Below the pieces are notes generated by a model, which ran no database searches, was not told where the DNA came from, and worked only from the letters and a program-made list of their open reading frames with translations. Positions 1-61,025 of a stretch of 61,025 nucleotides of DNA are shown here, one piece after another (within the stretch, counting starts at the first letter, position 1; each line of letters begins with the position of its first letter). The stretch is from a marine gamma proteobacterium HTCC2080 (GTDB lineage Bacteria; Pseudomonadota; Gammaproteobacteria; Pseudomonadales; Halieaceae). The position numbers were made by a program, and so were the translations under genes. The DNA is taken from NCBI GenBank assembly GCA_000169115.1, contig AAVV01000016.1, positions 1-61,025 on the forward strand, given 5' to 3'.

Positions 1-520
<520 letters not shown>

Positions 521-522
521 TA

Positions 523-2358
523 ATGGTGGTTTGGCGTGTGATTCGAGGTTTTTTTAAGGGTCTTTGGCGAGGCCTATCGATTTTCAATAAAGCCATTATG
601 ACGCTGGTTCCCCTCGTGGTGACGCTATACCTAGTGGTGGTGGTTGCGGTGGCTTTTAATCAGGTCGCACCTGAACCCGTTCCAGAGCGTGCCGCGCTAT
701 TAATTAATCCTAATGGTGTGTTGGTCGAGAACCCCTCGCCCCTCGAGCCCCTCGAGGCGTTAATGCAGGATGGAGGGGGTGAAGTTCTTGTTTTTAGAGT
801 CAAAAAGGCAATAAAAGAAGCCGCTGCGGATGATCGCATAACTGCCTTGATTCTGGACTTAGAAGCGTTAAACGGGCCCTCAATCAGTCATGTTCAAGAG
901 CTGAAGGCCGCTATCGAGATTTTTAAATCCGCTGGAAAACCCGTGATAGCGACGGGTGACTACTACTCTCAATCACAGTATTTGCTAGCGTCTCAGGCTA
1001 CTCAGGTGCTGTTACACCCTGAGGGGGGTATAGAGGTTTCAGGGTTTGCGGTGTACCGAAATTATGTCCGTAAATTGCTAGATAATGTGTATCTGACAAT
1101 GAATGTGTTCCGTGTAGGTGAGAGTAAGTCAGCGGTTGAGCCTTATCTTCGCGACGATATGTCTGGCCTTGAGCGAGAGGTCGTTGGTCAATGGTTGGGT
1201 GATGTCTGGCGCTCTTACACGCAGTTAGTGGAAGCTCCAAGGCAGATGGATGCTGGGTTCGTCGATCAATTTATCAATGAGTTTCCAGATCGGCTGGAGA
1301 TATCGGGCGGAGACGCTGCTGCGTTGATGCTGGAAGCTGGGTTCGTCGATGAGCTGGTGACCCATAGTCAACGAGACGAAATGCTTGCAGATTGGGTGGG
1401 TGCAACCGACGAAGATGGCGATTGGATTTCAGTTTCGGTCGCTGACTATTTGGCTGCCCGGGAGGCTGAAAAAGAAATCGAGGAGACTAAGCCGCGCATT
1501 GCCGTTATTCCAATCGAAGGCGAATTGATTCCTGGAGAGAGCGGTCGCGGTTTTGCAGGCTCCGACACCGTGGTGTCACAACTGGAGCGTGCCCTTGAGC
1601 AGCCTGATTTGAGGGCTGTTGTGCTGCGTATTAACTCTCCTGGTGGCAGTGTCTTTGCGTCCGAGGTTATTCGTCAGAAAATCCTCGAAATAAAAGCCGC
1701 AGACCTGCCGGTTGTCGCTTCAATGGGCGCCGTTGCAGCGTCCGGTGGTTATTACATTGCAGCCGATGCTGACGAGATTTTGGCGCAGCCAAGCACCATT
1801 ACAGGCAGTATCGGCGTGTTTGCGGCGTTTCCCACGGTGGAAAAGCTTTATCAATGGGCGGGAGTTACTTCCGACGGTGTGAGTACCTCTAGCCTGGCAA
1901 CAGCGGCTAGGGTAGACACCGGGGTGAGTGACACTGGGCGTCGCATTATTAACAGCATGATAAGTAAGGTTTATGACGACTTCGTGACTCTAGTTGCTTT
2001 AGGCAGGGGTAAAACCTGGGAAGAGATTAATTCGGTAGCCGGGGGCCGAGTTTGGAGTGGGGAGGATGCTCTGTCCGTTGGCTTGGTCGATAATTTAGGT
2101 GGCCTTCAAGCTGCTCTGGATTCGGCTGCGGGCCTCGCTGAAATTGAAGACTTCGATACGTTTTACATCGGCACACCGATAAGCCCCGAGCAGCGATTTT
2201 TTGAACAGATCGGTAAAGAGTTGGGGCAGGTAAAGCTCCCGGGAGGGTCAGTGCTTGATCGCCTCTCGCAACAATTAGCGCCCTTTATCCGACTGTCAGA
2301 CAGCCTGCAAGATCCTGCCAACATGTACCTGCGCTGTCTTGAATGTGGTGGGTTCTGA
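523..2358 (+). CDS. sppA: Signal peptide peptidase SppA, 67 kDa type
   Basis: The 611-residue protein is the long, double-domain form of the S49 peptidases, which digest cleaved signal peptides in the inner membrane from the periplasmic side. An N-terminal anchor spans about residues 24-46. The N-terminal half carries the general base lysine in GESKSAVEP (K202). The C-terminal half carries the nucleophile serine in MGAVAASGGYYIA (S407). This split of the Lys/Ser dyad between halves is the known arrangement of E. coli SppA. NSPGGSVFAS around residue 371 is the oxyanion-side loop. The stop TGA overlaps the ATG of the following Nudix gene (TGATG). Confidence 0.93.
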   Translation: MVVWRVIRGFFKGLWRGLSIFNKAIMTLVPLVVTLYLVVVVAVAFNQVAPEPVPERAALLINPNGVLVENPSPLEPLEALMQDGGGEVLVFRVKKAIKEAAADDRITALILDLEALNGPSISHVQELKAAIEIFKSAGKPVIATGDYYSQSQYLLASQATQVLLHPEGGIEVSGFAVYRNYVRKLLDNVYLTMNVFRVGESKSAVEPYLRDDMSGLEREVVGQWLGDVWRSYTQLVEAPRQMDAGFVDQFINEFPDRLEISGGDAAALMLEAGFVDELVTHSQRDEMLADWVGATDEDGDWISVSVADYLAAREAEKEIEETKPRIAVIPIEGELIPGESGRGFAGSDTVVSQLERALEQPDLRAVVLRINSPGGSVFASEVIRQKILEIKAADLPVVASMGAVAASGGYYIAADADEILAQPSTITGSIGVFAAFPTVEKLYQWAGVTSDGVSTSSLATAARVDTGVSDTGRRIINSMISKVYDDFVTLVALGRGKTWEEINSVAGGRVWSGEDALSVGLVDNLGGLQAALDSAAGLAEIEDFDTFYIGTPISPEQRFFEQIGKELGQVKLPGGSVLDRLSQQLAPFIRLSDSLQDPANMYLRCLECGGF

Positions 2359-3065
2359 TGTTTGAGAAGGTCGATTTGGAACGTCAGTCCACGCCCGCAC
2401 GATCGGCAGCTACGCTGATTGTTACTCGAGATGGAACTGAAGGGTTGGAGGTGTTGCTATTGCGTCGAAACCCGGCGCTTAAGGTAATGGCCGGCGCTTG
2501 GGTTTTTCCCGGTGGTAAGGTCGATGCTGATGACGCCGGAATGGACGCACTTTCCCAAGCTAACAGTGCCGCGATACGTGAGCTGCGTGAGGAGACTGGG
2601 CTTGAGGTCGGGCCCGAACCTATTTTGCATTTTTCACGATGGTTGACCCCCGAAGTAGTCAAACATCGATTCGATACATACTTTTTTCTGGCGCCACAAA
2701 GCGATGAGACCTCAGTGGTGGTCGATGGTAGTGAAATCGTTGAGTATCGTTGGGTGAAGCCCGATATTGCTATCGCAGAACAGGCGGCAGGAATGTTGAA
2801 AGTGCCTCCTCCAACCTTGGTCTCGCTGACAGATGTGGCTGAGCACGATTGCCTCAGGGACCTCGTTCAGGCGGTTCGGCGTCGACAGCCACCCTATTTT
2901 TTCCCAAGGATTCTTGAGGACGGAGAAGATCATGTTTTTTTATATCCAGGGGATTCTGGCTACGACACCGCTGATGTTAGCCAATCGGAGACCTGTCACC
3001 GCACGACGATGCATGAAGGGGTATTCAGCTACCGACGTGATTTTCCCTGGCCTGATCGTCAGTAG
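2358..3065 (+). CDS. Nudix hydrolase, NUDT19-like
   Basis: The 235-residue protein has a Nudix fold. The opening GAWVFPGGKVDADD is followed, after a roughly 17-residue insertion, by the metal-binding RELREETG helix. The insertion inside the Nudix box is typical of the NUDT19/RP2p-type subgroup, whose characterised members hydrolyse CoA or related nucleotide diphosphates; the substrate here is unproven. The start at 2358 was chosen because it overlaps the sppA stop, although an in-frame ATG lies five codons upstream. The gene is translationally coupled to sppA. About 200 bp without a visible gene separate it from the convergent DUF3806 gene. Confidence 0.8.
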   Translation: MFEKVDLERQSTPARSAATLIVTRDGTEGLEVLLLRRNPALKVMAGAWVFPGGKVDADDAGMDALSQANSAAIRELREETGLEVGPEPILHFSRWLTPEVVKHRFDTYFFLAPQSDETSVVVDGSEIVEYRWVKPDIAIAEQAAGMLKVPPPTLVSLTDVAEHDCLRDLVQAVRRRQPPYFFPRILEDGEDHVFLYPGDSGYDTADVSQSETCHRTTMHEGVFSYRRDFPWPDRQ

Positions 3066-3262
3066 CTGACTTGGTCTGCAGTTTCCTTGCCAGCGCCACA
3101 CTGAGTGTTGCTAGCAAGCTGCGAAGTTTAGGCGGTCAAGCGGTGGGTGTTTTAGGGCTGATGGGTTCGCGGGATTAGAGACGGCTTGGCGCAATCAAGG
3201 TCTCAGCCGCAGGAGATACGCGCTTCGGCAACTTTCATGCGGGGGATGCTAAATCTTATGGG

Positions 3263-3832
3263 CTAACGCCAATTGGCCCCGGGCAATTTTGCACGTGTTG
3301 TGGCGACATTGGTGTCAAAAATATCTGTAACAGCACGTTGATGACCTACCGCCCAGCGCCGGGATATCATGGTGATTGGAAATAGAAATACCTCACTAGC
3401 GCCATACTGCAGTGCCCTTGATCGTCCGGCGGGATCACGGTAAACGACCCAATTCATGTTAAGCTCTGTCGCGAACAGATCACCCAACACAACGCCAAGA
3501 GCTTGAAGTTGCAAGGTGTCATCGGGGGCTATTAAGCCCAACTCGAGAATACGCTGCAGTGTGGCAAGGTCACGCTCCGGAACGCCCGTTAATTGTTGGC
3601 CCAATTGGTTAGCTAGGGTTTCGACTTTTGTACGCTGGGCAGCCATGAATTGCTGGTCAATGGGGCTCAGGGTTTCAATGCGTCGATCGGTGGTGTTGGG
3701 CGAAACAATAGAGTTCTGCGCCCAAGTTGGAGTTCCAGTAGTGATCAACAAAATCAGCAACAACAGAGGCAGAATAATTTGCCTCCATTTAAGTTGTATA
3801 GAAACTCTCGAAGTGGATAATTGCGCAGCCAT
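3263..3832 (-). CDS. Exported DUF3806 protein
   Basis: The 189-residue protein has an N-terminal signal sequence: a hydrophobic run at about residues 19-33, followed by a TWAQ cleavage region near residue 39. The mature part contains LGVVLGDLFATELNMNWVVY and then DPAGRSRAL, the conserved region of DUF3806 proteins, whose function is unknown. The gene is transcribed away from dapA. Only 42 bp separate the two starts, so their promoters must overlap or lie inside the genes. Confidence 0.6.
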   Translation of the reverse strand: MAAQLSTSRVSIQLKWRQIILPLLLLILLITTGTPTWAQNSIVSPNTTDRRIETLSPIDQQFMAAQRTKVETLANQLGQQLTGVPERDLATLQRILELGLIAPDDTLQLQALGVVLGDLFATELNMNWVVYRDPAGRSRALQYGASEVFLFPITMISRRWAVGHQRAVTDIFDTNVATTRAKLPGANWR

Positions 3833-3874
3833 GATTAAAGTAAATTACTCGATAACGCCCTTGGATGAATCGCT

Positions 3875-4747
3875 ATGATAACCGGAAGTATCGTTGCGCT
3901 GGTAACACCCATGCTATCTGATGGTGCGGTCGATAAAGAAGGCCTTGCGACACTGATCGAATACCATATTCAGTCTGGTACTGCTGCTTTAGGCATGGCC
4001 GGAACTACGGGTGAAAGCGCAACCCTGACAATGTCTGAGCATATCGATGTGATTCAGTTTGCGGTGGAGCAAGCTGCAGGCAGAATCCCCGTGGTTGCGG
4101 GAACGGGCTCAAACTCTACCCACGAGGCTATCGAGTTAACAGTGGCGGCTGCGGCTGTGGGGGCAGAGTACTCATTACTGGTGACCCCTTACTACAACAA
4201 GCCGCCTCAAGAGGGTCTTTATCGGCACTTTTGCAAGGTCGCTGCAGCCGTCAACATTCCTATTATCTTATACAACGTGCCGTCGAGAACAGGTACCGAC
4301 TTAAGCAATGAGACCGTGCTCAGACTCAGCGAGGTGGGCAATATTGCGGGACTCAAAGATGCTACTGGCGACGTGCAGCGCGGGGGTGCCTTAATCGCAA
4401 AGCTACCCGATACCTTTTCGGTGTATTCCGGCGATGACGCCACAGCGTTTGATTTAATGTCCCTGGGCGGGCGTGGAAATGTATCAGTTACCGCTAACAT
4501 TGCTGCGACTCAAGTAGCAGAGGTTTGCCGTTTGGCTATCGCGGGTGATATTGAGGGTGCGGGTAAAATTAATGCCGAGCTCAACGCACTCAATAATGCG
4601 CTTTTTATTGAACCAAACCCCATTCCGATTAAATGGGCCATGTTAGAGTTGGGTATGATAAAAGACGGCATAAGATTGCCTCTAGTGGCATTGTCATCAA
4701 AGCACCAAGAAACAGTTTTGAACGCTATTCGGCAGGCGGGGTTATAA
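3875..4747 (+). CDS. dapA: 4-hydroxy-tetrahydrodipicolinate synthase
   Basis: DapA condenses pyruvate with aspartate semialdehyde in the first committed step of lysine and diaminopimelate synthesis. The 290-residue barrel has the Schiff-base lysine in GLKDATGD (K161), the YNVPSRTG segment with Y133 and R138, T44/T45 in AGTTGES, and Y107 in VTPYYNKP. These positions equal the E. coli numbering. The start is preceded by GGATGA. bamC starts two bases after the stop. The dapA-bamC-MBL order is known from Pseudomonas, where purC follows; purC is not here. Confidence 0.97.
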   Translation: MITGSIVALVTPMLSDGAVDKEGLATLIEYHIQSGTAALGMAGTTGESATLTMSEHIDVIQFAVEQAAGRIPVVAGTGSNSTHEAIELTVAAAAVGAEYSLLVTPYYNKPPQEGLYRHFCKVAAAVNIPIILYNVPSRTGTDLSNETVLRLSEVGNIAGLKDATGDVQRGGALIAKLPDTFSVYSGDDATAFDLMSLGGRGNVSVTANIAATQVAEVCRLAIAGDIEGAGKINAELNALNNALFIEPNPIPIKWAMLELGMIKDGIRLPLVALSSKHQETVLNAIRQAGL

Positions 4748-4749
4748 CG

Positions 4750-5784
4750 ATGAAAAGGTATGGCTTTGTTCTTGCGCTCTTCGCTTTGCTGCTTCAGGGT
4801 TGTAGTTGGATTTATGGTGAAGATGGTTTGTTTCCCGATAACACAGACCGTTATCAGGACGCCCCCGAGTTGGCGGTAATATCAGTTCCTCAAAAGGCTT
4901 CAGTGGAAGTGCTTGATCCCACTTATCCAATTCCCGACGTCAAACAGAGCTTCCTCTTGGAGAGTGAGTTTGAGGTTCCTAGGCCTACGCCGCTCACCGG
5001 TTCTAATCAATATGAAACGGTTCGGATTCAGCGTCTAGCTGAGGAAAGTTGGGCACTTGTCGCTGTGGCGCCCGGCCAGCTTTGGCCGCAGGTTCGGGGT
5101 TTTTTGACCACTTCGGGCATCGCAGTAGCGTCCTCTGACGCTGAATCCGGGTTGATTGACACACAGTTTGTCACCCTGCAAGACCGAGCGTTACCCACAA
5201 GATTCCGTTTCAGGGTAGACACTGGTGTACAGCGTAATACCTCGGAGTTACACGTGTTGCAGCAGAATCAATCGAGCACTGATTTAGCTTGGCCTGGTGT
5301 ATCTGACGATCTTGAGCTTGAGGCTGACATGCTACGTAACATCGCACAATTTATTGCCAATAGCGCCGATGCGGCGCCGGTTTCAATGATGGCTGATCGG
5401 GCGATGGGTGACGAAGGACGCGTCACTATGGAAGACAGTGAAACAGAGGCTCGGTTAATACTGCGCCTGCCCTTCAACCGCGCTTGGGCTTCGATGAACA
5501 AGGCATTACCCGAAGCTGGTTTTGCCATCGACGACAAAGACCGAACTGAAGGTGTGTTTTATTTAACATTCATAGGGCCTCAAGAGGAAGACGAGAGCGG
5601 CTGGTTTGATTGGATGTGGGGTGGTGAAGATGCCCATCCCCTTGCCAATCGAAAGTTTTTGGTCAAGGTCGCTTCCGTGGAAGAGTCACGTATGGTGATT
5701 TCCCTGTTGGGGGAGGGCGGTGGCGCGATTGATCGTAGAGATCAACAGGCCCTTCTCACGCTAATAAAAGGCACTATTAACTGA
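4750..5784 (+). CDS. bamC: Outer membrane assembly lipoprotein BamC
   Basis: The 344-residue protein has a lipoprotein signal peptide with lipobox LLQGC (Cys18). It is followed by an unstructured segment (SWIYGEDGLFPDNTDRYQDA) like the BamC N-terminus that binds BamD. Two helix-grip domains follow, at about residues 75-190 and 215-340. BamC is an accessory lipoprotein of the Bam beta-barrel insertion complex; the core subunit bamA lies at 25.9 kb. The start at 4750 gives a proper lipoprotein signal, and longer in-frame starts inside dapA do not. The stop overlaps the start of the next gene (TGATG). Confidence 0.9.
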   Translation: MKRYGFVLALFALLLQGCSWIYGEDGLFPDNTDRYQDAPELAVISVPQKASVEVLDPTYPIPDVKQSFLLESEFEVPRPTPLTGSNQYETVRIQRLAEESWALVAVAPGQLWPQVRGFLTTSGIAVASSDAESGLIDTQFVTLQDRALPTRFRFRVDTGVQRNTSELHVLQQNQSSTDLAWPGVSDDLELEADMLRNIAQFIANSADAAPVSMMADRAMGDEGRVTMEDSETEARLILRLPFNRAWASMNKALPEAGFAIDDKDRTEGVFYLTFIGPQEEDESGWFDWMWGGEDAHPLANRKFLVKVASVEESRMVISLLGEGGGAIDRRDQQALLTLIKGTIN

Positions 5785-6584
5785 TGCGATTCGCGTCCCT
5801 GGGCAGTGGTAGCCAGGGCAATGGAACCCTGGTGAGCGATGGAGAGACGCTCGTCTTGGTGGACTGTGGCTTCCCCCGTAGGGAGACCGAACGCCGCCTA
5901 GAGCGACTAAATGTTGCCGCCGAAGATATCGACGCGATCATTGTGACCCATGAGCATGGCGATCACAGTGGAGGGGTGGCAAGCTTTTCACGGCACTACA
6001 AAACCCCCGTTTATTTAACCCATGGTACGGCAAATAGTGGTCGTCTATCGGGAGTCTTTCAGCAGGTTCTGATTAATGCCGGGGATGATTTTACGATAGG
6101 CTCGGTTCATGCGCTGGCGGTGCCTGTGCCTCACGACGCCCGTGAGCCAGTGCAGTTTAAGTTGGAAGCATCGGGTAATACCTTAGGTCTTCTCACCGAT
6201 TTGGGCAGTATTACCCCCCATCTCGTCGAGGCATTTTCTGGCTGTGATGCACTGCTACTGGAGTTCAATCACGACCTCGAATTGCTGATGCAAGGCGCAT
6301 ACCCAGCTTCGCTTAAGCGCCGTGTCGCAGGGGACTTTGGCCATTTAAACAACACTCAGGCGGGTGAGCTGTTGCAAAGGCTCGACAATCGCCGATTGAA
6401 AGTTTTAGTGGCGGGGCATTTAAGCCTCAAAAACAACAGTAAAGAGCATGCGCTGGCGGCACTTGCCGCCGCTGCTGACCACCATCAAGCTGCAGTTCAT
6501 CTCGCCACTCAAGATTCTGGATTCGATTGGTTGTCAGTATCGGGTGACGAGGAGTTCTCGATGGCCGACGCAGTTAGTGCCTGA
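5784..6584 (+). CDS. MBL-fold metallohydrolase (YycJ/WalJ-like)
   Basis: The 266-residue protein has the metallo-beta-lactamase signature THEHGDH at residues 55-61, preceded by the LVDCGFP strand-turn and followed by a GDFGHLNN histidine region and an AGHLSLKNNS segment. This pattern fits the small YycJ/WalJ-type group, thought to be nucleases or phosphodiesterases; the substrate is not shown. The start overlaps the bamC stop. The gene converges with the acyltransferase gene and their 3' ends overlap by 76 bp, so the C-terminal codons of both are encoded on opposite strands of the same DNA. Confidence 0.85.
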   Translation: MRFASLGSGSQGNGTLVSDGETLVLVDCGFPRRETERRLERLNVAAEDIDAIIVTHEHGDHSGGVASFSRHYKTPVYLTHGTANSGRLSGVFQQVLINAGDDFTIGSVHALAVPVPHDAREPVQFKLEASGNTLGLLTDLGSITPHLVEAFSGCDALLLEFNHDLELLMQGAYPASLKRRVAGDFGHLNNTQAGELLQRLDNRRLKVLVAGHLSLKNNSKEHALAALAAAADHHQAAVHLATQDSGFDWLSVSGDEEFSMADAVSA

Positions 6585-7423
6585 TGCTTCCAGCGGCGAT
6601 TACTCCATAACCAATCGTCGGGGCAGGCACGGATGGCAGCTTCGGTGAGCTCGGCATAGCGCTCAAGTATCCAGGACTCCTCTACAGAAGCTGGGTCTCG
6701 GGTGATTTCCACCAGCTCAATCTCAAAATAACCGCGCTGCTTGCGCCGGCAGCGGGCAAAAGCTACGGGAAAACCGGTAGCACGGGCCAGGGTTGCTGCG
6801 CCTGAGAAGAAGGCCGTGTCTCGATTGAGAAACGTTGTGACATGAACCCGTTCTCGTAATCCAGGTGACTGATCGGCGAGCATGTAAATCAAGCGGGGTG
6901 TTCGCCGCTGTCGAATAATATTCCGCGCGGTGTCACGCATTTCTATCGCGGAAGCACCAAACCGTTGACGAGCTTTAAGGCTGAATTCGTCAGCGGCTTC
7001 ACTGTGCAGCCGTTTATAAACAAAGGCCATCGGCATCTCATACAGCGCCGCAGCCCGGTGCAACATCCACTCCCAATTGCCCTGATGCGCAAGCATTACA
7101 AAGACTGACTGTTGTCCCTGCTGACTCAAATCGAGGAGTAAGTCGGGGTTGACGACGTTTAAACGCTGCTCAAAAAAAGTGAGTGGTTGCTGTGATCCGG
7201 CGATTATTTCAATGGCGGTATCACATAGGTTTTGGTAGAAATTGCTGCGAGTGGCTTTGAGTTTGGCGGGAGACCAATCGGGAAAAGCCTGAGCGAGGTT
7301 TTGTTCTACGTCTTTACGGCGATAGCGAAATACATGTTGGAGTAGCCAGGCTCCGCCTGTGGATAAGGCATAGAGCCATGTCATCGGTAGCCGCGCTAGG
7401 ATTTTGTAGAGTGTTTTAGTCAT
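6509..7423 (-). CDS. Lipid A biosynthesis acyltransferase, LpxL/HtrB family
   Basis: The 304-residue protein has an N-terminal hydrophobic anchor and the acyltransferase motif HQGNWE (H113, E118), followed by an arginine-rich acceptor region and a CPDDWLWSNRRWK C-terminus typical of the family. Members add secondary acyl chains to lipid A at the inner membrane. The LpxL-type or LpxM-type specificity cannot be decided here. The last 25 residues are polar and lie in the overlap with the convergent MBL gene. The upstream LRR lipoprotein gene overlaps its start by 8 bp. Confidence 0.88.
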   Translation of the reverse strand: MTKTLYKILARLPMTWLYALSTGGAWLLQHVFRYRRKDVEQNLAQAFPDWSPAKLKATRSNFYQNLCDTAIEIIAGSQQPLTFFEQRLNVVNPDLLLDLSQQGQQSVFVMLAHQGNWEWMLHRAAALYEMPMAFVYKRLHSEAADEFSLKARQRFGASAIEMRDTARNIIRQRRTPRLIYMLADQSPGLRERVHVTTFLNRDTAFFSGAATLARATGFPVAFARCRRKQRGYFEIELVEITRDPASVEESWILERYAELTEAAIRACPDDWLWSNRRWKHQALTASAIENSSSPDTDNQSNPES

Positions 7424-7922
7424 CTTGTTTCTCGGAAGCTGTTCGGCAGTGCTCTGGAACTGTCAAGATAGCTACGCTATTGAGTAAACCTGCTTTGGGA
7501 CACTGCAGCTTTGCGTTACCCGCCAAATCGAGCTGAGAAAGTTTGCTTAGCCTGGCCAGTGGCACAGGGTCGACGATGTCATTGTTATCCAGCCAAAGGG
7601 ATTCAATGCCCATCAGCTGCCCCAACTCGACGAGGTTGCGTATGCGATTATCAGAAAATTTTAGCTGGGTAAGACCTGCAAACTGACCTAGCCCGCTCAG
7701 CGAGGTAATGCCGGCGTTGCTACAGTTTAAAGTCTTCAACTGGAGAGGTGCTGAAATGTTTTCATCGGCAATACGTTGTTCGATACAGCGTTGCAACGCC
7801 TCGTCAGAGACTTCAAAATCGGTAAATAGCCGAGTGGGGCCATAGACCTGACGGTCATTCAAAGTGACGTCATAATTCTGGCAGGCGGTGAGTAGTAAGC
7901 AAAGTACGCAAATGCGGTACAT
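7416..7922 (-). CDS. Leucine-rich-repeat lipoprotein
   Basis: The 168-residue protein starts with a short lipoprotein signal with lipobox LLTAC (Cys14). After a spacer, a run of leucine-rich repeats follows: LKTLNCSNAGITSLSGL, LTQLKFSDNRIRNLVEL, IESLWLDNNDIVDPVPL, LSKLSQLDLAGN. These repeats usually form a binding surface, and the partner is unknown. The gene ends 8 bp inside the acyltransferase gene, so the two are coupled and may both act on the envelope. The C-terminus has two cysteines in CPKAGLLNS and PEHCRTA. Confidence 0.75.
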   Translation of the reverse strand: MYRICVLCLLLTACQNYDVTLNDRQVYGPTRLFTDFEVSDEALQRCIEQRIADENISAPLQLKTLNCSNAGITSLSGLGQFAGLTQLKFSDNRIRNLVELGQLMGIESLWLDNNDIVDPVPLARLSKLSQLDLAGNAKLQCPKAGLLNSVAILTVPEHCRTASEKQDD

Positions 7923-7981
7923 GGGCGACTCCTGAGTGTGACCACGTATAATGCCAAGAACGAGAGTCGTGAGACACAGTT

Positions 7982-9094
7982 ATGGTCGATAAATCTGGTC
8001 AATTGCGCAGACGTCAGGGTGAGTCAGGGTCCCATAGGGCTAGAATCCTGCAACAACTGGAGCAATCGCTGCGTAAGCACTGGCGTCTCGGCCAAAATAT
8101 GGTGTTGTGCTGGGCTCCGGATCCTAAGGGTTTACTGACATTAATGGTCCCCCACTACTTTTTGGGCAACCTGACAGCGGGGGATCGTAGCGGCGATCTA
8201 GCCGAAAAAGAGCAGTTTGTGAGTGCGGTAATCGGTGGCTCCTGTTTAAAGACGCACGAAGAAATTTTTAGTATTGCCCAGCGACTTGGTGTATCCACAA
8301 GTTTTATCAAACTTGATGGCGTCTTGGGGGAAGATCCGGATATGCTCGCCGCCGCCGACGCGATTATTTCCAGTTATGGAATTAGCTACGTCGGCTCCCG
8401 CGCGGTGCTGCTCTTTGATATCGCAGAATTTTCTCTTTACACCCCCTTTGAACAGGCGAGCCAACTCAATTCTTTGTCCTATTCAATGAATTCAGCCTAT
8501 AACAAGCTGCAGCGTCAGGGAGTCGATGTAAACTTTGCCAGGACGACGACGGGGGACGGTTACTATGTCTGGAATCGCGATCAAGGCGCTTATCCCGATC
8601 TCGATATGTTGTCCTTTTTACTGCTGATATTAATCGACAACGCGGTGGCTAGGGGTCAAGCGTCGGGAAATACTGTTCCTGTGATTCGGTCGGCGTTTCA
8701 TATTGGGAGCCACTACGAGTTGTTTCAGGCTGAAGGGGTCAATCCTTCTGTTTTGAGCTACATCGTTGGGGATGTGACTATTGTCCTAGCCCGCATGCTC
8801 GAGTCTGCGGAGGCGGGGCAAATCATCCTTGGTGATTTTCAGGCGAACTTACCTGATCGTGAAGGCACTTTTGGCGCGCAGGAATTTGTAACTCAGGCCA
8901 TCAATGAATTGAGGGAGCTCGACAAACTGCGCATAGCCGGCCAGCCCATGAAAGAAATTCGCGTTTTGACGCCCCGGCAGGGTTCTCTGGAAAACTTATC
9001 GATGGTTGATAAGCATGGCATGAGATTAGAGGCGGTGAATCTCGAGCTGGAAGTCGAGCTGGCTGATGAGCGGCTGAGGCTGGGAGCGCGTTAG
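7982..9094 (+). CDS. Class III nucleotidyl cyclase-like protein
   Basis: The 370-residue protein carries a domain resembling class III adenylate/guanylate cyclases at about residues 138-290. The two metal aspartates are present: LLFDIAEF (D146) and TTGDGYYV (D192). RSAFHIGSHYEL and YIVGDVTIVLARML align with the usual RVGIHTG and G-VN-A-R segments. The asparagine that positions ribose in active cyclases is replaced by I267, while the transition-state arginine is kept (R271). The residues before 138 were not recognised. No transmembrane segment is visible, so it is probably cytoplasmic. It may be an active cyclase, a nucleotide sensor or a degenerate copy. rsmJ follows two bases later. Confidence 0.6.
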   Translation: MVDKSGQLRRRQGESGSHRARILQQLEQSLRKHWRLGQNMVLCWAPDPKGLLTLMVPHYFLGNLTAGDRSGDLAEKEQFVSAVIGGSCLKTHEEIFSIAQRLGVSTSFIKLDGVLGEDPDMLAAADAIISSYGISYVGSRAVLLFDIAEFSLYTPFEQASQLNSLSYSMNSAYNKLQRQGVDVNFARTTTGDGYYVWNRDQGAYPDLDMLSFLLLILIDNAVARGQASGNTVPVIRSAFHIGSHYELFQAEGVNPSVLSYIVGDVTIVLARMLESAEAGQIILGDFQANLPDREGTFGAQEFVTQAINELRELDKLRIAGQPMKEIRVLTPRQGSLENLSMVDKHGMRLEAVNLELEVELADERLRLGAR

Positions 9095-9096
9095 CG

Positions 9097-9870
9097 ATGA
9101 GCTCGCTTCAAGCAACGTTAGGGGACTGCACAGTAGTGCCTGCGGTTGCAGGAGCGTGGCCTCTCGCGCAGCAGCTCGCTTTAAAGTTGAACTGTCCTAG
9201 TGTACGCCGTGCAGTTGATGCAAGCTCATCCGTGGTGCTTTTTGTGGATCATGATGATTTATGGCTGCAACAACAGGCCCTTGAGCAAGTCAGTCCGGTG
9301 CGTGTAGATTTCGCTTCGCCAGGACTGCAACATCGTCGTAGGAGTGGGCAAAATGAGTTGTTGGGGCGCGCAGTGGGGGTTAAAGGTGGCGAGCGACCAT
9401 CTGTCTTAGATGCGACAGCGGGACTGGGTCGTGATGCCTACGTGTTAGCCGACCTCGGTTGCGCGGTCACCTTAATCGAACGGTCAGACGTGCTAGCTTT
9501 AATGCTGCAACACGCGCTGGAAAGGGCGTCAATTAGCGCTATTTCATCGGTTCAATTAGCGGCTTCCAGAATGCGGCTGCAACTGGGAGACAGCCGAGAT
9601 TACAAACCCACGCAGGAAACTGTTATTTATTTGGATCCCATGTTTACTGATCGACGCAGTTCCGCAGCAGTTAAGAAAGATCTCAGTGTTTTGCAGGCGC
9701 TGCATGGCAACGTAGATAACGAGGATGAGCAGCTGCTAGCTTGGGCGACGGCGCAACCGGTACGCCGTGTTGTTGTAAAGCGTTCTATAAAATCACCGCC
9801 ACTTGATGGTCGAAAACCATCCCATACCATCAAAGGAAAAGCTGTGCGGTTTGATGTTTATGTACTCTAG
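9097..9870 (+). CDS. rsmJ: 16S rRNA (guanine-1516-N2)-methyltransferase
   Basis: The 257-residue protein has the RsmJ signature. A substrate-binding N-terminal part includes DFASPGLQHRRRSG. SAM motif I is DATAGLGRDA at residues 105-114. Acidic ERSDVL follows, and the catalytic-region motif YLDPMF comes near residue 180. RsmJ methylates G1516 of 16S rRNA in the small subunit. The C-terminal KPSHTIKGKAVRFDVY segment is typical of the family. The gene lies two bases after the cyclase-like gene, probably in one transcript. Confidence 0.92.
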   Translation: MSSLQATLGDCTVVPAVAGAWPLAQQLALKLNCPSVRRAVDASSSVVLFVDHDDLWLQQQALEQVSPVRVDFASPGLQHRRRSGQNELLGRAVGVKGGERPSVLDATAGLGRDAYVLADLGCAVTLIERSDVLALMLQHALERASISAISSVQLAASRMRLQLGDSRDYKPTQETVIYLDPMFTDRRSSAAVKKDLSVLQALHGNVDNEDEQLLAWATAQPVRRVVVKRSIKSPPLDGRKPSHTIKGKAVRFDVYVL

Positions 9871-9879
9871 GGGAAAGTT

Positions 9880-10302
9880 ATGCCTGCTTGCTATGTAACG
9901 GGTTTCGCTCAAGGGGGTGGGGCAATTTTCAACTGTACGGTGAATGACGTGGTTAGTCAGGGCGATGTTTGTGACCGATTGCGGCAAACAGAAGGGTTGG
10001 AGACTCTTGTATTGCGCTGCCAACCAAGTCCCTCGTTAGTCGAGGGCAACCGGGATCAGGAGATGAAAGCGCTGCAGGCCTTTATAGAAGCGCCGTGGAT
10101 GTTGCTTCAGGCGGCACTTGGTATTCCTAGCTGTGCCCAGCTACGAGTGGTGCTGGAGCTACCGCAACCAACTACCGATTTGACGAAGTCGATTGAGTCG
10201 TTCTGGTCCTGCTGGCTGGCGGCGCAAAATTTTGATGCTGAGGATACCCAGTGCAAGGTAGAGCTTCGCCTTCTTACTGAGGTGCCAGCAGGCGAGTCAT
10301 GA
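9880..10302 (+). CDS. Hypothetical protein
   Basis: The 140-residue protein was not recognised. It has no signal peptide or membrane helix. It starts [19 protein letters not shown] and has several cysteines (near residues 4, 19, 31, 47, 85, 110 and 123). The gene starts 9 bases after rsmJ, so it is probably cotranscribed. Its last 29 bp overlap the 3' end of dapE on the other strand. Coding potential is supported by the operon-like spacing and the uninterrupted frame only. Confidence 0.5.
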
Positions 10303-11425
10303 TGCCATAGTAGATGGCGGTGAGGCGCGGAATGTCACTGAGTAAAATGTGTTCGTCGATTTGATGGATAGACGCGTTAATGGGCCCTAGCTCTACAATC
10401 TGAGTACCCGTTTTGGCAATAAATCGGCCGTCAGATGTCCCGCCCCCCGTTGATAATGTCGGGGATGTGCCGGTGATCGCTTCAATGCTGGCGGTGACGG
10501 CGTCAACCAAAGCTCCCGGTTTAGTCAAAAACGGTTCACCGCTGAGACGCCATTCGATATCAAAGTCAGCAACGTGGGCACTCAAAATTTGTTCGCAGCG
10601 GCTGCGGATGGTGGTCGCGTCAGTTTCTGTTGAGAAACGGACATTAAACTGCGCGGATAACGACCCCGGAATTACGTTAGTCGCTCCAGTTCCCGCCTGA
10701 ATATTGCCGAACTGTAGACGAGTTGGTTCAAAAAAAGCGTTACCTTCATCCCAAGGCTCTTTTGCGAGCGCATCAAGGGCTAAGAATGCGCTGTGTATTG
10801 GATTGTCGGCAAATTGAGGATAGGCGATATGACCTTGCTTGCCACGGATGGTGATTACGCCGTTAATCGAACCACGTCGCCCGTTTTTAATGACGTCGCC
10901 CAGCGACTTCGAGCTAGAGGGTTCACCCACTACGCACCAGTCAAGGCGCTCTCCTCGGGCGATTAATGCCTCAACGACCTTGACGGTTCCATCAGTGGCC
11001 GGGCCCTCCTCATCGGCTGTAATTAAAAACCCTACCCTTCCTGAGTGGTCGCTGTATTGTTTGGCAAAAGCCTCTGCTGCAACAGTCATGGCTGCAAGGC
11101 TTGCCTTCATATCTGCTGCCCCACGGCCATAAAGCACGCCGTCGCGATCTGTCGGCGTAAATGGTGGAGTTGACCAAGCTGAATCAGGTCCCGGAGGAAC
11201 GACATCGGTATGACCCGCGAAGACAAGGGTGCTCTCACCCTCTCCGCGAGTGGCCCAAAAATTGTCAACGTCGCCAAAGCGCATGGGCTCGCAGGTGAAG
11301 CCAGCAGCAGTCAACCGTTGCATCATTATCTCTTGGCAGCCTGCGTCATCAGGTGTGACAGACGAACATTGTATAAGCTGCCGTGTTAGTGCAACGGCAG
11401 CGGCTCCATATTCAGTTGTTGGCAT
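10274..11425 (-). CDS. dapE: Succinyl-diaminopimelate desuccinylase
   Basis: DapE removes succinate from N-succinyl-LL-diaminopimelate, releasing LL-DAP for lysine and peptidoglycan. The 383-residue M20 peptidase has the dinuclear zinc ligands and catalytic residues in [11 protein letters not shown] (H72, D74), RGAADMKAS (D105) and DEEGPATDG (E139, E140). The ATG at 11425 was preferred over an in-frame TTG seven codons upstream because of the GAGAG before it and the match in length. The start overlaps the end of dapD by 14 bp. Confidence 0.95.
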
Positions 11426-12422
11426 GGAGGCTCTCGTTAAGCTCAATGGCTGAGCGGTTAGTCAGGCATTCCACCGTTCCCGAAGTGCTATTGCGTCGGA
11501 ATAAAAGATCGGATTTCCCCGCTAGGTCCCGGGCAGACACTGTTTCTACAGGCTTGCGCGCGCCGTCTAACAGCGTCACTTTAGTGCCCGCCGTTATGAA
11601 GAGCCCCGCTTCAATTGTGCAGCGATCGCCTAGGGGAATCCCTAGGCCCGCGTTGGCGCCAATCAAGCACTCTCGCCCCACTGAGATAACAATATTGCCA
11701 CCTCCCGACAGGGTGCCCATGGTAGAGCAACCGCCCCCAAGGTCTGAGCCCGCACCTACCCAGACACCTGCTGAAATCCGTCCTTCGATCATGCCAGGAC
11801 CTTCGGTGCCGCCATTGAAGTTGATGAAACCCTCATGCATGACTGTGGTGCCCTCACCAAGATAAGCCCCCAAGCGGACCCTTGCAGTGTGGGCTATCCG
11901 CACACCAGTGGGCACGACGTAGTTAGTCATCTTGGGGAATTTGTCGACGCTGGCGACCTCCAGCACGGTGCCTTTTAATCGAGCATCCAGCTGCCGCTGG
12001 GGCAGATCGCTCAGGCAAACTGCGCCTTGGTCTGTCCATGCAACATTGGGTAACAAGCCAAAGAGCCCCTCAAGTTCGGTGCCGTGGGGTTGCACCTGCC
12101 GATGGGACAGCAAGTGGAGCTTTAAGTAGGCATCTGCGACTGTGGCTGGCGCTGCATTGTCGACTAGCGTGGTAGCGACTACTCGCCCAGCTGAAGATCG
12201 AAGCTGTTCAGCCAGTTTGGCCTGATCGTTAGCGCCGACTGAAGCAAAGTTGCTGCTGAGCTCAACCAGTTGACTGTCATCTAGCGGGCCGGATACCCCT
12301 TGTAGCAGGGCGGCGAGATCGCCTTCAATACTGCTCAGTGGCTTGGGGTAAAAGACGTCGAGGGTATCTTCCGCACTATTGTGGGTAGCAATACCCAGTC
12401 CAAATCCATGCACAGCGCTCAT
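11412..12422 (-). CDS. dapD: 2,3,4,5-tetrahydropyridine-2,6-dicarboxylate N-succinyltransferase
   Basis: DapD transfers succinate from succinyl-CoA to tetrahydrodipicolinate, the step before DapC. The 336-residue protein is the longer form found in Pseudomonas-type bacteria. An N-terminal alpha/beta region is followed by a left-handed beta helix of hexapeptide repeats from about residue 175 to 285, with [20 protein letters not shown] and [14 protein letters not shown] as the active-site and CoA region. dapE overlaps its 3' end, and an ArsC-like gene lies 27 bp upstream. Confidence 0.95.
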
Positions 12423-12449
12423 GGTTGTCTCCTGTAATGGTTTAAAAAT

Positions 12450-12800
12450 TTATCGTCCAAACTTGGTGGCATAGTCAGTGGCATTAAAACCCACTGTAGT
12501 CGCGCCCTCATGTTCCAAAACTGGACGCTTTATAAGCGTCGGGTGAGCTACTAAAAGAGCTAGGGCATTCCCTTTTTCTGCTTTCAATCGATCGTCATCT
12601 GACAAGTTTTTCCAAGTAGTGCTGCGTTTATTCAGCAGTACTTTTTCGCCCACAGCAGCGATCCAATTTCCCACCTGTAGGGGCGAGGGAGCGGTTTTCC
12701 TAAAATCAATAAAGGTGTAGCTAAGGTCCTGAGACTCAAACCAGCTTCTAGCTTTCTTGACGGAATCGCAATTTGGGATGCCGTAAATCACCGTGTTCAT
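12450..12800 (-). CDS. ArsC/Spx-family reductase-like protein (YffB type)
   Basis: The 116-residue protein has a thioredoxin-like ArsC fold with the single active-site cysteine motif GIPNCDSVKKAR and the LLNKRSTTWKNL and HPTLIKRPVLEH segments of the family. YffB-type members sit next to dapE or dapD in many gammaproteobacteria. They are thought to be glutathione-linked thiol reductases rather than arsenate reductases, and the role is unproven. The start at 12800 has GGAG a few bases upstream and removes a long non-homologous leader. Confidence 0.88.
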   Translation of the reverse strand: MNTVIYGIPNCDSVKKARSWFESQDLSYTFIDFRKTAPSPLQVGNWIAAVGEKVLLNKRSTTWKNLSDDDRLKAEKGNALALLVAHPTLIKRPVLEHEGATTVGFNATDYATKFGR

Positions 12801-12849
12801 GGGAACTCCTTGAATCGACCAACCCCAAGGCCGAGTAAGTTTAACAGAA

Positions 12850-13533
12850 TCAGGGTTTGCTAATCTTCTTTGGGTGCTTGCGAAGTGGGTAACAGGTTGT
12901 ACAAATTTCACAGACACGACCATCGCAGCCTCGCGCGGTGCAGAACTCCCGGCCATAAAAAATAATTTGTAGGTGGAGATCATTCCAGCGTGACTCTTGA
13001 AAGACTCGCTTGAGGTCACGCTCGGTCTCCACCACATTTTTACCTCGGGTCAAACCCCAGCGCTGAGCAAGGCGGTGAATATGTGTGTCAACCGGGAACG
13101 CTGGATGACCAAAGGCTTGTGCCATAACAACGCCTGCAGTCTTGTGACCAACCCCGGGCAAAGCTTCCAACTCAGCAAACGTTCGCGGGACTTGCGAGTC
13201 GTGCTGTGTAATTAGGAGCTGACTTAGGCCCTTAATAGCTTTGGATTTTTGCGGAGAGAGGCCGCAAGGACGAATGATGCTGCGGATATGCTCAACGGAT
13301 AGTTCAGCCATTGTTTCCGGCGTATCGGCGGCGGCGAATAAACTCGGGGTCACTTGATTGACGCGCTCGTCGGTACACTGTGCGCTCAGTAAGACGGCAA
13401 TAAGAAGCGTAAACGGATCTTGATGGTCTAGTGGCACAGGGGGCTTTGGGTAGAGTTGCGCTAGCCGCTTATCTATAAAGGCAACGCGCTCCTCTTTCAT
13501 TAAATTTCGCGGTGAATTCTGTTTTTGTTCCAT
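12850..13533 (-). CDS. nth: Endonuclease III, variant cysteine cluster
   Basis: Nth is a bifunctional DNA glycosylase/AP lyase for oxidised pyrimidines. The 227-residue protein has the helix-hairpin-helix LPGVGHKTA with the catalytic lysine K131 and the catalytic aspartate in VDTHIHRLA (D149). The C-terminal cysteines are at 198, 203, 208, 211 and 214. This is not the C-X6-C-X2-C-X5-C spacing of E. coli Nth, so the 4Fe-4S site is altered or differently liganded. The ATG at 13533 was chosen because TAAGG precedes it and it starts just after the dapC stop; a TTG seven codons upstream is less likely. Confidence 0.9.
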   Translation of the reverse strand: MEQKQNSPRNLMKEERVAFIDKRLAQLYPKPPVPLDHQDPFTLLIAVLLSAQCTDERVNQVTPSLFAAADTPETMAELSVEHIRSIIRPCGLSPQKSKAIKGLSQLLITQHDSQVPRTFAELEALPGVGHKTAGVVMAQAFGHPAFPVDTHIHRLAQRWGLTRGKNVVETERDLKRVFQESRWNDLHLQIIFYGREFCTARGCDGRVCEICTTCYPLRKHPKKISKP

Positions 13534-13537
13534 AGCC

Positions 13538-14728
13538 TTACCAACCTTGCTCAAGCACTTGTACCATTCGTTGTGCTGCCTCAGTGCATATCCCTTGCTC
13601 GGCGACTAGGGCTATGCGGATGCGGTTGGCTCCAGGGTTCTCGCCATTGACCCATCGGCCTAGAAACTGCCCCGGGAGTACAGCGACATTACAGCGTCTC
13701 AGCAGTTCACGCGAAAAGTCTAGATCATCAATGGGCGTACTCGGCCAGAGATAAAATCCTGCATCTGGGGCCGTAACCTCCAGTTGCTGGGCTAGTATCG
13801 GGACCACGGCTTCAAATTTAGCCCGGTAGGCGCTTCGATTGGCGAGGACATGGTTTTCATCACTCCAGGCAACGGTGCTTGCCACTTGATGATGAGGCGG
13901 CATGGCGCAGCCATGATAGGTTCGATAACGCGTAAATTTATGAATAACGTCAGCGTCTCCAGCAACGAAACCTGACCGAAGGCCGGGGAGGTTGGAGCGT
14001 TTTGATAGACTATGAAAGCAAAGGCACTTTGCATAATCGGTATGCCCCATGTTGGCAGCGGCGGTCAGGAGCCCTGCTGGAGGTGCGCTCTCATCAGGAT
14101 AAATTTCGCTATAGCACTCGTCGCTAACGATAACGAAATCATGCTCTTGTGCAAGGGCTATTAGGGTGCTCAGTTCTTTTTCTGACATCACGGCCCCCGA
14201 TGGGTTGCCGGGGTTACAGATATACAGTAGCTCTAGGCGCTGCCAGTCATCGGAGGTTACGTCAGAGAAATCGGGTTTAAACCCACTAGCTGAGTTAGCT
14301 GGGACAAATTTAGGGTCTGTGCCCGCGAGCAATGCTGCGCCCTCATAGATTTGGTAAAACGGATTGGGACTTATAACTCGACCAGGTGCCCCGGGTGTTA
14401 CCAGCGTCTGAGCTATCGCAAACAAAGCTTCGCGAGTGCCGTTTACCGGCAGCACCTGTCGGTCAGCATCAACGTGCTGCAAATTAAAGCGCTGTTCCAG
14501 CCACCGGGCGATGCTGTTTCTCAGTTCCGGTGTGCCGGTGGTTGATGGGTAGTGGTTAATCCCGGTCAAGGCCTCCATGAGTGCTTCCGTTACCAAGCGG
14601 GGTGGCTGGTGTTGTGGTTCACCAATCGTCAATGCTATTTCTGGCAGGTTTGCCGCTGACACGCCTGAAAACAACTGGCTCAGACGCTGGAACGGGTAGG
14701 GCTGTAATGCCTCGAGACCGGGATTCAT
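13538..14728 (-). CDS. dapC: Succinyldiaminopimelate aminotransferase
   Basis: The 396-residue fold-type I aminotransferase has the PLP lysine in SLSKRSNLPGLRSG (K243), CNPGNPSG at about 171, the pyridine-nitrogen aspartate in VSDECYSEIY (D203), and the C-terminal arginine in NRIRIAL. DapC converts N-succinyl-L-2-amino-6-oxopimelate to succinyl-DAP. Its place between glnD and the dapD/dapE genes supports this assignment over other class I aminotransferases. The ATG overlaps the glnD stop (ATGA). Confidence 0.92.
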   Translation of the reverse strand: MNPGLEALQPYPFQRLSQLFSGVSAANLPEIALTIGEPQHQPPRLVTEALMEALTGINHYPSTTGTPELRNSIARWLEQRFNLQHVDADRQVLPVNGTREALFAIAQTLVTPGAPGRVISPNPFYQIYEGAALLAGTDPKFVPANSASGFKPDFSDVTSDDWQRLELLYICNPGNPSGAVMSEKELSTLIALAQEHDFVIVSDECYSEIYPDESAPPAGLLTAAANMGHTDYAKCLCFHSLSKRSNLPGLRSGFVAGDADVIHKFTRYRTYHGCAMPPHHQVASTVAWSDENHVLANRSAYRAKFEAVVPILAQQLEVTAPDAGFYLWPSTPIDDLDFSRELLRRCNVAVLPGQFLGRWVNGENPGANRIRIALVAEQGICTEAAQRMVQVLEQGW

Positions 14729-17352
14729 GGATTGCTTTGCAATTCAGCGTCTAAAGATTGCTTTACGGCATCCTCTAAAAGATTCAACTTGTGGGCATCG
14801 TTAATGCTGTTGCCGTCGCTGGTCGTGACAAAAAAGACGTCCTCTACGCGCTCACCCAGAGTCTGAATTTTCGCCGCTTGTAGCGCTACATTTTGGGCAA
14901 CAAAAACAGCGCCGATATTGGCGAGAAGCCCTGGACGATCTGGGGTGGCAACTTCTAAGACGGTCCAGCCGCGACGTTCATCTTGATGAACAGACGTTTC
15001 TGTTGGAATTACGAAGGATTTCTGTCGGCGTGGTGTGTGGCGCGTGACGGTCCTTATCTCCTGTCGGGTCAGTGCTGCGGAAAGCCCGTCTCTAATGTTT
15101 CCCAGAGTCGTGAGATCTCCTGAAACTGGATTACCATCGGCCTGCAACACGTAGAAGGTATCAAGGGTTGCACCATCGCCTCCTAGATAAATTCTGGCAT
15201 CGTTAACGCTAAGATCTAGAAATTCTAGCTGGGCGCAAATACGCGCGAACAGGTCTGGACTGTCGGGTGCGTGAACAAAAATTTGGGTGGCATTGGCCAC
15301 TGTTGAATCGCTGCTTTGCCTCACAAGGACGAGCGCTTGGTCGAGATTGCTGTGGTCTGAGATGGACTCGGTGTGCCAGGCAATATCATCGGGGCGCTCT
15401 CGTAAAAAATAGTCATCGCCTCTTAACGCCCAGATAGCTTCGACATCGGCTTTGATGAAACCTCTGTCTTCCAGTATCTCCAAAGCGGTTTCGCGTGTGG
15501 TATCAACCACGCTCTGACGATCTACTGGATTTTCGAGGCCACGGGTAAGCGCTCGGCGTGTTTCCGTATAGGTTTGGCGAAGCAGTGTGCTTCTCCACGC
15601 ATTCCAAAGCTCTGGATTGGTGCCATGAATATCGGCGACCGTTAAGGTGTATAAATAATCTAGGCGCTCTTGTGTAGCGACGTGATTGGCGAACCGGGCT
15701 ATTTCATCCGGGTCAGAAATATCTTTGCGTTGCGAGAACGAACTCATGAGCAAATGGTTACGAACCAACCATACCACCAGGTTGGTATCGTTTTGACTGA
15801 GGCTGTGCCGTTCGCAAAACCCCTGTGCATCTACGGCACCGAGTTCCGAATGATCTCCCCCACGGCCTTTACCGATATCGTGGTAAAGCGCTGCAATATA
15901 AAGCAACTCAGGTGCTCTGAGTCGTTGGGCAATGCGCGTTGAGACCGGGAATTTATCGGTGTAGTCGGCCCGCATAAATCGTCGCGTATTGGCCAGCACC
16001 TCTAGAGTATGCGCCTCCACGGTGTAGGCATGAAATAGATCGAATTGCATTTGCCCGACGATACGGCCAAATTCAGGGAGGTATCGGCCTAGCAAGCCGT
16101 GTCTCGCCATACGGCGCAGTTGCAGAGTTACACCGTGAGGTGAACTCATGAGCTCCATAAACAGGGCTTGATTGATAGGGTTCGCTCTAAAGGGCGGGTC
16201 GATAAGGTCATGAGCGGCTCTCAGCAGGCGCCAAGTGCCGGGTGCTATACCACTGATATCAGAATTGTTAGCGAGGATAACGAAGCTTCGTAATAAATTT
16301 GAGGGTTCTTTTACAAAAACATTATCTTCCCTTGCGGAAAGGAGACCCCCAACAACCTCGAAGTCGTCGCTGAGCAAGCGGGCTTTTTCGCGATCATCGC
16401 TGTGCAAGATTTGGCGCTCGAAGGCTTGCATGACAAGTTCACGAAGCTGCGCTAAGGCCTGGGCCCAGCGGTAATAAACCTGCATAAATTGCTCAACGGC
16501 GAGTTTTTCACCGTCGACCATCTCCCAAAGATGAGCGAGTTTCTGTTGTTGTTCAAAAAGTAATCGATCCTCTTCACGATCATTCAGCATGTGCAGGGCA
16601 AACCTGACTTGCCCAATAAAATTTTGGCCGGCTTCCAACATCCGCTGCTCATCGGTATTAAGAAAGTCTTCTTCATTAATTTCTTGTAATGCGACACCGT
16701 AATGCCGCTTGGCGATCCACCCAATAACTTGTATGTCCCGCAGGCCACCTGGACCGTTTTTGACGTGGGGTTCTAAATTACTTTCGGTGTTGCCAAAGTG
16801 GTCGTGACGAGACTCAGTTTCTTGAAGTTTGGCTTTGTAAAAGGCTTTGCTGTCCCACATTTTTGCTTGATCAATGTGTGCACTGAGCTGTGCAAAAAGC
16901 TCAGTACTACCTGCGATATAGCGCGCTTCTAATAAGGAGGTGAATATGGTGAGATCCTCTCGCGCTAGGGCCTCGCATTCTTCGAGCGTTCTGACGCTAG
17001 ATCCCACTTTTAGGCCGATATCCCACAGGTTTCTGAGCAGCTCTGAAATTTGAGTGGCAGTATCTTCGTTGGGCGAATCCTTCACTAAAATCAATAGATC
17101 GATGTCGGAGAATGGGTACAGTTCACCACGACCATAGCCGCCAACCGCGGCAAGGGCCAAGTCACAGCGTTGGTCGAGATAAAATTGCCACAGATGGTTC
17201 AGCACGTTGTCGACAGCATCCGAACGAGCGGACAGCAGGGGCCAAACAGGACCTGTTGGGTGAAATCTCCCGGCGATGTCCTCAGTGACCTGAGAAAGGT
17301 ACTGCTGGCAATCTTGAACAGGTTGGTCTGAATGGCTAATTGGATTGGCCAT
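14725..17352 (-). CDS. glnD: Bifunctional uridylyltransferase/uridylyl-removing enzyme GlnD
   Basis: GlnD senses glutamine and uridylylates or de-uridylylates the PII proteins. The 875-residue protein has the nucleotidyltransferase motif GGYGRGELYPFSDID (residues 71-85, metal aspartates D83 and D85). It has the GlnD helical domain, the HD phosphohydrolase motif YHDIGKGRGGDHSE (H491, D492) for uridylyl removal, and two C-terminal ACT domains at roughly 690-760 and 798-870. All functional elements are intact. The gene lies 23 bp after map and overlaps dapC by four bases, so nitrogen sensing and lysine synthesis share a transcript. Confidence 0.96.
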   Translation of the reverse strand: MANPISHSDQPVQDCQQYLSQVTEDIAGRFHPTGPVWPLLSARSDAVDNVLNHLWQFYLDQRCDLALAAVGGYGRGELYPFSDIDLLILVKDSPNEDTATQISELLRNLWDIGLKVGSSVRTLEECEALAREDLTIFTSLLEARYIAGSTELFAQLSAHIDQAKMWDSKAFYKAKLQETESRHDHFGNTESNLEPHVKNGPGGLRDIQVIGWIAKRHYGVALQEINEEDFLNTDEQRMLEAGQNFIGQVRFALHMLNDREEDRLLFEQQQKLAHLWEMVDGEKLAVEQFMQVYYRWAQALAQLRELVMQAFERQILHSDDREKARLLSDDFEVVGGLLSAREDNVFVKEPSNLLRSFVILANNSDISGIAPGTWRLLRAAHDLIDPPFRANPINQALFMELMSSPHGVTLQLRRMARHGLLGRYLPEFGRIVGQMQFDLFHAYTVEAHTLEVLANTRRFMRADYTDKFPVSTRIAQRLRAPELLYIAALYHDIGKGRGGDHSELGAVDAQGFCERHSLSQNDTNLVVWLVRNHLLMSSFSQRKDISDPDEIARFANHVATQERLDYLYTLTVADIHGTNPELWNAWRSTLLRQTYTETRRALTRGLENPVDRQSVVDTTRETALEILEDRGFIKADVEAIWALRGDDYFLRERPDDIAWHTESISDHSNLDQALVLVRQSSDSTVANATQIFVHAPDSPDLFARICAQLEFLDLSVNDARIYLGGDGATLDTFYVLQADGNPVSGDLTTLGNIRDGLSAALTRQEIRTVTRHTPRRQKSFVIPTETSVHQDERRGWTVLEVATPDRPGLLANIGAVFVAQNVALQAAKIQTLGERVEDVFFVTTSDGNSINDAHKLNLLEDAVKQSLDAELQSNP

Positions 17353-17375
17353 AGATCGGATTCTCTGGACTTAGT

Positions 17376-18155
17376 TCAACAGGGCAGGGTTTCGGGGGTT
17401 CTTTGTGTAAAGACCTCACACCCTTCGGCGGTTACAGCGAGAGTGTGTTCCCACTGAGCTGAAAGCCTTCCATCGCGAGTTGTTACGGTCCAGCCATCTT
17501 TGGTATTCAGCTTGGTATGGCGCTTCCCTGCATTGATCATAGGCTCAATGGTAAAAGTCATACCCTCCCTAAGAACCTCCCCAACGCCGGGAGAGCCGTA
17601 ATGCAGTATCTGGGGCTCTTCATGGAAAATTTGGCCAATGCCATGGCCGCAGTACTCGCGAACTACCGAATAGTAATTCTCTTCGGCGTATTGCTGAATT
17701 ACGTGGCCAATATCTCCCAGAGTTGTTCCGGGGCGAACAATGGCGAGTGCTTTGTAGAGGCATTCTTGGGTGATGCGCATTAGCCGCTCGGCGTGGGGTG
17801 CCACGTCGCCGACACCCACCATGATACTGGTGTCACCATGCCAGCCGTCTTTAATGACGGTTACATCAATATTAATGATGTCACCATTACGCAACTTTTT
17901 ACTGTCAGAGGGAATGCCGTGACAAATGACTTCGTTGACCGAAGTGCAAATAGATTTAGGAAATCCGTGGTAGTTCAACGGAGCTGGAATGGCTTGTTGG
18001 ACGTTAACGATGTAGTCGTGACAAATGCGGTCAAGCTCTCCGGTTGTCATGCCCACTTTGACCAACGGTTCAATCATCTCCAGAACATCAGCGGCTAGTC
18101 GGCCTGCAACGCGCATGCCTTGTAGCTCTTGGGGGGTTTTGGGGGTAACAGCCAT
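17376..18155 (-). CDS. map: Methionine aminopeptidase, type I
   Basis: The 259-residue enzyme removes the initiator methionine from nascent proteins. All metal ligands are present: D97 (NIDVT), D108 (HGDTS), H171 (GHGIG), E204 (TIEPM) and E236 (WEHT), with H79 in VICHGIP. These positions match E. coli Map almost exactly. The gene is transcribed divergently from rpsB, with a 249-bp gap between their starts. Confidence 0.97.
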   Translation of the reverse strand: MAVTPKTPQELQGMRVAGRLAADVLEMIEPLVKVGMTTGELDRICHDYIVNVQQAIPAPLNYHGFPKSICTSVNEVICHGIPSDSKKLRNGDIINIDVTVIKDGWHGDTSIMVGVGDVAPHAERLMRITQECLYKALAIVRPGTTLGDIGHVIQQYAEENYYSVVREYCGHGIGQIFHEEPQILHYGSPGVGEVLREGMTFTIEPMINAGKRHTKLNTKDGWTVTTRDGRLSAQWEHTLAVTAEGCEVFTQRTPETLPC

Positions 18156-18222
18156 GGAAGTTCACGTCTCTAGGAATTCATTTTGGTATTGTAACCAAAG
18201 CACACGCTAATGTCCTTTTTCC

Positions 18223-18251
18223 TTCTCCAATTCACAGAATTATGGTATAAC
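18223..18251 (+). promoter_or_regulatory. Likely promoter of the rpsB-tsf operon
   Basis: TATAAC at 18246-18251 fits a -10 box. A weak -35 (TTCTCC at 18223-18228) stands 17 bp upstream. A GC-rich start, GCGCGCC, follows, the kind of discriminator seen in growth-rate-controlled ribosomal promoters. About 150 bp of leader lie between it and the rpsB start. Confidence 0.5.
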
Positions 18252-18404
18252 GCGCGCCTCGTTGGAATGAGTCTGACGAGGCGTGGGCGTTAGCCTCCGC
18301 TTTAATTTAGAACTTACACCTCAAAAAATCTAGGCCGGGTGCCGTTAATCGGTTGGTCCTAGTAGTGGTGTGACGATCAAAACCCAAACCTCAGGAAGGT
18401 AACT
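18252..18404 (+). promoter_or_regulatory. rpsB leader with a stable hairpin, candidate S2 autoregulatory region
   Basis: The leader contains a perfect 8-bp inverted repeat, CGCCTCGT at 18255-18262 and ACGAGGCG at 18276-18283, right at the predicted transcript start. In gammaproteobacteria the rpsB 5' leader is known to bind S2 for autoregulation. The position and length here fit that, but I cannot align it to a defined motif. The ribosome-binding site AGGAAGG comes a few bases before the ATG at 18405. Confidence 0.4.
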
Positions 18405-19181
18405 ATGGCTCAAGTAAGCATGCGCGATCTGCTCCAAGCAGGCGCCCACTTCGGGCACCAGACCCGATTCTGGAATCCCAAAATGGATCAATACATTTTT
18501 GGGGCACGAAATAAAATACACATTATTAATCTCGAGCACACAGTGCCCGCGTTTAATGATGCGTTGAAGCAAGTTCAGCGCCTAGCCAGCAACAAAAGCA
18601 ACATTATGTTCGTGGGCACCAAGCGGGCAGCAGGAAAAGTTATCGAAGAGCAAGCAGCACGCTGTGGTATGCCCTTCGTAAGCCATCGCTGGTTAGGTGG
18701 CATGCTCACCAACTACAAGACTGTGCGTTCTTCGATCAAGCGTTTGCGCGAGCTTGAGGAGCAGGAGGCAGACGGTACTTTTGCTAAGCTAACCAAGAAA
18801 GAGGCGTTAATGCGCACGCGCTCCAAAGAGAAGTTGGATCGCTCGGTGGGTGGCATCAAGGATATGACTGGCTTGCCTGACGTTCTATTCGTCATTGACG
18901 TGGACCACGAGCGCATCGCTATCACCGAAGCAAATAAATTAGGCATCCCCGTGATTGGCATTGTTGATACCAACAGCAATCCCGATGGTATCGACTACGT
19001 GATTCCAGGCAACGACGATGCAATTCGGGCGATCAGGCTGTACGTGAAGGCAGTCGCTGACGCGGTCCTAGAAGGTAAGGCAGAGCGAGGCGAGGTGCCT
19101 GCTGTTGCTGAGGACCTTGTTGAGGTGGAAGAGGCGCCAACAGATGCGACCGATGAGGCCGAATCCGAAGCCGAAGCCTAA
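18405..19181 (+). CDS. rpsB: 30S ribosomal protein S2
   Basis: The 258-residue protein has the S2 signatures [20 protein letters not shown] at the N-terminus, [16 protein letters not shown] and [20 protein letters not shown]. The zinc-independent form fits. The C-terminal 30 residues are strongly acidic, a common extension in marine gammaproteobacteria. S2 joins the small subunit late. It heads the operon and is followed by a strong hairpin with a T-run before tsf. Confidence 0.98.
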
Positions 19182-19187
19182 GACAAC

Positions 19188-19212
19188 GCCGCGCTTCGCG
19201 CGGCTTTTTTTT
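19188..19212 (+). terminator. Rho-independent terminator/attenuator between rpsB and tsf
   Basis: A perfect 7-bp stem, GCCGCGC (19188-19194) and GCGCGGC (19198-19204), has a TTC loop and is followed by eight T residues. It begins seven bases after the rpsB stop. Lying inside the operon, it probably lets part of the transcription pass and sets the S2 to EF-Ts ratio, as in other gammaproteobacteria with a hairpin at this place. Confidence 0.8.
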
Positions 19213-19296
19213 AACCGGTAGGGCTAGTGCCCTCCAGCTCATTTTAAAAAGCATTTTTGGCTGTATATGTCGAAAGTGCGTAACGAGGAATGATAC

Positions 19297-20154
19297 ATGT
19301 CAGCAGTATTGGTAAAGGAGCTAAGAGAGCGTACAGGATTGGGTCTTCTCGAGTGTAAAAGAGCGCTGAAGGAGGCAGATAACGATATTGACGCTGCAAT
19401 AGAGGCCCTACGCAAGTCCAGTGGCATGAAAGCGGCTAAAAAAGCAGGTCGGATTGCGGCGGATGGCGTTGTGACGACGCGTACTGCTGAAGACGGAAGC
19501 TATGGTGTTTTGGTTGAAGTAAATAGTGAGACCGATTTTGTCGCTCGGGATGAAAACTTCCTAGGTTTTGTCGGTTCGGTGGCGGATACGCTTTACGAAA
19601 GCCGATCTGCTGACATTGATGCGCTGAAGTCGGGTTCCCTTGAGCAGGCGCGTGAGGCTCTAGTCCAAAAGATTGGCGAAAACATTGGTATTCGCAGGGC
19701 GTCCCTAGTAACCGCTGAAAATGGCGTCGTAGGCAGCTATGTACACGGCAATAATAGAATCGCCGTGCTTGTGGAGCTGCGTGGTGGTGATCAGGACCTT
19801 GCCCGTGACGTTGCTATGCACGTTGCCGCGGTCAATCCTCAGGTGGTATCTCCTGCGGATATGCCTGAAGCGCTGCTTGAAAAGGAGCGTGATATTTTCA
19901 CCGCCCAAGCACAGGAATCTGGCAAGCCAGCAGAAATCATAGAAAAGATGATTGGCGGCAGAATTAAGAAATACCTTGCCGAGAACAGCCTCTCAGAACA
20001 GGCTTTTGTTAAAGATCCTGATGTGACAGTAGGGCAGCTGGTCAAGGCGGCTGATGCTGAGGTGATCTCGTTCTCGCGTTTCGAGGTTGGTGAAGGTATC
20101 GAAGTGGATAAGGTTGATTTTGCAGACGAGGTTGCCGCTCAACTTAAGGGGTGA
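19297..20154 (+). CDS. tsf: Elongation factor Ts
   Basis: The 285-residue protein has the UBA-like N-terminus ([20 protein letters not shown]) and the core motif [14 protein letters not shown] that contacts EF-Tu and expels GDP. The coiled-coil and C-terminal subdomain follow. The ATG at 19297 is preceded by GAGGA. It is the second gene of the rpsB operon, behind the terminator-like hairpin. Confidence 0.98.
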
Positions 20155-20312
20155 ATTTGAGGTGGCCTAGGCAATGACGGGCCGCTGCAACTAGGCTGAG
20201 CAGTTTTTTGTTGGTCATAAGTCGCTTAGTAAGCGTTAGTCGGGAACTTACGACCTGACTTGCGACTCAAGTGTCCGGTAGGATAGGAGCGTCTTGAGAT
20301 AGGAGAAAGGCT

Positions 20313-21029
20313 TTGGCGAGCGAAAAAATAGTTAAACGTATCCTGCTCAAACTCAGTGGTGAAGCGCTCACTGGTGAAGAGGCTTTTGGTATTGACCCTA
20401 AGGTTTTGGATCAGCTCGCCCTCGAGGTGGGTCAATTGGTCGGCATTGGGGTACAAGTGGGGCTAGTAGTCGGCGGCGGAAATCTTTTTCGTGGGAAGGC
20501 GCTTCAAGAAGCCGGCCTAGATCGCGTCACTGGCGACCACATGGGTATGCTGGCAACGGTGATGAACGCACTGGCCCTACGCGATGCTCTTGAGCGCTCC
20601 AACATCGCTACGCAGGTCATGTCGGCTATTCCGATGAGTGGCGTTGTTGATCATTACGATCGTCGAAAGGCCATCCGTGCTCTGTCAAATGGTGATGTTG
20701 TTATCTTTACGGCGGGAACCGGCAACCCTTTCTTCACAACCGATTCGGCAGCCTGTTTGCGCGGCATAGAAATTAACGCCAATCTGGTCTTGAAGGCGAC
20801 TAAAGTTGACGGTGTATACAGCGCCGACCCTATGAAGGACGCTACCGCCCAGCGGTACGATCAGCTGACTTTTGATCAGGTCCTAGACCGTAAGTTGGAA
20901 GTGATGGATCTGACCGCGATTGTTCTATGCCGTGATCATAATCTACCCGTTCGCGTCTTTGATATGGCACAACGTGGCGCACTGCTCAGCATTGTTAGGG
21001 GCGAATCTGAAGGTACTTTGATTAGTTGA
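20313..21029 (+). CDS. pyrH: UMP kinase
   Basis: The 238-residue amino-acid-kinase-fold enzyme phosphorylates UMP for pyrimidine nucleotide synthesis. It has the N-terminal [20 protein letters not shown], the [19 protein letters not shown] helix and the [18 protein letters not shown] segment. The start appears to be TTG at 20313, with AGGAG seven bases upstream and no in-frame ATG nearby that preserves the N-terminus. A 158-bp gap separates it from tsf. Confidence 0.96.
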
Positions 21030-21075
21030 AAGACGGTCTTGGTTACCAGGCCGTTGCGATGAGGGAAATAACATC

Positions 21076-21633
21076 ATGATTGACGACATTCGCATTGAGA
21101 CTGAACAGCGTATGGTGAAGGCCTTGGACGCTTTGGGTCATCATTTCAATAAAATCCGGACTGGCCGTGCTCACCCGAGTCTGCTCGACGGCATTAGGGC
21201 TGAATACTATGGGGCACTGACACCCTTGAATCAGCTCGCAAATATTACGGTTGAGGACGCGCGTACTTTGGCCGTTAGTGCATTTGATAAAAGCATGACC
21301 CCCACGATTGAAAAGGCGATCATGAAATCTGACCTCGGTCTTAATCCGGCAACTGCCGGGGATGTGATGCGTATACCTATGCCTATGCTGACGGAAGAAA
21401 CCCGGCGTGGCTTTATTAAACAAGCCAAAGCCGAAGCCGAAGCGGGTCGGGTCTCTATCCGCAGCGCTCGGCGCGATGCGAATGGGATGCTCAAGGAGTT
21501 GCTAAAAGATAAAGAGATTTCGGAAGATGATGAACGCCGCGCTCAAGACGTCATCCAGAAGCTGACTGATAATTTTGTGGCTAAGGTAGAAGAAGCATTG
21601 GCTGCAAAAGAAACCGATCTGATGGAAATTTGA
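21076..21633 (+). CDS. frr: Ribosome recycling factor
   Basis: The 185-residue protein is full length for RRF, which splits post-termination ribosomes together with EF-G. It has the conserved [14 protein letters not shown] segment, [14 protein letters not shown], the [12 protein letters not shown] helix turn and the C-terminal three-helix bundle. It is in its usual place after pyrH. Confidence 0.97.
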
Positions 21634-21664
21634 GAGATTTTGCTGCTTAGGCGGTAACAACGCG

Positions 21665-22447
21665 ATGAATAAGCCTTTCGAATCAAATCTTATCAAATGG
21701 CGGCCGGAACCGCGGCATATTGCCATTATTATGGACGGTAACGGACGGTGGGCGAGTCGTCGCGGGCTTCCTGTGCCTGCAGGACATCGTGCGGGGGTTG
21801 AGGCGGTTCGTTCGGCGCTAAAAGGCTGCAAGGACAAGGGCATAGAGGTGCTCACCTTGTTCGCCTTTAGCAGCGAAAATTGGGGCAGGCCAGAAACTGA
21901 AGTTCGAGCCCTCATGGCACTTCTTTGCCATTATTTGCGACGAGAAGTTGAGCAGCTGCAGCGCGATAGCGTGCGACTGCGTTTTATAGGTCGCAGAGAT
22001 CGGCTAAGCCTTCGGTTGCAACGGTTAATGATCCGAAGTGAGGAAGCAACCGCAGCTAATACGGGAGCCACCTTAGTTTTGGCGGTCGATTATGGCGGTC
22101 AGTGGGATGTGATTGACGCGGTAAGAAAACTGGCGAGTGAGGTGGCTGCTGGGACTTTATCCGCAGATGAAATCAATTCAGATCGATTCGAGCAGACACT
22201 CTCCCTGGGCGATTTGCCCCCTCCAGATTTGTGTATCCGTACGGGTGGTGACGCACGTATTTCAAATTTCATGCTTTGGCAGTTGGCTTACACCGAGTTT
22301 TATTTTTGCGAGGCCCTGTGGCCAGATTTTGATGAAGCGGCTCTTACTCGTGCCATTGAAGATTTTCAGAGTCGAGAGCGTCGATTCGGATTGCGCAGTG
22401 GTAGCGATATTTTCAGTGAGTCATTGGATAAAACTTGGAGCCCTTGA
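21665..22447 (+). CDS. uppS: Undecaprenyl diphosphate synthase (cis-prenyltransferase)
   Basis: UppS makes the C55 carrier lipid for peptidoglycan and LPS. The 260-residue protein has HIAIIMDGNGRWAS with the catalytic aspartate D24, GHRAGVEAVR, FAFSSENWGRP and the C-terminal PPPDLCIRTGGDARISNF isoprenoid-diphosphate site. cdsA starts two bases after its stop. Confidence 0.97.
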   Translation: MNKPFESNLIKWRPEPRHIAIIMDGNGRWASRRGLPVPAGHRAGVEAVRSALKGCKDKGIEVLTLFAFSSENWGRPETEVRALMALLCHYLRREVEQLQRDSVRLRFIGRRDRLSLRLQRLMIRSEEATAANTGATLVLAVDYGGQWDVIDAVRKLASEVAAGTLSADEINSDRFEQTLSLGDLPPPDLCIRTGGDARISNFMLWQLAYTEFYFCEALWPDFDEAALTRAIEDFQSRERRFGLRSGSDIFSESLDKTWSP

Positions 22448-22449
22448 TA

Positions 22450-23286
22450 ATGCTGCGCCAAAGGGTAGTGACAGGCGTTATTCTTGCATTAGCCTTCCTC
22501 TCGGCAGTATTTTTTTTGCGCTTGGAGGCATTGGCAGCAATTCTAGGCGCTGTTTCAGTGGCAGGGGCTTGGGAGTGGAGCGGTCTGTCGGGTATAAGAG
22601 CGGCCTTTGCGCGCGCGGCCTACACCGTATTTTATGTCGGCTTGCTGGCTACGATCTGGTTAGTGCTGGGTATTGGCGATGCCCCCGCTTCTGATGTGTT
22701 CCAGCCATGGTTGGGTACAGCCTGCTTTTTTTGGTCTGTAGTTATGCTGGCAGTTGAGAGTTATCCGGGTTCTGCGTGGATTTGGCGCAGTCGGGCTAGC
22801 CGCGCTGTTTTTGGTTTGTTTATTTTGGCGACCACCTGGCTGTCTACAGTTTTCCTACTTATTCTACCTGACGGCATGGTACTGCTTGTTTTATTGGTTT
22901 TAGCGGTTGCTCTAGCAGACATCGGCGCTTATTTCGCCGGTCGCCGCTGGGGGCGCCACAAATTGGCCGTTGAAGTGAGCCCGGGCAAGACCTGGGAAGG
23001 GTTCTGGGGTGGGGTTGCTTCGGTCTTCGCTTTAACTCTAGTCGTCGCTTATTTTTTACCTAAGCACATGGCTCATCTTTCATTGGTTACCCTGGTGGTA
23101 ATGGGTCTTGCAGTCGCAGGTGCGTCGGTTTTAGGTGATCTGACTGTCAGTATGGTTAAGCGAGAACGTGGTGTGAAGGATTCCGGCACGCTGCTCCCCG
23201 GACACGGAGGGCTTTTAGACAGGATCGATGGTTTGTGCTCAGCGGCTCCCGTTTTTGCACTGGGATTACTTCTTGCAGGGTACTGA
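22450..23286 (+). CDS. cdsA: Phosphatidate cytidylyltransferase
   Basis: The 278-residue polytopic membrane protein has about seven or eight hydrophobic segments. The CdsA signature is at the C-terminal side: [19 protein letters not shown] followed by DRIDGL, plus [13 protein letters not shown] and SPGKTWEG. It makes CDP-diacylglycerol for phospholipids. The ATG at 22450 was chosen; a TTG start five codons upstream would overlap uppS. Confidence 0.95.
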
Positions 23287-23287
23287 T

Positions 23288-24478
23288 TTGAAACAGGTCG
23301 TTGTTTTGGGCGCCACGGGATCTATTGGCTTGAGCACTCTAGACGTGCTCAACCGTCACGCTGATCGGTTTACTCTGCATACCATCACGGCCTATCGTTC
23401 TGTTAAAAAAATGCTCGAACTAGTGCTCGCCTATGAACCTGTGCAGGCGGTAATGGCATGCCCTGATGCTGCAGAGCAGTTGGCTTCCTTACTACCTGCG
23501 CAGTCGCCCACTCGGGTACTGGGGGGCGAGCAGGCTCTGGTTGATGTGGCGTCAGCTAGTGAGGTTGATGTGGTGATGGCCGCCATCGTTGGATTTGCAG
23601 GATTGCGACCTACATTAGCAGCTGCCGAACACGGTAAGCGACTGCTACTAGCCAATAAAGAAGCTTTAGTGAGTGCTGGCAGTGTTTTTATGGAGGCTAC
23701 ACGTGCTGGTGGCGCCACGCTGCTGCCGATCGATAGCGAACATAATGCAATGTTTCAATGCATTCCGGCCAATAGCCAAGGTCGCCCGCAGTCTGCAGGG
23801 GTAGAGAAAATACTGCTAACCGCATCTGGCGGACCTTTTAGAGGCCGCAGTCGCAGTCAGTTGGTGGCAGTGACACCCGAACAAGCCTGCGCCCATCCCA
23901 ATTGGTCTATGGGTCGAAAAATATCGGTAGATTCAGCAACGCTGCTCAATAAGGGCTTGGAGTTGGCAGAAGCGTGCTGGTTATTTGACTGCACCCCTGA
24001 TGATATAGACGTAGTCGTACACCCCCAAAGTATCATTCATTCTTTAGTTCGTTATCACGACGGCTCTGTGCTCGCCCAGTTAGGCAATCCCGACATGCGT
24101 ACCCCCATCGCTTACGGTTTATCTTGGCCTGAGCGCATTGACGCGGGGGTCTCGCCCCTCGATCTGGTCAGCGTAGCTAAGCTCGATTTTGAGGCTCCGG
24201 ACCTAGATGCTTTTCCGTGCCTTCGATTGGCGCAAGAAGCAATAACTCAGCCGGGGGGAATGTGCGTCCTCAATGCTGCGAACGAGGTCGCTGTTGCCGC
24301 ATTTTTAGATGGGCAGCTAGGATTTACGGGCATTGATAACGTCATAGCCCATGCCCTAGAGGAGGTCTCTAGTCGTGAGCCGGAAAATCTTGCGGCAGTT
24401 GAAGCTTTGGATAGTCGCGCAAGGGCCAATGCTGAAGAACGTATTCATAAACTAAAACGTGACAGGCGGGGTGTCTGA
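23288..24478 (+). CDS. dxr: 1-deoxy-D-xylulose 5-phosphate reductoisomerase
   Basis: Dxr catalyses the second step of the MEP isoprenoid pathway and feeds UppS. The 396-residue protein starts with the NADPH motif [11 protein letters not shown]. The metal-binding [10 protein letters not shown] and the flexible loop with SGGPFR follow, then the [19 protein letters not shown] region. The start is a TTG at 23288, one base after the cdsA stop; upstream in-frame starts lie inside cdsA and give a non-homologous leader. Confidence 0.96.
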
Positions 24479-24482
24479 GGCT

Positions 24483-25835
24483 ATGGAACTTCTGTGGACA
24501 GTTCTGACGGCGCTGGTAACCCTCGGTATTTTGGTGGCATTTCACGAGTACGGCCATTTTTGGGTTGCCAGACGTTGTGGCGTCAAAGTGCTGCGATTTT
24601 CTGTTGGCTTCGGTACGCCGATTTGGCGTACCTACGATGCTGAGGGCACCGAGTACACTTTGGCGGCGATTCCTTTGGGCGGTTACGTACGGATGCTGGA
24701 TGAGCGCGAAGGTGAGGTAGACCCGAGCGAACTTCATCAGGCCTTCAACCGACAGTCAGTGTGGTCGCGTATCGCTATTGTCAGTGCTGGACCGGTGGCA
24801 AATTTTCTACTCGCTATTTTTGTTTTTTGGATACTGTTTCTCAGTGGCGAAAAGGGCATGGTGCCAATTGTCGACAGCATTGAGCCCGACTCGCCAGCAT
24901 ACTTTGCTGGCATCGAAGTCGGCCAAGAAATCACCAGTATCGATGGTAAAGCCACGCCCACTGTCAATGCGCTAAGTTTCCGCCTACTCGAGCGCTTGGG
25001 TGACTCGGGATTTATTGAGTTGGGGGCTCGCTACTCGGGTTCCGATGTTCAGTACAGTTCCAACGCCCCCATTGATCGCTGGCTGGCGGGTGTTGAGGCC
25101 CCAAACCCTATAGCAGGGCTGGGGATTTCTTTGGCTTTCCCTACCGTGCTGCCTATCGTTGAGAAAACTATCGAAAACTCTCCCGCTGAGGCCGCCGGAT
25201 TTCTGTCAGGTGACCGTATTGTCTCTGCGGACGGTGTGCCAATGGCGAACTGGTCAGACTGGGTTGACTACGTACGAGCCCGACCCGGGACGCCCATCGC
25301 AGTAATTGCAGCGCGCGATAACGTGGATGTTCCCCTAACCTTGACGCCGGTGGAAAAATTGTCGGATGGGCAGGCCATTGGCAGCATCGGTATGGCTGTT
25401 CGCAGCCCTGAGATTCCAGCTGAAAGTTTGCGCGTGTTCGATAGAGGACCTATTGACGCGCTTTGGGCAGCTTTGCAGCGCACCTTCGATCTAATCGTGT
25501 TTACATTTGAATCAATTTTAAAGATGCTTCAGGGCCTAATTTCGACGGCAAATTTGTCGGGTCCTATCACTATTGCACAGGTTGCCGCATCCTCGGCAGA
25601 ATCGGGCTGGGAATCTTGGCTGGGATTTCTGGCGCTGTTAAGTATTTCGCTGGGGGCATTGAATTTATTACCAATTCCCATACTCGATGGCGGCCATTTG
25701 TTGTTTTACACCATAGAGGCGTTCACCGGGCGTGCTGTTCCCGAGCGTATTCAGGGTTGGGGGTATCAAATGGGACTAATAATGGTGATGAGTCTGATGG
25801 CTTTTGCCCTGTATAATGATTTCAGTCGGCTGTGA
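24483..25835 (+). CDS. rseP: Site-2 protease RseP
   Basis: The 450-residue intramembrane zinc protease has HEYGH (H21, E22, H25) in the first membrane segment, two periplasmic PDZ domains (about 115-190 and 210-290), and the C-terminal LPIPILDGGHLLFY motif with the third zinc ligand aspartate. In E. coli RseP cleaves the anti-sigma factor RseA in the sigma-E envelope stress response and clears signal peptides. The length equals E. coli RseP. The ATG at 24483 was chosen over a GTG inside dxr. Confidence 0.95.
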   Translation: MELLWTVLTALVTLGILVAFHEYGHFWVARRCGVKVLRFSVGFGTPIWRTYDAEGTEYTLAAIPLGGYVRMLDEREGEVDPSELHQAFNRQSVWSRIAIVSAGPVANFLLAIFVFWILFLSGEKGMVPIVDSIEPDSPAYFAGIEVGQEITSIDGKATPTVNALSFRLLERLGDSGFIELGARYSGSDVQYSSNAPIDRWLAGVEAPNPIAGLGISLAFPTVLPIVEKTIENSPAEAAGFLSGDRIVSADGVPMANWSDWVDYVRARPGTPIAVIAARDNVDVPLTLTPVEKLSDGQAIGSIGMAVRSPEIPAESLRVFDRGPIDALWAALQRTFDLIVFTFESILKMLQGLISTANLSGPITIAQVAASSAESGWESWLGFLALLSISLGALNLLPIPILDGGHLLFYTIEAFTGRAVPERIQGWGYQMGLIMVMSLMAFALYNDFSRL

Positions 25836-25875
25836 ATGTGCTGTTTGTTTGTCGGCTTGCAAAGCACCTTATTTG

Positions 25876-25900
25876 AGCCGATTCATTGAGTCGGCTTTGT
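25876..25900 (+). terminator. Weak hairpin between rseP and bamA
   Basis: AGCCGA (25876-25881) and TCGGCT (25891-25896) form a 6-bp stem with a 9-base loop, followed by TTGTT. It may attenuate or protect the transcript between rseP and bamA. The short stem and T-poor tail make it a weak candidate. Confidence 0.3.
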
Positions 25901-25949
25901 TACTGATTGCGTTGAGACGCGGCGGTTTTGTTGGAGAGAGCATCTTTTG

Positions 25950-28571
25950 ATGTGTTTCGCTGAAAGTAAAAGTAAAGCAGGACGTTTTGTGCCAGCGCTA
26001 TGCATTGCGTTGCTCACTTTACTGCCCGCACTAACACAGGCACAGGCTGAGGCGTTTAACATCAGCGATATTCGTGTCGAGGGGTTGCAGCGTATATCGC
26101 CAGGAAGTGTTTTTGCCGCGCTGCCAGTGGGGGTGGGTGATGTTGCAGATACCTACGCGATCAGGGCATCGGCCAAAAATTTATTTGCGACAGGCAACTT
26201 TGATGACATTTCGATCGGTCGTGATGGGTCGGTGCTGGTTGTTACTGTTGCCGAAAGACCCAGTATTAGTGAGATCACGATTGATGGTAACAAGGCGATC
26301 GAAACTGAGGCGTTACTTGACGGCTTAAAAGGCGCGGGCCTTTCCGTGGGCAATGTATTCCAGCGTTCAACATTAGAGGGCATGCAACTCGAGTTGCAAC
26401 GGCAGTATGTATTGCAGGGGCGCTACGATGCCCGAATCGAAGCCGAGGTCATCCCTGAGCCTCGGAATCGTGTTTCGATTGCGATTGACGTCAATGAAGG
26501 AACAGTGGCCTCGATCAAGCACATCAACGTAGTGGGCAACACTATTTACACGGACGAACAGCTCCAAGATATTTTTGAGTTGAAGATGACTGGCTGGCTC
26601 TCTTTCTTCACCAGTGATGACAAATACTCTAAAGAAAAACTGACGGCCGATTTTGAAAATTTAAGCTCCTATTACCTTGATCGTGGATACCTCGAATTTA
26701 ATATTGACTCAACACAGATTGCCATTTCACCCGACATGGAGGCGGTCTACATCACCGCTAACGTTACTGAGGGTGACAAGTTTACGGTGAGTGACGTAGG
26801 GCTCTCCGGGGATTTGGTGCTTCCCGAAGAAGACCTCAAGCGCTTTTTACTTGTCCAGCCGGGCCAGGTTTACTCACAAACCCTGATTACGACGACGGAG
26901 GAGTATTTAACCCGTCGCCTAGGTAATGAGGGGTACAACTTTGCGTCGGTCACAGGCATTCCGGAGGTGGAGGAAGACAGCAAGGTCAAGATCAAGTTTT
27001 TTGTTGATCCAGGCAAAAGAACCTACGTTCGCCGGATAGACTTTAGCGGTAACCTCGATACCTCCGATGATGTACTCCGCCGCGAAATGCGTCAGATGGA
27101 ATCAGCCCCTGCGTCGGCCTCAGCCATTGAGCAAGGCAGGATTCGTCTGCAACGTTTGGGATTTTTCAAAACGGTGGAAGCCGACACCGAGGAGGTCGCG
27201 GGATATGATGACCTTATCGACGTTGAATATACGGTAACCGAGCAATCATTTGGTTCTATCGGTGGCAGTATTGGTTACGCCCAAGATGCTGGTTTGATAT
27301 TGGGCCTGAACCTGCAGCAAAACAACTTTTTGGGTACCGGTCGTAGAGTAGGGGTCAACCTTAATTCCTCGCGGTATCAGGATGTTATAAGTCTCAACTA
27401 TACGAACCCCTACTTTACTGAAGATGGTGTGAGTCGCGGATTTAGCGTGTTCTATCGCAAGACGGATCTCTCTGAAATTAATGTGGCGAGCTACACTACC
27501 GATACCGTCGGTGCCAATATGAATTTTGGATACCCGATTAGTGAAACACAAAGGCTAGGTTTTTCCTTCGGTGTTACCGATACCAAAATAACGGCAGGCC
27601 AGTATGCGGTTCAGGAGATAAAGTCTAGCCCTCGTCTCGAGCCTCAGGTCGAAAATTGGTATGAAAGCACGCTGCAGGCAGATGGTACTTACTCGGCTGC
27701 GGAGGTGTTAAGACCCATTTCAGAGTTGCCCATTACCGCGCTGACAATTCCAGACCAGCTCGGTTTCTTAGACCTTAATGGCGATGAATACCTGAATTTC
27801 AGCGTGACCGGTTCGTGGTTACAGTCCACCCTTAATCGGGGGCAACTGGCGACGCGAGGGGTCTCACAATCTGTGGCTCTAGAGGTGGCGGTGCCGCTGT
27901 CGGATTTAGAGTTCTACAAGCTCACCTACCGTGGTGAAATCTATTTGCCGATCTACCAAGAATTTGTCCTGCATTTGCGCGGTGAGCTCGGCTACGGCGG
28001 AGGATATGGCGATACCAGTGAATTGCCTTTTTACGAGCACTTCTTTGCTGGAGGCTTTGGTTCCGTTCGCGGTTTTGAGGCCAATACTCTCGGTCCGCGC
28101 AGCACCCCGCCACTGATCTACAATTCGAATAGCCCCATCACTCAGATCGATGAAAACGGCAATCCTACTCAGGTGGGTGGGCCATCGGGACGAGGCTTTG
28201 GTTACGTCGTGGATCCTCGAACCGGTAAGCTTGTGGTGCAACCCATTTCAACCCGTCCTGACCCGTTTGGTGGTAATGTACTCGCCGAAGGCAGTGCCGA
28301 GCTGCTCTTCCCAATGCCGTTTATCAAGGATCGAAGTTCACTTCGCTCGGCATTGTTCTTGGACGTCGGTAACGTTTTTAATACCAACTGTCGCGGCAAT
28401 CAGATTAACTGTTTTGACGTCGATGCGGGTGAGCTGCGTTATTCTGTCGGTATTGGTGTGACTTGGCTGTCGGGCTTTGGTCCGCTGACGTTTAGTTTGG
28501 CTAAACCGCTTAATGCCAGCGAGATTGACGAGCGTGAAGTATTCCAGTTTACGCTGGGAAGAAGTTTCTAA
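25950..28571 (+). CDS. bamA: Outer membrane protein assembly factor BamA
   Basis: The 873-residue precursor has a signal peptide (about 1-32, ending near TQAQA), five POTRA domains to about residue 425, and a C-terminal 16-strand Omp85 barrel. The conserved lock motif is GSVRGFEANTLGP. BamA inserts beta-barrel proteins, together with BamC encoded at 4.75 kb. It is longer than the usual ~800 residues. About 52 extra residues follow LGPRS in loop 6, before DPFGGNVL, and a second expansion sits near residues 555-615. The ATG at 25950 has GGAGAGAG upstream. Confidence 0.96.
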   Translation: MCFAESKSKAGRFVPALCIALLTLLPALTQAQAEAFNISDIRVEGLQRISPGSVFAALPVGVGDVADTYAIRASAKNLFATGNFDDISIGRDGSVLVVTVAERPSISEITIDGNKAIETEALLDGLKGAGLSVGNVFQRSTLEGMQLELQRQYVLQGRYDARIEAEVIPEPRNRVSIAIDVNEGTVASIKHINVVGNTIYTDEQLQDIFELKMTGWLSFFTSDDKYSKEKLTADFENLSSYYLDRGYLEFNIDSTQIAISPDMEAVYITANVTEGDKFTVSDVGLSGDLVLPEEDLKRFLLVQPGQVYSQTLITTTEEYLTRRLGNEGYNFASVTGIPEVEEDSKVKIKFFVDPGKRTYVRRIDFSGNLDTSDDVLRREMRQMESAPASASAIEQGRIRLQRLGFFKTVEADTEEVAGYDDLIDVEYTVTEQSFGSIGGSIGYAQDAGLILGLNLQQNNFLGTGRRVGVNLNSSRYQDVISLNYTNPYFTEDGVSRGFSVFYRKTDLSEINVASYTTDTVGANMNFGYPISETQRLGFSFGVTDTKITAGQYAVQEIKSSPRLEPQVENWYESTLQADGTYSAAEVLRPISELPITALTIPDQLGFLDLNGDEYLNFSVTGSWLQSTLNRGQLATRGVSQSVALEVAVPLSDLEFYKLTYRGEIYLPIYQEFVLHLRGELGYGGGYGDTSELPFYEHFFAGGFGSVRGFEANTLGPRSTPPLIYNSNSPITQIDENGNPTQVGGPSGRGFGYVVDPRTGKLVVQPISTRPDPFGGNVLAEGSAELLFPMPFIKDRSSLRSALFLDVGNVFNTNCRGNQINCFDVDAGELRYSVGIGVTWLSGFGPLTFSLAKPLNASEIDEREVFQFTLGRSF

Positions 28572-28599
28572 TTTTAAAACTCTGTTAAGGGAGGTTGTT

Positions 28600-29121
28600 G
28601 TGAAACCATTTAATAAATTCCTGGTGTCTGCGGCACTGCTGGTTCTACCCACGCTGGCAATGGCTCAGGGTAAAATTGCTGTCGTCAATCTTGAGGAAGC
28701 TATTCTTCAAACTGACTTAGCGCAGCAGCGTTTGGCCGAGTTTGAAAAAAACGAAGACTTCACCAGTGATAAGAATGAATTTGAAAGTTTGCGCGAAGAG
28801 CTCGATAAACTCGTTCAGGATTTTCAACGCGATCAAGCGGCGATGAGTGAAGATCAGATGGTCGCTGCTCGACAAAAGGTCTCCAGCAAAAACTCTGATC
28901 TTGAATATGTCGCCAAGAAACTGCAAACGCTACAGCAGCAAAATGCTCAGCGCGTTTTTCAGGAGCTTGCCCCTAAGGCTCGTGAAGTTCTTCGTGACAT
29001 TATTACGACAGAACAAATTGGCTTACTGCTGCAGCAGCAAGGTGTGATCCATGCTGACCTCGGTTACAGCATTACCGCCAAGGTTACTGACAAGCTTAAC
29101 CAGTTGCCCGCTGAAGAGTGA
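28600..29121 (+). CDS. skp: Periplasmic chaperone Skp/OmpH
   Basis: The 173-residue precursor has a signal peptide ending near LAMAQG. GKIAVVNLEEAI and a long charged coiled-coil arm follow, the jellyfish-like Skp layout. Skp carries unfolded outer membrane proteins to BamA, which is encoded just upstream. The start is GTG at 28600, with AAGGGAGG ahead of it; the signal peptide begins exactly there. Confidence 0.9.
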   Translation: MKPFNKFLVSAALLVLPTLAMAQGKIAVVNLEEAILQTDLAQQRLAEFEKNEDFTSDKNEFESLREELDKLVQDFQRDQAAMSEDQMVAARQKVSSKNSDLEYVAKKLQTLQQQNAQRVFQELAPKAREVLRDIITTEQIGLLLQQQGVIHADLGYSITAKVTDKLNQLPAEE

Positions 29122-29133
29122 AGTCAACTTCCT

Positions 29134-30174
29134 TTGCTGACGCTAGGTGACATTGCTAAGCGACTGAACCTCGAGCTCATCGGCGAGCCAGGTATAGAAC
29201 TCGAGGGCATTGCTCCTCTGGCAACTGCTAGATCGACAGAGCTGAGCTTTGTGGTCAAGAAGTTGCATCTGTCAGAGGCGAAAGCGACTCAGGCGGCAGC
29301 GCTCATTTTACGTCCCGAATGGGCGGAAAGTTGGTCGGGGTCCGCGCTACTGAGTGATGACCCTTACTTGAGCTTCGCCCAAGCGACTCAGCTCTTTGAT
29401 AATCGACCCGTTGCTTGTATTGGGGTCCATGAAAGTGCCGTTGTTCATGAGACGGCTGTCTTGGGTAGCGGCGCCAGTATAGGTGCCAATGCTGTCCTAG
29501 AAGCGGGCGTCGTAATTGGCGATGGAGCGATTATAGGTGCCGGTGTATATGTAGGGCATCACGCTAAGGTCGGCAGCTATACACGCCTGTACCCCAACAC
29601 TGTTTTGTATCACCAGGTGGTGATAGGCGAGCACTGTATTGTTCATAGTAACGCAACGATAGGCGCTGATGGCTTTGGATTTGCGCCCTCCGGGGATGGC
29701 TGGATAAAAATATTACAGCTGGGAGGAGTTCGCATTGGTGACCGGGTTGAAATTGGCGCCGGTTGTACGATTGACCGAGGTGCTCTAGAAGACACGGTGA
29801 TCGAGGACAATGCAATTTTAGATAATCAGGTGCACTTAGCACATAACGTGCGGGTGGGGCAGCGCACAGCTTTTGCCGCTTGCAGTGGCGTAGGAGGTAG
29901 TACGGTTATCGGTGAAGACTGCACCTTCGCGGGTATGGTCGGTATTAGTGATCACATTACTATTGCTGACAACGTACACGTCAACGGGCAGGGCCGGGTG
30001 AGTAAATCGTTAGAAGAGCCGGGCTTGTATGCGTCAGGAACACCGATACAGCCCTACAAAGACTGGAGTAAAAACGCCGTGCGATTTGAGCAGCTCGCGA
30101 CCTTAGCTCGTCGCCTAACCGCGCTGGAAAAACAGTTGTCTGGGATTACTCAGTCTGAGGAGAGGGGGACATGA
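29134..30174 (+). CDS. lpxD: UDP-3-O-(3-hydroxyacyl)glucosamine N-acyltransferase
   Basis: LpxD adds the N-linked acyl chain in lipid A synthesis. The 346-residue protein has an N-terminal uridine-binding domain and then hexapeptide repeats of a left-handed beta helix. The catalytic histidine region is [14 protein letters not shown]. The C-terminal segment with [14 protein letters not shown] sequence and helix is typical. The start is a TTG at 29134, 12 bases after skp, with no ATG available. The stop overlaps the fabZ start (ATGA). Confidence 0.95.
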
Positions 30175-30605
30175 TTATGGATATCGCTGCGATACGGGAG
30201 CACCTACCCCACCGCTATCCATTTTTGTTGGTTGATAGAGTCATTGATCTGGAGCTTGGTGAATCAATTCACGCCTATAAAAACTTGAGTATTAATGAGC
30301 CTTATTTCGATGGCCATTTTCCTGAGCAGCCAGTATTTCCCGGTGTGCTATTAGTCGAGGCAATGGCACAGGCGGCGGGAATATTGGGTTTTAAAACAAT
30401 GGGAAAAACGCCTAAAGATGGTTCACTTTACTATCTTGTTGGGGTCGACAAGCTGCGCTTTAAGCGGCCTTGTGTACCCGGGGACCGTGTTGATCTATTC
30501 GCAAAAATTGTGAGTGAGCGACGTGGCATCTGGAAGTTTGATGTCCACTCTGAAGTCGAGGGCGCTACCTGCGCCTCGGCAACTATTCTCTGCGCAGACC
30601 GCTAG
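30171..30605 (+). CDS. fabZ: 3-hydroxyacyl-ACP dehydratase FabZ
   Basis: The 144-residue hot-dog enzyme dehydrates 3-hydroxyacyl-ACP in fatty acid synthesis and competes with LpxA for its substrate. The catalytic histidine is in [11 protein letters not shown] and the catalytic glutamate in [13 protein letters not shown] run of GAGGAGAGGGGG precedes the ATG at 30171; a second ATG at 30177 is possible. It overlaps lpxD and is followed by lpxA after three bases. Confidence 0.97.
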
Positions 30606-30608
30606 GTT

Positions 30609-31379
30609 GTGATTCATCCAACGGCTATTATCGATGCTCAAGCCGAAATTTCGGATACCGCGACTATCGGCCCCTATGTGGTAATTGGCCCGAACGTAAC
30701 GATTGGTCCGGAGTCCATCATAGAGCCTCACGTTGTGATCCGTGGGCCAACAACAATTGGCGCTAGAAATCACATCTATCAGTTCAGTACCGTGGGTGAA
30801 GCCACACCAGACCTTAAATACCACGATGAGCCAACAGAATTGGTAATCGGTAATGACAACATTATTCGAGAAAATGTCACGATTCACCGAGGTACCGTAC
30901 AAGATCGAGGCATTACCCAGCTGGGCGACCACAATCTGATTATGGCGTATGTTCACGTAGGTCATGACAGTATTGTCGGGAACAACACGATCTTGGTAAA
31001 CAATACTGCCCTTGCGGGCCACGTGGTGGTCGGAGATTGGGCTATTCTTAGCGGCTATACGTTAGTGCATCAATTTTGCAAAATTGGCGCTCACAGTTTT
31101 AGTGGGATGGGCACCGCAATCGGTAAAGATGTGCCTGCATTCGTAACGGTGGCAGGCAGTCCAGCAGAGGCTAAGACCATTAATTCGGAGGGTTTGCGCA
31201 GACGCGGTTTTAGCAGCCATACCCTGGCGGAGTTACGGCGCGCTTATAAAATCATTTACCGACAGGGATTGACCCTCGATAACGCCGTGCAGCGATTAGA
31301 GGGCATGGTTAAAGAGACTCCCGAGTTGCAGATGCTTATTGACAGTCTGTCTAACTCAGAGCGTGGCATTGTCCGCTGA
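30609..31379 (+). CDS. lpxA: Acyl-ACP:UDP-N-acetylglucosamine O-acyltransferase
   Basis: LpxA makes the first, reversible step of lipid A synthesis. The 256-residue protein starts IHPTAIIDAQAEI, has regular hexapeptide repeats and the active-site segment ENVTIHRGT with the catalytic histidine. The C-terminal helical domain GLRRRGFS is typical. The start codon is GTG at 30609. Confidence 0.97.
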   Translation: MIHPTAIIDAQAEISDTATIGPYVVIGPNVTIGPESIIEPHVVIRGPTTIGARNHIYQFSTVGEATPDLKYHDEPTELVIGNDNIIRENVTIHRGTVQDRGITQLGDHNLIMAYVHVGHDSIVGNNTILVNNTALAGHVVVGDWAILSGYTLVHQFCKIGAHSFSGMGTAIGKDVPAFVTVAGSPAEAKTINSEGLRRRGFSSHTLAELRRAYKIIYRQGLTLDNAVQRLEGMVKETPELQMLIDSLSNSERGIVR

Positions 31380-31396
31380 CTTGGGCTGACATTGGT

Positions 31397-32527
31397 ATGC
31401 GTTTAGGTGTTCTAGCAGGTGAGGCTTCTGGAGATATTTTGGGTGCTTCAGTGGCTGGTGAACTGCGCCGGCGCCACGCGCATTTGGAACTGCAGGGGAT
31501 CGGCGGTTCTAAGTTGGCCGAGCAGGGCCTAGCCTCTAGTCACCCCATGGATCGACTGTCTGTTTTTGGCATTGTTGATCCGCTCAAGCGCCTTCCAGAG
31601 TTACTCAAGGTGAGACGGCAGGCTTTTCAGCAACAGGACCAGTGGCGCCCTGACTGCTTTCTTGGCATTGATAGTCCCGACTTCAATCTAACTTTAGAAG
31701 CTCAACTGCGCGCTAGAGGCCTCACAACGGCTCACTTGGTGAGTCCTTCTGTTTGGGCCTGGCGTCCGGGTCGGGTGCGTAAAATTGCGGCAGCAGTGGA
31801 TCTGATGCTTTGTTTGCTCCCGTTCGAAACGCGCTTTTATGAGGGAGCGGGCGTGCCTGCAGTTTGTGTAGGCCATCCGCTAATTGAGGAGCTGGCCGAG
31901 TTGCCCAGTGAAGCGGTGCTGCGGGCAAAATTTGAATTGAGCGGTGACACTAAGGTTATTGCGGTTCTCCCCGGGAGTCGTGCCGGAGAGGTTGCGTCAC
32001 TGATGGCTATTTATAGCGAAACCATGGTGCGGTTGGCCGCTCAACACAGGAATCTCCATTTTCTTATACCCGCGGCGAATGCTGATCGTAGGCGGCAAAT
32101 CGAGGCTGTGCTGGCTCCTTTGGAACTGCCGGCAACAATTATCTCAGGCCAAGGACGGGAGGCTATGCTGGCTAGCGATGCCGTGCTTTTGGCCTCAGGT
32201 ACTGCGACGTTGGAGGCCATGTTGCTCCGTAAACCCATGGTGATTGCTTATCGTATGCCTTGGTTGTCCTGGCAAATTTTATCGCGCATGGCGATCACTC
32301 GTTTTGTCGGACTCCCTAATGTCCTTGCAGGTCGAGAGGTAGTGCCAGAGCTCCTTCAGGATGCGGCTTCCCCTGAGCAACTGGTCAGGCAGGTTGAATA
32401 TGTACTAGAGCGCGGCGCTGAGCAGCAGGTTCCTGTTTTTGACGAATTGGCAGCGCAGATTGGTGGGGGGTTTGCTGCCCGTGCCGCTGACGCCTTGGAT
32501 AACTTGGTGAGTTTGAAGCGTGTCTGA
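31397..32527 (+). CDS. lpxB: Lipid A disaccharide synthase
   Basis: LpxB joins UDP-2,3-diacylglucosamine and lipid X. The 376-residue GT19 glycosyltransferase has [10 protein letters not shown] at the N-terminus, the GIDSPDFN segment, [16 protein letters not shown] and the nucleotide-binding LPGSRAGEV. The stop overlaps the rnhB start by 8 bp. Confidence 0.96.
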
Positions 32528-33119
32528 GGTGCGGTTGCTCTCGGAGGTTACTAGCCAATATGAGCGGATTGCAGGGGTCGATGAGGTTGGCAGGGGCCCT
32601 CTGGCTGGTGATGTTGTGGCCGCCGCTGTGATTTTTGGTGACAGCGTTCCAGCAGGGGTTACAGACTCAAAAAAATTAACGGCAAAGCGTCGAGAGCAGC
32701 TCGCCGTCGCTATTAAGTCCAGTGCCCGTGCTTGGTGTGTTGCTAGAGCTTCGGTGGCAGAAATCGACTCCCTCAATATCTTGCAGGCCTCATTACTGGC
32801 TATGCATCGAGCAGTGGATGGATTGTCCTTAGCGCCAGAATTCGTTTTAGTCGATGGCAATCGACTACCGTCTTGGAATTATAAGTCAAAGCCTATTATT
32901 GGCGGTGACGCATTGGAGGTAAGTATCGGCGCGGCCTCCATTCTAGCTAAGGTTCAGCGCGACGCCGAGATGGTAGCTTTAGATGATGAGTATCCGGGAT
33001 ACGGATTTGCGCGCCACAAAGGCTATCCAACACGCGAGCACATGGCGGCCTTGGCAGCTCTCGGGGTGACACCGTGGCACAGAAAGAGCTTTGCCCCCGT
33101 AAAACGCTTGCTTAGTTAG
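32520..33119 (+). CDS. rnhB: Ribonuclease HII
   Basis: The 199-residue enzyme removes ribonucleotides from DNA. It has the catalytic [13 protein letters not shown] (D21, E22) and the further acidic and basic residues in LVDGNRLP and [17 protein letters not shown]. The start is GTG at 32520 inside the lpxB end, a usual coupling in this operon. Confidence 0.96.
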
Positions 33120-33143
33120 GGCAGTGTCCTATAGCGTTTGCTT

Positions 33144-36100
33144 ATGAAGGAATTTGTACACTTACGTTTACACACCGAGTTCTCTCTGGTCGACGGGCTG
33201 GTTAGAATTCCCAAGCTCATGGGCGAAGTTGCAGCCCAAGGTATGCCTGCGGTCGCAGTGACAGATGCCACTAATTTTTATGGGTTGATTAAAGCTTATA
33301 AGGCTGCACAGCGGGCGGGCTTAAAGTTAATCGTTGGCGTAGATTTATGGGTCGAAGATGCTGACGATCGCGATCGGCCCAAGCCTATATCGTTACTGGC
33401 GATGAATGAACAGGGCTATCAAAATCTCACATTGTTGATTTCAAAAGCATGGCGAGAGGGGCAGTATCATGGTTCCCCTCGCATAGAGCGAGATTGGCTG
33501 GACGCACACGCGGAAGGGGTTTTAGCGCTGTCTGCCGGTTGTCAGGGGGAGTTTGGTCAGCTTCTCAATAATGGGCATGTTGAAGAAGCTCGAGCCTCGC
33601 TGAAACGGTGGATGGCTACATTCCCCGAACGATTTTATATTGAGGTGCATCGCACTGGCCGTATTGGTGAAGAGGATTTTCTCCATGCTGCGGTTGAGCT
33701 GGCGGCGGAAATGGAATGTCCTATTGTTGCTACCAATGACGTGCGATTTTTAAATACCAGTGAATTTGAGGCCCATGAGGCACGGGTGTGCATTGGTTAT
33801 GGACGCACTCTCGATGATCCCCGAAGACCTAGAGAGTATTCTGAGCAACAGTACTTGCGCACCCCAGAGGAAATGGCCGAGTTATTCAGTGATCTTCCAG
33901 AGTCTCTCGCAAACACAGTTGAAATTGCCAGGCGTTGTTCGGTTACCATTCCTTTGGGAGAGCCTAGCCTGCCCGACTTTCCAGTTCCCGATGGCACCAC
34001 GATCGAAGACTTTTTGAGTCAGCTTTCACATGACGGCCTAAGCCGTCGTCTTGAGCAACTTCAATTAACGGACCCTGACACACTCTCGGAGTACAAACAG
34101 CGCCTAGATTTTGAGTTGGGGGTTATCAACGAGATGGGGTTTCCGGGCTACTTTTTGGTGGTCATGGATTTCATTCGCTGGGGTAAACAGCAGGGTATCC
34201 CTGTAGGCCCCGGCCGTGGCTCAGGAGCAGGTTCTCTAGTTGCTTATGTTCTGGAGATTACAGATCTCGATCCCTTGGCCTACGATTTGCTGTTTGAGCG
34301 ATTTTTGAATCCCCAGCGTGTATCGATGCCCGACTTCGATGTTGATTTCTGTATGGATCGCCGCGATGAGGTGATCGAATATGTGGCAGATACCTATGGT
34401 AGAGAGGCGGTCTCTCAAATTATTACCTTCGGTACCATGGCCGCAAAGGCGGTGGTTCGAGATGTGGCGCGGGTTCAGGATAAGCCTTATGGGCTTGCTG
34501 ATAAGATGTCTAAGCTCATCCCTTTTGAGGTGGGCATCACCCTTGAAAAAGCCGTTGAACAAGAAGAAGCCCTTGCCCAGCTGCTGAAAGAGGACGGTTC
34601 GGCTCAGGAAATCTGGGATATGGCAATCCAGCTAGAGGGCGTAACCCGCAATGTGGGTAAGCACGCCGGTGGCGTGGTAATTGCGCCCTCGCGGTTGACA
34701 GATTTTTCACCGCTTTATTGTGATGAGGCGGGCGGTGGTCTTGTTACCCAGTACGACAAAAATGATGTCGAAGAAGCGGGCCTCGTAAAATTCGACTTTC
34801 TGGGCCTTCGCACCTTGACGATCATCGACTGGGCGGTCGCCATGATCAATAAAGCCCGAGGTCATGAACAGCCTGAAAAACTAGATATCAGTGAGATTCC
34901 GCTTGATGACTCAAGGGTCTTTACCTTGCTGAAGTCCGCCGAGACAACTGCGGTTTTTCAGCTTGAATCGAGAGGCATGAAAGATTTGATCAAGCGCCTT
35001 CAGCCTGATTCCTTTGAGGATATTATTGCGCTGGTAGCTCTTTTTAGGCCTGGTCCCTTGCAGTCTGGAATGGTCGACAATTTCATTAATCGTAAGCACG
35101 GTCGTGAGGCTTTGGCTTACCCTGACGCGTCCTATCAGCACAGCTCTTTGCAACCTATTTTAGAGCCCACCTACGGCATTATCTTATACCAAGAACAAGT
35201 GATGCAGATTGCTCAAGAGCTGGCTGGCTACACCCTTGGGGGTGCCGACCTTCTTAGGCGTGCCATGGGTAAGAAAAAGCCTGAAGAGATGGCTAAGCAA
35301 CGCTCGGTGTTTGAGGAAGGCGCCAGTAAAAAAGGTATTGACCCTAACTTAGCCATGAAAATTTTTGACTTGGTGGAAAAGTTCGCCGGTTATGGCTTTA
35401 ACAAATCGCACTCCGCGGCTTACGCGCTGGTCTCCTACCAGACGGCTTGGCTAAAGACGCACTTTCCTGCTGAATTCATGGCGGCGGTCATGAGCTCTGA
35501 GCTCGATAACACCGATAAACTTTTAACGTTGCGAGATGAATGCAAATCTATGGGGGTGCCTTTGCGCCTGCCTGGAGTAAACGAGGGGGCCTACCTATTC
35601 ACCGTAAACGCCGCGAATGAAATCGTCTACGGCTTGGGTGCAATCAAGGGTTTGGGCGAAGGCCCAGTTGAAAACTTGTTGGCAGCCCGAGTTGCTGACG
35701 GCGCCTTTAAAGACCTGTTTGATCTATGCTCACGCACAGATCCGCGAAAAGTAAACCGGCGCGCATTGGAAGCTCTGATTAAGAGTGGTGCGCTAGATGG
35801 TTTTGGCGTTGAACGATGGATTCAATTAGCGGCTCTCGACGATGCATTGCGTGCTGCTGAACAAACCGTGGCTAATGATGAAGCGGGCATGACCGATCTT
35901 TTTGGCGATGTGGCGCCTACCGCTGATGGTGATCCCTATGCGGAGCATCGAGGGGTTAGGCCCTGGACATTGAAGGAAATTCTCAACGGTGAGAAGGAAA
36001 GTGTAGGAAGTTTTCTGAGTGGCCACCCGATTCAAGAATACGAAGCCGAAGTTCGCAAGTTTGCGCCACGACGCCTGCGCGACCTGCAGCCAGACAGTAA

Positions 36101-36605
36101 CACGACGGTTGCGGGCCTAATTGTCGATATAAGGACTATAAAAACCCAAAGAGGTGTGATGGCGGTCTTAAAACTGGACGATAATACGGGCCAAATTGAG
36201 TCAACAGTCTACGCGGAGGCGTACACTGAGCACCGTGAGCTGTTGGTCAAAGACCGAATTGTGCTTCTGAGTGGTCGAGTTCAGAGTGATGAGTACTCAG
36301 GAGGATTGTCTATGCGGGCTCGTGAGATTCGTTCCCTTGAACAGGCAAGACTCTCTCGAGTGAGTGAAATACGCCTAGAGGTTTTTGATGGTGGCTTAGA
36401 TCGACAGTTGCGACAACTGATTAAAGAAGTATTGCTAACATCCGGGGGAGGTGAGTGCCCGGTCACAGTTGATTATTTTCAACCATTGGGATCAGCTAGA
36501 GTGGCGCTGGGTGACCAGTGGAGAGTAAATCCTAGTGATGACTTATTAGAGCGTCTTAGAGGCGCCGTTGGAGGTGAGCATGTGGAGATTGTCTACGAGC
36601 GGTAA
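33144..36605 (+). CDS. dnaE: DNA polymerase III subunit alpha
   Basis: The 1153-residue replicative polymerase has the N-terminal PHP domain (HLRLHTEFSLVDG), the catalytic palm motif MPDFDVDFCMDRR (D399 and D401), the third acidic site in VKFDFLGLRTL, the helix-hairpin-helix region and a C-terminal OB fold. The length is normal. The ATG at 33144 replaces an in-frame TTG two codons earlier. In many gammaproteobacteria accA follows; here an overlapping Nudix gene does. Confidence 0.97.
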   Translation: MKEFVHLRLHTEFSLVDGLVRIPKLMGEVAAQGMPAVAVTDATNFYGLIKAYKAAQRAGLKLIVGVDLWVEDADDRDRPKPISLLAMNEQGYQNLTLLISKAWREGQYHGSPRIERDWLDAHAEGVLALSAGCQGEFGQLLNNGHVEEARASLKRWMATFPERFYIEVHRTGRIGEEDFLHAAVELAAEMECPIVATNDVRFLNTSEFEAHEARVCIGYGRTLDDPRRPREYSEQQYLRTPEEMAELFSDLPESLANTVEIARRCSVTIPLGEPSLPDFPVPDGTTIEDFLSQLSHDGLSRRLEQLQLTDPDTLSEYKQRLDFELGVINEMGFPGYFLVVMDFIRWGKQQGIPVGPGRGSGAGSLVAYVLEITDLDPLAYDLLFERFLNPQRVSMPDFDVDFCMDRRDEVIEYVADTYGREAVSQIITFGTMAAKAVVRDVARVQDKPYGLADKMSKLIPFEVGITLEKAVEQEEALAQLLKEDGSAQEIWDMAIQLEGVTRNVGKHAGGVVIAPSRLTDFSPLYCDEAGGGLVTQYDKNDVEEAGLVKFDFLGLRTLTIIDWAVAMINKARGHEQPEKLDISEIPLDDSRVFTLLKSAETTAVFQLESRGMKDLIKRLQPDSFEDIIALVALFRPGPLQSGMVDNFINRKHGREALAYPDASYQHSSLQPILEPTYGIILYQEQVMQIAQELAGYTLGGADLLRRAMGKKKPEEMAKQRSVFEEGASKKGIDPNLAMKIFDLVEKFAGYGFNKSHSAAYALVSYQTAWLKTHFPAEFMAAVMSSELDNTDKLLTLRDECKSMGVPLRLPGVNEGAYLFTVNAANEIVYGLGAIKGLGEGPVENLLAARVADGAFKDLFDLCSRTDPRKVNRRALEALIKSGALDGFGVERWIQLAALDDALRAAEQTVANDEAGMTDLFGDVAPTADGDPYAEHRGVRPWTLKEILNGEKESVGSFLSGHPIQEYEAEVRKFAPRRLRDLQPDSNTTVAGLIVDIRTIKTQRGVMAVLKLDDNTGQIESTVYAEAYTEHRELLVKDRIVLLSGRVQSDEYSGGLSMRAREIRSLEQARLSRVSEIRLEVFDGGLDRQLRQLIKEVLLTSGGGECPVTVDYFQPLGSARVALGDQWRVNPSDDLLERLRGAVGGEHVEIVYER

Positions 36606-37056
36606 AGGATGTTTAGTGGCAGCTATGTCTGCCTTACTCATCGGCTGTGAATTCGCACCCGATTGCACAGTCAAGGATGGAGGTGATGAGGCGTTTACTG
36701 CAGGGTGCTTGGTTATCCATAACAAAAAAGTGTTGTTGGTTGAAGCATTGGGTAAGTGGGGCCCACCCGGTGGCACCGTGAGATCTGGCGAGTCAGCGCA
36801 ATGCGGTGCAGAACGGGAAACTTGGGAGGAGACCAACGTAGCGGTGTCGGCTCAAGACACGGCTGCCGTCTTTCAAAATGGCTTCCACTTGTATTGGTGC
36901 TCACCCGTCGGTCAGCCCACGCCGGAGGTAAGGGCGCCTTTGGAAGTTAGCAGCGTGGATTTCTTTTCCACTGAGCAATTTTCAAATTTAAAGTGGCGCT
37001 ATCCTGACCAAGCGAAGGAGTTTAGGCGTATGGTGAACAAAAGGCTGAGGCGCTGA
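36580..37056 (+). CDS. Nudix-domain protein with lipoprotein signal
   Basis: The 158-residue protein begins with a signal-like stretch and a lipobox LIGC (Cys23). A Nudix domain follows, with box GTVRSGE-X7-RETWEETN at residues 65-86; the final conserved glycine is replaced by asparagine (N86). Catalytic E80, E83 and E84 remain. An exported Nudix hydrolase is unusual because its nucleotide substrates are cytoplasmic. The start at 36580 has GGAGGTGA close by and overlaps the dnaE end by 26 bp. The function is unknown. Confidence 0.6.
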   Translation: MWRLSTSGKGCLVAAMSALLIGCEFAPDCTVKDGGDEAFTAGCLVIHNKKVLLVEALGKWGPPGGTVRSGESAQCGAERETWEETNVAVSAQDTAAVFQNGFHLYWCSPVGQPTPEVRAPLEVSSVDFFSTEQFSNLKWRYPDQAKEFRRMVNKRLRR

Positions 37057-37060
37057 AGAT

Positions 37061-37348
37061 ATGTCTAACGATGCTATAGAAGCGGCGGTATTCCGGCGTT
37101 TGCTCGCCCATTTAGATGGGCGTAAAGATGTTCAAAATATCGAACTCATGACTCTTGCAGGATTCTGTCGAAATTGTCTCTCTAAGTGGTATGTGGCCGA
37201 GGCTGCCGAGCAGGGCGAATCTGTTGACCTTGATCATGCCCGTGAGCTGGTTTATGGCATCCCATACGCTGACTGGAAGGCGCAGTTTCAGACAGAGGCA
37301 ACCCCCGAGCAAATGGCAGCCTTTGACGCTGCCAACGCCTCAAGGTAG
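37061..37348 (+). CDS. DUF1244 family protein
   Basis: The 95-residue protein has the DUF1244 pattern: an LDGRKDVQNIELM helix, GFCRNCLSKWY with paired cysteines, and VYGIPYADWKAQFQTEAT. The two cysteines in CRNC could bind a metal. The family role is unknown. The gene follows the Nudix gene by four bases. Its end overlaps the convergent isochorismatase-like gene by nine bases. Confidence 0.8.
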   Translation: MSNDAIEAAVFRRLLAHLDGRKDVQNIELMTLAGFCRNCLSKWYVAEAAEQGESVDLDHARELVYGIPYADWKAQFQTEATPEQMAAFDAANASR

Positions 37349-37939
37349 CTGCGAGATAGCAACTTCAAGCGACATCACATCAGCGTATTTGGCGTTTAAA
37401 TCGTATAAATTGGCATTGTGGGCATCAAGGTCTCTATCACCCACCGCCTCTTTGGGTATTACAACGCGATAGCCATTCTGAAGGCCGTCTACGGCTGTGG
37501 CTCGGACGCATCCACTGGTCGTCAGGCCAGTCACCACAAGAGAATCTGCACTAACCTTTGCGAGCTGCTCCTGCAGGTTCGTGCCATGGAAAGAGCTGGC
37601 ATGAATTTTTTCGATGAAAATATCAGAGTCGATTAGCGGCAGGCGTTCGTCGAAGGCCACCCAGTGCGAATCCGGCGTCAATAATTCAAGAGATGGTAAC
37701 CGGTCGCGAAAAACACGTGCCTGCTGCTCGTCCCTAAATATGACGGTGGTCAGGAAGACGGGCAGCTCGCGGTGGTGAAAAGCCTTCATCAAAGTGGCGT
37801 TGGCGGCCACAACGCTATCGGCGTTACTGCCCAAGGGGCAGCTTGAATCGGTAAAGCCATTTACGACGTCCACAATAACAAGAGCAGGGCGATTTCCTAG
37901 CCCCAGTGCGTTTCGTTGTAAAACCCCTTTTGCTTCCAT
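37340..37939 (-). CDS. Isochorismatase-fold amidohydrolase 1 (N-carbamoylsarcosine amidase-like)
   Basis: The cysteine hydrolase has the family triad: aspartate in VIVDVVNGF, lysine in IEKIHASSF and cysteine in GLTTSGCVRATAVDG. The TTSGCVRA motif and the later DAHNANLYDLNAKYADV stretch are shared with the homologue at 49.06 kb, so the two are paralogues. Family members release amide or carbamoyl nitrogen (N-carbamoylsarcosine, maleamate, ureidoacrylate). The start at 37939 has AAGGA seven bases before it and aligns with the paralogue; an ATG at 37987 has no ribosome-binding site. No clear copy of the shared operator precedes it. Confidence 0.8.
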   Translation of the reverse strand: MEAKGVLQRNALGLGNRPALVIVDVVNGFTDSSCPLGSNADSVVAANATLMKAFHHRELPVFLTTVIFRDEQQARVFRDRLPSLELLTPDSHWVAFDERLPLIDSDIFIEKIHASSFHGTNLQEQLAKVSADSLVVTGLTTSGCVRATAVDGLQNGYRVVIPKEAVGDRDLDAHNANLYDLNAKYADVMSLEVAISQLP

Positions 37940-38220
37940 TACCTTTTCCTTTTCCAGACCCAGTGTTTCAATGTCTGCCTTCTTCATTAGTAAGGTAGCA
38001 CTTTACCTCGCCGTCGATGATTTTTCATGGAGCGGGTCGACAGCATTTCCAAGGAGCTCAGTGAAAGGCTGCTGCAGCATGCTAGGCGTCCATCGTATGG
38101 CATTTTCCGTACAACGGCTGTTACCCTAGACTAGCGCTGCGAGTCGGTAAGCTGTTTTAGTAAAATTATTCGTCACACAGTTTTTTGGCGGTGCCTTAAA
38201 ACAATACCAGAGGGGTCCTC

Positions 38221-39117
38221 ATGACCAACGATATTTTGATAAAGGAAGTGGCTCCTCGGGATGGTTTGCAAGCTCAGTCCCAACATTTGACCCTGGAGCA
38301 ACGCCAACGCTTGATAGACAGTCTTTCGGTGACTGGCGTTCCGGAGCTCGAGATTGGGAGCTTTGTCTCACCCAAAGCCGTACCACAAATGGCGGGAACC
38401 GATGTGCTGGCGGCACAGCTACCGGCAGCGGATCTCGCCTACTCGGTACTGGTTCCCAATATGAAAGGGTATGAGTTAGCGCTGGCCACAGGAATCAAAA
38501 CTTATGCCATTGCCATTTCGGCGACCGAACAAATGAATCAGAACAATATTAAGAAGAGTCTTGAAGACACGTTCTTGATGGCTGAAGATATTTTAACGCG
38601 TGCTCAGGGTGATGGTGTCGATATACACGTTTATCTGGCGGTCTCTTTTGTGTGTCCCTACGAGGGTCCCGTTGCGCCTGAAACTGTCTTGGCACAGGTG
38701 GAACGCTTGATGCGTTATAACCCAGCCCGATTGATGATTGCGGATACCATCGGCGCCGCGCATCCAAAGCAGGTGCACGACCTCATGACGACGTTGGTGT
38801 CTCGGTATGGGCATCAAAATCTTGGCTGCCATTTTCACGATACCCGTGCTCTGGCTATCGCTAATGTATACGCGGCAATCGAAGCGGGAATTCGTCAGTT
38901 CGACAGCTCTGCGGGAGGGCTCGGTGGATGTCCATTTGCACCCGGTGCCAAGGGTAATGTTGCCACTGAAGATGTTGTTCTTTTATGCGAATCTATGGGG
39001 TATAAAACCGGCATTCACATGCCTAGTTTATTAAAGTCTGTTGCCTTGTTGAGTGAGTTTTTTGGTGCGCCACAGGGTGGCCGCAGTCACTACTGGTTAA
39101 GCCGCGAATCGGCCTGA
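38221..39117 (+). CDS. Hydroxymethylglutaryl-CoA lyase-like enzyme
   Basis: The 298-residue DRE-TIM barrel protein has the catalytic EVAPRDGLQ (R13, D14), the metal site HFHDTRA and the cysteine loop SAGGLGGCPFAPGAKGN. This is the full HMG-CoA lyase signature. It splits HMG-CoA, or a related branched 3-hydroxyacyl-CoA, into a ketoacid or acetoacetate and an acyl-CoA. A good GAGGGG precedes the ATG. The setting, beside nitroreductase and acyl-CoA genes, suggests catabolism of a branched acid. The substrate is not fixed by sequence. Confidence 0.88.
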   Translation: MTNDILIKEVAPRDGLQAQSQHLTLEQRQRLIDSLSVTGVPELEIGSFVSPKAVPQMAGTDVLAAQLPAADLAYSVLVPNMKGYELALATGIKTYAIAISATEQMNQNNIKKSLEDTFLMAEDILTRAQGDGVDIHVYLAVSFVCPYEGPVAPETVLAQVERLMRYNPARLMIADTIGAAHPKQVHDLMTTLVSRYGHQNLGCHFHDTRALAIANVYAAIEAGIRQFDSSAGGLGGCPFAPGAKGNVATEDVVLLCESMGYKTGIHMPSLLKSVALLSEFFGAPQGGRSHYWLSRESA

Positions 39118-39126
39118 TTTCCGCCA

Positions 39127-39798
39127 ATGAATGTCTCAGAGGCCATTGCGGGTCGTCAAAGTATTCGGGCGTTCGACAGCGATCGTGAGGTGACCAGCGA
39201 GGTGATTACCTCGATCCTTACGACAGCCGGCCGAGCGCCCTCGGGTTCTAATATTCAGCCTTGGCACGTGTATGTTGTAACAGGTGCAGCCAAAAATCGA
39301 ATTTCAGACGCCTGTAAAGCACGCTACTTGTCGGGTGACGAGGGCGAGTCGGAGTATCATTATTATCCCCAAGCCTGGCGGCAGCCCTATATTGGCCGAC
39401 GGCGACAAACGGGTTTTGGTTTGTACGGCTTGTTAGGCATCGATAAGGCAGATACGGCGGCAGTTCAGGGCTATCGCGTGACTAACTACGAGTTTTTCGG
39501 GGCCCCCATGGGGCTTTTTTTTACGATTGATCGCGACATGGAGTTAGGAAGCTGGGTAGATTACGGCATGTTCCTCCAGAGCATTATGTTGAGCGCTCGC
39601 GGGGCAGGGCTTGAAACCTGTGCTCAGGCCGCGTTTTGCCCTTATTTCGATTCGGTGATGCCGCTTTTGAGGGCGCCAGATGAACAAATGCTCATCTGCG
39701 GCATGTCCTTGGGTTATCCTCAAAGGGGCGCAGTGATCAACAGCTACCGCACCGAGCGTCTCGATGCTGAGGCATTTACGACCTTCCTGCGTGACTAG
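39127..39798 (+). CDS. Nitroreductase-family flavoprotein
   Basis: The 223-residue protein has the nitroreductase FMN site: RQSIRAFDSDR at the N-terminus, RAPSGSNIQPWHVYVV and the C-terminal MLICGMSLGYPQ segment. Members reduce nitro groups, enones or flavins with NAD(P)H. In this island it might supply reduced flavin or reduce an aldehyde or enone intermediate; the RutE reductase of the Rut pathway belongs to the same superfamily but a different subgroup. It follows the lyase gene by nine bases and converges with the acyl-CoA dehydrogenase gene. Confidence 0.85.
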   Translation: MNVSEAIAGRQSIRAFDSDREVTSEVITSILTTAGRAPSGSNIQPWHVYVVTGAAKNRISDACKARYLSGDEGESEYHYYPQAWRQPYIGRRRQTGFGLYGLLGIDKADTAAVQGYRVTNYEFFGAPMGLFFTIDRDMELGSWVDYGMFLQSIMLSARGAGLETCAQAAFCPYFDSVMPLLRAPDEQMLICGMSLGYPQRGAVINSYRTERLDAEAFTTFLRD

Positions 39799-39800
39799 CT

Positions 39801-40949
39801 TTACTGAGTTCTAGCCACCATTTGTTTTGCGATGATCATGCGCTGTATTTCGTTGGTGCCTTCACCGATACAAAGCAGCGGGGCGTCGCGGTAAAAACGC
39901 TCGATTTCATACTCTGGCGAATAGCTGTAGCCGCCAAAGACCCGCATGGCGTCGAGGCTATTTTGAACTGCTGATTCTGAGGCGAAAAATTTAGCTTGCC
40001 CCGCCTCAAGGTCGCAGCGTTCACCCTGATCAAACTTATTGGCCGCCTGTTTAACCAGTAATTCGGCGGCGGAAGCACGGGTAGACATCTCTGCAAGTTT
40101 CAATTGAATGGCCTGATGTTCGGCAATGGGCTTGCCAAAGGTTTTACGCTCCATGGCATAGCGTAAGGCCATGTCAGTAGCGCCTTTCGCCATGCCGGCA
40201 CCTCGGGCGGCAATGTTGATGCGCCCAAGTTCCAGCCCGCCAGCGACTTGTTGAAAGCCTCGGCCCTCTTCGCCTCCAATTAAATTATCAGCTGAAACGT
40301 GAAAATCGTCGAAGATTAATTCGGCGCTATCAATAGCTCGATAGCCCAGCTTTTTGAGTTTCTTACCTACGGAGAAGCCGTCACCTTTTTCACACAGGAA
40401 CAGGGACATACCGCGATGCCTAGGTTCTATATCGGGATTGGTCTTGGTCAGCACTGCCAGGCAATTACCGTTAATGCCGTTAGAAATCCACGTTTTGGTG
40501 CCGTTTAAAATATAGTGATCACCTTGCCGTTTGGCCTGCAGTCGAATGCTTTGTAAATCAGAGCCCGCGTCGGGTTCCGTTAGGCCAATGCCGCCCCTTA
40601 ACTCACCCGTTGCAAACCGAGGTAAAAAATATTCCTTTTGCGCTTGTGTGCCCCCACGTTCTACGCAGTTAGCCATGATCAGGTGCGAGTTAAAAATACC
40701 CGATGGTGCCATCCAAACTTCACAAATTCGGGAGACGATTTTTGCGTAAGTTGTAGCACTTAATCCGAGTCCGCCGTACTGCTCAGAGATGGTGGCGCCA
40801 AACAGTCCCAGAGTTTTCATTTGCTCTACGAGTTCTTTGGGGTACTCATCGGCCTGATCAAACTCTCTGGCAATAGGTCGCAATTCTCGTTCTACCCATT
40901 TATCGATCGTAGCGAGGATTTGCTGTTCAGTATCATTTTCTGTGGTCAT
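39801..40949 (-). CDS. Acyl-CoA dehydrogenase
   Basis: The 382-residue flavoprotein has the family signatures GGIGLTEPDAGSD, KTWISNG, the ERKTFGKPIAEHQ segment and the catalytic glutamate in IGEGTNEIQR (E363). It oxidises an acyl-CoA to the enoyl-CoA with electron transfer flavoprotein. The gene follows the MaoC-type gene by 24 bp on the same strand and is probably cotranscribed with it from the operator-bearing promoter at 41552. The substrate chain is unknown. Confidence 0.92.
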   Translation of the reverse strand: MTTENDTEQQILATIDKWVERELRPIAREFDQADEYPKELVEQMKTLGLFGATISEQYGGLGLSATTYAKIVSRICEVWMAPSGIFNSHLIMANCVERGGTQAQKEYFLPRFATGELRGGIGLTEPDAGSDLQSIRLQAKRQGDHYILNGTKTWISNGINGNCLAVLTKTNPDIEPRHRGMSLFLCEKGDGFSVGKKLKKLGYRAIDSAELIFDDFHVSADNLIGGEEGRGFQQVAGGLELGRINIAARGAGMAKGATDMALRYAMERKTFGKPIAEHQAIQLKLAEMSTRASAAELLVKQAANKFDQGERCDLEAGQAKFFASESAVQNSLDAMRVFGGYSYSPEYEIERFYRDAPLLCIGEGTNEIQRMIIAKQMVARTQ

Positions 40950-40973
40950 GCTAACTCCGGGTAGGGCGATGCT

Positions 40974-41468
40974 TTAAGCAGCTGGCGCAGGTTTTTTGGG
41001 TACAAGCATCTGTCGTTCGAAAACGCAGACTTCAACGTCATGCTGATTAATGCCCCGCGTCAGTACTGTCACAATGCCAGCGTTGGGACGAGATTTAGAT
41101 TCCCGCTTTGCCAAGACTTCGGTGTTGGCATAAAGCGTATCTCCGGGGAAGACAGGCTTGGTGAGCTTGATGTCTTTCCAGCCGAGATTCGCTATGGCTT
41201 TGGCGCTGACATCGGATACGCTCATGCCCACCACAATAGCAACCGTCAACGGGCTGGCGACCAAGGGTTTGCCAAATTCAGTAGCCGCAGCATATTCCTC
41301 ATCAAAGTGCAGAGGATGGGTATTCATGGTAAGCAGGGTAAACCAAGCATTATCCTGTTGGGATATGGTTCGACCTGGCAGGTGGTGGTAAATATCCCCC
41401 TCGTTAAAGTCGTCAAAATACCGCCCTGGCATGGCGGCGTAACGTTCCATTACTGACTGATCACTCAC
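40974..41468 (-). CDS. MaoC-type (R)-enoyl-CoA hydratase-like protein
   Basis: The 164-residue hot-dog protein has the hydratase 2 motif, DNAWFTLLTMNTHPLHFDEEYA. It fits the single-domain MaoC group that hydrates mesaconyl-CoA, itaconyl-CoA or similar enoyl-CoAs. It heads the minus-strand pair with the acyl-CoA dehydrogenase and is divergent from the GntR repressor gene, with the operator between them. A CitE lyase and a CaiB transferase under the same operator echo the itaconate degradation set (family-level resemblance). Confidence 0.85.
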   Translation of the reverse strand: MSDQSVMERYAAMPGRYFDDFNEGDIYHHLPGRTISQQDNAWFTLLTMNTHPLHFDEEYAAATEFGKPLVASPLTVAIVVGMSVSDVSAKAIANLGWKDIKLTKPVFPGDTLYANTEVLAKRESKSRPNAGIVTVLTRGINQHDVEVCVFERQMLVPKKPAPAA

Positions 41469-41549
41469 CGTGGCAGACTCCTTCTGGCCTGTTTTCTGAT
41501 TTTTTTAGGTGCAAGGTTACGTAAGCCCCACAGCGCGTCAAAAACCCTT

Positions 41550-41567
41550 TAAAATGTTCGGACATTT
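41550..41567. promoter_or_regulatory. GntR operator site A with overlapping -10 box
   Basis: AAATGTTCGGACATTT at 41552-41567 is a near-perfect palindrome. TAAAAT at 41550-41555 reads as a -10 box towards the GntR gene, and its last T is the first T of the TGT half-site. The site lies 22 bp before the repressor start and in the gap to the divergent MaoC gene, so it probably gives autorepression and controls both directions. Confidence 0.75.
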
Positions 41568-41588
41568 CGCAGAGTAGCAAGATTCGGC

Positions 41589-42371
41589 ATGCCGCCCAAT
41601 CCAATAGACGCAAAAACTAAAAAAGAATCTCCGCTATATCGGAAAATCGCCGACACGTTGTTGTCTGGAATTCGAGATGGGCTCTTTCCGGTAGGCTCCC
41701 TATTACCCGGGGAGCTCGAATTAATCGAGCGTTTTAGTAGCAGTCGCCACACCATTCGTGAGGCTCTCCGCGTGCTGGAAGATATGGGTATTGTTAAGCG
41801 CCAGCGAGGACGCGGTACCTTAGTGATTTCTACGGAAGCTAGGCCTTCCTTTGTACAGGCAGTGCGAGACCCCCGTGAGTTGTTTACCTATCCAGAGAAC
41901 AGTGCATTTCGTGTGCTGGTCGAGGGTCGTGTTGCAGACGAAGATCACTGGCCCAGTAAAATAGGCGAGGGGGTGGACGAAAATTGGGCACGGATTGCAG
42001 GTCTGAGAACTCTGCATGATGGCAGTCCTTTTTGCTGGACTGATATTTATGTGCTCCCCGATTACGCGGCGATTGCACAGCAGCTTGGCCGAACGAAACG
42101 TCCGGTTTACGAACAAATTGCGGAAACTTTCGGTGAAACTGTGCAGCGTATCAGTGTGGAGATTTGCGCTGGCAGCTTGAGAGGCGAGCGCGCCAAAGCC
42201 CTTCTGGTTGATGAGGGAACACCTTCACTGGTGCTGTATCGACGGTATTGCGGCAATGGTAACCGGTTATTTGAGGTCTCAGTGACTGAACATCCCGCCG
42301 ATAGTTTCAGCTATTCCCTTGAGTTTAATCGCGGTTGGCAAGCCGCTGAACACTGGTCCTGGAGTAAATAA
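41589..42371 (+). CDS. GntR-family repressor, HutC/UTRA type
   Basis: The 260-residue regulator has an N-terminal winged helix (PLYRKIADTLLSGIRDGLFP with SRHTIREALRVLEDMGIVKR as the recognition part, about residues 15-78) and a C-terminal UTRA ligand-binding domain. HutC-type members repress catabolic genes and are released by a pathway compound. The palindromic operator AAATGTnCGnACATTT lies just before it and is repeated at four further island promoters, so this is the best candidate for the island repressor. Ligand and direct binding are not shown. Confidence 0.9.
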   Translation: MPPNPIDAKTKKESPLYRKIADTLLSGIRDGLFPVGSLLPGELELIERFSSSRHTIREALRVLEDMGIVKRQRGRGTLVISTEARPSFVQAVRDPRELFTYPENSAFRVLVEGRVADEDHWPSKIGEGVDENWARIAGLRTLHDGSPFCWTDIYVLPDYAAIAQQLGRTKRPVYEQIAETFGETVQRISVEICAGSLRGERAKALLVDEGTPSLVLYRRYCGNGNRLFEVSVTEHPADSFSYSLEFNRGWQAAEHWSWSK

Positions 42372-42373
42372 AT

Positions 42374-43270
42374 ATGCCACAGAGAGAGTTGGCTGTTATT
42401 CGCAGTTTCATGTTTACTCCTGCGAATCATCCCCGTCGCGTTGAAAAAGTTTTTCAGATTGGTGCCGATGCGGTCATTCTAGATTTGGAAGACGCGGTTG
42501 CAGTTGCAGAAAAAGTGGCTGCTCGGGAGGATGTCGTTGCTGCTTTTTCTGCATCACAACGTAAATGCTTACATTACGTCCGGATTAACAGCGTTGATAC
42601 CGAGTACTGGCTGGGCGATATTCAGGCAACAGTTGGTCCTTGGCTAGATGGAGTGGTTGTGCCGAAAGTGGAATCGGCGGCTGCACTACTTCAGGTTGAG
42701 GCCGCAATTGCTGAGGCTGAAAGTGCGGCAGGTTTGGCAGTGGGCTGCCTCGATATTTTACCAATCATTGAAACTGCACGCGGCGTCGAGACCGCCGCTG
42801 AAATCGCGACTGCCGGTTCTAGAATACGCCGCCTCGCCTTTGGCGGTGGAGATTACACCCTTGATTTAGATTACGAGTGGAGCGCGGATGAGGACGTGCT
42901 GGCGTATGCTCGAGCACGGTTGTCTCACGCTTCTCGGCTAGGCGGGTTGCAGCCGCCGATTGACACGGTTGTTCTTCAGATCAAAGACGATGCCCGTTTT
43001 ACAGCGTCTGCACAGCGGGGGCGTAAGTTTGGGTTTGGTGGCAAGCTCTGCATTCATCCCAGCCAAATACCGTTGACGAATTCAATCTTTTCTCCATCAA
43101 CCCAAGAAATTGCTCATGCGAGCGCTGTGGTTGCCGCATTTGAGGCCGCTGAAGCAAGTGGGTCAGCTTCGATTCAGCTCGATGGTTATTTTATTGATTA
43201 CCCGATTGTATACAAAAGCCAGAGAATTCTTGCTCTTGCAGCATTGTTGGAGCAGCAAGAGGTTTCGTAA
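42374..43270 (+). CDS. HpcH/HpaI-CitE family acyl-CoA lyase
   Basis: The 298-residue barrel protein has the CitE-like start RSFMFTPANHPRRVEKV, DAVILDLEDAV, the PIIETARG segment and FGGGDYTLDL. Members split citryl-, malyl- or citramalyl-CoA into a 2-oxo acid and an acyl-CoA. It starts three bases after the GntR gene and is probably cotranscribed with it. With the MaoC hydratase and the class III CoA transferase it forms the three-enzyme logic of itaconate-type degradation: activation, hydration, cleavage. Confidence 0.87.
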   Translation: MPQRELAVIRSFMFTPANHPRRVEKVFQIGADAVILDLEDAVAVAEKVAAREDVVAAFSASQRKCLHYVRINSVDTEYWLGDIQATVGPWLDGVVVPKVESAAALLQVEAAIAEAESAAGLAVGCLDILPIIETARGVETAAEIATAGSRIRRLAFGGGDYTLDLDYEWSADEDVLAYARARLSHASRLGGLQPPIDTVVLQIKDDARFTASAQRGRKFGFGGKLCIHPSQIPLTNSIFSPSTQEIAHASAVVAAFEAAEASGSASIQLDGYFIDYPIVYKSQRILALAALLEQQEVS

Positions 43271-43285
43271 CACGCCGTCGTCACT

Positions 43286-43302
43286 TATAATGTCCGGACA
43301 TT
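43286..43302 (+). promoter_or_regulatory. GntR operator site B with consensus -10 box
   Basis: AATGTCCGGACATT at 43289-43302 is a perfect 14-bp palindrome. TATAAT at 43286-43291 is a consensus -10 box in the same register as at site A, the last T starting the TGT half-site. It lies between the CitE stop and the GTG start of the PrpD-like gene, so that gene has its own controlled promoter. Confidence 0.8.
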
Positions 43303-43314
43303 TAAGGAGGCGCA

Positions 43315-44769
43315 GTGGCCAACACGCAAACCAATCAAGAGTCTTTGACTCGTCGCATTGCAACATCATCCCTAGCTTTGCGGTCGGGCGACGTTGCCCC
43401 TGAGCTGATGGCGTATACAAAGAGCTGTATTGCCGACGCGATCGGCATAGGGTTTGCCTCGCATTATTACGATTTCGCCGAGCGTACCGTGGCAGGGGTG
43501 CGAACTTTAGCGAGCCCCGGCGCTGGTGTTGTGATTGGGCTGGAAGATACCTTGGCCCCCAGAGACGCGGCGCTGTTAAATGGAACTCTGGTTCATGGCT
43601 TAGATTTTGACGACACGCACTTGGCGTCAGTCGTACATTGTTCGGCGAGTGCCTTGCCTACCGCCTTAGCGCTGGCGTCGGAGAGAACGGTTTCGGGTAC
43701 AGACCTGCTGCTGGCTTGCATTATTGCTACCGAGGTTGATGCTCGACTGGGAAGCGCAGCGGGAGGGACATTTCAGCAGCTTGGATTCCATCCAACGGGT
43801 GTGGTGGGTATTTTTGGTGCCACCGTTGCTGCGGTTCGACTTCTTGGTGGCACTGTGGATGAGGCTGTCCGCGCTCAGGGAATTGCCCTTAGTATGGCTG
43901 GGGGCAGTATGGCCTTCCTAGATACGGGTACTTGGACAAAAAGATTGCATCCGGGCTGGGCTGCGCAATCGGCTCTGGCAGCGGCTAAATTGGCCCTAGC
44001 GGGATTTGAGGCTCCACCCGAGGCCTACGCAGGTCGCTATGGGTTTTACGCTTTGTTCACGCAAAATGCCAATAACGTGAACAACGTAGATTGGTCCAGC
44101 GCCTATCAAGAGTTTGCGATGGAGTCTGTGGCCATAAAGCCTTACCCGATATGCCACTTCAATCATGCCCCAGTAGACGCCGCGCTTCATTTGCGTGCTA
44201 AGCACGGGCTGCGTTCAGAACATATAGAGTCAATAACGATTGGATTACATGAGCGTCAGTTTGCCGTGGTGGTTGAACCCGTAGCCCGTAAACAGCGGCC
44301 AGAAAGTGAGTATGAGGCTAAGTTCAGCGTGGCCTATGCCGTCGCAACCGCCTTGGTTCGCGGCCAGTTAGGGCTTCGTGAGCTTGAGTTAGAAAGCCGA
44401 ACTGACGAAGCTATTCTTGCACTTACTCCGCGTATTCATTGCGTTCACGATGATCGCTCTAACTACCCACAAACCTTTTCGGGTGGCGTTAGTATCAAGA
44501 TGCGTGATGGTACGGTCTATGAGCATTTCGATGCGGTTAACCGGGGCGCAGAGGGTCGCTTATTAAGCGAGGGTGATGTCAAGACGAAGTTTGTTCAAAA
44601 CTGTCGTTTGGTGCTTTCCGAAACACGCACTGAAGCAGTTTGGGAAGCCATTATGGACGTCGACAAGCAAGATGATTGTTCGGCGCTTTTAGAGGCCCTT
44701 AAAGGGTTGGGTGATCCGATTTCGACCGCGGATCGCAACAATGCAGTATCAAGGAGCGCAACATGCTGA
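43315..44769 (+). CDS. MmgE/PrpD family protein
   Basis: The 484-residue protein has the family motifs: HGLDFDDTHL near residue 97, a glycine-rich RLLGGT helix region, KRLHPGWAAQSALAA, KPYPICHFNHAP and a C-terminal lid domain. Members include 2-methylcitrate dehydratase, cis-aconitate decarboxylase and iminodisuccinate epimerase, so it may dehydrate, decarboxylate or isomerise a carboxylated intermediate. The start is GTG at 43315 behind AAGGAGG. The 3' end overlaps the start of the dehydratase/HpaB homologue by seven bases. Confidence 0.85.
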   Translation: MANTQTNQESLTRRIATSSLALRSGDVAPELMAYTKSCIADAIGIGFASHYYDFAERTVAGVRTLASPGAGVVIGLEDTLAPRDAALLNGTLVHGLDFDDTHLASVVHCSASALPTALALASERTVSGTDLLLACIIATEVDARLGSAAGGTFQQLGFHPTGVVGIFGATVAAVRLLGGTVDEAVRAQGIALSMAGGSMAFLDTGTWTKRLHPGWAAQSALAAAKLALAGFEAPPEAYAGRYGFYALFTQNANNVNNVDWSSAYQEFAMESVAIKPYPICHFNHAPVDAALHLRAKHGLRSEHIESITIGLHERQFAVVVEPVARKQRPESEYEAKFSVAYAVATALVRGQLGLRELELESRTDEAILALTPRIHCVHDDRSNYPQTFSGGVSIKMRDGTVYEHFDAVNRGAEGRLLSEGDVKTKFVQNCRLVLSETRTEAVWEAIMDVDKQDDCSALLEALKGLGDPISTADRNNAVSRSATC

Positions 44770-46337
44770 TGAAGTCTGGCGGAAAGATTATGAGCGCGGA
44801 AGAGTACCGCGAGAGCCTGCGCAGTTACTCGCCGACGGTGTATGTCGATGGAGATCTTATAGAGAGTGTTGCGGATGAACCGAGATTAGCGCCGGGTATA
44901 CGCGCCGTCGGCGTTACCTACGATTTTGCCCAGAAGCCCGAGTTTGGTGGCGTGATGCTGGCTGATCAGGCGAGCTCAGGTAAGACGGTCAATCGCATGC
45001 TGCACATTAACCGGCACTCTGAAGATTTGTTGAGCAAACTCGAAGCTGTACGTCTGCTGTGTCGTGAGAGTGGTTGCGCCCAGCGCTACCTGACCCACGA
45101 TGCCCTCAACGCGATATATCAGTCCACCTGGCGTATGGCTGATGAAACTTCGGGTAGTGAGTATCACTCGCGGTTCCTAGATTACTTGCACGATATTCAA
45201 GATCGCGATCTTACCCTCGGCGTGGCTATGACCGATGCCAAGGGAGAGCGCAGGCTGCGGCCCCACGCTCAGTCAAATCCAGACGCTTATGTGCACATCA
45301 GCGAGCGTCGGGCCGATGGCATTGTGTTGTCAGGTACTAAGGCAATTGTGACCGGTGGCCCTTATATGCACGAGCTGTTGGTGATGCCTTGTAGGACCAT
45401 GGTGGCCGGTGACACCGATTTCGCGGTTTGCTGTGCCGTACCTATCGACGCCAAAGGCCTGACTGTGGTCGCTAGGCCGGCGGGGCGTCCGGGTCAAGCT
45501 GCGGCTAAGTTCAGCGCGCAATATGGCCAAAGTACGGCGGTCTGCCACTTTTCCGAGGTATTTGTGCCTTGGGATCGTGTGTTTATGGCTGGGGAATGGG
45601 ACCAGACCGAGCATCTTGTAACCTCTTATGCCAATCATCATCGACACAGTTGCATTGGTGCTAGAGCGGGGTTTGGGGATCTGCTCATAGGAGCTGGCGC
45701 GCTGATGACCGATGCTAACGGTCTCGATATGGACGACGTCTCGCATTTGCGGGAGACCATGGTTGAGCTGATTAAGATTGTCGAGGGCTTTTACGCCTGT
45801 GGTGTTGCGGCGTCAGTTTACGGTATTCAGGATCCCTGCGGCTCTTGGATGCCAGAACCCGTATTTTCCAATATCGGTAAATTACTGCTGGCGACACAGA
45901 TTTACGATATGCACCGAACTGCTCATGAGGTATCGGGCGGGTTGATTGTTGCACTCCCCGGTCCCGATGAAGACCATAACCCGGCGACTGCGGGTGATCT
46001 CGCGGCAGTTCTTTCAGCGCGGCCCGATGTCCCCTACGATAAGCGCATGGAGGTTTCGCGCTTTATAGAAGACCTAACAGCCTCTTCGACCGGTGGTTGG
46101 TATTCAGTAATTAGCCTTCATGGTGGCGGTTCTCCTCAGGCCATGAAGCGTGAAATTTATCGGCGCTACCCGGTGGAAGAAAGGAAGGCCCTCGTGGAGC
46201 GGTTGCTGGACCGCGGTGTGGCGGAAACGGGCAGCACGGGTGCGCCGGATCGCCAAAAACAACCGGGTCAATGTTGCGCAACCGGCTGTCAGGTGCCCGA
46301 ATCAGTAGAAAAGCCACAGCAGGACTCAGACAGTTAA
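44763..46337 (+). CDS. 4-hydroxybutyryl-CoA dehydratase / HpaB-family flavoprotein
   Basis: The 524-residue protein closely follows the 4-hydroxybutyryl-CoA dehydratase (AbfD) pattern: AMTDAKGERRLRP, GIVLSGTKAIVTGG, FVPWDRVFMAGEWD, GDLLIGAGALM, and SLHGGGSPQA. AbfD binds a 4Fe-4S cluster with Cys99, Cys103, His292 and Cys299. By eye these align with C105, Y109, H293 and A300, so two cysteine ligands are gone. A CoA-ester dehydratase is therefore doubtful, and a flavin monooxygenase of the HpaB type is equally possible. AGGAG precedes the ATG at 44763. A ~50-residue C-terminal tail with two Cys is extra. Confidence 0.8.
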   Translation: MLMKSGGKIMSAEEYRESLRSYSPTVYVDGDLIESVADEPRLAPGIRAVGVTYDFAQKPEFGGVMLADQASSGKTVNRMLHINRHSEDLLSKLEAVRLLCRESGCAQRYLTHDALNAIYQSTWRMADETSGSEYHSRFLDYLHDIQDRDLTLGVAMTDAKGERRLRPHAQSNPDAYVHISERRADGIVLSGTKAIVTGGPYMHELLVMPCRTMVAGDTDFAVCCAVPIDAKGLTVVARPAGRPGQAAAKFSAQYGQSTAVCHFSEVFVPWDRVFMAGEWDQTEHLVTSYANHHRHSCIGARAGFGDLLIGAGALMTDANGLDMDDVSHLRETMVELIKIVEGFYACGVAASVYGIQDPCGSWMPEPVFSNIGKLLLATQIYDMHRTAHEVSGGLIVALPGPDEDHNPATAGDLAAVLSARPDVPYDKRMEVSRFIEDLTASSTGGWYSVISLHGGGSPQAMKREIYRRYPVEERKALVERLLDRGVAETGSTGAPDRQKQPGQCCATGCQVPESVEKPQQDSDS

Positions 46338-46446
46338 GAGCGTGCCCGCCAAGTGCCTCGCGCGCTGACGGTGGCGCGTTTTTGCGCCATCTAGTTGTAG
46401 GCAAGTCTGGTCAGATTGCTATGCGCATTTAGCAACGACACGGCCC

Positions 46447-47292
46447 TCAGACGGGGACCGCGAGAGCTTCCGGTGGCAAAATAGTTGTTCGCTTCATGAG
46501 GCGATCATGGTTTTGGTCAAAGGGGTCGCGACGATGCATAGTGCAGGCGTTGTCCCACAGCAGTGCATCCCCTGGCTGCCAAGAGTGTGAATACACATAA
46601 CGCGGCTGGACCGTCCACTCAAAAAGATAATCAAGCATGGCTCTACTGTCTGCGGCTTCCCAGCCGACGATCTCTGTAGTCATACCAGGACACAGATAGA
46701 GTGCTTTTTCTCCTGTAACTGGGTGGGTTCGAACAATAGGGTGCGCAATGTCAGGCGACCGTTGCTTCTGTTCCTTGCTGGTGGGGACGCTGTAAGCGCT
46801 GTTGAATGCCTCATAAGATTGTACGGCGCGCGCCCCCTCAAGTTGCTGTTTGACCTCTTCAGGAAGCTCGCTGTATGCCGTCGTCATGTCGGCAAATTCC
46901 GTGTTGCCCCCAGTTGGGGGCAGCGTATGGGCCATTAATAGTGAGCCAACGGCAGGGCGGGGTAGATAGATTTGATCGTAATGCCAGCCCACTTCTGTGT
47001 CGGCAAGAATGCCCATTTTCTTTCCGTTGTTTTTCATGTTCGAAACGTACAAGACCTCGGGAAAGGCTGACGACAGATATTCGGTGCGAACGTGAATCTC
47101 GAGGTCGCCGAAAACTCGACTGAAACTCACTAAGGTTTCCTCATCGAGGTTCTGGTTTCTAAATAAGAGCAGCTTATGCTTGGCCCATAGTGCCTTAATG
47201 GCGGTATTTTCCTCATTAGACGTTGTTGAAGAGATGGTGTAGTCAGAAACTTCTGCACCGAAAGTAGGGGCTAGAGACCGAGTGTTCTGCAT
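46447..47292 (-). CDS. TauD/TfdA-family 2-oxoglutarate dioxygenase
   Basis: The 281-residue protein has the iron triad H104 and D106 in GWHYDQIYLP, with the distal H253 in NACTMHRRDPF, and a 2-oxoglutarate-binding arginine region near 265. Members hydroxylate substrates and so break C-S, C-O or C-N bonds. The start at 47292 was chosen because longer starts run through the operator at 47321-47336. It converges with the dehydratase/HpaB homologue. A 66-bp gap to the EamA gene upstream holds its promoter. Confidence 0.9.
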   Translation of the reverse strand: MQNTRSLAPTFGAEVSDYTISSTTSNEENTAIKALWAKHKLLLFRNQNLDEETLVSFSRVFGDLEIHVRTEYLSSAFPEVLYVSNMKNNGKKMGILADTEVGWHYDQIYLPRPAVGSLLMAHTLPPTGGNTEFADMTTAYSELPEEVKQQLEGARAVQSYEAFNSAYSVPTSKEQKQRSPDIAHPIVRTHPVTGEKALYLCPGMTTEIVGWEAADSRAMLDYLFEWTVQPRYVYSHSWQPGDALLWDNACTMHRRDPFDQNHDRLMKRTTILPPEALAVPV

Positions 47293-47320
47293 TACGTCGC
47301 CTGCAATGTTCAAAAAAATT

Positions 47321-47336
47321 AATTGTACGGACATTT
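47321..47336 (-). promoter_or_regulatory. GntR operator site C
   Basis: On the minus strand the site reads AAATGTCCGTACAATT, one base off the consensus AAATGTnCGnACATTT. It lies 29 bp before the TauD start. With its flank it reads GCAACAAATGTCCG on the minus strand, identical to the same 14 bases at site E (plus strand), showing that these two promoters share sequence beyond the core. Confidence 0.75.
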
Positions 47337-47358
47337 GTTGCCGAATCAAACCCGCAGC

Positions 47359-48285
47359 TCAGGATTTAGCTTTTTGGTAGGCGCTACGCCACTCCAGCAC
47401 CCCAACACTCAGCACGACTAAAACGGTTCCTAGGAACTGTAGTGCCGTCAGTCGCTCGTCATAAATTAGGTAAGCCATAAAAGCAGTTGCAGGCGGGCCT
47501 ACCGTGCTGAGCAAAGCACCGCGAGATGCCCCGATTCGTCGTATACCCTCGGCCACGCAAAACAAAGGTAGTACTGTTGCGAAGACTACTAGTCCTAGCA
47601 TGATCCACAAACTAATCCCCGGAAGCTCAACCTGGAGCCAGCCCATGATTAGGCCGTGATGAACAAAAAAAGCGGTGCCAGCGGCGGTCATTGCAGTGAG
47701 GGTAAAGGTGGCCGAGCTCATATTTTGGGTTAGCGCACCATTGGCCATGAAGTAACAGGCAATTGTGACTGAGCAAAAAAGCACCCAGAAAATCCCCTGC
47801 CATTGATCAGAGGAAAGTTGTGCATCGGCTGCGCCCGTGACCAGCAATACCCCGAGAGAGGTTGTTGCAAGGGCCACCATGGTGGATCTGGAGGGAATAG
47901 CCCTTGTAGTGATAGCCGAAAACAACACAACCATCGCGGGATAGGAAAACAGTAGGGCACGTTCTACGTTTGCCTGAATCAATGTCAGTGCATAAAAATT
48001 AGCCAGTGCGCCAAAATAATAACACCAGAGGCCCGCTGCTGCGGCAGCGATCAAATGCAAGGGAGTGGGTTTAGGGCTAGGTTTTCCCTTAAACCGTTGG
48101 GCGCTGATGGCTGCGACCAAAATAAATCCCGGGATAGCCAAAACCGAACGTACCGCAGCGACATCATGATAGGTCATGCCCTGAGCATAGAGAGCTTTGG
48201 CAAAAAGCCCTTTAGCCGCTAAAAGTATGGCCCCCAGTACAACGAGGGCTGCACCAATCAGCCCGCTTTTGGGGTCAGTGCTAAT
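47359..48285 (-). CDS. EamA/DMT family transporter
   Basis: The polytopic membrane protein has the usual ten-helix DMT layout only if translation starts before the first ATG at 48177. Upstream codons encode a strong first helix (GLIGAALVVLGAILLAAKGL), but the frame has no ATG, GTG or TTG there; only ATT or CTG codons are available. An ATT at 48285 forms TAATT with the stop of the isochorismatase gene, where TAATG would be the usual coupled start. The listed end uses this ATT; if the ATG at 48177 is used, the first helix is lost. A substrate cannot be named. It is probably cotranscribed with isochorismatase 2. Confidence 0.8.
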   Translation of the reverse strand: MSTDPKSGLIGAALVVLGAILLAAKGLFAKALYAQGMTYHDVAAVRSVLAIPGFILVAAISAQRFKGKPSPKPTPLHLIAAAAAGLWCYYFGALANFYALTLIQANVERALLFSYPAMVVLFSAITTRAIPSRSTMVALATTSLGVLLVTGAADAQLSSDQWQGIFWVLFCSVTIACYFMANGALTQNMSSATFTLTAMTAAGTAFFVHHGLIMGWLQVELPGISLWIMLGLVVFATVLPLFCVAEGIRRIGASRGALLSTVGPPATAFMAYLIYDERLTALQFLGTVLVVLSVGVLEWRSAYQKAKS

Positions 48286-48968
48286 TACTGGATGCCTAAC
48301 TGCAATTCTGTGAGAACCTCATCGGTTGTCAGTACTCTCGCCCACAAGCGTTTAAGCATGGTGAGAGTAGCGGTTTGCATCTCTTCGCTGTCTGTTCCAG
48401 TACCGTCACTGACTACGACTACCCGATATTGAAGATCGCAGGCTTCCATAGATGTCATGGCGACACAGTTGTTGGTGGAAACGCCTACGGTTACCACGGT
48501 TTTAATGCCCTTAGCCCGAAGAGTGGTGTCAAGCCCGGTAGAGCAAAAGGCTCCTTGGGTCGTCTTATTGACAACAAGCTCGCCTGATTGTGGCTGTAAC
48601 GGGGCGACGATCTCATGTTCCTTTTGGCCAGCAATATTGTTGGTGGCGCGAATAATAGGCGCCATATGTGCCGGGGCATCGCTCGCATCGGGGGCGTTGG
48701 CCCCATAGGTAACGTAAATCACTTCAGAACCCAGCGTTCGAAAGCCTGCTAATAGCTTTTGAATGTTAGGGATTAAGAGTTCGTTGATGCGGTTAAAGCG
48801 GTAGGCGGCACCTTCAAATTCACCGCGTTCGGCGAGGAGCTTGCCCAGCCCCATATCAGGGTTACCGGTAGCGTTTTGCATATCAATGACAATCAATGCT
48901 GTTTCGCCCGGAGTGATGGCAAAATTCTGGCTGAAGGCATCGACGAACCCCGGCTGACTTTGATTCAT
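48285..48968 (-). CDS. Isochorismatase-fold amidohydrolase 2
   Basis: The 227-residue cysteine hydrolase has the triad D29 (LIVIDMQNATG), K135 (VVNKTTQGAF) and C168 (GVSTNNCVAMTSME). It is more distant from paralogues 1 and 3. Its TTQGAFCST segment and mid-region are like RutB and other amidases of the family, but the substrate is open. The start at 48968 has AAGAGAG upstream; a longer start at 48998 would lie inside operator D. It precedes the transporter gene on the minus strand. Confidence 0.85.
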   Translation of the reverse strand: MNQSQPGFVDAFSQNFAITPGETALIVIDMQNATGNPDMGLGKLLAERGEFEGAAYRFNRINELLIPNIQKLLAGFRTLGSEVIYVTYGANAPDASDAPAHMAPIIRATNNIAGQKEHEIVAPLQPQSGELVVNKTTQGAFCSTGLDTTLRAKGIKTVVTVGVSTNNCVAMTSMEACDLQYRVVVVSDGTGTDSEEMQTATLTMLKRLWARVLTTDEVLTELQLGIQ

Positions 48969-48984
48969 TTTTCGTGCTCTCTTG

Positions 48985-49000
48985 AAATGTTCGTACATTT
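48985..49000. promoter_or_regulatory. GntR operator site D, in a divergent promoter
   Basis: AAATGTTCGTACATTT at 48985-49000 fits the consensus at every fixed position. On the minus strand TAAAAT overlaps it in the same register as at site A, directed at isochorismatase 2; on the plus strand TGAAAT is a weaker -10 towards isochorismatase 3. It lies in the 88-bp gap between their starts and should control both directions. Confidence 0.8.
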
Positions 49001-49056
49001 TACGCCATATTGCGTCTCCACCCCAAACGACACTCTCAACACCGAGGTTTGTAGCG

Positions 49057-49674
49057 ATGGATCAGTTTGAACGCGCAGGATATGGACAGAGAAATATTGG
49101 TTTTGGTGCTCGGCCCGCTCTGTTGATGGTTGATTTTCAGCTGGGATTTACCGACGGGGTAAGCCCTATCGGCCGCAGTGAACATATTCAAAGTGCGGTA
49201 GACAACACCCGCACGTTGCTCATGGCCTGTAAAGCAAAAGGGATTCCGGTGGCATCTTGTCGTGTGTCTTGGGGTGGGCCCGATGAAATGACGCACTGGA
49301 AAATAGAGACTCTGTTTGACGGCAGCTTTTATCACGGGCACCGATGCACCGAGCTGGATCCGCGTATATCGGATCCAGATTATGTGTTTGAGTTTATAAA
49401 AACTGCACCGTCAATTTTTTATGAAACGCCGCTTAAACCCTGGTTGGTTACTCACGGTATAGACACAACTATTGTTACCGGCTGCACCACCTCGGGCTGT
49501 GTTAGAGCATCGGTTGTCGATAGTTTTTCAGCGGGTTATCGCACGATTGTTCCCGCAGATTGTTGTGGCGATCAAGATGCTGAAGCACACGCCAGCAACC
49601 TGCGCGATGTCGATCGGCGCTATGCTGATGTAGTCGATTTGCAAACGGTTCTGAATCACATCAACGGTTCTTAA
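49057..49674 (+). CDS. Isochorismatase-fold amidohydrolase 3 (N-carbamoylsarcosine amidase-like)
   Basis: The 205-residue protein has D26 (LLMVDFQLGFTD), K115 (FIKTAPSIFYET) and C148 (GCTTSGCVRASVVD). The KTAPSIF and TTSGCVRA segments are typical of N-carbamoylsarcosine amidohydrolase and maleamate amidohydrolase relatives, and it is the paralogue of hydrolase 1. The start at 49057 was chosen because it gives a family-length N-terminus; an upstream start would lie in operator D. It precedes the alpha/beta hydrolase gene by 26 bases. Confidence 0.85.
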   Translation: MDQFERAGYGQRNIGFGARPALLMVDFQLGFTDGVSPIGRSEHIQSAVDNTRTLLMACKAKGIPVASCRVSWGGPDEMTHWKIETLFDGSFYHGHRCTELDPRISDPDYVFEFIKTAPSIFYETPLKPWLVTHGIDTTIVTGCTTSGCVRASVVDSFSAGYRTIVPADCCGDQDAEAHASNLRDVDRRYADVVDLQTVLNHINGS

Positions 49675-49700
49675 TTTTTTTAATCTAAGGAGAGTTCGCC

Positions 49701-50504
49701 ATGCCTGTGGCTCACATTAACGGACACAATATGTATTACGAAGTCCATGGCGAAGGTCCCCCCGCCGTTTACATTGGCGGGTGGGATACCTTTTGCCACG
49801 GGCGTAGTCATTTTCTGGCTCGGGGTATGACCGACAACTACAGCACCTTGATCATTGATTATCGTGGTATTGGCGACTCCGATGATGATTTGACGATGAC
49901 CCCCTCCACAGAGCTATTTGCAGACGACATCGCGGCACTGCTTGATCATCTCAATATGAAGTCGGTGTATTTTGTGGGATTGGTGGGTATGGGAGCGTGC
50001 ATTGGGCAGTGGGTCGCTCTGAAACGTCCTGACTTGGTGCGATGCATGGTTAACATGGGTTGTTGGACCTATGCGGATCCCATGTTGTCAGATCAGCTGC
50101 AGTCTTTTGGTGATATTCATGAGCATGCCGGTTTTGCAGCGTTTCAGGCGATGGTAGCGTCGTATTCTTTTCGGCCCGATTACTACAACGCCCACCGCGA
50201 GAAATTAATGGGTCCGGGCGGTGTGTGGGGCAGCTTGGAAGGTCGAGTGCCGGCTCACTTACGTTTTATTCAGGCTTGTAAAGGACACGATATTCGCCCG
50301 CATCTCAAAGATATCGCGGCGCCGACCTTGGTGCTTCATGCTGGGCAGGACGTAATCACAGGCCCCCGCACTACGATGCCATTGGAGGAGGGGCTGCCCA
50401 ACAGCACGGGGGTGATGATGGAGCAGGTTGCGCATGTGGTCGCAGGTAAAGACGAAAAAATCGCTTTCTGTGACATCCTGTTCGATTTCCTCCAAAAGCA
50501 TTAA
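49701..50504 (+). CDS. Alpha/beta hydrolase without a serine nucleophile (RutD-like)
   Basis: The 267-residue protein has the alpha/beta hydrolase fold: a GGWDTFCHGR oxyanion region, DYRGIGDSD, the acid in AGQDVI and a histidine in VAHVV. At the nucleophile elbow the sequence is VGLVGMGACIGQW, with a glycine at the serine position (G96 when aligned on the following helix). E. coli RutD, which helps aminoacrylate hydrolysis in uracil breakdown, also lacks the serine (alanine). The parallel is seen in sequence; shared function is inference. AGGAG precedes the ATG. Confidence 0.75.
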   Translation: MPVAHINGHNMYYEVHGEGPPAVYIGGWDTFCHGRSHFLARGMTDNYSTLIIDYRGIGDSDDDLTMTPSTELFADDIAALLDHLNMKSVYFVGLVGMGACIGQWVALKRPDLVRCMVNMGCWTYADPMLSDQLQSFGDIHEHAGFAAFQAMVASYSFRPDYYNAHREKLMGPGGVWGSLEGRVPAHLRFIQACKGHDIRPHLKDIAAPTLVLHAGQDVITGPRTTMPLEEGLPNSTGVMMEQVAHVVAGKDEKIAFCDILFDFLQKH

Positions 50505-50935
50505 CCCAAGTGCGCCTCTAGACCCGGCGGCGACCGAGCATCGGTCGGCTGGGTGTTTTGTGTCTTGCGGGTGACCGTGTCACCCCACCTCTTTGGGTAT
50601 TGTCGATTCGCAGGATTTGATGCGGCTGGCGTTGGAGCAAGACGCGGCAGAGCAAGACACGACGAAGCAAGACAAACTTACGCAAACCAATAAAAGCTGG
50701 TAGAAAAGTGAAGAAGGGAAGGGTTCTCGCTAACCCTGACTAGGGGCAGCCTGTACCTGTGGGACGCCTAACACCTATCGGGGCTGATAGCGCTAGGCCG
50801 ACTCTTTCGTGCTGAAGGGCTTGTTCGTGCTGAAGGGCTTGCTGTTAACTCAAGGCTTGTTGGGGAGCCGCGCCCCTTGTGGGTTAGGGGCGGCGGCCTC
50901 AAATATTTTAGGAAGGCACTGTAGGGTTAACGCTT
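50505..50935. other. 431-bp gene-free gap with short tandem repeats
   Basis: No convincing gene is visible between the convergent hydrolase and CoA transferase genes. A 15-bp imperfect repeat in three copies (each beginning AGCAAGAC at 50636, 50651 and 50666) sits here. A short frame through it reads LEQDAAEQDTTKQDKL, perhaps a remnant. A perfect 18-bp duplication is at 50806-50841. No terminator with a clear T-run is seen. The base composition and repeats suggest decayed or recently rearranged DNA. Confidence 0.5.
50806..50841. repeat. Perfect 18-bp tandem duplication
   Basis: TTCGTGCTGAAGGGCTTG occurs twice back to back, 50806-50823 and 50824-50841. The copies are identical, which indicates recent slippage or selection. 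It lies in the gap between convergent genes. Confidence 0.9.
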
Positions 50936-52120
50936 TTAAATGGCTCCAGAAGCTTTCAGTTCGGCCAAATCGTCTCTTCCCAATTCACCACCTAGAATCG
51001 TCTCATTATCGGCGCCCAGGCCATTGCCGCAGCGGGTCACAAGCCTTTCTCCGTCGATTTTTATGGGGTTGCTAAGCGCGCGGTACTCGTCGACGACGCG
51101 ATGGGGAACCGTTTGTATCATGCCTGTCGCTTGAACAAAGGGATTTTCCAACGCTTCGGGCAGGGTGTTAACTGGCGCCACCGGGATTTTCGTTTGCAAC
51201 ACGCCAAACCAATGCTCGGTGGTTTCAGTCATCAAAATGGTGTCTAGCACGCCCGTCAGCTCAGCGCGGTTATTCGCACGGTCACTCATGGTGGCAAAGC
51301 GGTGATTTTCCGCGAGTTCTGGGTGACCGATATTTTCGATCAAGAGTTCCCAGAACTTTTGTGTCATACACATCAGGAATATCCAGCCGTCTTGGGTGCG
51401 GTAGAGTTGAACTGGCGTGTTGTAAGGATGCGCTGAACGCGCCACGCGGCTGGTTTCAATGCCGTGGTTCATGTACCAAGTACCTGGGTAAGTTAATTGG
51501 TGAAGCGCGACATCGAATAGCGTTACATCGACATCCCGGCCACCGTGCTTGCTACGCCCCAGCAGTGCTGACACGCAGCCAAGTGCGGCTACCACGCCGG
51601 TCATGAAATCGATCATGGACAAGCCGAAGCGAGCGGGTGGTGACTCGGGCTCTCCTGTCAGTCCTAAAAAGCCGCACTCTGCCTGCATTAAGTAGTCGTA
51701 GCCGGGCCACTCGGCGCGGTCGTTATCGCGTCCATAAGCTGAGATGTGTGTACAAATAATATCTGACTTTACCGCCTTCAAAGTTTCGTAGTCGAGGCCC
51801 AGTTTTGCAGGTTGACTCCCTCTGAGGTTATTCCACACCACGTCGGCGGTGCGCACGAGGTCTTCAAAAATAGCGCGACCTTCTGTGCTTTTTAAATTCA
51901 CCGTGACACTGCGCTTGGACAGATTAAAAGCTTGAAAATAAGCGCTGTCATCGTCAGCCAACGTGACCGCTCCTGACTGACGCGAGGGATCGCCTCCGGT
52001 AGCTCGATTCTCGACTTTGATCACATCTGCACCGAGTTCAGCGAGGTACATGGAGCCGTAGGGTCCGGCACCAAACTGTTCTATAGCAATCACTCGGATG
52101 CCCTCTAAGGGTTTGTCCAT
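50936..52120 (-). CDS. Class III CoA transferase (CaiB/BaiF family)
   Basis: The 394-residue protein has the family start GIRVIAIEQFGAGPYGSMYL, GADVIKVENRATGGDPSRQ and the catalytic aspartate in PGYDYLMQAECGF (D142). Members move CoA from succinyl-CoA or another donor to a carboxylate. It is divergent from the HyuA-like gene, with operator E between them. With MaoC and CitE under the same operator, it matches the activation step expected for an itaconate- or mesaconate-like dicarboxylate. Confidence 0.92.
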   Translation of the reverse strand: MDKPLEGIRVIAIEQFGAGPYGSMYLAELGADVIKVENRATGGDPSRQSGAVTLADDDSAYFQAFNLSKRSVTVNLKSTEGRAIFEDLVRTADVVWNNLRGSQPAKLGLDYETLKAVKSDIICTHISAYGRDNDRAEWPGYDYLMQAECGFLGLTGEPESPPARFGLSMIDFMTGVVAALGCVSALLGRSKHGGRDVDVTLFDVALHQLTYPGTWYMNHGIETSRVARSAHPYNTPVQLYRTQDGWIFLMCMTQKFWELLIENIGHPELAENHRFATMSDRANNRAELTGVLDTILMTETTEHWFGVLQTKIPVAPVNTLPEALENPFVQATGMIQTVPHRVVDEYRALSNPIKIDGERLVTRCGNGLGADNETILGGELGRDDLAELKASGAI

Positions 52121-52193
52121 TTTCAGCTCTCAAGTGTTCAGGTGGATTGATATCAGTATCTTGCACGCTCTTGCAGATTGGTGCATGGTGCAG

Positions 52194-52206
52194 TGTAACC
52201 GTTACA
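52194..52206. promoter_or_regulatory. Second palindrome in the CaiB/HyuA promoter region
   Basis: TGTAACCGTTACA is a perfect 13-base palindrome with one central base (TGTAAC-C-GTTACA). It lies seven bases before operator E in the divergent gap. It differs from the GntR operator in spacing, so it may bind another regulator. No other copy was noticed in the window. Confidence 0.4.
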
Positions 52207-52212
52207 TGCAAC

Positions 52213-52228
52213 AAATGTCCGGTCAATT
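52213..52228. promoter_or_regulatory. GntR operator site E, half-degenerate
   Basis: AAATGTCCGGTCAATT has the left half of the consensus intact and two changes in the right half. The preceding GCAAC and following CAATT are shared with site C, which supports a common origin. It lies between the divergent CaiB-type and HyuA-like genes, 57 bp before the HyuA start. Confidence 0.6.
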
Positions 52229-52285
52229 GGGAAATTGGTGGGCTTGGTTGCTAACTACTCTGAAAAATCAGTCAGGAGGCCTGAC

Positions 52286-54346
52286 ATGACTTACCGCCTA
52301 GGTGTCGACGTTGGTGGCACATTTACCGATCTTATCCTCGTCAACGAATCCAGTGGAGACATTCATACCGCGAAGGTACCGAGCACCCCTGATGATTCGT
52401 CGGTGGGCGTAATGAACGGTGTTGAACGTGTTTGCGGAAACGCTGGCATTGATCCATCTGAAATTTCGCAGGTCATGCACGGCACGACGGTTGCTACAAA
52501 CACGGTACTCACTGGTTCAGGCTCTAAAGTGGGTCTTGTGACGACTAAGGGATATAAGCAAGTGCTGCAGATTGCGCGCTCCTATGTCCCTGGAGGCTTG
52601 GGTGGCTGGGTTATTTACAACAAGAGCGACCCGTTGGCGCCGCTCGCCTGCACCATCGAGGCCGAGGAGCGCATGGGGGCAGACGGTAAGCCTGTGCGCG
52701 GTCTCGACGCGAAAGCCCTTGAGAAGGCTATGGACCAGCTCAAAGAGGAAAACATCGAGGCACTTACCGTTTCCTTGATTAACTCCTACGCGAACCCAAA
52801 GCACGAGAAGGCAGTTGAAAGGGTGGCTCGAAAGGCGTTACCCGGCGTGCCTATTTCACTGTCCTCTTCGGTGGTTCCCGAGATGCAGGAATACGAGCGT
52901 ACTATAACGACAGTGGCTAACTCCTACGTGCGACCCAAGGTTGCTGAGTACGTCAAAAATTTGGAGAAGAAACTCAAGAAGGGCAACAAGAATATCCAGC
53001 TCAATATTCTGCGGTCTGACGGCGGTATGGCGTCGTCTAAGCTTGCACAACAGCTACCCGTTAATTTGTTGATGAGTGGCCCCGCTGGCGGGGTATCGGG
53101 CGCTTGTTGGGTGGCCAAGCAGGCGGGATTTGAAAACCTTCTGACCTTCGACATGGGTGGAACTTCGACCGATGTTGCACTGGTGCAGGATGGCAAGGCC
53201 CAACTTCGCCGCGAAACCACAGTTGGCGACGTCACAGTAAGAGCGTCTTCAGTCGATGTGCGAACAGTCGGTGCCGGTGGCGGATCAATTGCACATGTGC
53301 CTGAGTTAACCGGAGCACTCCGTGTCGGTCCGGAAAGCGCGGGCGCTCAGCCTGGCCCTGCGGCGTATAACAAAGGTGGAGTGCTTCCCACTGTGACTGA
53401 CGCCAACGTCGTACTGGGCTATCTTCCCAGTGAGGTTCGTCTGGGCGGAGACATGGAAATACGCAAAGACTTAGCCGAGAAAGCGATTAAACCTGTTGCC
53501 AAGGCATTGGGTATTTCAGTCAAGCGCGCTGCTGCGGGTATCATCGATATTGTTAATGAGAATATGTACGGCGCCCTGCGACTGGTTTCGGTCGAACAGG
53601 GTTTTGACCCCAGAGACTTCGCGCTTATTGGTTTTGGTGGTGCGGGTCCTCTTCATGCGAATGCGCTGGGTCGACTGATGAACAGCTGGCCTGTGATTAT
53701 TCCTCCTGGCCCTGGCGTCCTGTGTGCCTACGGCGACGCGACGACTCGAGTTCGAGACGAAGCTTCGCGAACGTACATTCGGCGTTTTGCCGATACGACA
53801 ACGGCTGATCTAGGCAAAATCTACGAAGAGTTGGCGGCGAAAGCGTTAAAGACTCTTGCTCAACAGGGCGTTCCCGCTAAGGAATGCAGTGTTTCTTGCC
53901 AGGCCGATATTCGTTACCAAGGTCAGGGCTTACAGTTGACGGTTGATTTCGATCTTAAAGCGCTTAAGAAGGGCGGCTTGGGAATTATTGGCGATCCCTT
54001 CGATGAGATGCACAAGCAGCTGTTCACTTTTGCGCTCGATTCTGACAAGGAAATTGTTAATTTAAGGGCTGTTGCGCAAGGCAAGAGTGCTGAGATCGAA
54101 GCCAGAAAACTACCCAAGTCAGGATCAAGAACCCCGGTTAACGCTGCCAAGTTAGGAAACACGACAGTATTTATGGATGGGAAGGACATGGACGCAACGC
54201 TGTACCAGCGGGACAAGCTCAAAGCGGGTAACAAAATAGAAGGGCCAGCTGTTGTGCTGGAAATGGATTCTACGACGGTCATTCTTGCGGGTCATACCGG
54301 TAACGTCGACGAGTTCGGCAACATTTTGATTGCACCGACTTCATAA
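52286..54346 (+). CDS. Hydantoinase/oxoprolinase subunit A (HyuA-like)
   Basis: The 686-residue protein has the sugar-kinase-like ATP-binding fold: LGVDVGGTFTDLILV at the N-terminus, MHGTTVATNTVL, LMSGPAGGVSGA, TFDMGGTSTDVAL and FGGAGPLHA. Members pair with a B subunit in ATP-dependent ring opening (N-methylhydantoinase, 5-oxoprolinase, caprolactamase) or carboxylation (acetone carboxylase). The ATG at 52286 follows AGGAGG and starts the family motif at once; a longer start adds a non-homologous leader. HyuB follows 12 bases later. Confidence 0.92.
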   Translation: MTYRLGVDVGGTFTDLILVNESSGDIHTAKVPSTPDDSSVGVMNGVERVCGNAGIDPSEISQVMHGTTVATNTVLTGSGSKVGLVTTKGYKQVLQIARSYVPGGLGGWVIYNKSDPLAPLACTIEAEERMGADGKPVRGLDAKALEKAMDQLKEENIEALTVSLINSYANPKHEKAVERVARKALPGVPISLSSSVVPEMQEYERTITTVANSYVRPKVAEYVKNLEKKLKKGNKNIQLNILRSDGGMASSKLAQQLPVNLLMSGPAGGVSGACWVAKQAGFENLLTFDMGGTSTDVALVQDGKAQLRRETTVGDVTVRASSVDVRTVGAGGGSIAHVPELTGALRVGPESAGAQPGPAAYNKGGVLPTVTDANVVLGYLPSEVRLGGDMEIRKDLAEKAIKPVAKALGISVKRAAAGIIDIVNENMYGALRLVSVEQGFDPRDFALIGFGGAGPLHANALGRLMNSWPVIIPPGPGVLCAYGDATTRVRDEASRTYIRRFADTTTADLGKIYEELAAKALKTLAQQGVPAKECSVSCQADIRYQGQGLQLTVDFDLKALKKGGLGIIGDPFDEMHKQLFTFALDSDKEIVNLRAVAQGKSAEIEARKLPKSGSRTPVNAAKLGNTTVFMDGKDMDATLYQRDKLKAGNKIEGPAVVLEMDSTTVILAGHTGNVDEFGNILIAPTS

Positions 54347-54358
54347 GGGAGACGAATA

Positions 54359-56374
54359 ATGCCTGCAACAATAGTAGAGACTAACAAGGACAAGTTTTCC
54401 CTTATTGATATCGATCCGATCACCCTCGATATCATTGAAAACGCCATGATGAATGCTCGTCACGAGATGGATGCGGTACTGTTCCGCACGGCCATGTCAC
54501 CGGGCATCCGGGAGCAGCACGATGAGTTCCCTATGATTGCCAATTTAGAAGGCAAGATGGTGGTGGGCCAATTTGGAAGCTTTATTCATGGCTTCAAAGA
54601 AGCCTATGACGGAACCATCGAAGAGGGTGACCTCTTTCTGACAACCGATCCATACGCCTGCAACGGGGCCATTAGCCACATCAATGATTGGTTGCTGCTG
54701 CGTCCGATTTTCAAAGATGGACGTTTAATTGCCTATGCCGCTATGTTCGGGCATATGACCGATGTCGGCGGTAAGGTTCCCGGAAGCTTGCCAACAGATG
54801 CCCGGGAAATTTTTGAGGAAGGTATTCGTATCCCTCCCACTAAGATCTATAAAAATGATGAGCTGCAAACTGATTTACTCGAGCTCATCCTTCACAACTG
54901 CCGTATGCCCAACTGGAATCGCAGCGATTTTAACGCTCTGGTTGCCGCAATTCGCACGGCAGAGAAGCGTGTCATTGAAATGGCTGGCCGCTTTGGTGAC
55001 GATGTCTTCTACTCGGCTCTCGATGAGCTGCTGGCCCGAAATAAGCGCGCAATGGGCAAATTGATCAAAAACACAGTGCCAGAAAAGAAGCAGTTTTTTG
55101 AAGACTATATTTGTGACGACGGATTGGGTATGGGGCCTTATCGAATCAAGTGCGCAATGTGGAGGGAAAAAGATAAGGTCATCTTTGATTTTGAGGGTAC
55201 CGACCCGCAATCGATCAGCTCCATTAACTTCTATCTCAACGAAGAAATGTTCAAGATGTTCTGTGGGGTCTACATGATCATGGTGTTTGATCCTCAGATT
55301 ATGTTTAACGATGGCTTCTACGACCTTATGGAAGTCAAGATTCCCCACGGCACGTTGCTTAAACCCCAAGAGCCTGCGGCACTGTCTTGTCGTACCCATG
55401 CTTTGGGTCGAATCTTTGATGTTCTGGGTGGATTGTTGGGTCAAGGCGATCCCGATTTTCTCGCTGGTGCTGGGTTTTCAGATAGTCCCCACTTTATGTA
55501 CTCGGGCTATGACAAAAATGGCGAGTGGTATCAGCTCTACTCGATCGGCTTTGGCGGCGTTCCTGGGAAGCCTTCTGGTGATGGTCCAGATGGGCACTCG
55601 CTCTGGCCAAGCTTTACCAACGTGCCCAACGAATTCCTCGAGAGCTATTTTCCCTTGCGCATCGAAACCTACGAGACGATCACCGATAGTGGCGGCGCAG
55701 GTTACAACCGCGGCGGCAATGGCTTACGTATGGGTTATTGCTTCCTAGAGCCCGGTACTATTTCGATTCACGATGACCGTTGGCTCACTTATCCCTGGGG
55801 CGTAAACGGCGGTGAGCCGGGCAGGCGTTCAGAAAAAATATTGGTTAGAACCGATGGCTCAGAAGAACGCTTGCCCAGCAAGTGCGACCGGATTGAGGTT
55901 GGGTCTGGTGACATCCTCTACTTCAATACCTGGGGTGGCGGCGGTTGCGGTGACCCTCTCAAGCGTGAAGTGGAGCGGGTTGAGTTCGATGTGCGAGCAG
56001 GCCTTGTTTCTATGGAAGGTGCCAAGCGCTATGGCGTAGTGATGAATGCGGATCGTCGCGTGAACCTTAAGCGTACGGAAACCTTACGGGCACGCATGGC
56101 GCAGAAGCGCGGCAAGGTTCCTATGTTTGATCGCGGCGGCGATATTGCAACGTTGAAAAAGCGCTGCTTTAAAGAAACAGGACTTCAACCGCCTAGACAG
56201 CCTGAGTTCCAGACTTGGGCACTTAAAGTGCTTGAGGGCGGCAAAGCTGAGGCGAGTGGCAGTGTGAAGGTAAAGCGATCGGCGGGCAAAAAAGCCGGTA
56301 AGAAAGCGGTTAAAAAGGCGGCGCCAAAAGCCAAGGCAAAAGCAAAAGCTAAGGCCACTAAGAAAACAGCCTGA
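54359..56374 (+). CDS. Hydantoinase/oxoprolinase subunit B (HyuB-like) with a histone-like tail
   Basis: The 671-residue protein has the HyuB features DPITLDIIENAMMNARHEMD, EQHDEFPM, FLTTDPYACNGAISHINDW, SDSGGAGYNRGGNG-type glycine segment and GGGGCGDPL. It is about 100 residues longer than most of its family. The last 36 residues contain 15 lysines, in alternating Lys/Ala repeats (KKAVKKAAPKAKAKAKAKAT), like histone H1 or AlgP tails. It pairs with the A subunit. The tail is outside the enzymatic fold and could bind nucleic acid, polyphosphate or a membrane, or may be neutral. Confidence 0.92.
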   Translation: MPATIVETNKDKFSLIDIDPITLDIIENAMMNARHEMDAVLFRTAMSPGIREQHDEFPMIANLEGKMVVGQFGSFIHGFKEAYDGTIEEGDLFLTTDPYACNGAISHINDWLLLRPIFKDGRLIAYAAMFGHMTDVGGKVPGSLPTDAREIFEEGIRIPPTKIYKNDELQTDLLELILHNCRMPNWNRSDFNALVAAIRTAEKRVIEMAGRFGDDVFYSALDELLARNKRAMGKLIKNTVPEKKQFFEDYICDDGLGMGPYRIKCAMWREKDKVIFDFEGTDPQSISSINFYLNEEMFKMFCGVYMIMVFDPQIMFNDGFYDLMEVKIPHGTLLKPQEPAALSCRTHALGRIFDVLGGLLGQGDPDFLAGAGFSDSPHFMYSGYDKNGEWYQLYSIGFGGVPGKPSGDGPDGHSLWPSFTNVPNEFLESYFPLRIETYETITDSGGAGYNRGGNGLRMGYCFLEPGTISIHDDRWLTYPWGVNGGEPGRRSEKILVRTDGSEERLPSKCDRIEVGSGDILYFNTWGGGGCGDPLKREVERVEFDVRAGLVSMEGAKRYGVVMNADRRVNLKRTETLRARMAQKRGKVPMFDRGGDIATLKKRCFKETGLQPPRQPEFQTWALKVLEGGKAEASGSVKVKRSAGKKAGKKAVKKAAPKAKAKAKAKATKKTA

Positions 56375-56384
56375 AACCTGAGGA

Positions 56385-56400
56385 GGGGGCGTTAGCCCCC
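56385..56400 (+). other. Hairpin between hyuB-like and rutA-like genes
   Basis: GGGGGC (56385-56390) and GCCCCC (56395-56400) form a perfect 6-bp stem with a GTTA loop, 11 bases after the HyuB stop. No T-run follows, so it is more likely a processing or stability element than a terminator, and the downstream gene is probably reached by readthrough. Confidence 0.5.
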
Positions 56401-56428
56401 TGTCTGTAGTGGTGTAGGAGCGTGACTT

Positions 56429-57487
56429 ATGAAGTTTGGTGTATTCCTGCCCAACGGCAGTAATGGTTACATTCCCTCAGCGGGTAGCCCGGTTTACCAG
56501 CCGACCTACCAGCACAACCTCGACATATCCCTGGCGGCGGAAAAACATGGACTGGACTTTGTCCTTTCCATGATGAAGTTCCGAGGATTTGGCGGTGAAA
56601 CGGGTTATTGGGACAGCTGTCTAGAATCTTTTACCCTCATGGCGGGCTTGGCAGCTGCTACTGAGAGCATTGGTTTGTTTCCTTCGATATCAATCTTGAG
56701 TCAGCATCCCGCCGTAGTAGCTCGAATGGTGTCTACCATTGATGACATCAGTGGCGGCCGCTGTGGCCTTAATATTGTGACGGGGTGGAATCGCCCCGAA
56801 TATGCCCAGATGGGGATGTGGCCTGGTGATGAGCACTATCAGCGTCGCTACGAGTACGCTGGTGAATATGTACAGATTCTTCAGGCCTTGTGGCGTGATG
56901 GACGGGCGACGTGGGAAGGCGAATACTTTCAATTGGACGACTGCTCGGTGTTGCCTCAGCCCAAGCGCGAGATACCGTTAGTGTGTGCCGGCCAGTCTCC
57001 TGCGGGTCGTCAGTTTGTGGCGGAATACGCCGACTATCAGTTTGTTTTGACCAGTGAAGACAACTTGGTCACCTCAGTAAAAGATATTCGAGCCAAGGCA
57101 GAAAGCACTGGGCGTGATGTGGGTATCTATGCGTTGTTTCACCTCATCGTGGCCGATACCGATGAGCAAGCCCGGACTGAAGTTGACGCGATTATTGACG
57201 GTGCAGACCACGGGGCCATCAGTAATATCCTCGCCAGCGCCGATTTAGACACTAATACTGGCGGAACAGCTGATCAGCTTAAGGCTGCCCTTAACCAGAG
57301 CGTCGAGGCGGGCAATATGGCGTTCATGGGTATTCCGGTCATCTACGGTTCACCCGATACCGTGGTGGGCCGCATAGAGGGCATTGTGGAGCGCACGGGT
57401 ATAGATGGCATGCTCTTTAGCTGGCCCGATTTTGTTGGGGGTATCGAACGCTTTGGCTCTGAGGTGCTACCCGCACTAAAGCTTTGA
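56429..57487 (+). CDS. RutA-like flavin-dependent monooxygenase
   Basis: The 352-residue luciferase-fold protein closely follows RutA: LSMMKFRGFGGETGYWD at residues 46-62, LESFTLMAGLAAAT, NIVTGWNRPEYAQMGMWPGD and VCAGQSPAGRQFVAEYADYQF. RutA opens the uracil ring between N3 and C4 using FMN. The usual rutB-F neighbours are absent here, though isochorismatase and RutD-like genes are in the same island. The substrate may be another N-heterocycle. It follows HyuB by 54 bp and converges with a small gene after 15 bp. Confidence 0.85.
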   Translation: MKFGVFLPNGSNGYIPSAGSPVYQPTYQHNLDISLAAEKHGLDFVLSMMKFRGFGGETGYWDSCLESFTLMAGLAAATESIGLFPSISILSQHPAVVARMVSTIDDISGGRCGLNIVTGWNRPEYAQMGMWPGDEHYQRRYEYAGEYVQILQALWRDGRATWEGEYFQLDDCSVLPQPKREIPLVCAGQSPAGRQFVAEYADYQFVLTSEDNLVTSVKDIRAKAESTGRDVGIYALFHLIVADTDEQARTEVDAIIDGADHGAISNILASADLDTNTGGTADQLKAALNQSVEAGNMAFMGIPVIYGSPDTVVGRIEGIVERTGIDGMLFSWPDFVGGIERFGSEVLPALKL

Positions 57488-57502
57488 ACTGATGTTGCCG
57501 AT

Positions 57503-57865
57503 TTACCCGTCGTTTTCGACTTGGGAAACGACCGCGCTGTAGTCTCGATCTTCTGTAGCCTCGAGATCTTCGAGTTCACCGACAATAATGCGGGTCACCT
57601 CTTTGAAGATGGTCTGATGGCGAGCAGCCCGTGCTTCCATATCGGCATCTGTGAGCGCGTATTGCTCAATATCTTCACTGGAAAATAAACCCTTTTCGGC
57701 TGCCACTCGCTCTAAGGTGTCGAGTCGGTCCCGTGTTACTGATAACTCGCCGGTCAGCGCCATGACCATTGAGAGCAAACGGTCAACGTCGGGATTAGCG
57801 AAGTAATAAGGGCGTTTCCCTTTGGCCTTCCGCTGGAGCGTAATCTCAGATTCGTCGGGGCTCAT
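57503..57865 (-). CDS. Small hypothetical protein, coupled to a methyltransferase
   Basis: The 120-residue protein was not recognised. It starts SPDESEITLQRKAKGKRPYYFANPDVDRLL and has a heptad-like helix (about residues 30-58) and an acidic C-terminus, so a coiled coil is likely. No signal peptide or membrane helix is seen. The ATG at 57865 overlaps the methyltransferase stop (ATGA), so the two are translated together. It may be an accessory subunit of that enzyme. It converges with the RutA-like gene. Confidence 0.6.
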   Translation of the reverse strand: MSPDESEITLQRKAKGKRPYYFANPDVDRLLSMVMALTGELSVTRDRLDTLERVAAEKGLFSSEDIEQYALTDADMEARAARHQTIFKEVTRIIVGELEDLEATEDRDYSAVVSQVENDG

Positions 57866-59022
57866 TTTTGACACCCGTAGACAAACCACACACCGCCGCC
57901 GCCAAAATCTCCACCCTGAAAGGTGTTGCTGCGCTGGGTCTCTTGAAAAGCGCTGGGCACCATTATCTGAATGGGCTTGTGGCTTTGAAAGCCCGAATCA
58001 CGGGCCAAGGCTTCTAGGTCGAGCAGGTGACTCTTTCGCCAGAAAGGCTCGTTGTTGTTTTCGCTGTCCCAGTCAAAGAGGAACGTATCGAAGGGTTCCA
58101 TACCTTCATAGGGCGGCGTCTCTACATGCAACATCATGCCGCCGGGTTTAAGCACCCGGTGACATTCGCGAATAATATTTTTAATGGCAGCTGAGGAAGT
58201 CTCGTGGAGCAAAATATGAGAGACCACCAAGTCGAATGAGTTGTCTTCAAAGTCGATGGTTTCGGCATTCTGCTGGGAGAAATGTACTGGCAGCCCCATT
58301 GATGATGCCCGTGCGTGGGCATAGCGAAGCATGGGCGCGGCGACATCGATGGCATGCACCTCGGCCCCTTCAAAGCCGCTGACGTAGGGTAAGGTGCTGT
58401 GGCCGACGGCACAGCCCATATCGAGAATTCGAGTAGGCTTTAGTTCGGGGTGTTCCCGCTTAAGCCAAGCCACAGTACTGTCGCCCATGTCGGCGTTGTT
58501 GACGCCCATTTGCCCCATGGCATAAATGTAGACCGCACGATCATAAATAGCCCCCTGAGCGACATCATTGTTTATGTACTCGGTGTGATAGCCCCCGGGT
58601 TGGCAATGAATATCAACTGCCGTGTGATAAGCCGGAATTTTTAAATCAGGATTGAGTCGTAGGCTACCCGCCGCAGGCGTCTCAGAGGCCTGAGTCGCGA
58701 GCTCGTGAATAGCACGCTGTACTGGAATTTGTGCCGATGACCACATCATTTCCTGACTGGTGCGTAGTAGCGAGCTCCAGGCCTGATAGTGGCTATCCTG
58801 CTTCATCACCTGACCGACTTCCTGAATGGTTTCAGGCTCACGTTGGTGCTCGGCAATAAATTTACCCTTGGCGCGCTTCTCGTAAACGGTTTTTAGGCCG
58901 GGATGCAAGTCAGTGACTAAGTGCTCTTTGAAGGAGCGTACAAAATGCTGTCGCGCTAGCTCGTCATGGCTGGTTGTGGGAAGCGCGTCGTGTAGTTGTT
59001 GTTCTTTGTAAGCGTTTGGCAT
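57862..59022 (-). CDS. SAM-dependent methyltransferase with long N-terminal domain
   Basis: The 386-residue protein has a class I methyltransferase domain from about residue 195: motif I ILDMGCAVGHST (199-210), VHAIDVAAPML, the NSFDLVVSHILLHETS motif IV region and LKPGGMMLHVE. The first ~190 residues are not a known methyltransferase part and include a helix-rich and a GGYHTEYINN segment. Substrate is unknown. The gene is coupled to the small gene that follows it and is divergent from the SDR gene. Confidence 0.85.
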   Translation of the reverse strand: MPNAYKEQQLHDALPTTSHDELARQHFVRSFKEHLVTDLHPGLKTVYEKRAKGKFIAEHQREPETIQEVGQVMKQDSHYQAWSSLLRTSQEMMWSSAQIPVQRAIHELATQASETPAAGSLRLNPDLKIPAYHTAVDIHCQPGGYHTEYINNDVAQGAIYDRAVYIYAMGQMGVNNADMGDSTVAWLKREHPELKPTRILDMGCAVGHSTLPYVSGFEGAEVHAIDVAAPMLRYAHARASSMGLPVHFSQQNAETIDFEDNSFDLVVSHILLHETSSAAIKNIIRECHRVLKPGGMMLHVETPPYEGMEPFDTFLFDWDSENNNEPFWRKSHLLDLEALARDSGFQSHKPIQIMVPSAFQETQRSNTFQGGDFGGGGVWFVYGCQK

Positions 59023-59251
59023 AGCAGCGATCCTGTTCGTTCACTGGGAATAACCTCACTACTGAATATAGCCTAGTGCTACGCAGTCGCCAATGCCTCA
59101 ATGAGCAGTTTTTGGGGGGTGTCAATAATCAGGTATAACAATTTGTGAGTCTCGCAATCAAAGGCAAGATTAATGCGATCACAGTTGCCCTTTTCAGTCT
59201 GAACGTGCACCTTTGTGTTTTAAGTTTGTCACTGGTTTGGGAGGTTTGAAG

Positions 59252-60007
59252 ATGAGTGAGCGAGTCGCGTTAGTAACAGGAGCTGGTATCGGTTTGGGGC
59301 GTGCCACGGCCTTGGCGTTGGCCGATGCTGGGTATCGGGTCATTGTGACCGATGTCTTGTTAACCGAGGGTCAGGCCGTTGCCGATGAGATCGCTGAGCG
59401 AGGCGGTCAGGCTGAGTTTCATGGCCTTGATGTCACCAATACCCAGGCGGCTAATGCCGTTGTAAGCGATATAGAGGCACGTTGGGGCGCATTAAACGCG
59501 CTGGTACTCAATGCTGGCATTGCTCGCACATTGCCGCTGAGCTCTCTTGAAGATGAGGCTTGGGACGAAACTATGAATGTAAACCTCAAGGGCATGATGC
59601 GAGTTATGCGAGCGGCCATACCGGGCATGCAAAAGGCAGGCAGGGGTTCAATCGTTTGTCTTTCTTCTATTGTGGGCGCGGTACTGGGTTGGTCAGAACA
59701 TATTCCCTACGTGGCCAGCAAGGGAGGCGTTATGGGCATGGTGCGTTCGGCGGCACTGGAATTTGCGCCTAGTGGCATACGTGTTAACGGAATTGCACCC
59801 GGCGTCATACGTTCTGCGCAAACCCTTGACCCGGTTAATTCACTGGGAGAAGAGGGGTTGGCCGCTTTCGCCGAAACTGTACCGTTGGGGAGGGTTGGTA
59901 ATCCCGAGGATATTGCCGATGTTGCTGTATTTTTACTGTCCGATAAGGCGCGCTATTTGACCGGGCAAATCATTCCGGTCGATGGCGGAACCACCATTAG
60001 TCTGTAG
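59252..60007 (+). CDS. Short-chain dehydrogenase/reductase
   Basis: The 251-residue SDR has the nucleotide motif VTGAGIGLGRA (9-19), NAG at 87-89, the active site S139 and Y153-X3-K157 (YVASK), and a PGVIRSAQ segment. D34 in VTDVL suggests NAD. It may oxidise or reduce an alcohol or ketone intermediate, or a 3-hydroxyacyl compound. The ATG at 59252 follows GGAGGT. No copy of the shared operator was seen before it. A possible -10 (TATAAC at 59134) stands far upstream. Confidence 0.88.
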   Translation: MSERVALVTGAGIGLGRATALALADAGYRVIVTDVLLTEGQAVADEIAERGGQAEFHGLDVTNTQAANAVVSDIEARWGALNALVLNAGIARTLPLSSLEDEAWDETMNVNLKGMMRVMRAAIPGMQKAGRGSIVCLSSIVGAVLGWSEHIPYVASKGGVMGMVRSAALEFAPSGIRVNGIAPGVIRSAQTLDPVNSLGEEGLAAFAETVPLGRVGNPEDIADVAVFLLSDKARYLTGQIIPVDGGTTISL

Positions 60008-60130
60008 GGCATAACCGATTGCAGCATGGGTCACGTGAGCACACTGTAATAAATACATGTTGTCATCAACACAAGGCGTGTTCCCATGGTAATGAGGGGA
60101 AAAGCGTTAGAGGGGTGAAAACGGTAGGTC

Positions 60131-60165
60131 AAAAAAAAGGCAGGGTAGATACCCTGCCTTTTTTT
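60131..60165. terminator. Bidirectional rho-independent terminator
   Basis: A 9-bp inverted repeat, GGCAGGGTA (60139-60147) and TACCCTGCC (60150-60158), is flanked by eight A on the left and seven T on the right. It ends both the SDR transcript and the convergent TonB-receptor transcript. Confidence 0.9.
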
Positions 60166-60181
60166 GTTTCGGCGTTTAAGC

Positions 60182-61025
60182 TTAGAAGCTGTATTGCACC
60201 TCTACACCCGCACGACGCTGTGTACCGGGGCTGACAAAACCGCCACCGAATTCGGGGGCCAAAATCACCTCCGCAACAAACTGCTCGTCTGTTAGGTTAC
60301 GTGCGAAGGCCATAATGCTCCACTTCTCTCCGCGCAGACCTACTCTGAGGTTCGCTAGACCATAGCCGTCGACCTGTGTGCCGCCTTGTCCGGTTTCTGG
60401 GTCTTGTCCGTAGTTCGCGGGTGGTCCGCCAAACAGCGTTGCTGGAACGACATCGTCCTGGACGGTGTGATACCAGGTGTCTCCTTGGTAGGAGTACTCG
60501 AGCCGGCTGAACAGCTCGAAGCGACCCAGTGGCAGTGAGTACTGAATAGCCGCGTTGGCCGTGAACTCAGGGTTATTGGGAACGTCGTTACCTGCCGTGT
60601 AAGGGCGCAGGGCATTGACATCGATTTCACCATCTACCATTGAGTAACCCGCATCAAATCGCAGGTTATCGGTAATCGCCCAAGCTGCGCTGAGCTCAAA
60701 GCCTTGTAACGTTACTTCATCGATGTTCTCAGCGGTTCGCAACAAGCCAAAGGGGCCTACAAAGAATTCGAAGAACTGCATGTCATCAACTTCGGTATGG
60801 AAGACCGCGCCGTTGAGCTGCAAGTTGCCGTCTAAAAGCCCTGATCTAAAGCCCAATTCGAAGGAACTTGAGGTCTCCTCTCTTATGAGGTCAGGTGGGG
60901 CAACCAGTGCGCCTCCATTCTCTACAAGGTAGAAGTTTACGATTTGGCTTGCACCCGAGTTATTGAAACCACCGGCTTTGAAGCCTACGCCCCAGCTGGT
61001 GTACAAGGTAGTTGAATCGGTAGCA
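60182..61025 (-). CDS. TonB-dependent receptor, C-terminal part (cut by window end)
   Basis: The frame is open to the end of the window, so the 5' part is missing. About 280 residues are seen. They include LYTSWGVGFKAGGFNNSG, ELGFRSGLLDGNLQLN, LQGFELSAAWAITDNLRFDAGYS, LRVGLRGEKWSIMAFARNLTDEQF and a C-terminal barrel strand ending in phenylalanine. This is the late barrel of a TonB-dependent outer membrane receptor. The ligand is unknown, but its position next to the island would suit uptake of the island substrate. Confidence 0.9.
   Translation of the reverse strand, partial: ATDSTTLYTSWGVGFKAGGFNNSGASQIVNFYLVENGGALVAPPDLIREETSSSFELGFRSGLLDGNLQLNGAVFHTEVDDMQFFEFFVGPFGLLRTAENIDEVTLQGFELSAAWAITDNLRFDAGYSMVDGEIDVNALRPYTAGNDVPNNPEFTANAAIQYSLPLGRFELFSRLEYSYQGDTWYHTVQDDVVPATLFGGPPANYGQDPETGQGGTQVDGYGLANLRVGLRGEKWSIMAFARNLTDEQFVAEVILAPEFGGGFVSPGTQRRAGVEVQYSF

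Follow-up and report, generated by a model that had tools for sequence, protein, structure and literature searches.

Six palindromes in the genome of the marine gammaproteobacterium HTCC2080 are very likely all switched by a single GntR-type regulator, as judged from dozens of related genomes. It is highly probable that one GntR/HutC repressor governs all six promoters, with a metabolite of the pathway as the signal that releases it. The window, i.e. the whole stretch of 61,025 nucleotides that was analyzed, contains the five palindromes that the earlier note had claimed for a catabolic island, and all five were found. None has an assigned strand. Operator A (AAATGTTCGGACATTT, 41552-41567) is located between the divergent MaoC-acyl-CoA dehydrogenase (ACD) genes on the left and GntR-CitE genes on the right, and operator B (TAATGTCCGGACATTT, 43288-43303) is found 5' of the MmgE/PrpD gene; 43289-43302, as first described, is its inner part. 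Operator C (AATTGTACGGACATTT, 47321-47336) is situated between the EamA and TauD genes, both on the minus strand, operator D (AAATGTTCGTACATTT, 48985-49000) between the divergent isochorismatase 2-EamA and isochorismatase 3-hydrolase genes, and operator E (AAATGTCCGGTCAATT, 52213-52228) between the divergent CaiB and HyuA-HyuB(-RutA-like) genes. From A to E, the numbers of mismatches to the proposed consensus AAATGTnCGnACATTT were 0, 1, 1, 0, and 2, such that two of the five sites matched it exactly.

The set turned out to be larger than claimed. The five window sites stood, and a sixth, operator F (ATTTGTACGTACAATT, contig C13, 1634-1649), was found on the adjoining contig before the gene of a TonB-dependent receptor, the 3' part of which is in the window (60182-61006, minus strand) and the 5' part on that contig. 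Operators A to D and F share the arrangement GT-nCGn-AC with four nucleotides between GT and AC, and E has one change in the core, its asymmetric half being GGTCAATT. All six sites of the HTCC2080 genome have a CG centre. No convincing site was found in this genome for the left flank (HMG-CoA-lyase-like, nitroreductase, isochorismatase 1) or for the methyltransferase/SDR pair. Two candidates were not accepted for HTCC2080: one between the methyltransferase and SDR genes, with a core of at most one mismatch in two of five genomes, and one between isochorismatase 1 and the HMG-CoA-lyase-like gene, present in four of eight genomes by core and in one of eight by matrix score.

We infer that binding, repression, and induction occur at all sites from A to F. 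A dimer of the regulator would bind the palindrome at the six promoters of the catabolic island, of which that of the receptor gene is on the adjoining contig and the other five are in the window. Without inducer, it would occupy the -10/-35 region and block transcription. The blocked genes would comprise a CoA-thioester module (MaoC, ACD, CitE, CaiB, MmgE/PrpD), amide- and ring-opening enzymes (HyuAB, the isochorismatases, the RutA-like protein, TauD), the EamA transporter, the TonB receptor, and the regulator's own gene. Release would follow when a metabolite of the pathway occupies the UTRA domain. An intermediate of the CoA/dicarboxylate module is more likely to be this inducer than the ring compound, because that module accompanies the GntR protein and the operator outside the genus.

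It is improbable that the GntR protein, once bound to these sites, acts as an activator, or both activates and represses, instead of being a simple repressor. Operator B overlaps a TATAAT sequence (43286-43291) and abuts an AAGGAGG ribosome site, C overlaps the promoter-like TTGATT-16-TACAAT (47349-47322, minus strand), and D lies between and extends into the hexamers of the promoter-like TTGAAA-18-CATATT (48982-49011, plus strand); a protein bound there would block the polymerase. The HutC members NagR and DasR, moreover, are described as repressors in the excerpted literature. Nevertheless, promoter calls around A, which overlaps a TAAAAT sequence (41550-41555), and around B and E were weak or absent, and excerpts of PMC6365646 mention an activator, AkgR, that is 32% identical to a GntR-like factor. 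Promoter-like hexamer pairs were also not enriched over shuffled sequences (6 versus a mean of 7.7), and therefore the argument from promoter overlap is weak.

The earlier note had proposed a comparison with orthologous islands, and in the genus relatives the sites were found to keep their places. When no more than one mismatch to the core TGTnCGnACA was allowed at the orthologous position, site A was conserved in 26 of 27 genomes (the remaining one, G330, has two core mismatches), site D in 17 of 22 (three degenerate, two without a site), and site F in six of six. The exact core was present at site B in 28/28 and at site C in 23/23 genomes, and the single core mismatch of site E was kept in 13/13. 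In control intervals, a near-core was found in only 9 of 170 cases. The mean frequency of the major base was 0.84-1.00 inside the 16-mers versus 0.51-0.66 in other non-coding columns.

The regulator and the motif also co-occurred across the genus. The GntR protein is present in 29 of 57 genomes, and at least one strict match was found in 23 of these 29, compared with 10 of the 28 genomes lacking it (Fisher p 0.0012). The GntR-bearing genomes contained 65 strict matches in total, of which at least six are outside the island: two inside ORFs (G297, contigs C31 and C41; L134, L135), an exact 16-mer where an ORF of 162 aa begins among unrelated genes (G345, C1; L133), and further ones in G313 (C217; L138), G329 (C1), and G322 (C43). 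The genomes without GntR contained 11, three of which are in island fragments of G308 and G335. The reversed control yielded six places in all 57 genomes. In the six GntR-bearing genomes that lack a strict match to the 16-mer, the sites have at least two mismatches. Outside the genus, 7 of 11 distant GntR homologues (about 30-34% identity; L012-L021, L029) were accompanied by a palindrome with the exact core in the stretch examined, as was a closer homologue (43-44% identity; L103). The other four (L012, L013, L020, L029) had none in that stretch, and 20 kb around the gene of L013 (L105) also contained no exact core.

As a type, the regulator is ordinary. Its gene (41589-42371, plus strand) encodes a HutC-type protein of 260 aa with an N-terminal GntR winged helix-turn-helix (HTH) domain (PF00392, 58.8 bits, cut-off 27) and a C-terminal UTRA effector domain (PF07702, 40.1 bits, cut-off 23.8). 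No other GntR-family protein was found in the genome, which is rated 99.4% complete and yielded a single match each to PF00392 and PF07702. Its recognition helix, SSRHTIREAL, would read TGT/ACA, and His54, which corresponds to HTH position 39 by matching of the helix, would read the centre, as in AraR. His occupies this position in every readable orthologue of the genus (one, L036, is unreadable), and His or Tyr in the distant homologues. According to excerpts including Table 1 of PMC4494728, AraR likewise has His (His-64) at HTH position 39, where it contacts the operator, and excerpts of PMC4333415 state that Arg38 of NagR reads the outer G of its operator. The residue matching Arg38 is Leu/Met in the genus regulator, unlike in NagR, which fits a T instead of a G in the operator.

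The combination of His39 and a CG-centred box known from AraR was thus found in the HTCC2080 genome. At site A, however, the centre is CG in only 10 of 27 genomes and TG (15) or GG (2) in the other 17, while His39 and the helix are constant. This variation might suggest that the palindromes are operators of another transcription factor and that the neighbouring GntR protein is a bystander. The effector domain of AraR is of the LacI type, unlike the UTRA domain of the HTCC2080 regulator. A similar box can be read even where the effector domain differs: the AraR box of Bacillus subtilis, At(T/A)tGTaCGTAcaa(A/T)T in the excerpted text of PMC4218819, nearly equals site F, and AraR, which has a GntR-type HTH, responds to arabinose according to the same excerpts. 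Even so, a bystander role is very unlikely, given that no second GntR-HTH protein was found in the genome, that the site and the gntR gene occur together in the genus, that the site adjoins the gntR gene in nearly all genomes with that interval, and that the exact core is found near most distant homologues. Control by the one GntR regulator is preferred; counted against it are the non-TA centre, the varying centre of site A, the core break in E, the losses of D, G330, the six GntR-bearing genomes lacking a strict match, the four distant homologues lacking an exact core, and the loose count of the 12-mer in HTCC2080, which falls below its control.

The island sites stood out in the 3.58-Mb genome at strict thresholds. 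All four places with at most one mismatch to the 16-mer AAATGTnCGnACATTT were in the island (reversed control: one place), and so were all three exact copies of the 12-mer ATGTnCGnACAT. The earlier note had suggested a genome scan, in which numerous copies of equal quality at unrelated promoters would have counted against the claim; such copies were not found at this threshold. Exactly two mismatches occurred at 10 places, of which only 52213 is in the island. The other nine, judged from 3-kb surroundings and mechanical ORF lists, comprised six in ORFs of at least 256 aa, one in an 81-aa ORF, and two (L082, L084) outside any ORF of at least 80 aa. One of the nine (L080, C24:86487) falls in the terminal part of an ORF, precedes the following ORF by about 15 bases, and may have a promoter role. 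In the window, six places had at most three mismatches versus 2.83 expected, and 11 of 100 shuffles reached six. Loose counting of the 16-mer was uninformative and was discarded as evidence (111 genome places with up to three mismatches versus 109 in the reversed control), and ATGTnCGnACAT with at most one mismatch was rarer than its control (34 versus 47 places).

A weight matrix scored the five window sites at 21.7-26.5 bits and the next window position at 8.1. Because its training sites include these five, it is circular for the window, and therefore a second matrix was built solely on exact-core words from beyond the genus. It ranked the five sites 1-5, with 16.4-20.6 versus 12.3 for the next position. 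The best score in positions 1-38000 was 8.1 with the first and 9.7 with the outside-trained matrix, in agreement with the earlier statement that the core half holds no comparable copy. An explanation of the palindromes as dispersed repeats, RNA hairpins, or chance matches in AT-rich DNA is scarcely credible. While the pattern is no commoner than chance at loose thresholds, at the strict one nothing outside the island equals the island sites, which also recur at the same places in relatives far more often than in control intervals.

The predicted regulon resembles those of NagR, DasR, and HutC in its GntR HTH and UTRA domain, the GT-N4-AC palindrome, single sites in divergent promoters, a site beside the regulator's own gene, and scattered catabolic targets. 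Its spacing follows the rule for GntR/HutC palindromes, four nucleotides between GT and AC, in the excerpted part of PMC4494728. The target pathway, in contrast, differs, HTH position 39 is His (Tyr in distant homologues) instead of Met, the commonest residue there, and the centre is CG (TG at site A in some relatives) instead of the TA of the HutC-subfamily consensus NyGTMTAKACNy, for which exceptions are listed (PMC4494728, excerpts). Among the matches listed from the open-licence literature, none joined the TGTnCGnACA core with a GntR/HutC regulator; in the excerpts of PMC6365646 the motif letters are part of a primer. None of six terms looked for occurs in PMC10100682 on Halieaceae genomics.

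Judged from sequence, the controlled core resembles a methylsuccinate/itaconate module joined to ring- and amide-opening enzymes. As in the itaconate/methylsuccinate cluster of Cupriavidus necator and Pseudomonas aeruginosa (PMC12290011), CaiB, MaoC, CitE, ACD, and MmgE/PrpD are encoded together, all five families at operators A, B, or E or in units starting there. Unlike in that cluster, the genes are split over three operator regions under predicted GntR control and are joined by HyuAB, isochorismatases, TauD, the RutA-like protein, and the TonB receptor; "GntR" and "LysR" are absent from the main text of PMC12290011. The MaoC hydratase (40974-41468, minus strand) scored 211.7 bits with RipB/Ich of NCBIfam (cut-off 340), and its nearest solved structure is, in contrast to that cluster, beta-methylmalyl-CoA dehydratase (111.8 bits). 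The CitE/HpcH-HpaI lyase (42374-43270, plus strand) was likewise below the cut-offs for citE (212.5 versus 443.4) and RipC/Ccl (159.3 versus 375). The ACD gene is at 39801-40949 (minus strand). For the CaiB-type CoA transferase (50936-52120, minus strand), the nearest solved structure is a formyl-CoA transferase entry (225.6 bits) and the best NCBIfam match succinate-glutarate CoA-transferase (222.3 of 750).

The MmgE/PrpD-family protein (43315-44769, plus strand) had been read as a PrpD-dehydratase homologue; the family stood, but among solved structures it is nearer to cis-aconitate decarboxylase and iminodisuccinate (IDS) epimerase than to 2-methylcitrate dehydratase. The active-site set of the P. 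aeruginosa protein is His88, Glu91, His102, His152, Lys202, and Lys266 (PMC12290011), and the HTCC2080 positions, assigned by spacing alone, are H94, D97, H108, H159, K209, and K275, by which five would be kept and Glu would be replaced by Asp. The following gene (44763-46337, plus strand) encodes an HpaB-fold protein. Its earlier reading as an aromatic hydroxylase had to be given up, and the 4-hydroxyphenylacetate-hydroxylase label was rejected, the nearest solved structures being 4-hydroxybutyryl-CoA dehydratase / vinylacetyl-CoA isomerase. Of the four Fe-S ligands of 4-hydroxybutyryl-CoA dehydratase (1u8v), C99, C103, H292, and C299, the aligned protein lacks two, C99 and H292 being kept and C103 and C299 replaced by Tyr and Ala. 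Relatives of this AbfD-like gene with 65-70% identity at 10 loci elsewhere were not accompanied by an operator-linked island.

The start of the TauD-family 2-oxoglutarate dioxygenase gene (46447-47292, minus strand) was taken to be the ATG downstream of operator C, on the other side of which is the EamA transporter gene (47359-48177, minus strand). Operator D is flanked by genes for isochorismatase-family hydrolases 2 (48285-48968, minus strand; biuret hydrolase/RutB-like) and 3 (49057-49674, plus strand; N-carbamoylsarcosine amidase-like), the latter followed by an alpha/beta hydrolase gene (49701-50504, plus strand). Beyond operator E, the plus strand encodes HyuA (hydantoinase/oxoprolinase A, 52286-54346; caprolactamase-alpha-like, 547 bits of 1000), HyuB (54359-56374), and a RutA-like luciferase-family monooxygenase (56429-57487; 381.7 bits, cut-off 498.3), which starts 54 bases after HyuB and is possibly on the same transcript.

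A more far-reaching reading, which we regard as speculative and rather unlikely, is that the GntR protein and its operator together stand at the centre of control of a so far undescribed aerobic route for a methyl-substituted cyclic amide or imide. A candidate would be a pyrrole, maleimide, or succinimide ring derived from tetrapyrroles or other algal nitrogen compounds, taken up via the TonB receptor. HyuAB, the RutA-like protein, and the isochorismatase enzymes would open the ring to a methylsuccinate- or itaconate-like diacid, which would be cleaved by way of CoA esters, with either that acid or its CoA ester acting as the inducer. The GntR/TGTnCGnACA/CoA module would be older than the ring-opening part and occur in several lineages of Pseudomonadota.

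HTCC2080 belongs to Luminiphilus, a genus of little-studied marine bacteria, and its genome carries the six sites before a scattered set of genes for nutrient breakdown and uptake. Distinctive within the genome and kept by relatives in the genus, the sites of this single regulator provide a functional boundary for the island's enzyme set. They indicate which genes probably work together, add an outer-membrane receptor to the set, and suggest that sensing takes place at the dicarboxylate/CoA part. For a branch of the HutC regulators, His or Tyr at HTH position 39 together with a CG-type centre is offered as a recognition rule.

The five palindromes that the earlier note had placed upstream of genes of the catabolic island were present at 41552-41567 (site A), 43288-43303 (B), 47321-47336 (C), 48985-49000 (D) and 52213-52228 (E), with 0, 1, 1, 0 and 2 mismatches to the 16-mer AAATGTnCGnACATTT, respectively. 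The window makes up all of contig C10. At loose thresholds the motif was not special. A loose scan found 6 places in the window versus 2.83 expected and 111 in the genome (3.58 Mb in 25 contigs, rated 99.4% complete) versus 109 for the reversed pattern, and the 12-mer ATGTnCGnACAT with one mismatch allowed occurred at 34 places in the whole genome versus 47 for the control. The whole-genome scan that the earlier note had called for confined the matches to the island at the strict threshold: all four places with at most one mismatch to the 16-mer and all three exact copies of the 12-mer fell within it. Site E was one of 10 genomic places with two mismatches, the other nine being outside the island, and the claim for this site rests on conservation. 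A matrix trained on 16 distinct words with an exact TGTnCGnACA core, from 10 of 11 loci outside the genus, put the five sites at ranks 1 to 5 in the window (20.6 to 16.4 bits; next 12.3 bits); the window's own sites were excluded from training, yet the training words had been picked by the same core.

The regulator gene was found in 29 of 57 genus genomes, and 7 of 8 loci matched by the regulator protein in one named collection were Luminiphilus/Halieaceae assemblies. Stretches around the regulator gene were compared by mapping the window proteins onto each; most of these relatives are incomplete assemblies, and their taxonomic placement rests on a kinship listing. The common order was HMGL, nitroreductase, acyl-CoA dehydrogenase (ACD), MaoC, site A, GntR, CitE, site B, PrpD, the AbfD-like gene, TauD and site C, followed by EamA, isochorismatase 2, site D, isochorismatase 3, hydrolase, CaiB, site E and HyuA. 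This order was largely kept down to regulator identities of 57-63%; at loci L059 and L076 no AbfD-like gene was detected in the PrpD-TauD interval, and different genes lay left of EamA at locus L137. For each site, the best match to TGTnCGnACA was taken from the orthologous interval extended by 60 bases on either side, using one interval per genome with both flanking genes present and leaving out cases in which the contig ended in the interval or a flanking gene had no tblastn match. The core was found with at most one mismatch at site A in 26 of 27 genomes (10 exact) and at site D in 17 of 22 (16 exact; two of the other five were without any site), and with exactly one mismatch at site E in 13 of 13. 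It was exact throughout at site B (28 genomes), at site C (23) and at a sixth site on contig C13, site F (6). In the control, 11 further intervals from these islands, a core with at most one mismatch occurred in only 9 of 170 cases; the orthologous islands, a comparison also proposed in the earlier note, thus revealed that the sites hold their places among the genus relatives. Mean major-base frequencies in the aligned site intervals were 0.84-1.00 within the 16-mers versus 0.51-0.66 in other non-coding columns. In one genome (G331; L078:8959-9736) the regulator comes out as two fragments in different reading frames, and the sites checked are still kept. A sequencing error is likely, because several other island genes on the same contig are also split.

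The genome contained one match to the GntR-HTH family and one to UTRA, and both were the window's regulator (41589..42371, plus strand, 260 aa). The 29 genus genomes with the regulator yielded 65 strict matches, with at least one in 23 of them; at least six of the 65 lay outside the island, and one genome (G332) had site D on two contigs. The 28 genomes without the regulator yielded 11 strict matches in 10 genomes; three of these matches belong to pieces of the island in G308 and G335, both incomplete genomes. The HTH motif was SRHTI/VREAL in all genus orthologues with a readable helix and also in G362, a genome of another family with a regulator of 43-44% identity; homologues of 30-34% identity had SRH or SRY. 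According to excerpts of a family study (PMC4494728), HutC operators, like the sites described here, separate GT and AC by 4 nt; there is a correlation between the residue at HTH position 39 (most often Met) and the central operator pair; and AraR has a His at this position that contacts its operator. The AraR box is At(T/A)tGTaCGTAcaa(A/T)T (PMC4218819, excerpt). In NagR, Arg38 reads the outer G of the operator (PMC4333415, excerpt), whereas the regulators analyzed here have Leu or Met, matching the T in TGT. In the GT/AC spacing, the His at position 39 (His54) and the Leu or Met replacing Arg38, operator and recognition helix agree, with AraR as a precedent. A strict rule linking His39 to a CG centre is weakened because the centre of site A varies while the His stays: it was TG in 15, CG in 10 and GG in 2 of the 27 genomes, all of which carry that His. 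Among 11 homologues of about 30-34% identity, the stretch around the gene contained an exact core palindrome in seven cases and none in four.

The window ends inside a TonB-dependent receptor gene (60182-61025), which is split over two contigs. Judged by comparison with loci L088 and L089, the next contig, C13 (L098:1-6546), continues it, with about 220 bases missing in between. Site F (ATTTGTACGTACAATT, C13:1634-1649) lies between this gene and two further CaiB-like genes. The latter are followed by genes for a cupin-like protein and an alpha/beta hydrolase, both named by eye without family search, and then by housekeeping-type genes. Because site F is present in 6 of 6 readable genomes, the outer-membrane receptor is a likely regulon member. 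The earlier note was right about the five sites, and its interpretation as a GntR regulon is well supported by the comparisons; the predicted regulon is larger than the one it proposed. The DNA polymerase III alpha gene (33138-36605) lies beyond the island border, on its core side, as in several relatives.

No accepted site was found in this genome at the HMGL, nitroreductase, isochorismatase 1, methyltransferase and SDR genes, and the boundary of the regulon seems to shift from one species to the next. Good palindromes occur beside isochorismatase 1 in genomes G338 and G297 (L028:1422; L077:13518-13881) and are absent from the window genome. In another relative (L138:6843, on G313:C217), a separate cluster has AAAGGTCCGGACATTT in front of genes for a luciferase-family monooxygenase and a TonB receptor, with a cyclase-family gene running divergently nearby; in that species the cluster may also belong to the regulon. 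Outside the island, an exact AAATGTACGGACATTT (L133:7969, G345:C1:31968) is a candidate extra site; it stands where a 162-aa ORF begins, next to genes judged by eye to be transporter-like.

With HutC-type regulators as a model, the natural reading is that the regulator would repress in the absence of ligand and be released by a pathway metabolite. Three sites (A, D and E) are flanked by divergent genes and could each serve two units. Site B overlaps a TATAAT, site A a TAAAAT, and sites C and D promoter-like hexamer pairs; however, promoter-like matches in this region were no commoner than in shuffles, so that the overlap is only suggestive. In contrast to the single sites of the window island, several distant loci contain two palindromes 74-123 bases apart (L155:14294/14417, L107:10743/10817 and L111:9817/9892).

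Judging from their family names, HyuAB, two isochorismatases, the RutA-like protein and TauD suggest that the ring of a cyclic amide or imide is opened. The HpaB-fold protein of the AbfD-like gene (44763-46337) is nearest to 4-hydroxybutyryl-CoA dehydratase/vinylacetyl-CoA isomerase (308 and 290 bits), has a Pfam match to 4-hydroxyphenylacetate hydroxylase, and lacks two of the four Fe-S ligands. Ten other loci in Pseudomonadota, all lacking this island, encode relatives with 65-70% identity.

A cluster for itaconate and methylsuccinate use was demonstrated in Cupriavidus necator and Pseudomonas aeruginosa (PMC12290011, excerpt), and its five families (MaoC, CitE, CaiB, ACD and MmgE/PrpD) all occur in the island, a match at the family level. 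MaoC and CitE did not reach the curated RipB and RipC cut-offs; CitE scored higher with citE (212.5), yet below that cut-off as well. The nearest solved structures were beta-methylmalyl-CoA dehydratase for MaoC and a formyl-CoA transferase entry for CaiB, and the MmgE/PrpD protein has, by spacing, an Asp in place of the Glu of the isomerase in that excerpt. Methylsuccinate itself and a homologous substrate are equally likely. The G362 genome has the GntR gene, the operator AAATGTCCGTACATTT, CitE, MaoC, ACD and two CaiB genes together; the 20 kb read, on a contig beginning inside CitE, contained no match to the ring-opening genes. A search with the MaoC protein in other Pseudomonadota matched 9 genomes, and the loci of 8 of them were examined. 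A GntR homologue (30-34% identity) was present at L155, L156 and L161, and palindromes scoring at least 13 at L155, L156 and L158, so that two loci had both. Together, G362 and these loci suggest that the CoA module may be the older regulon target and that its intermediates would be the likelier ligand. The predicted regulon is a new one of known type, in which an AraR-like operator is combined with a HutC-type regulator.
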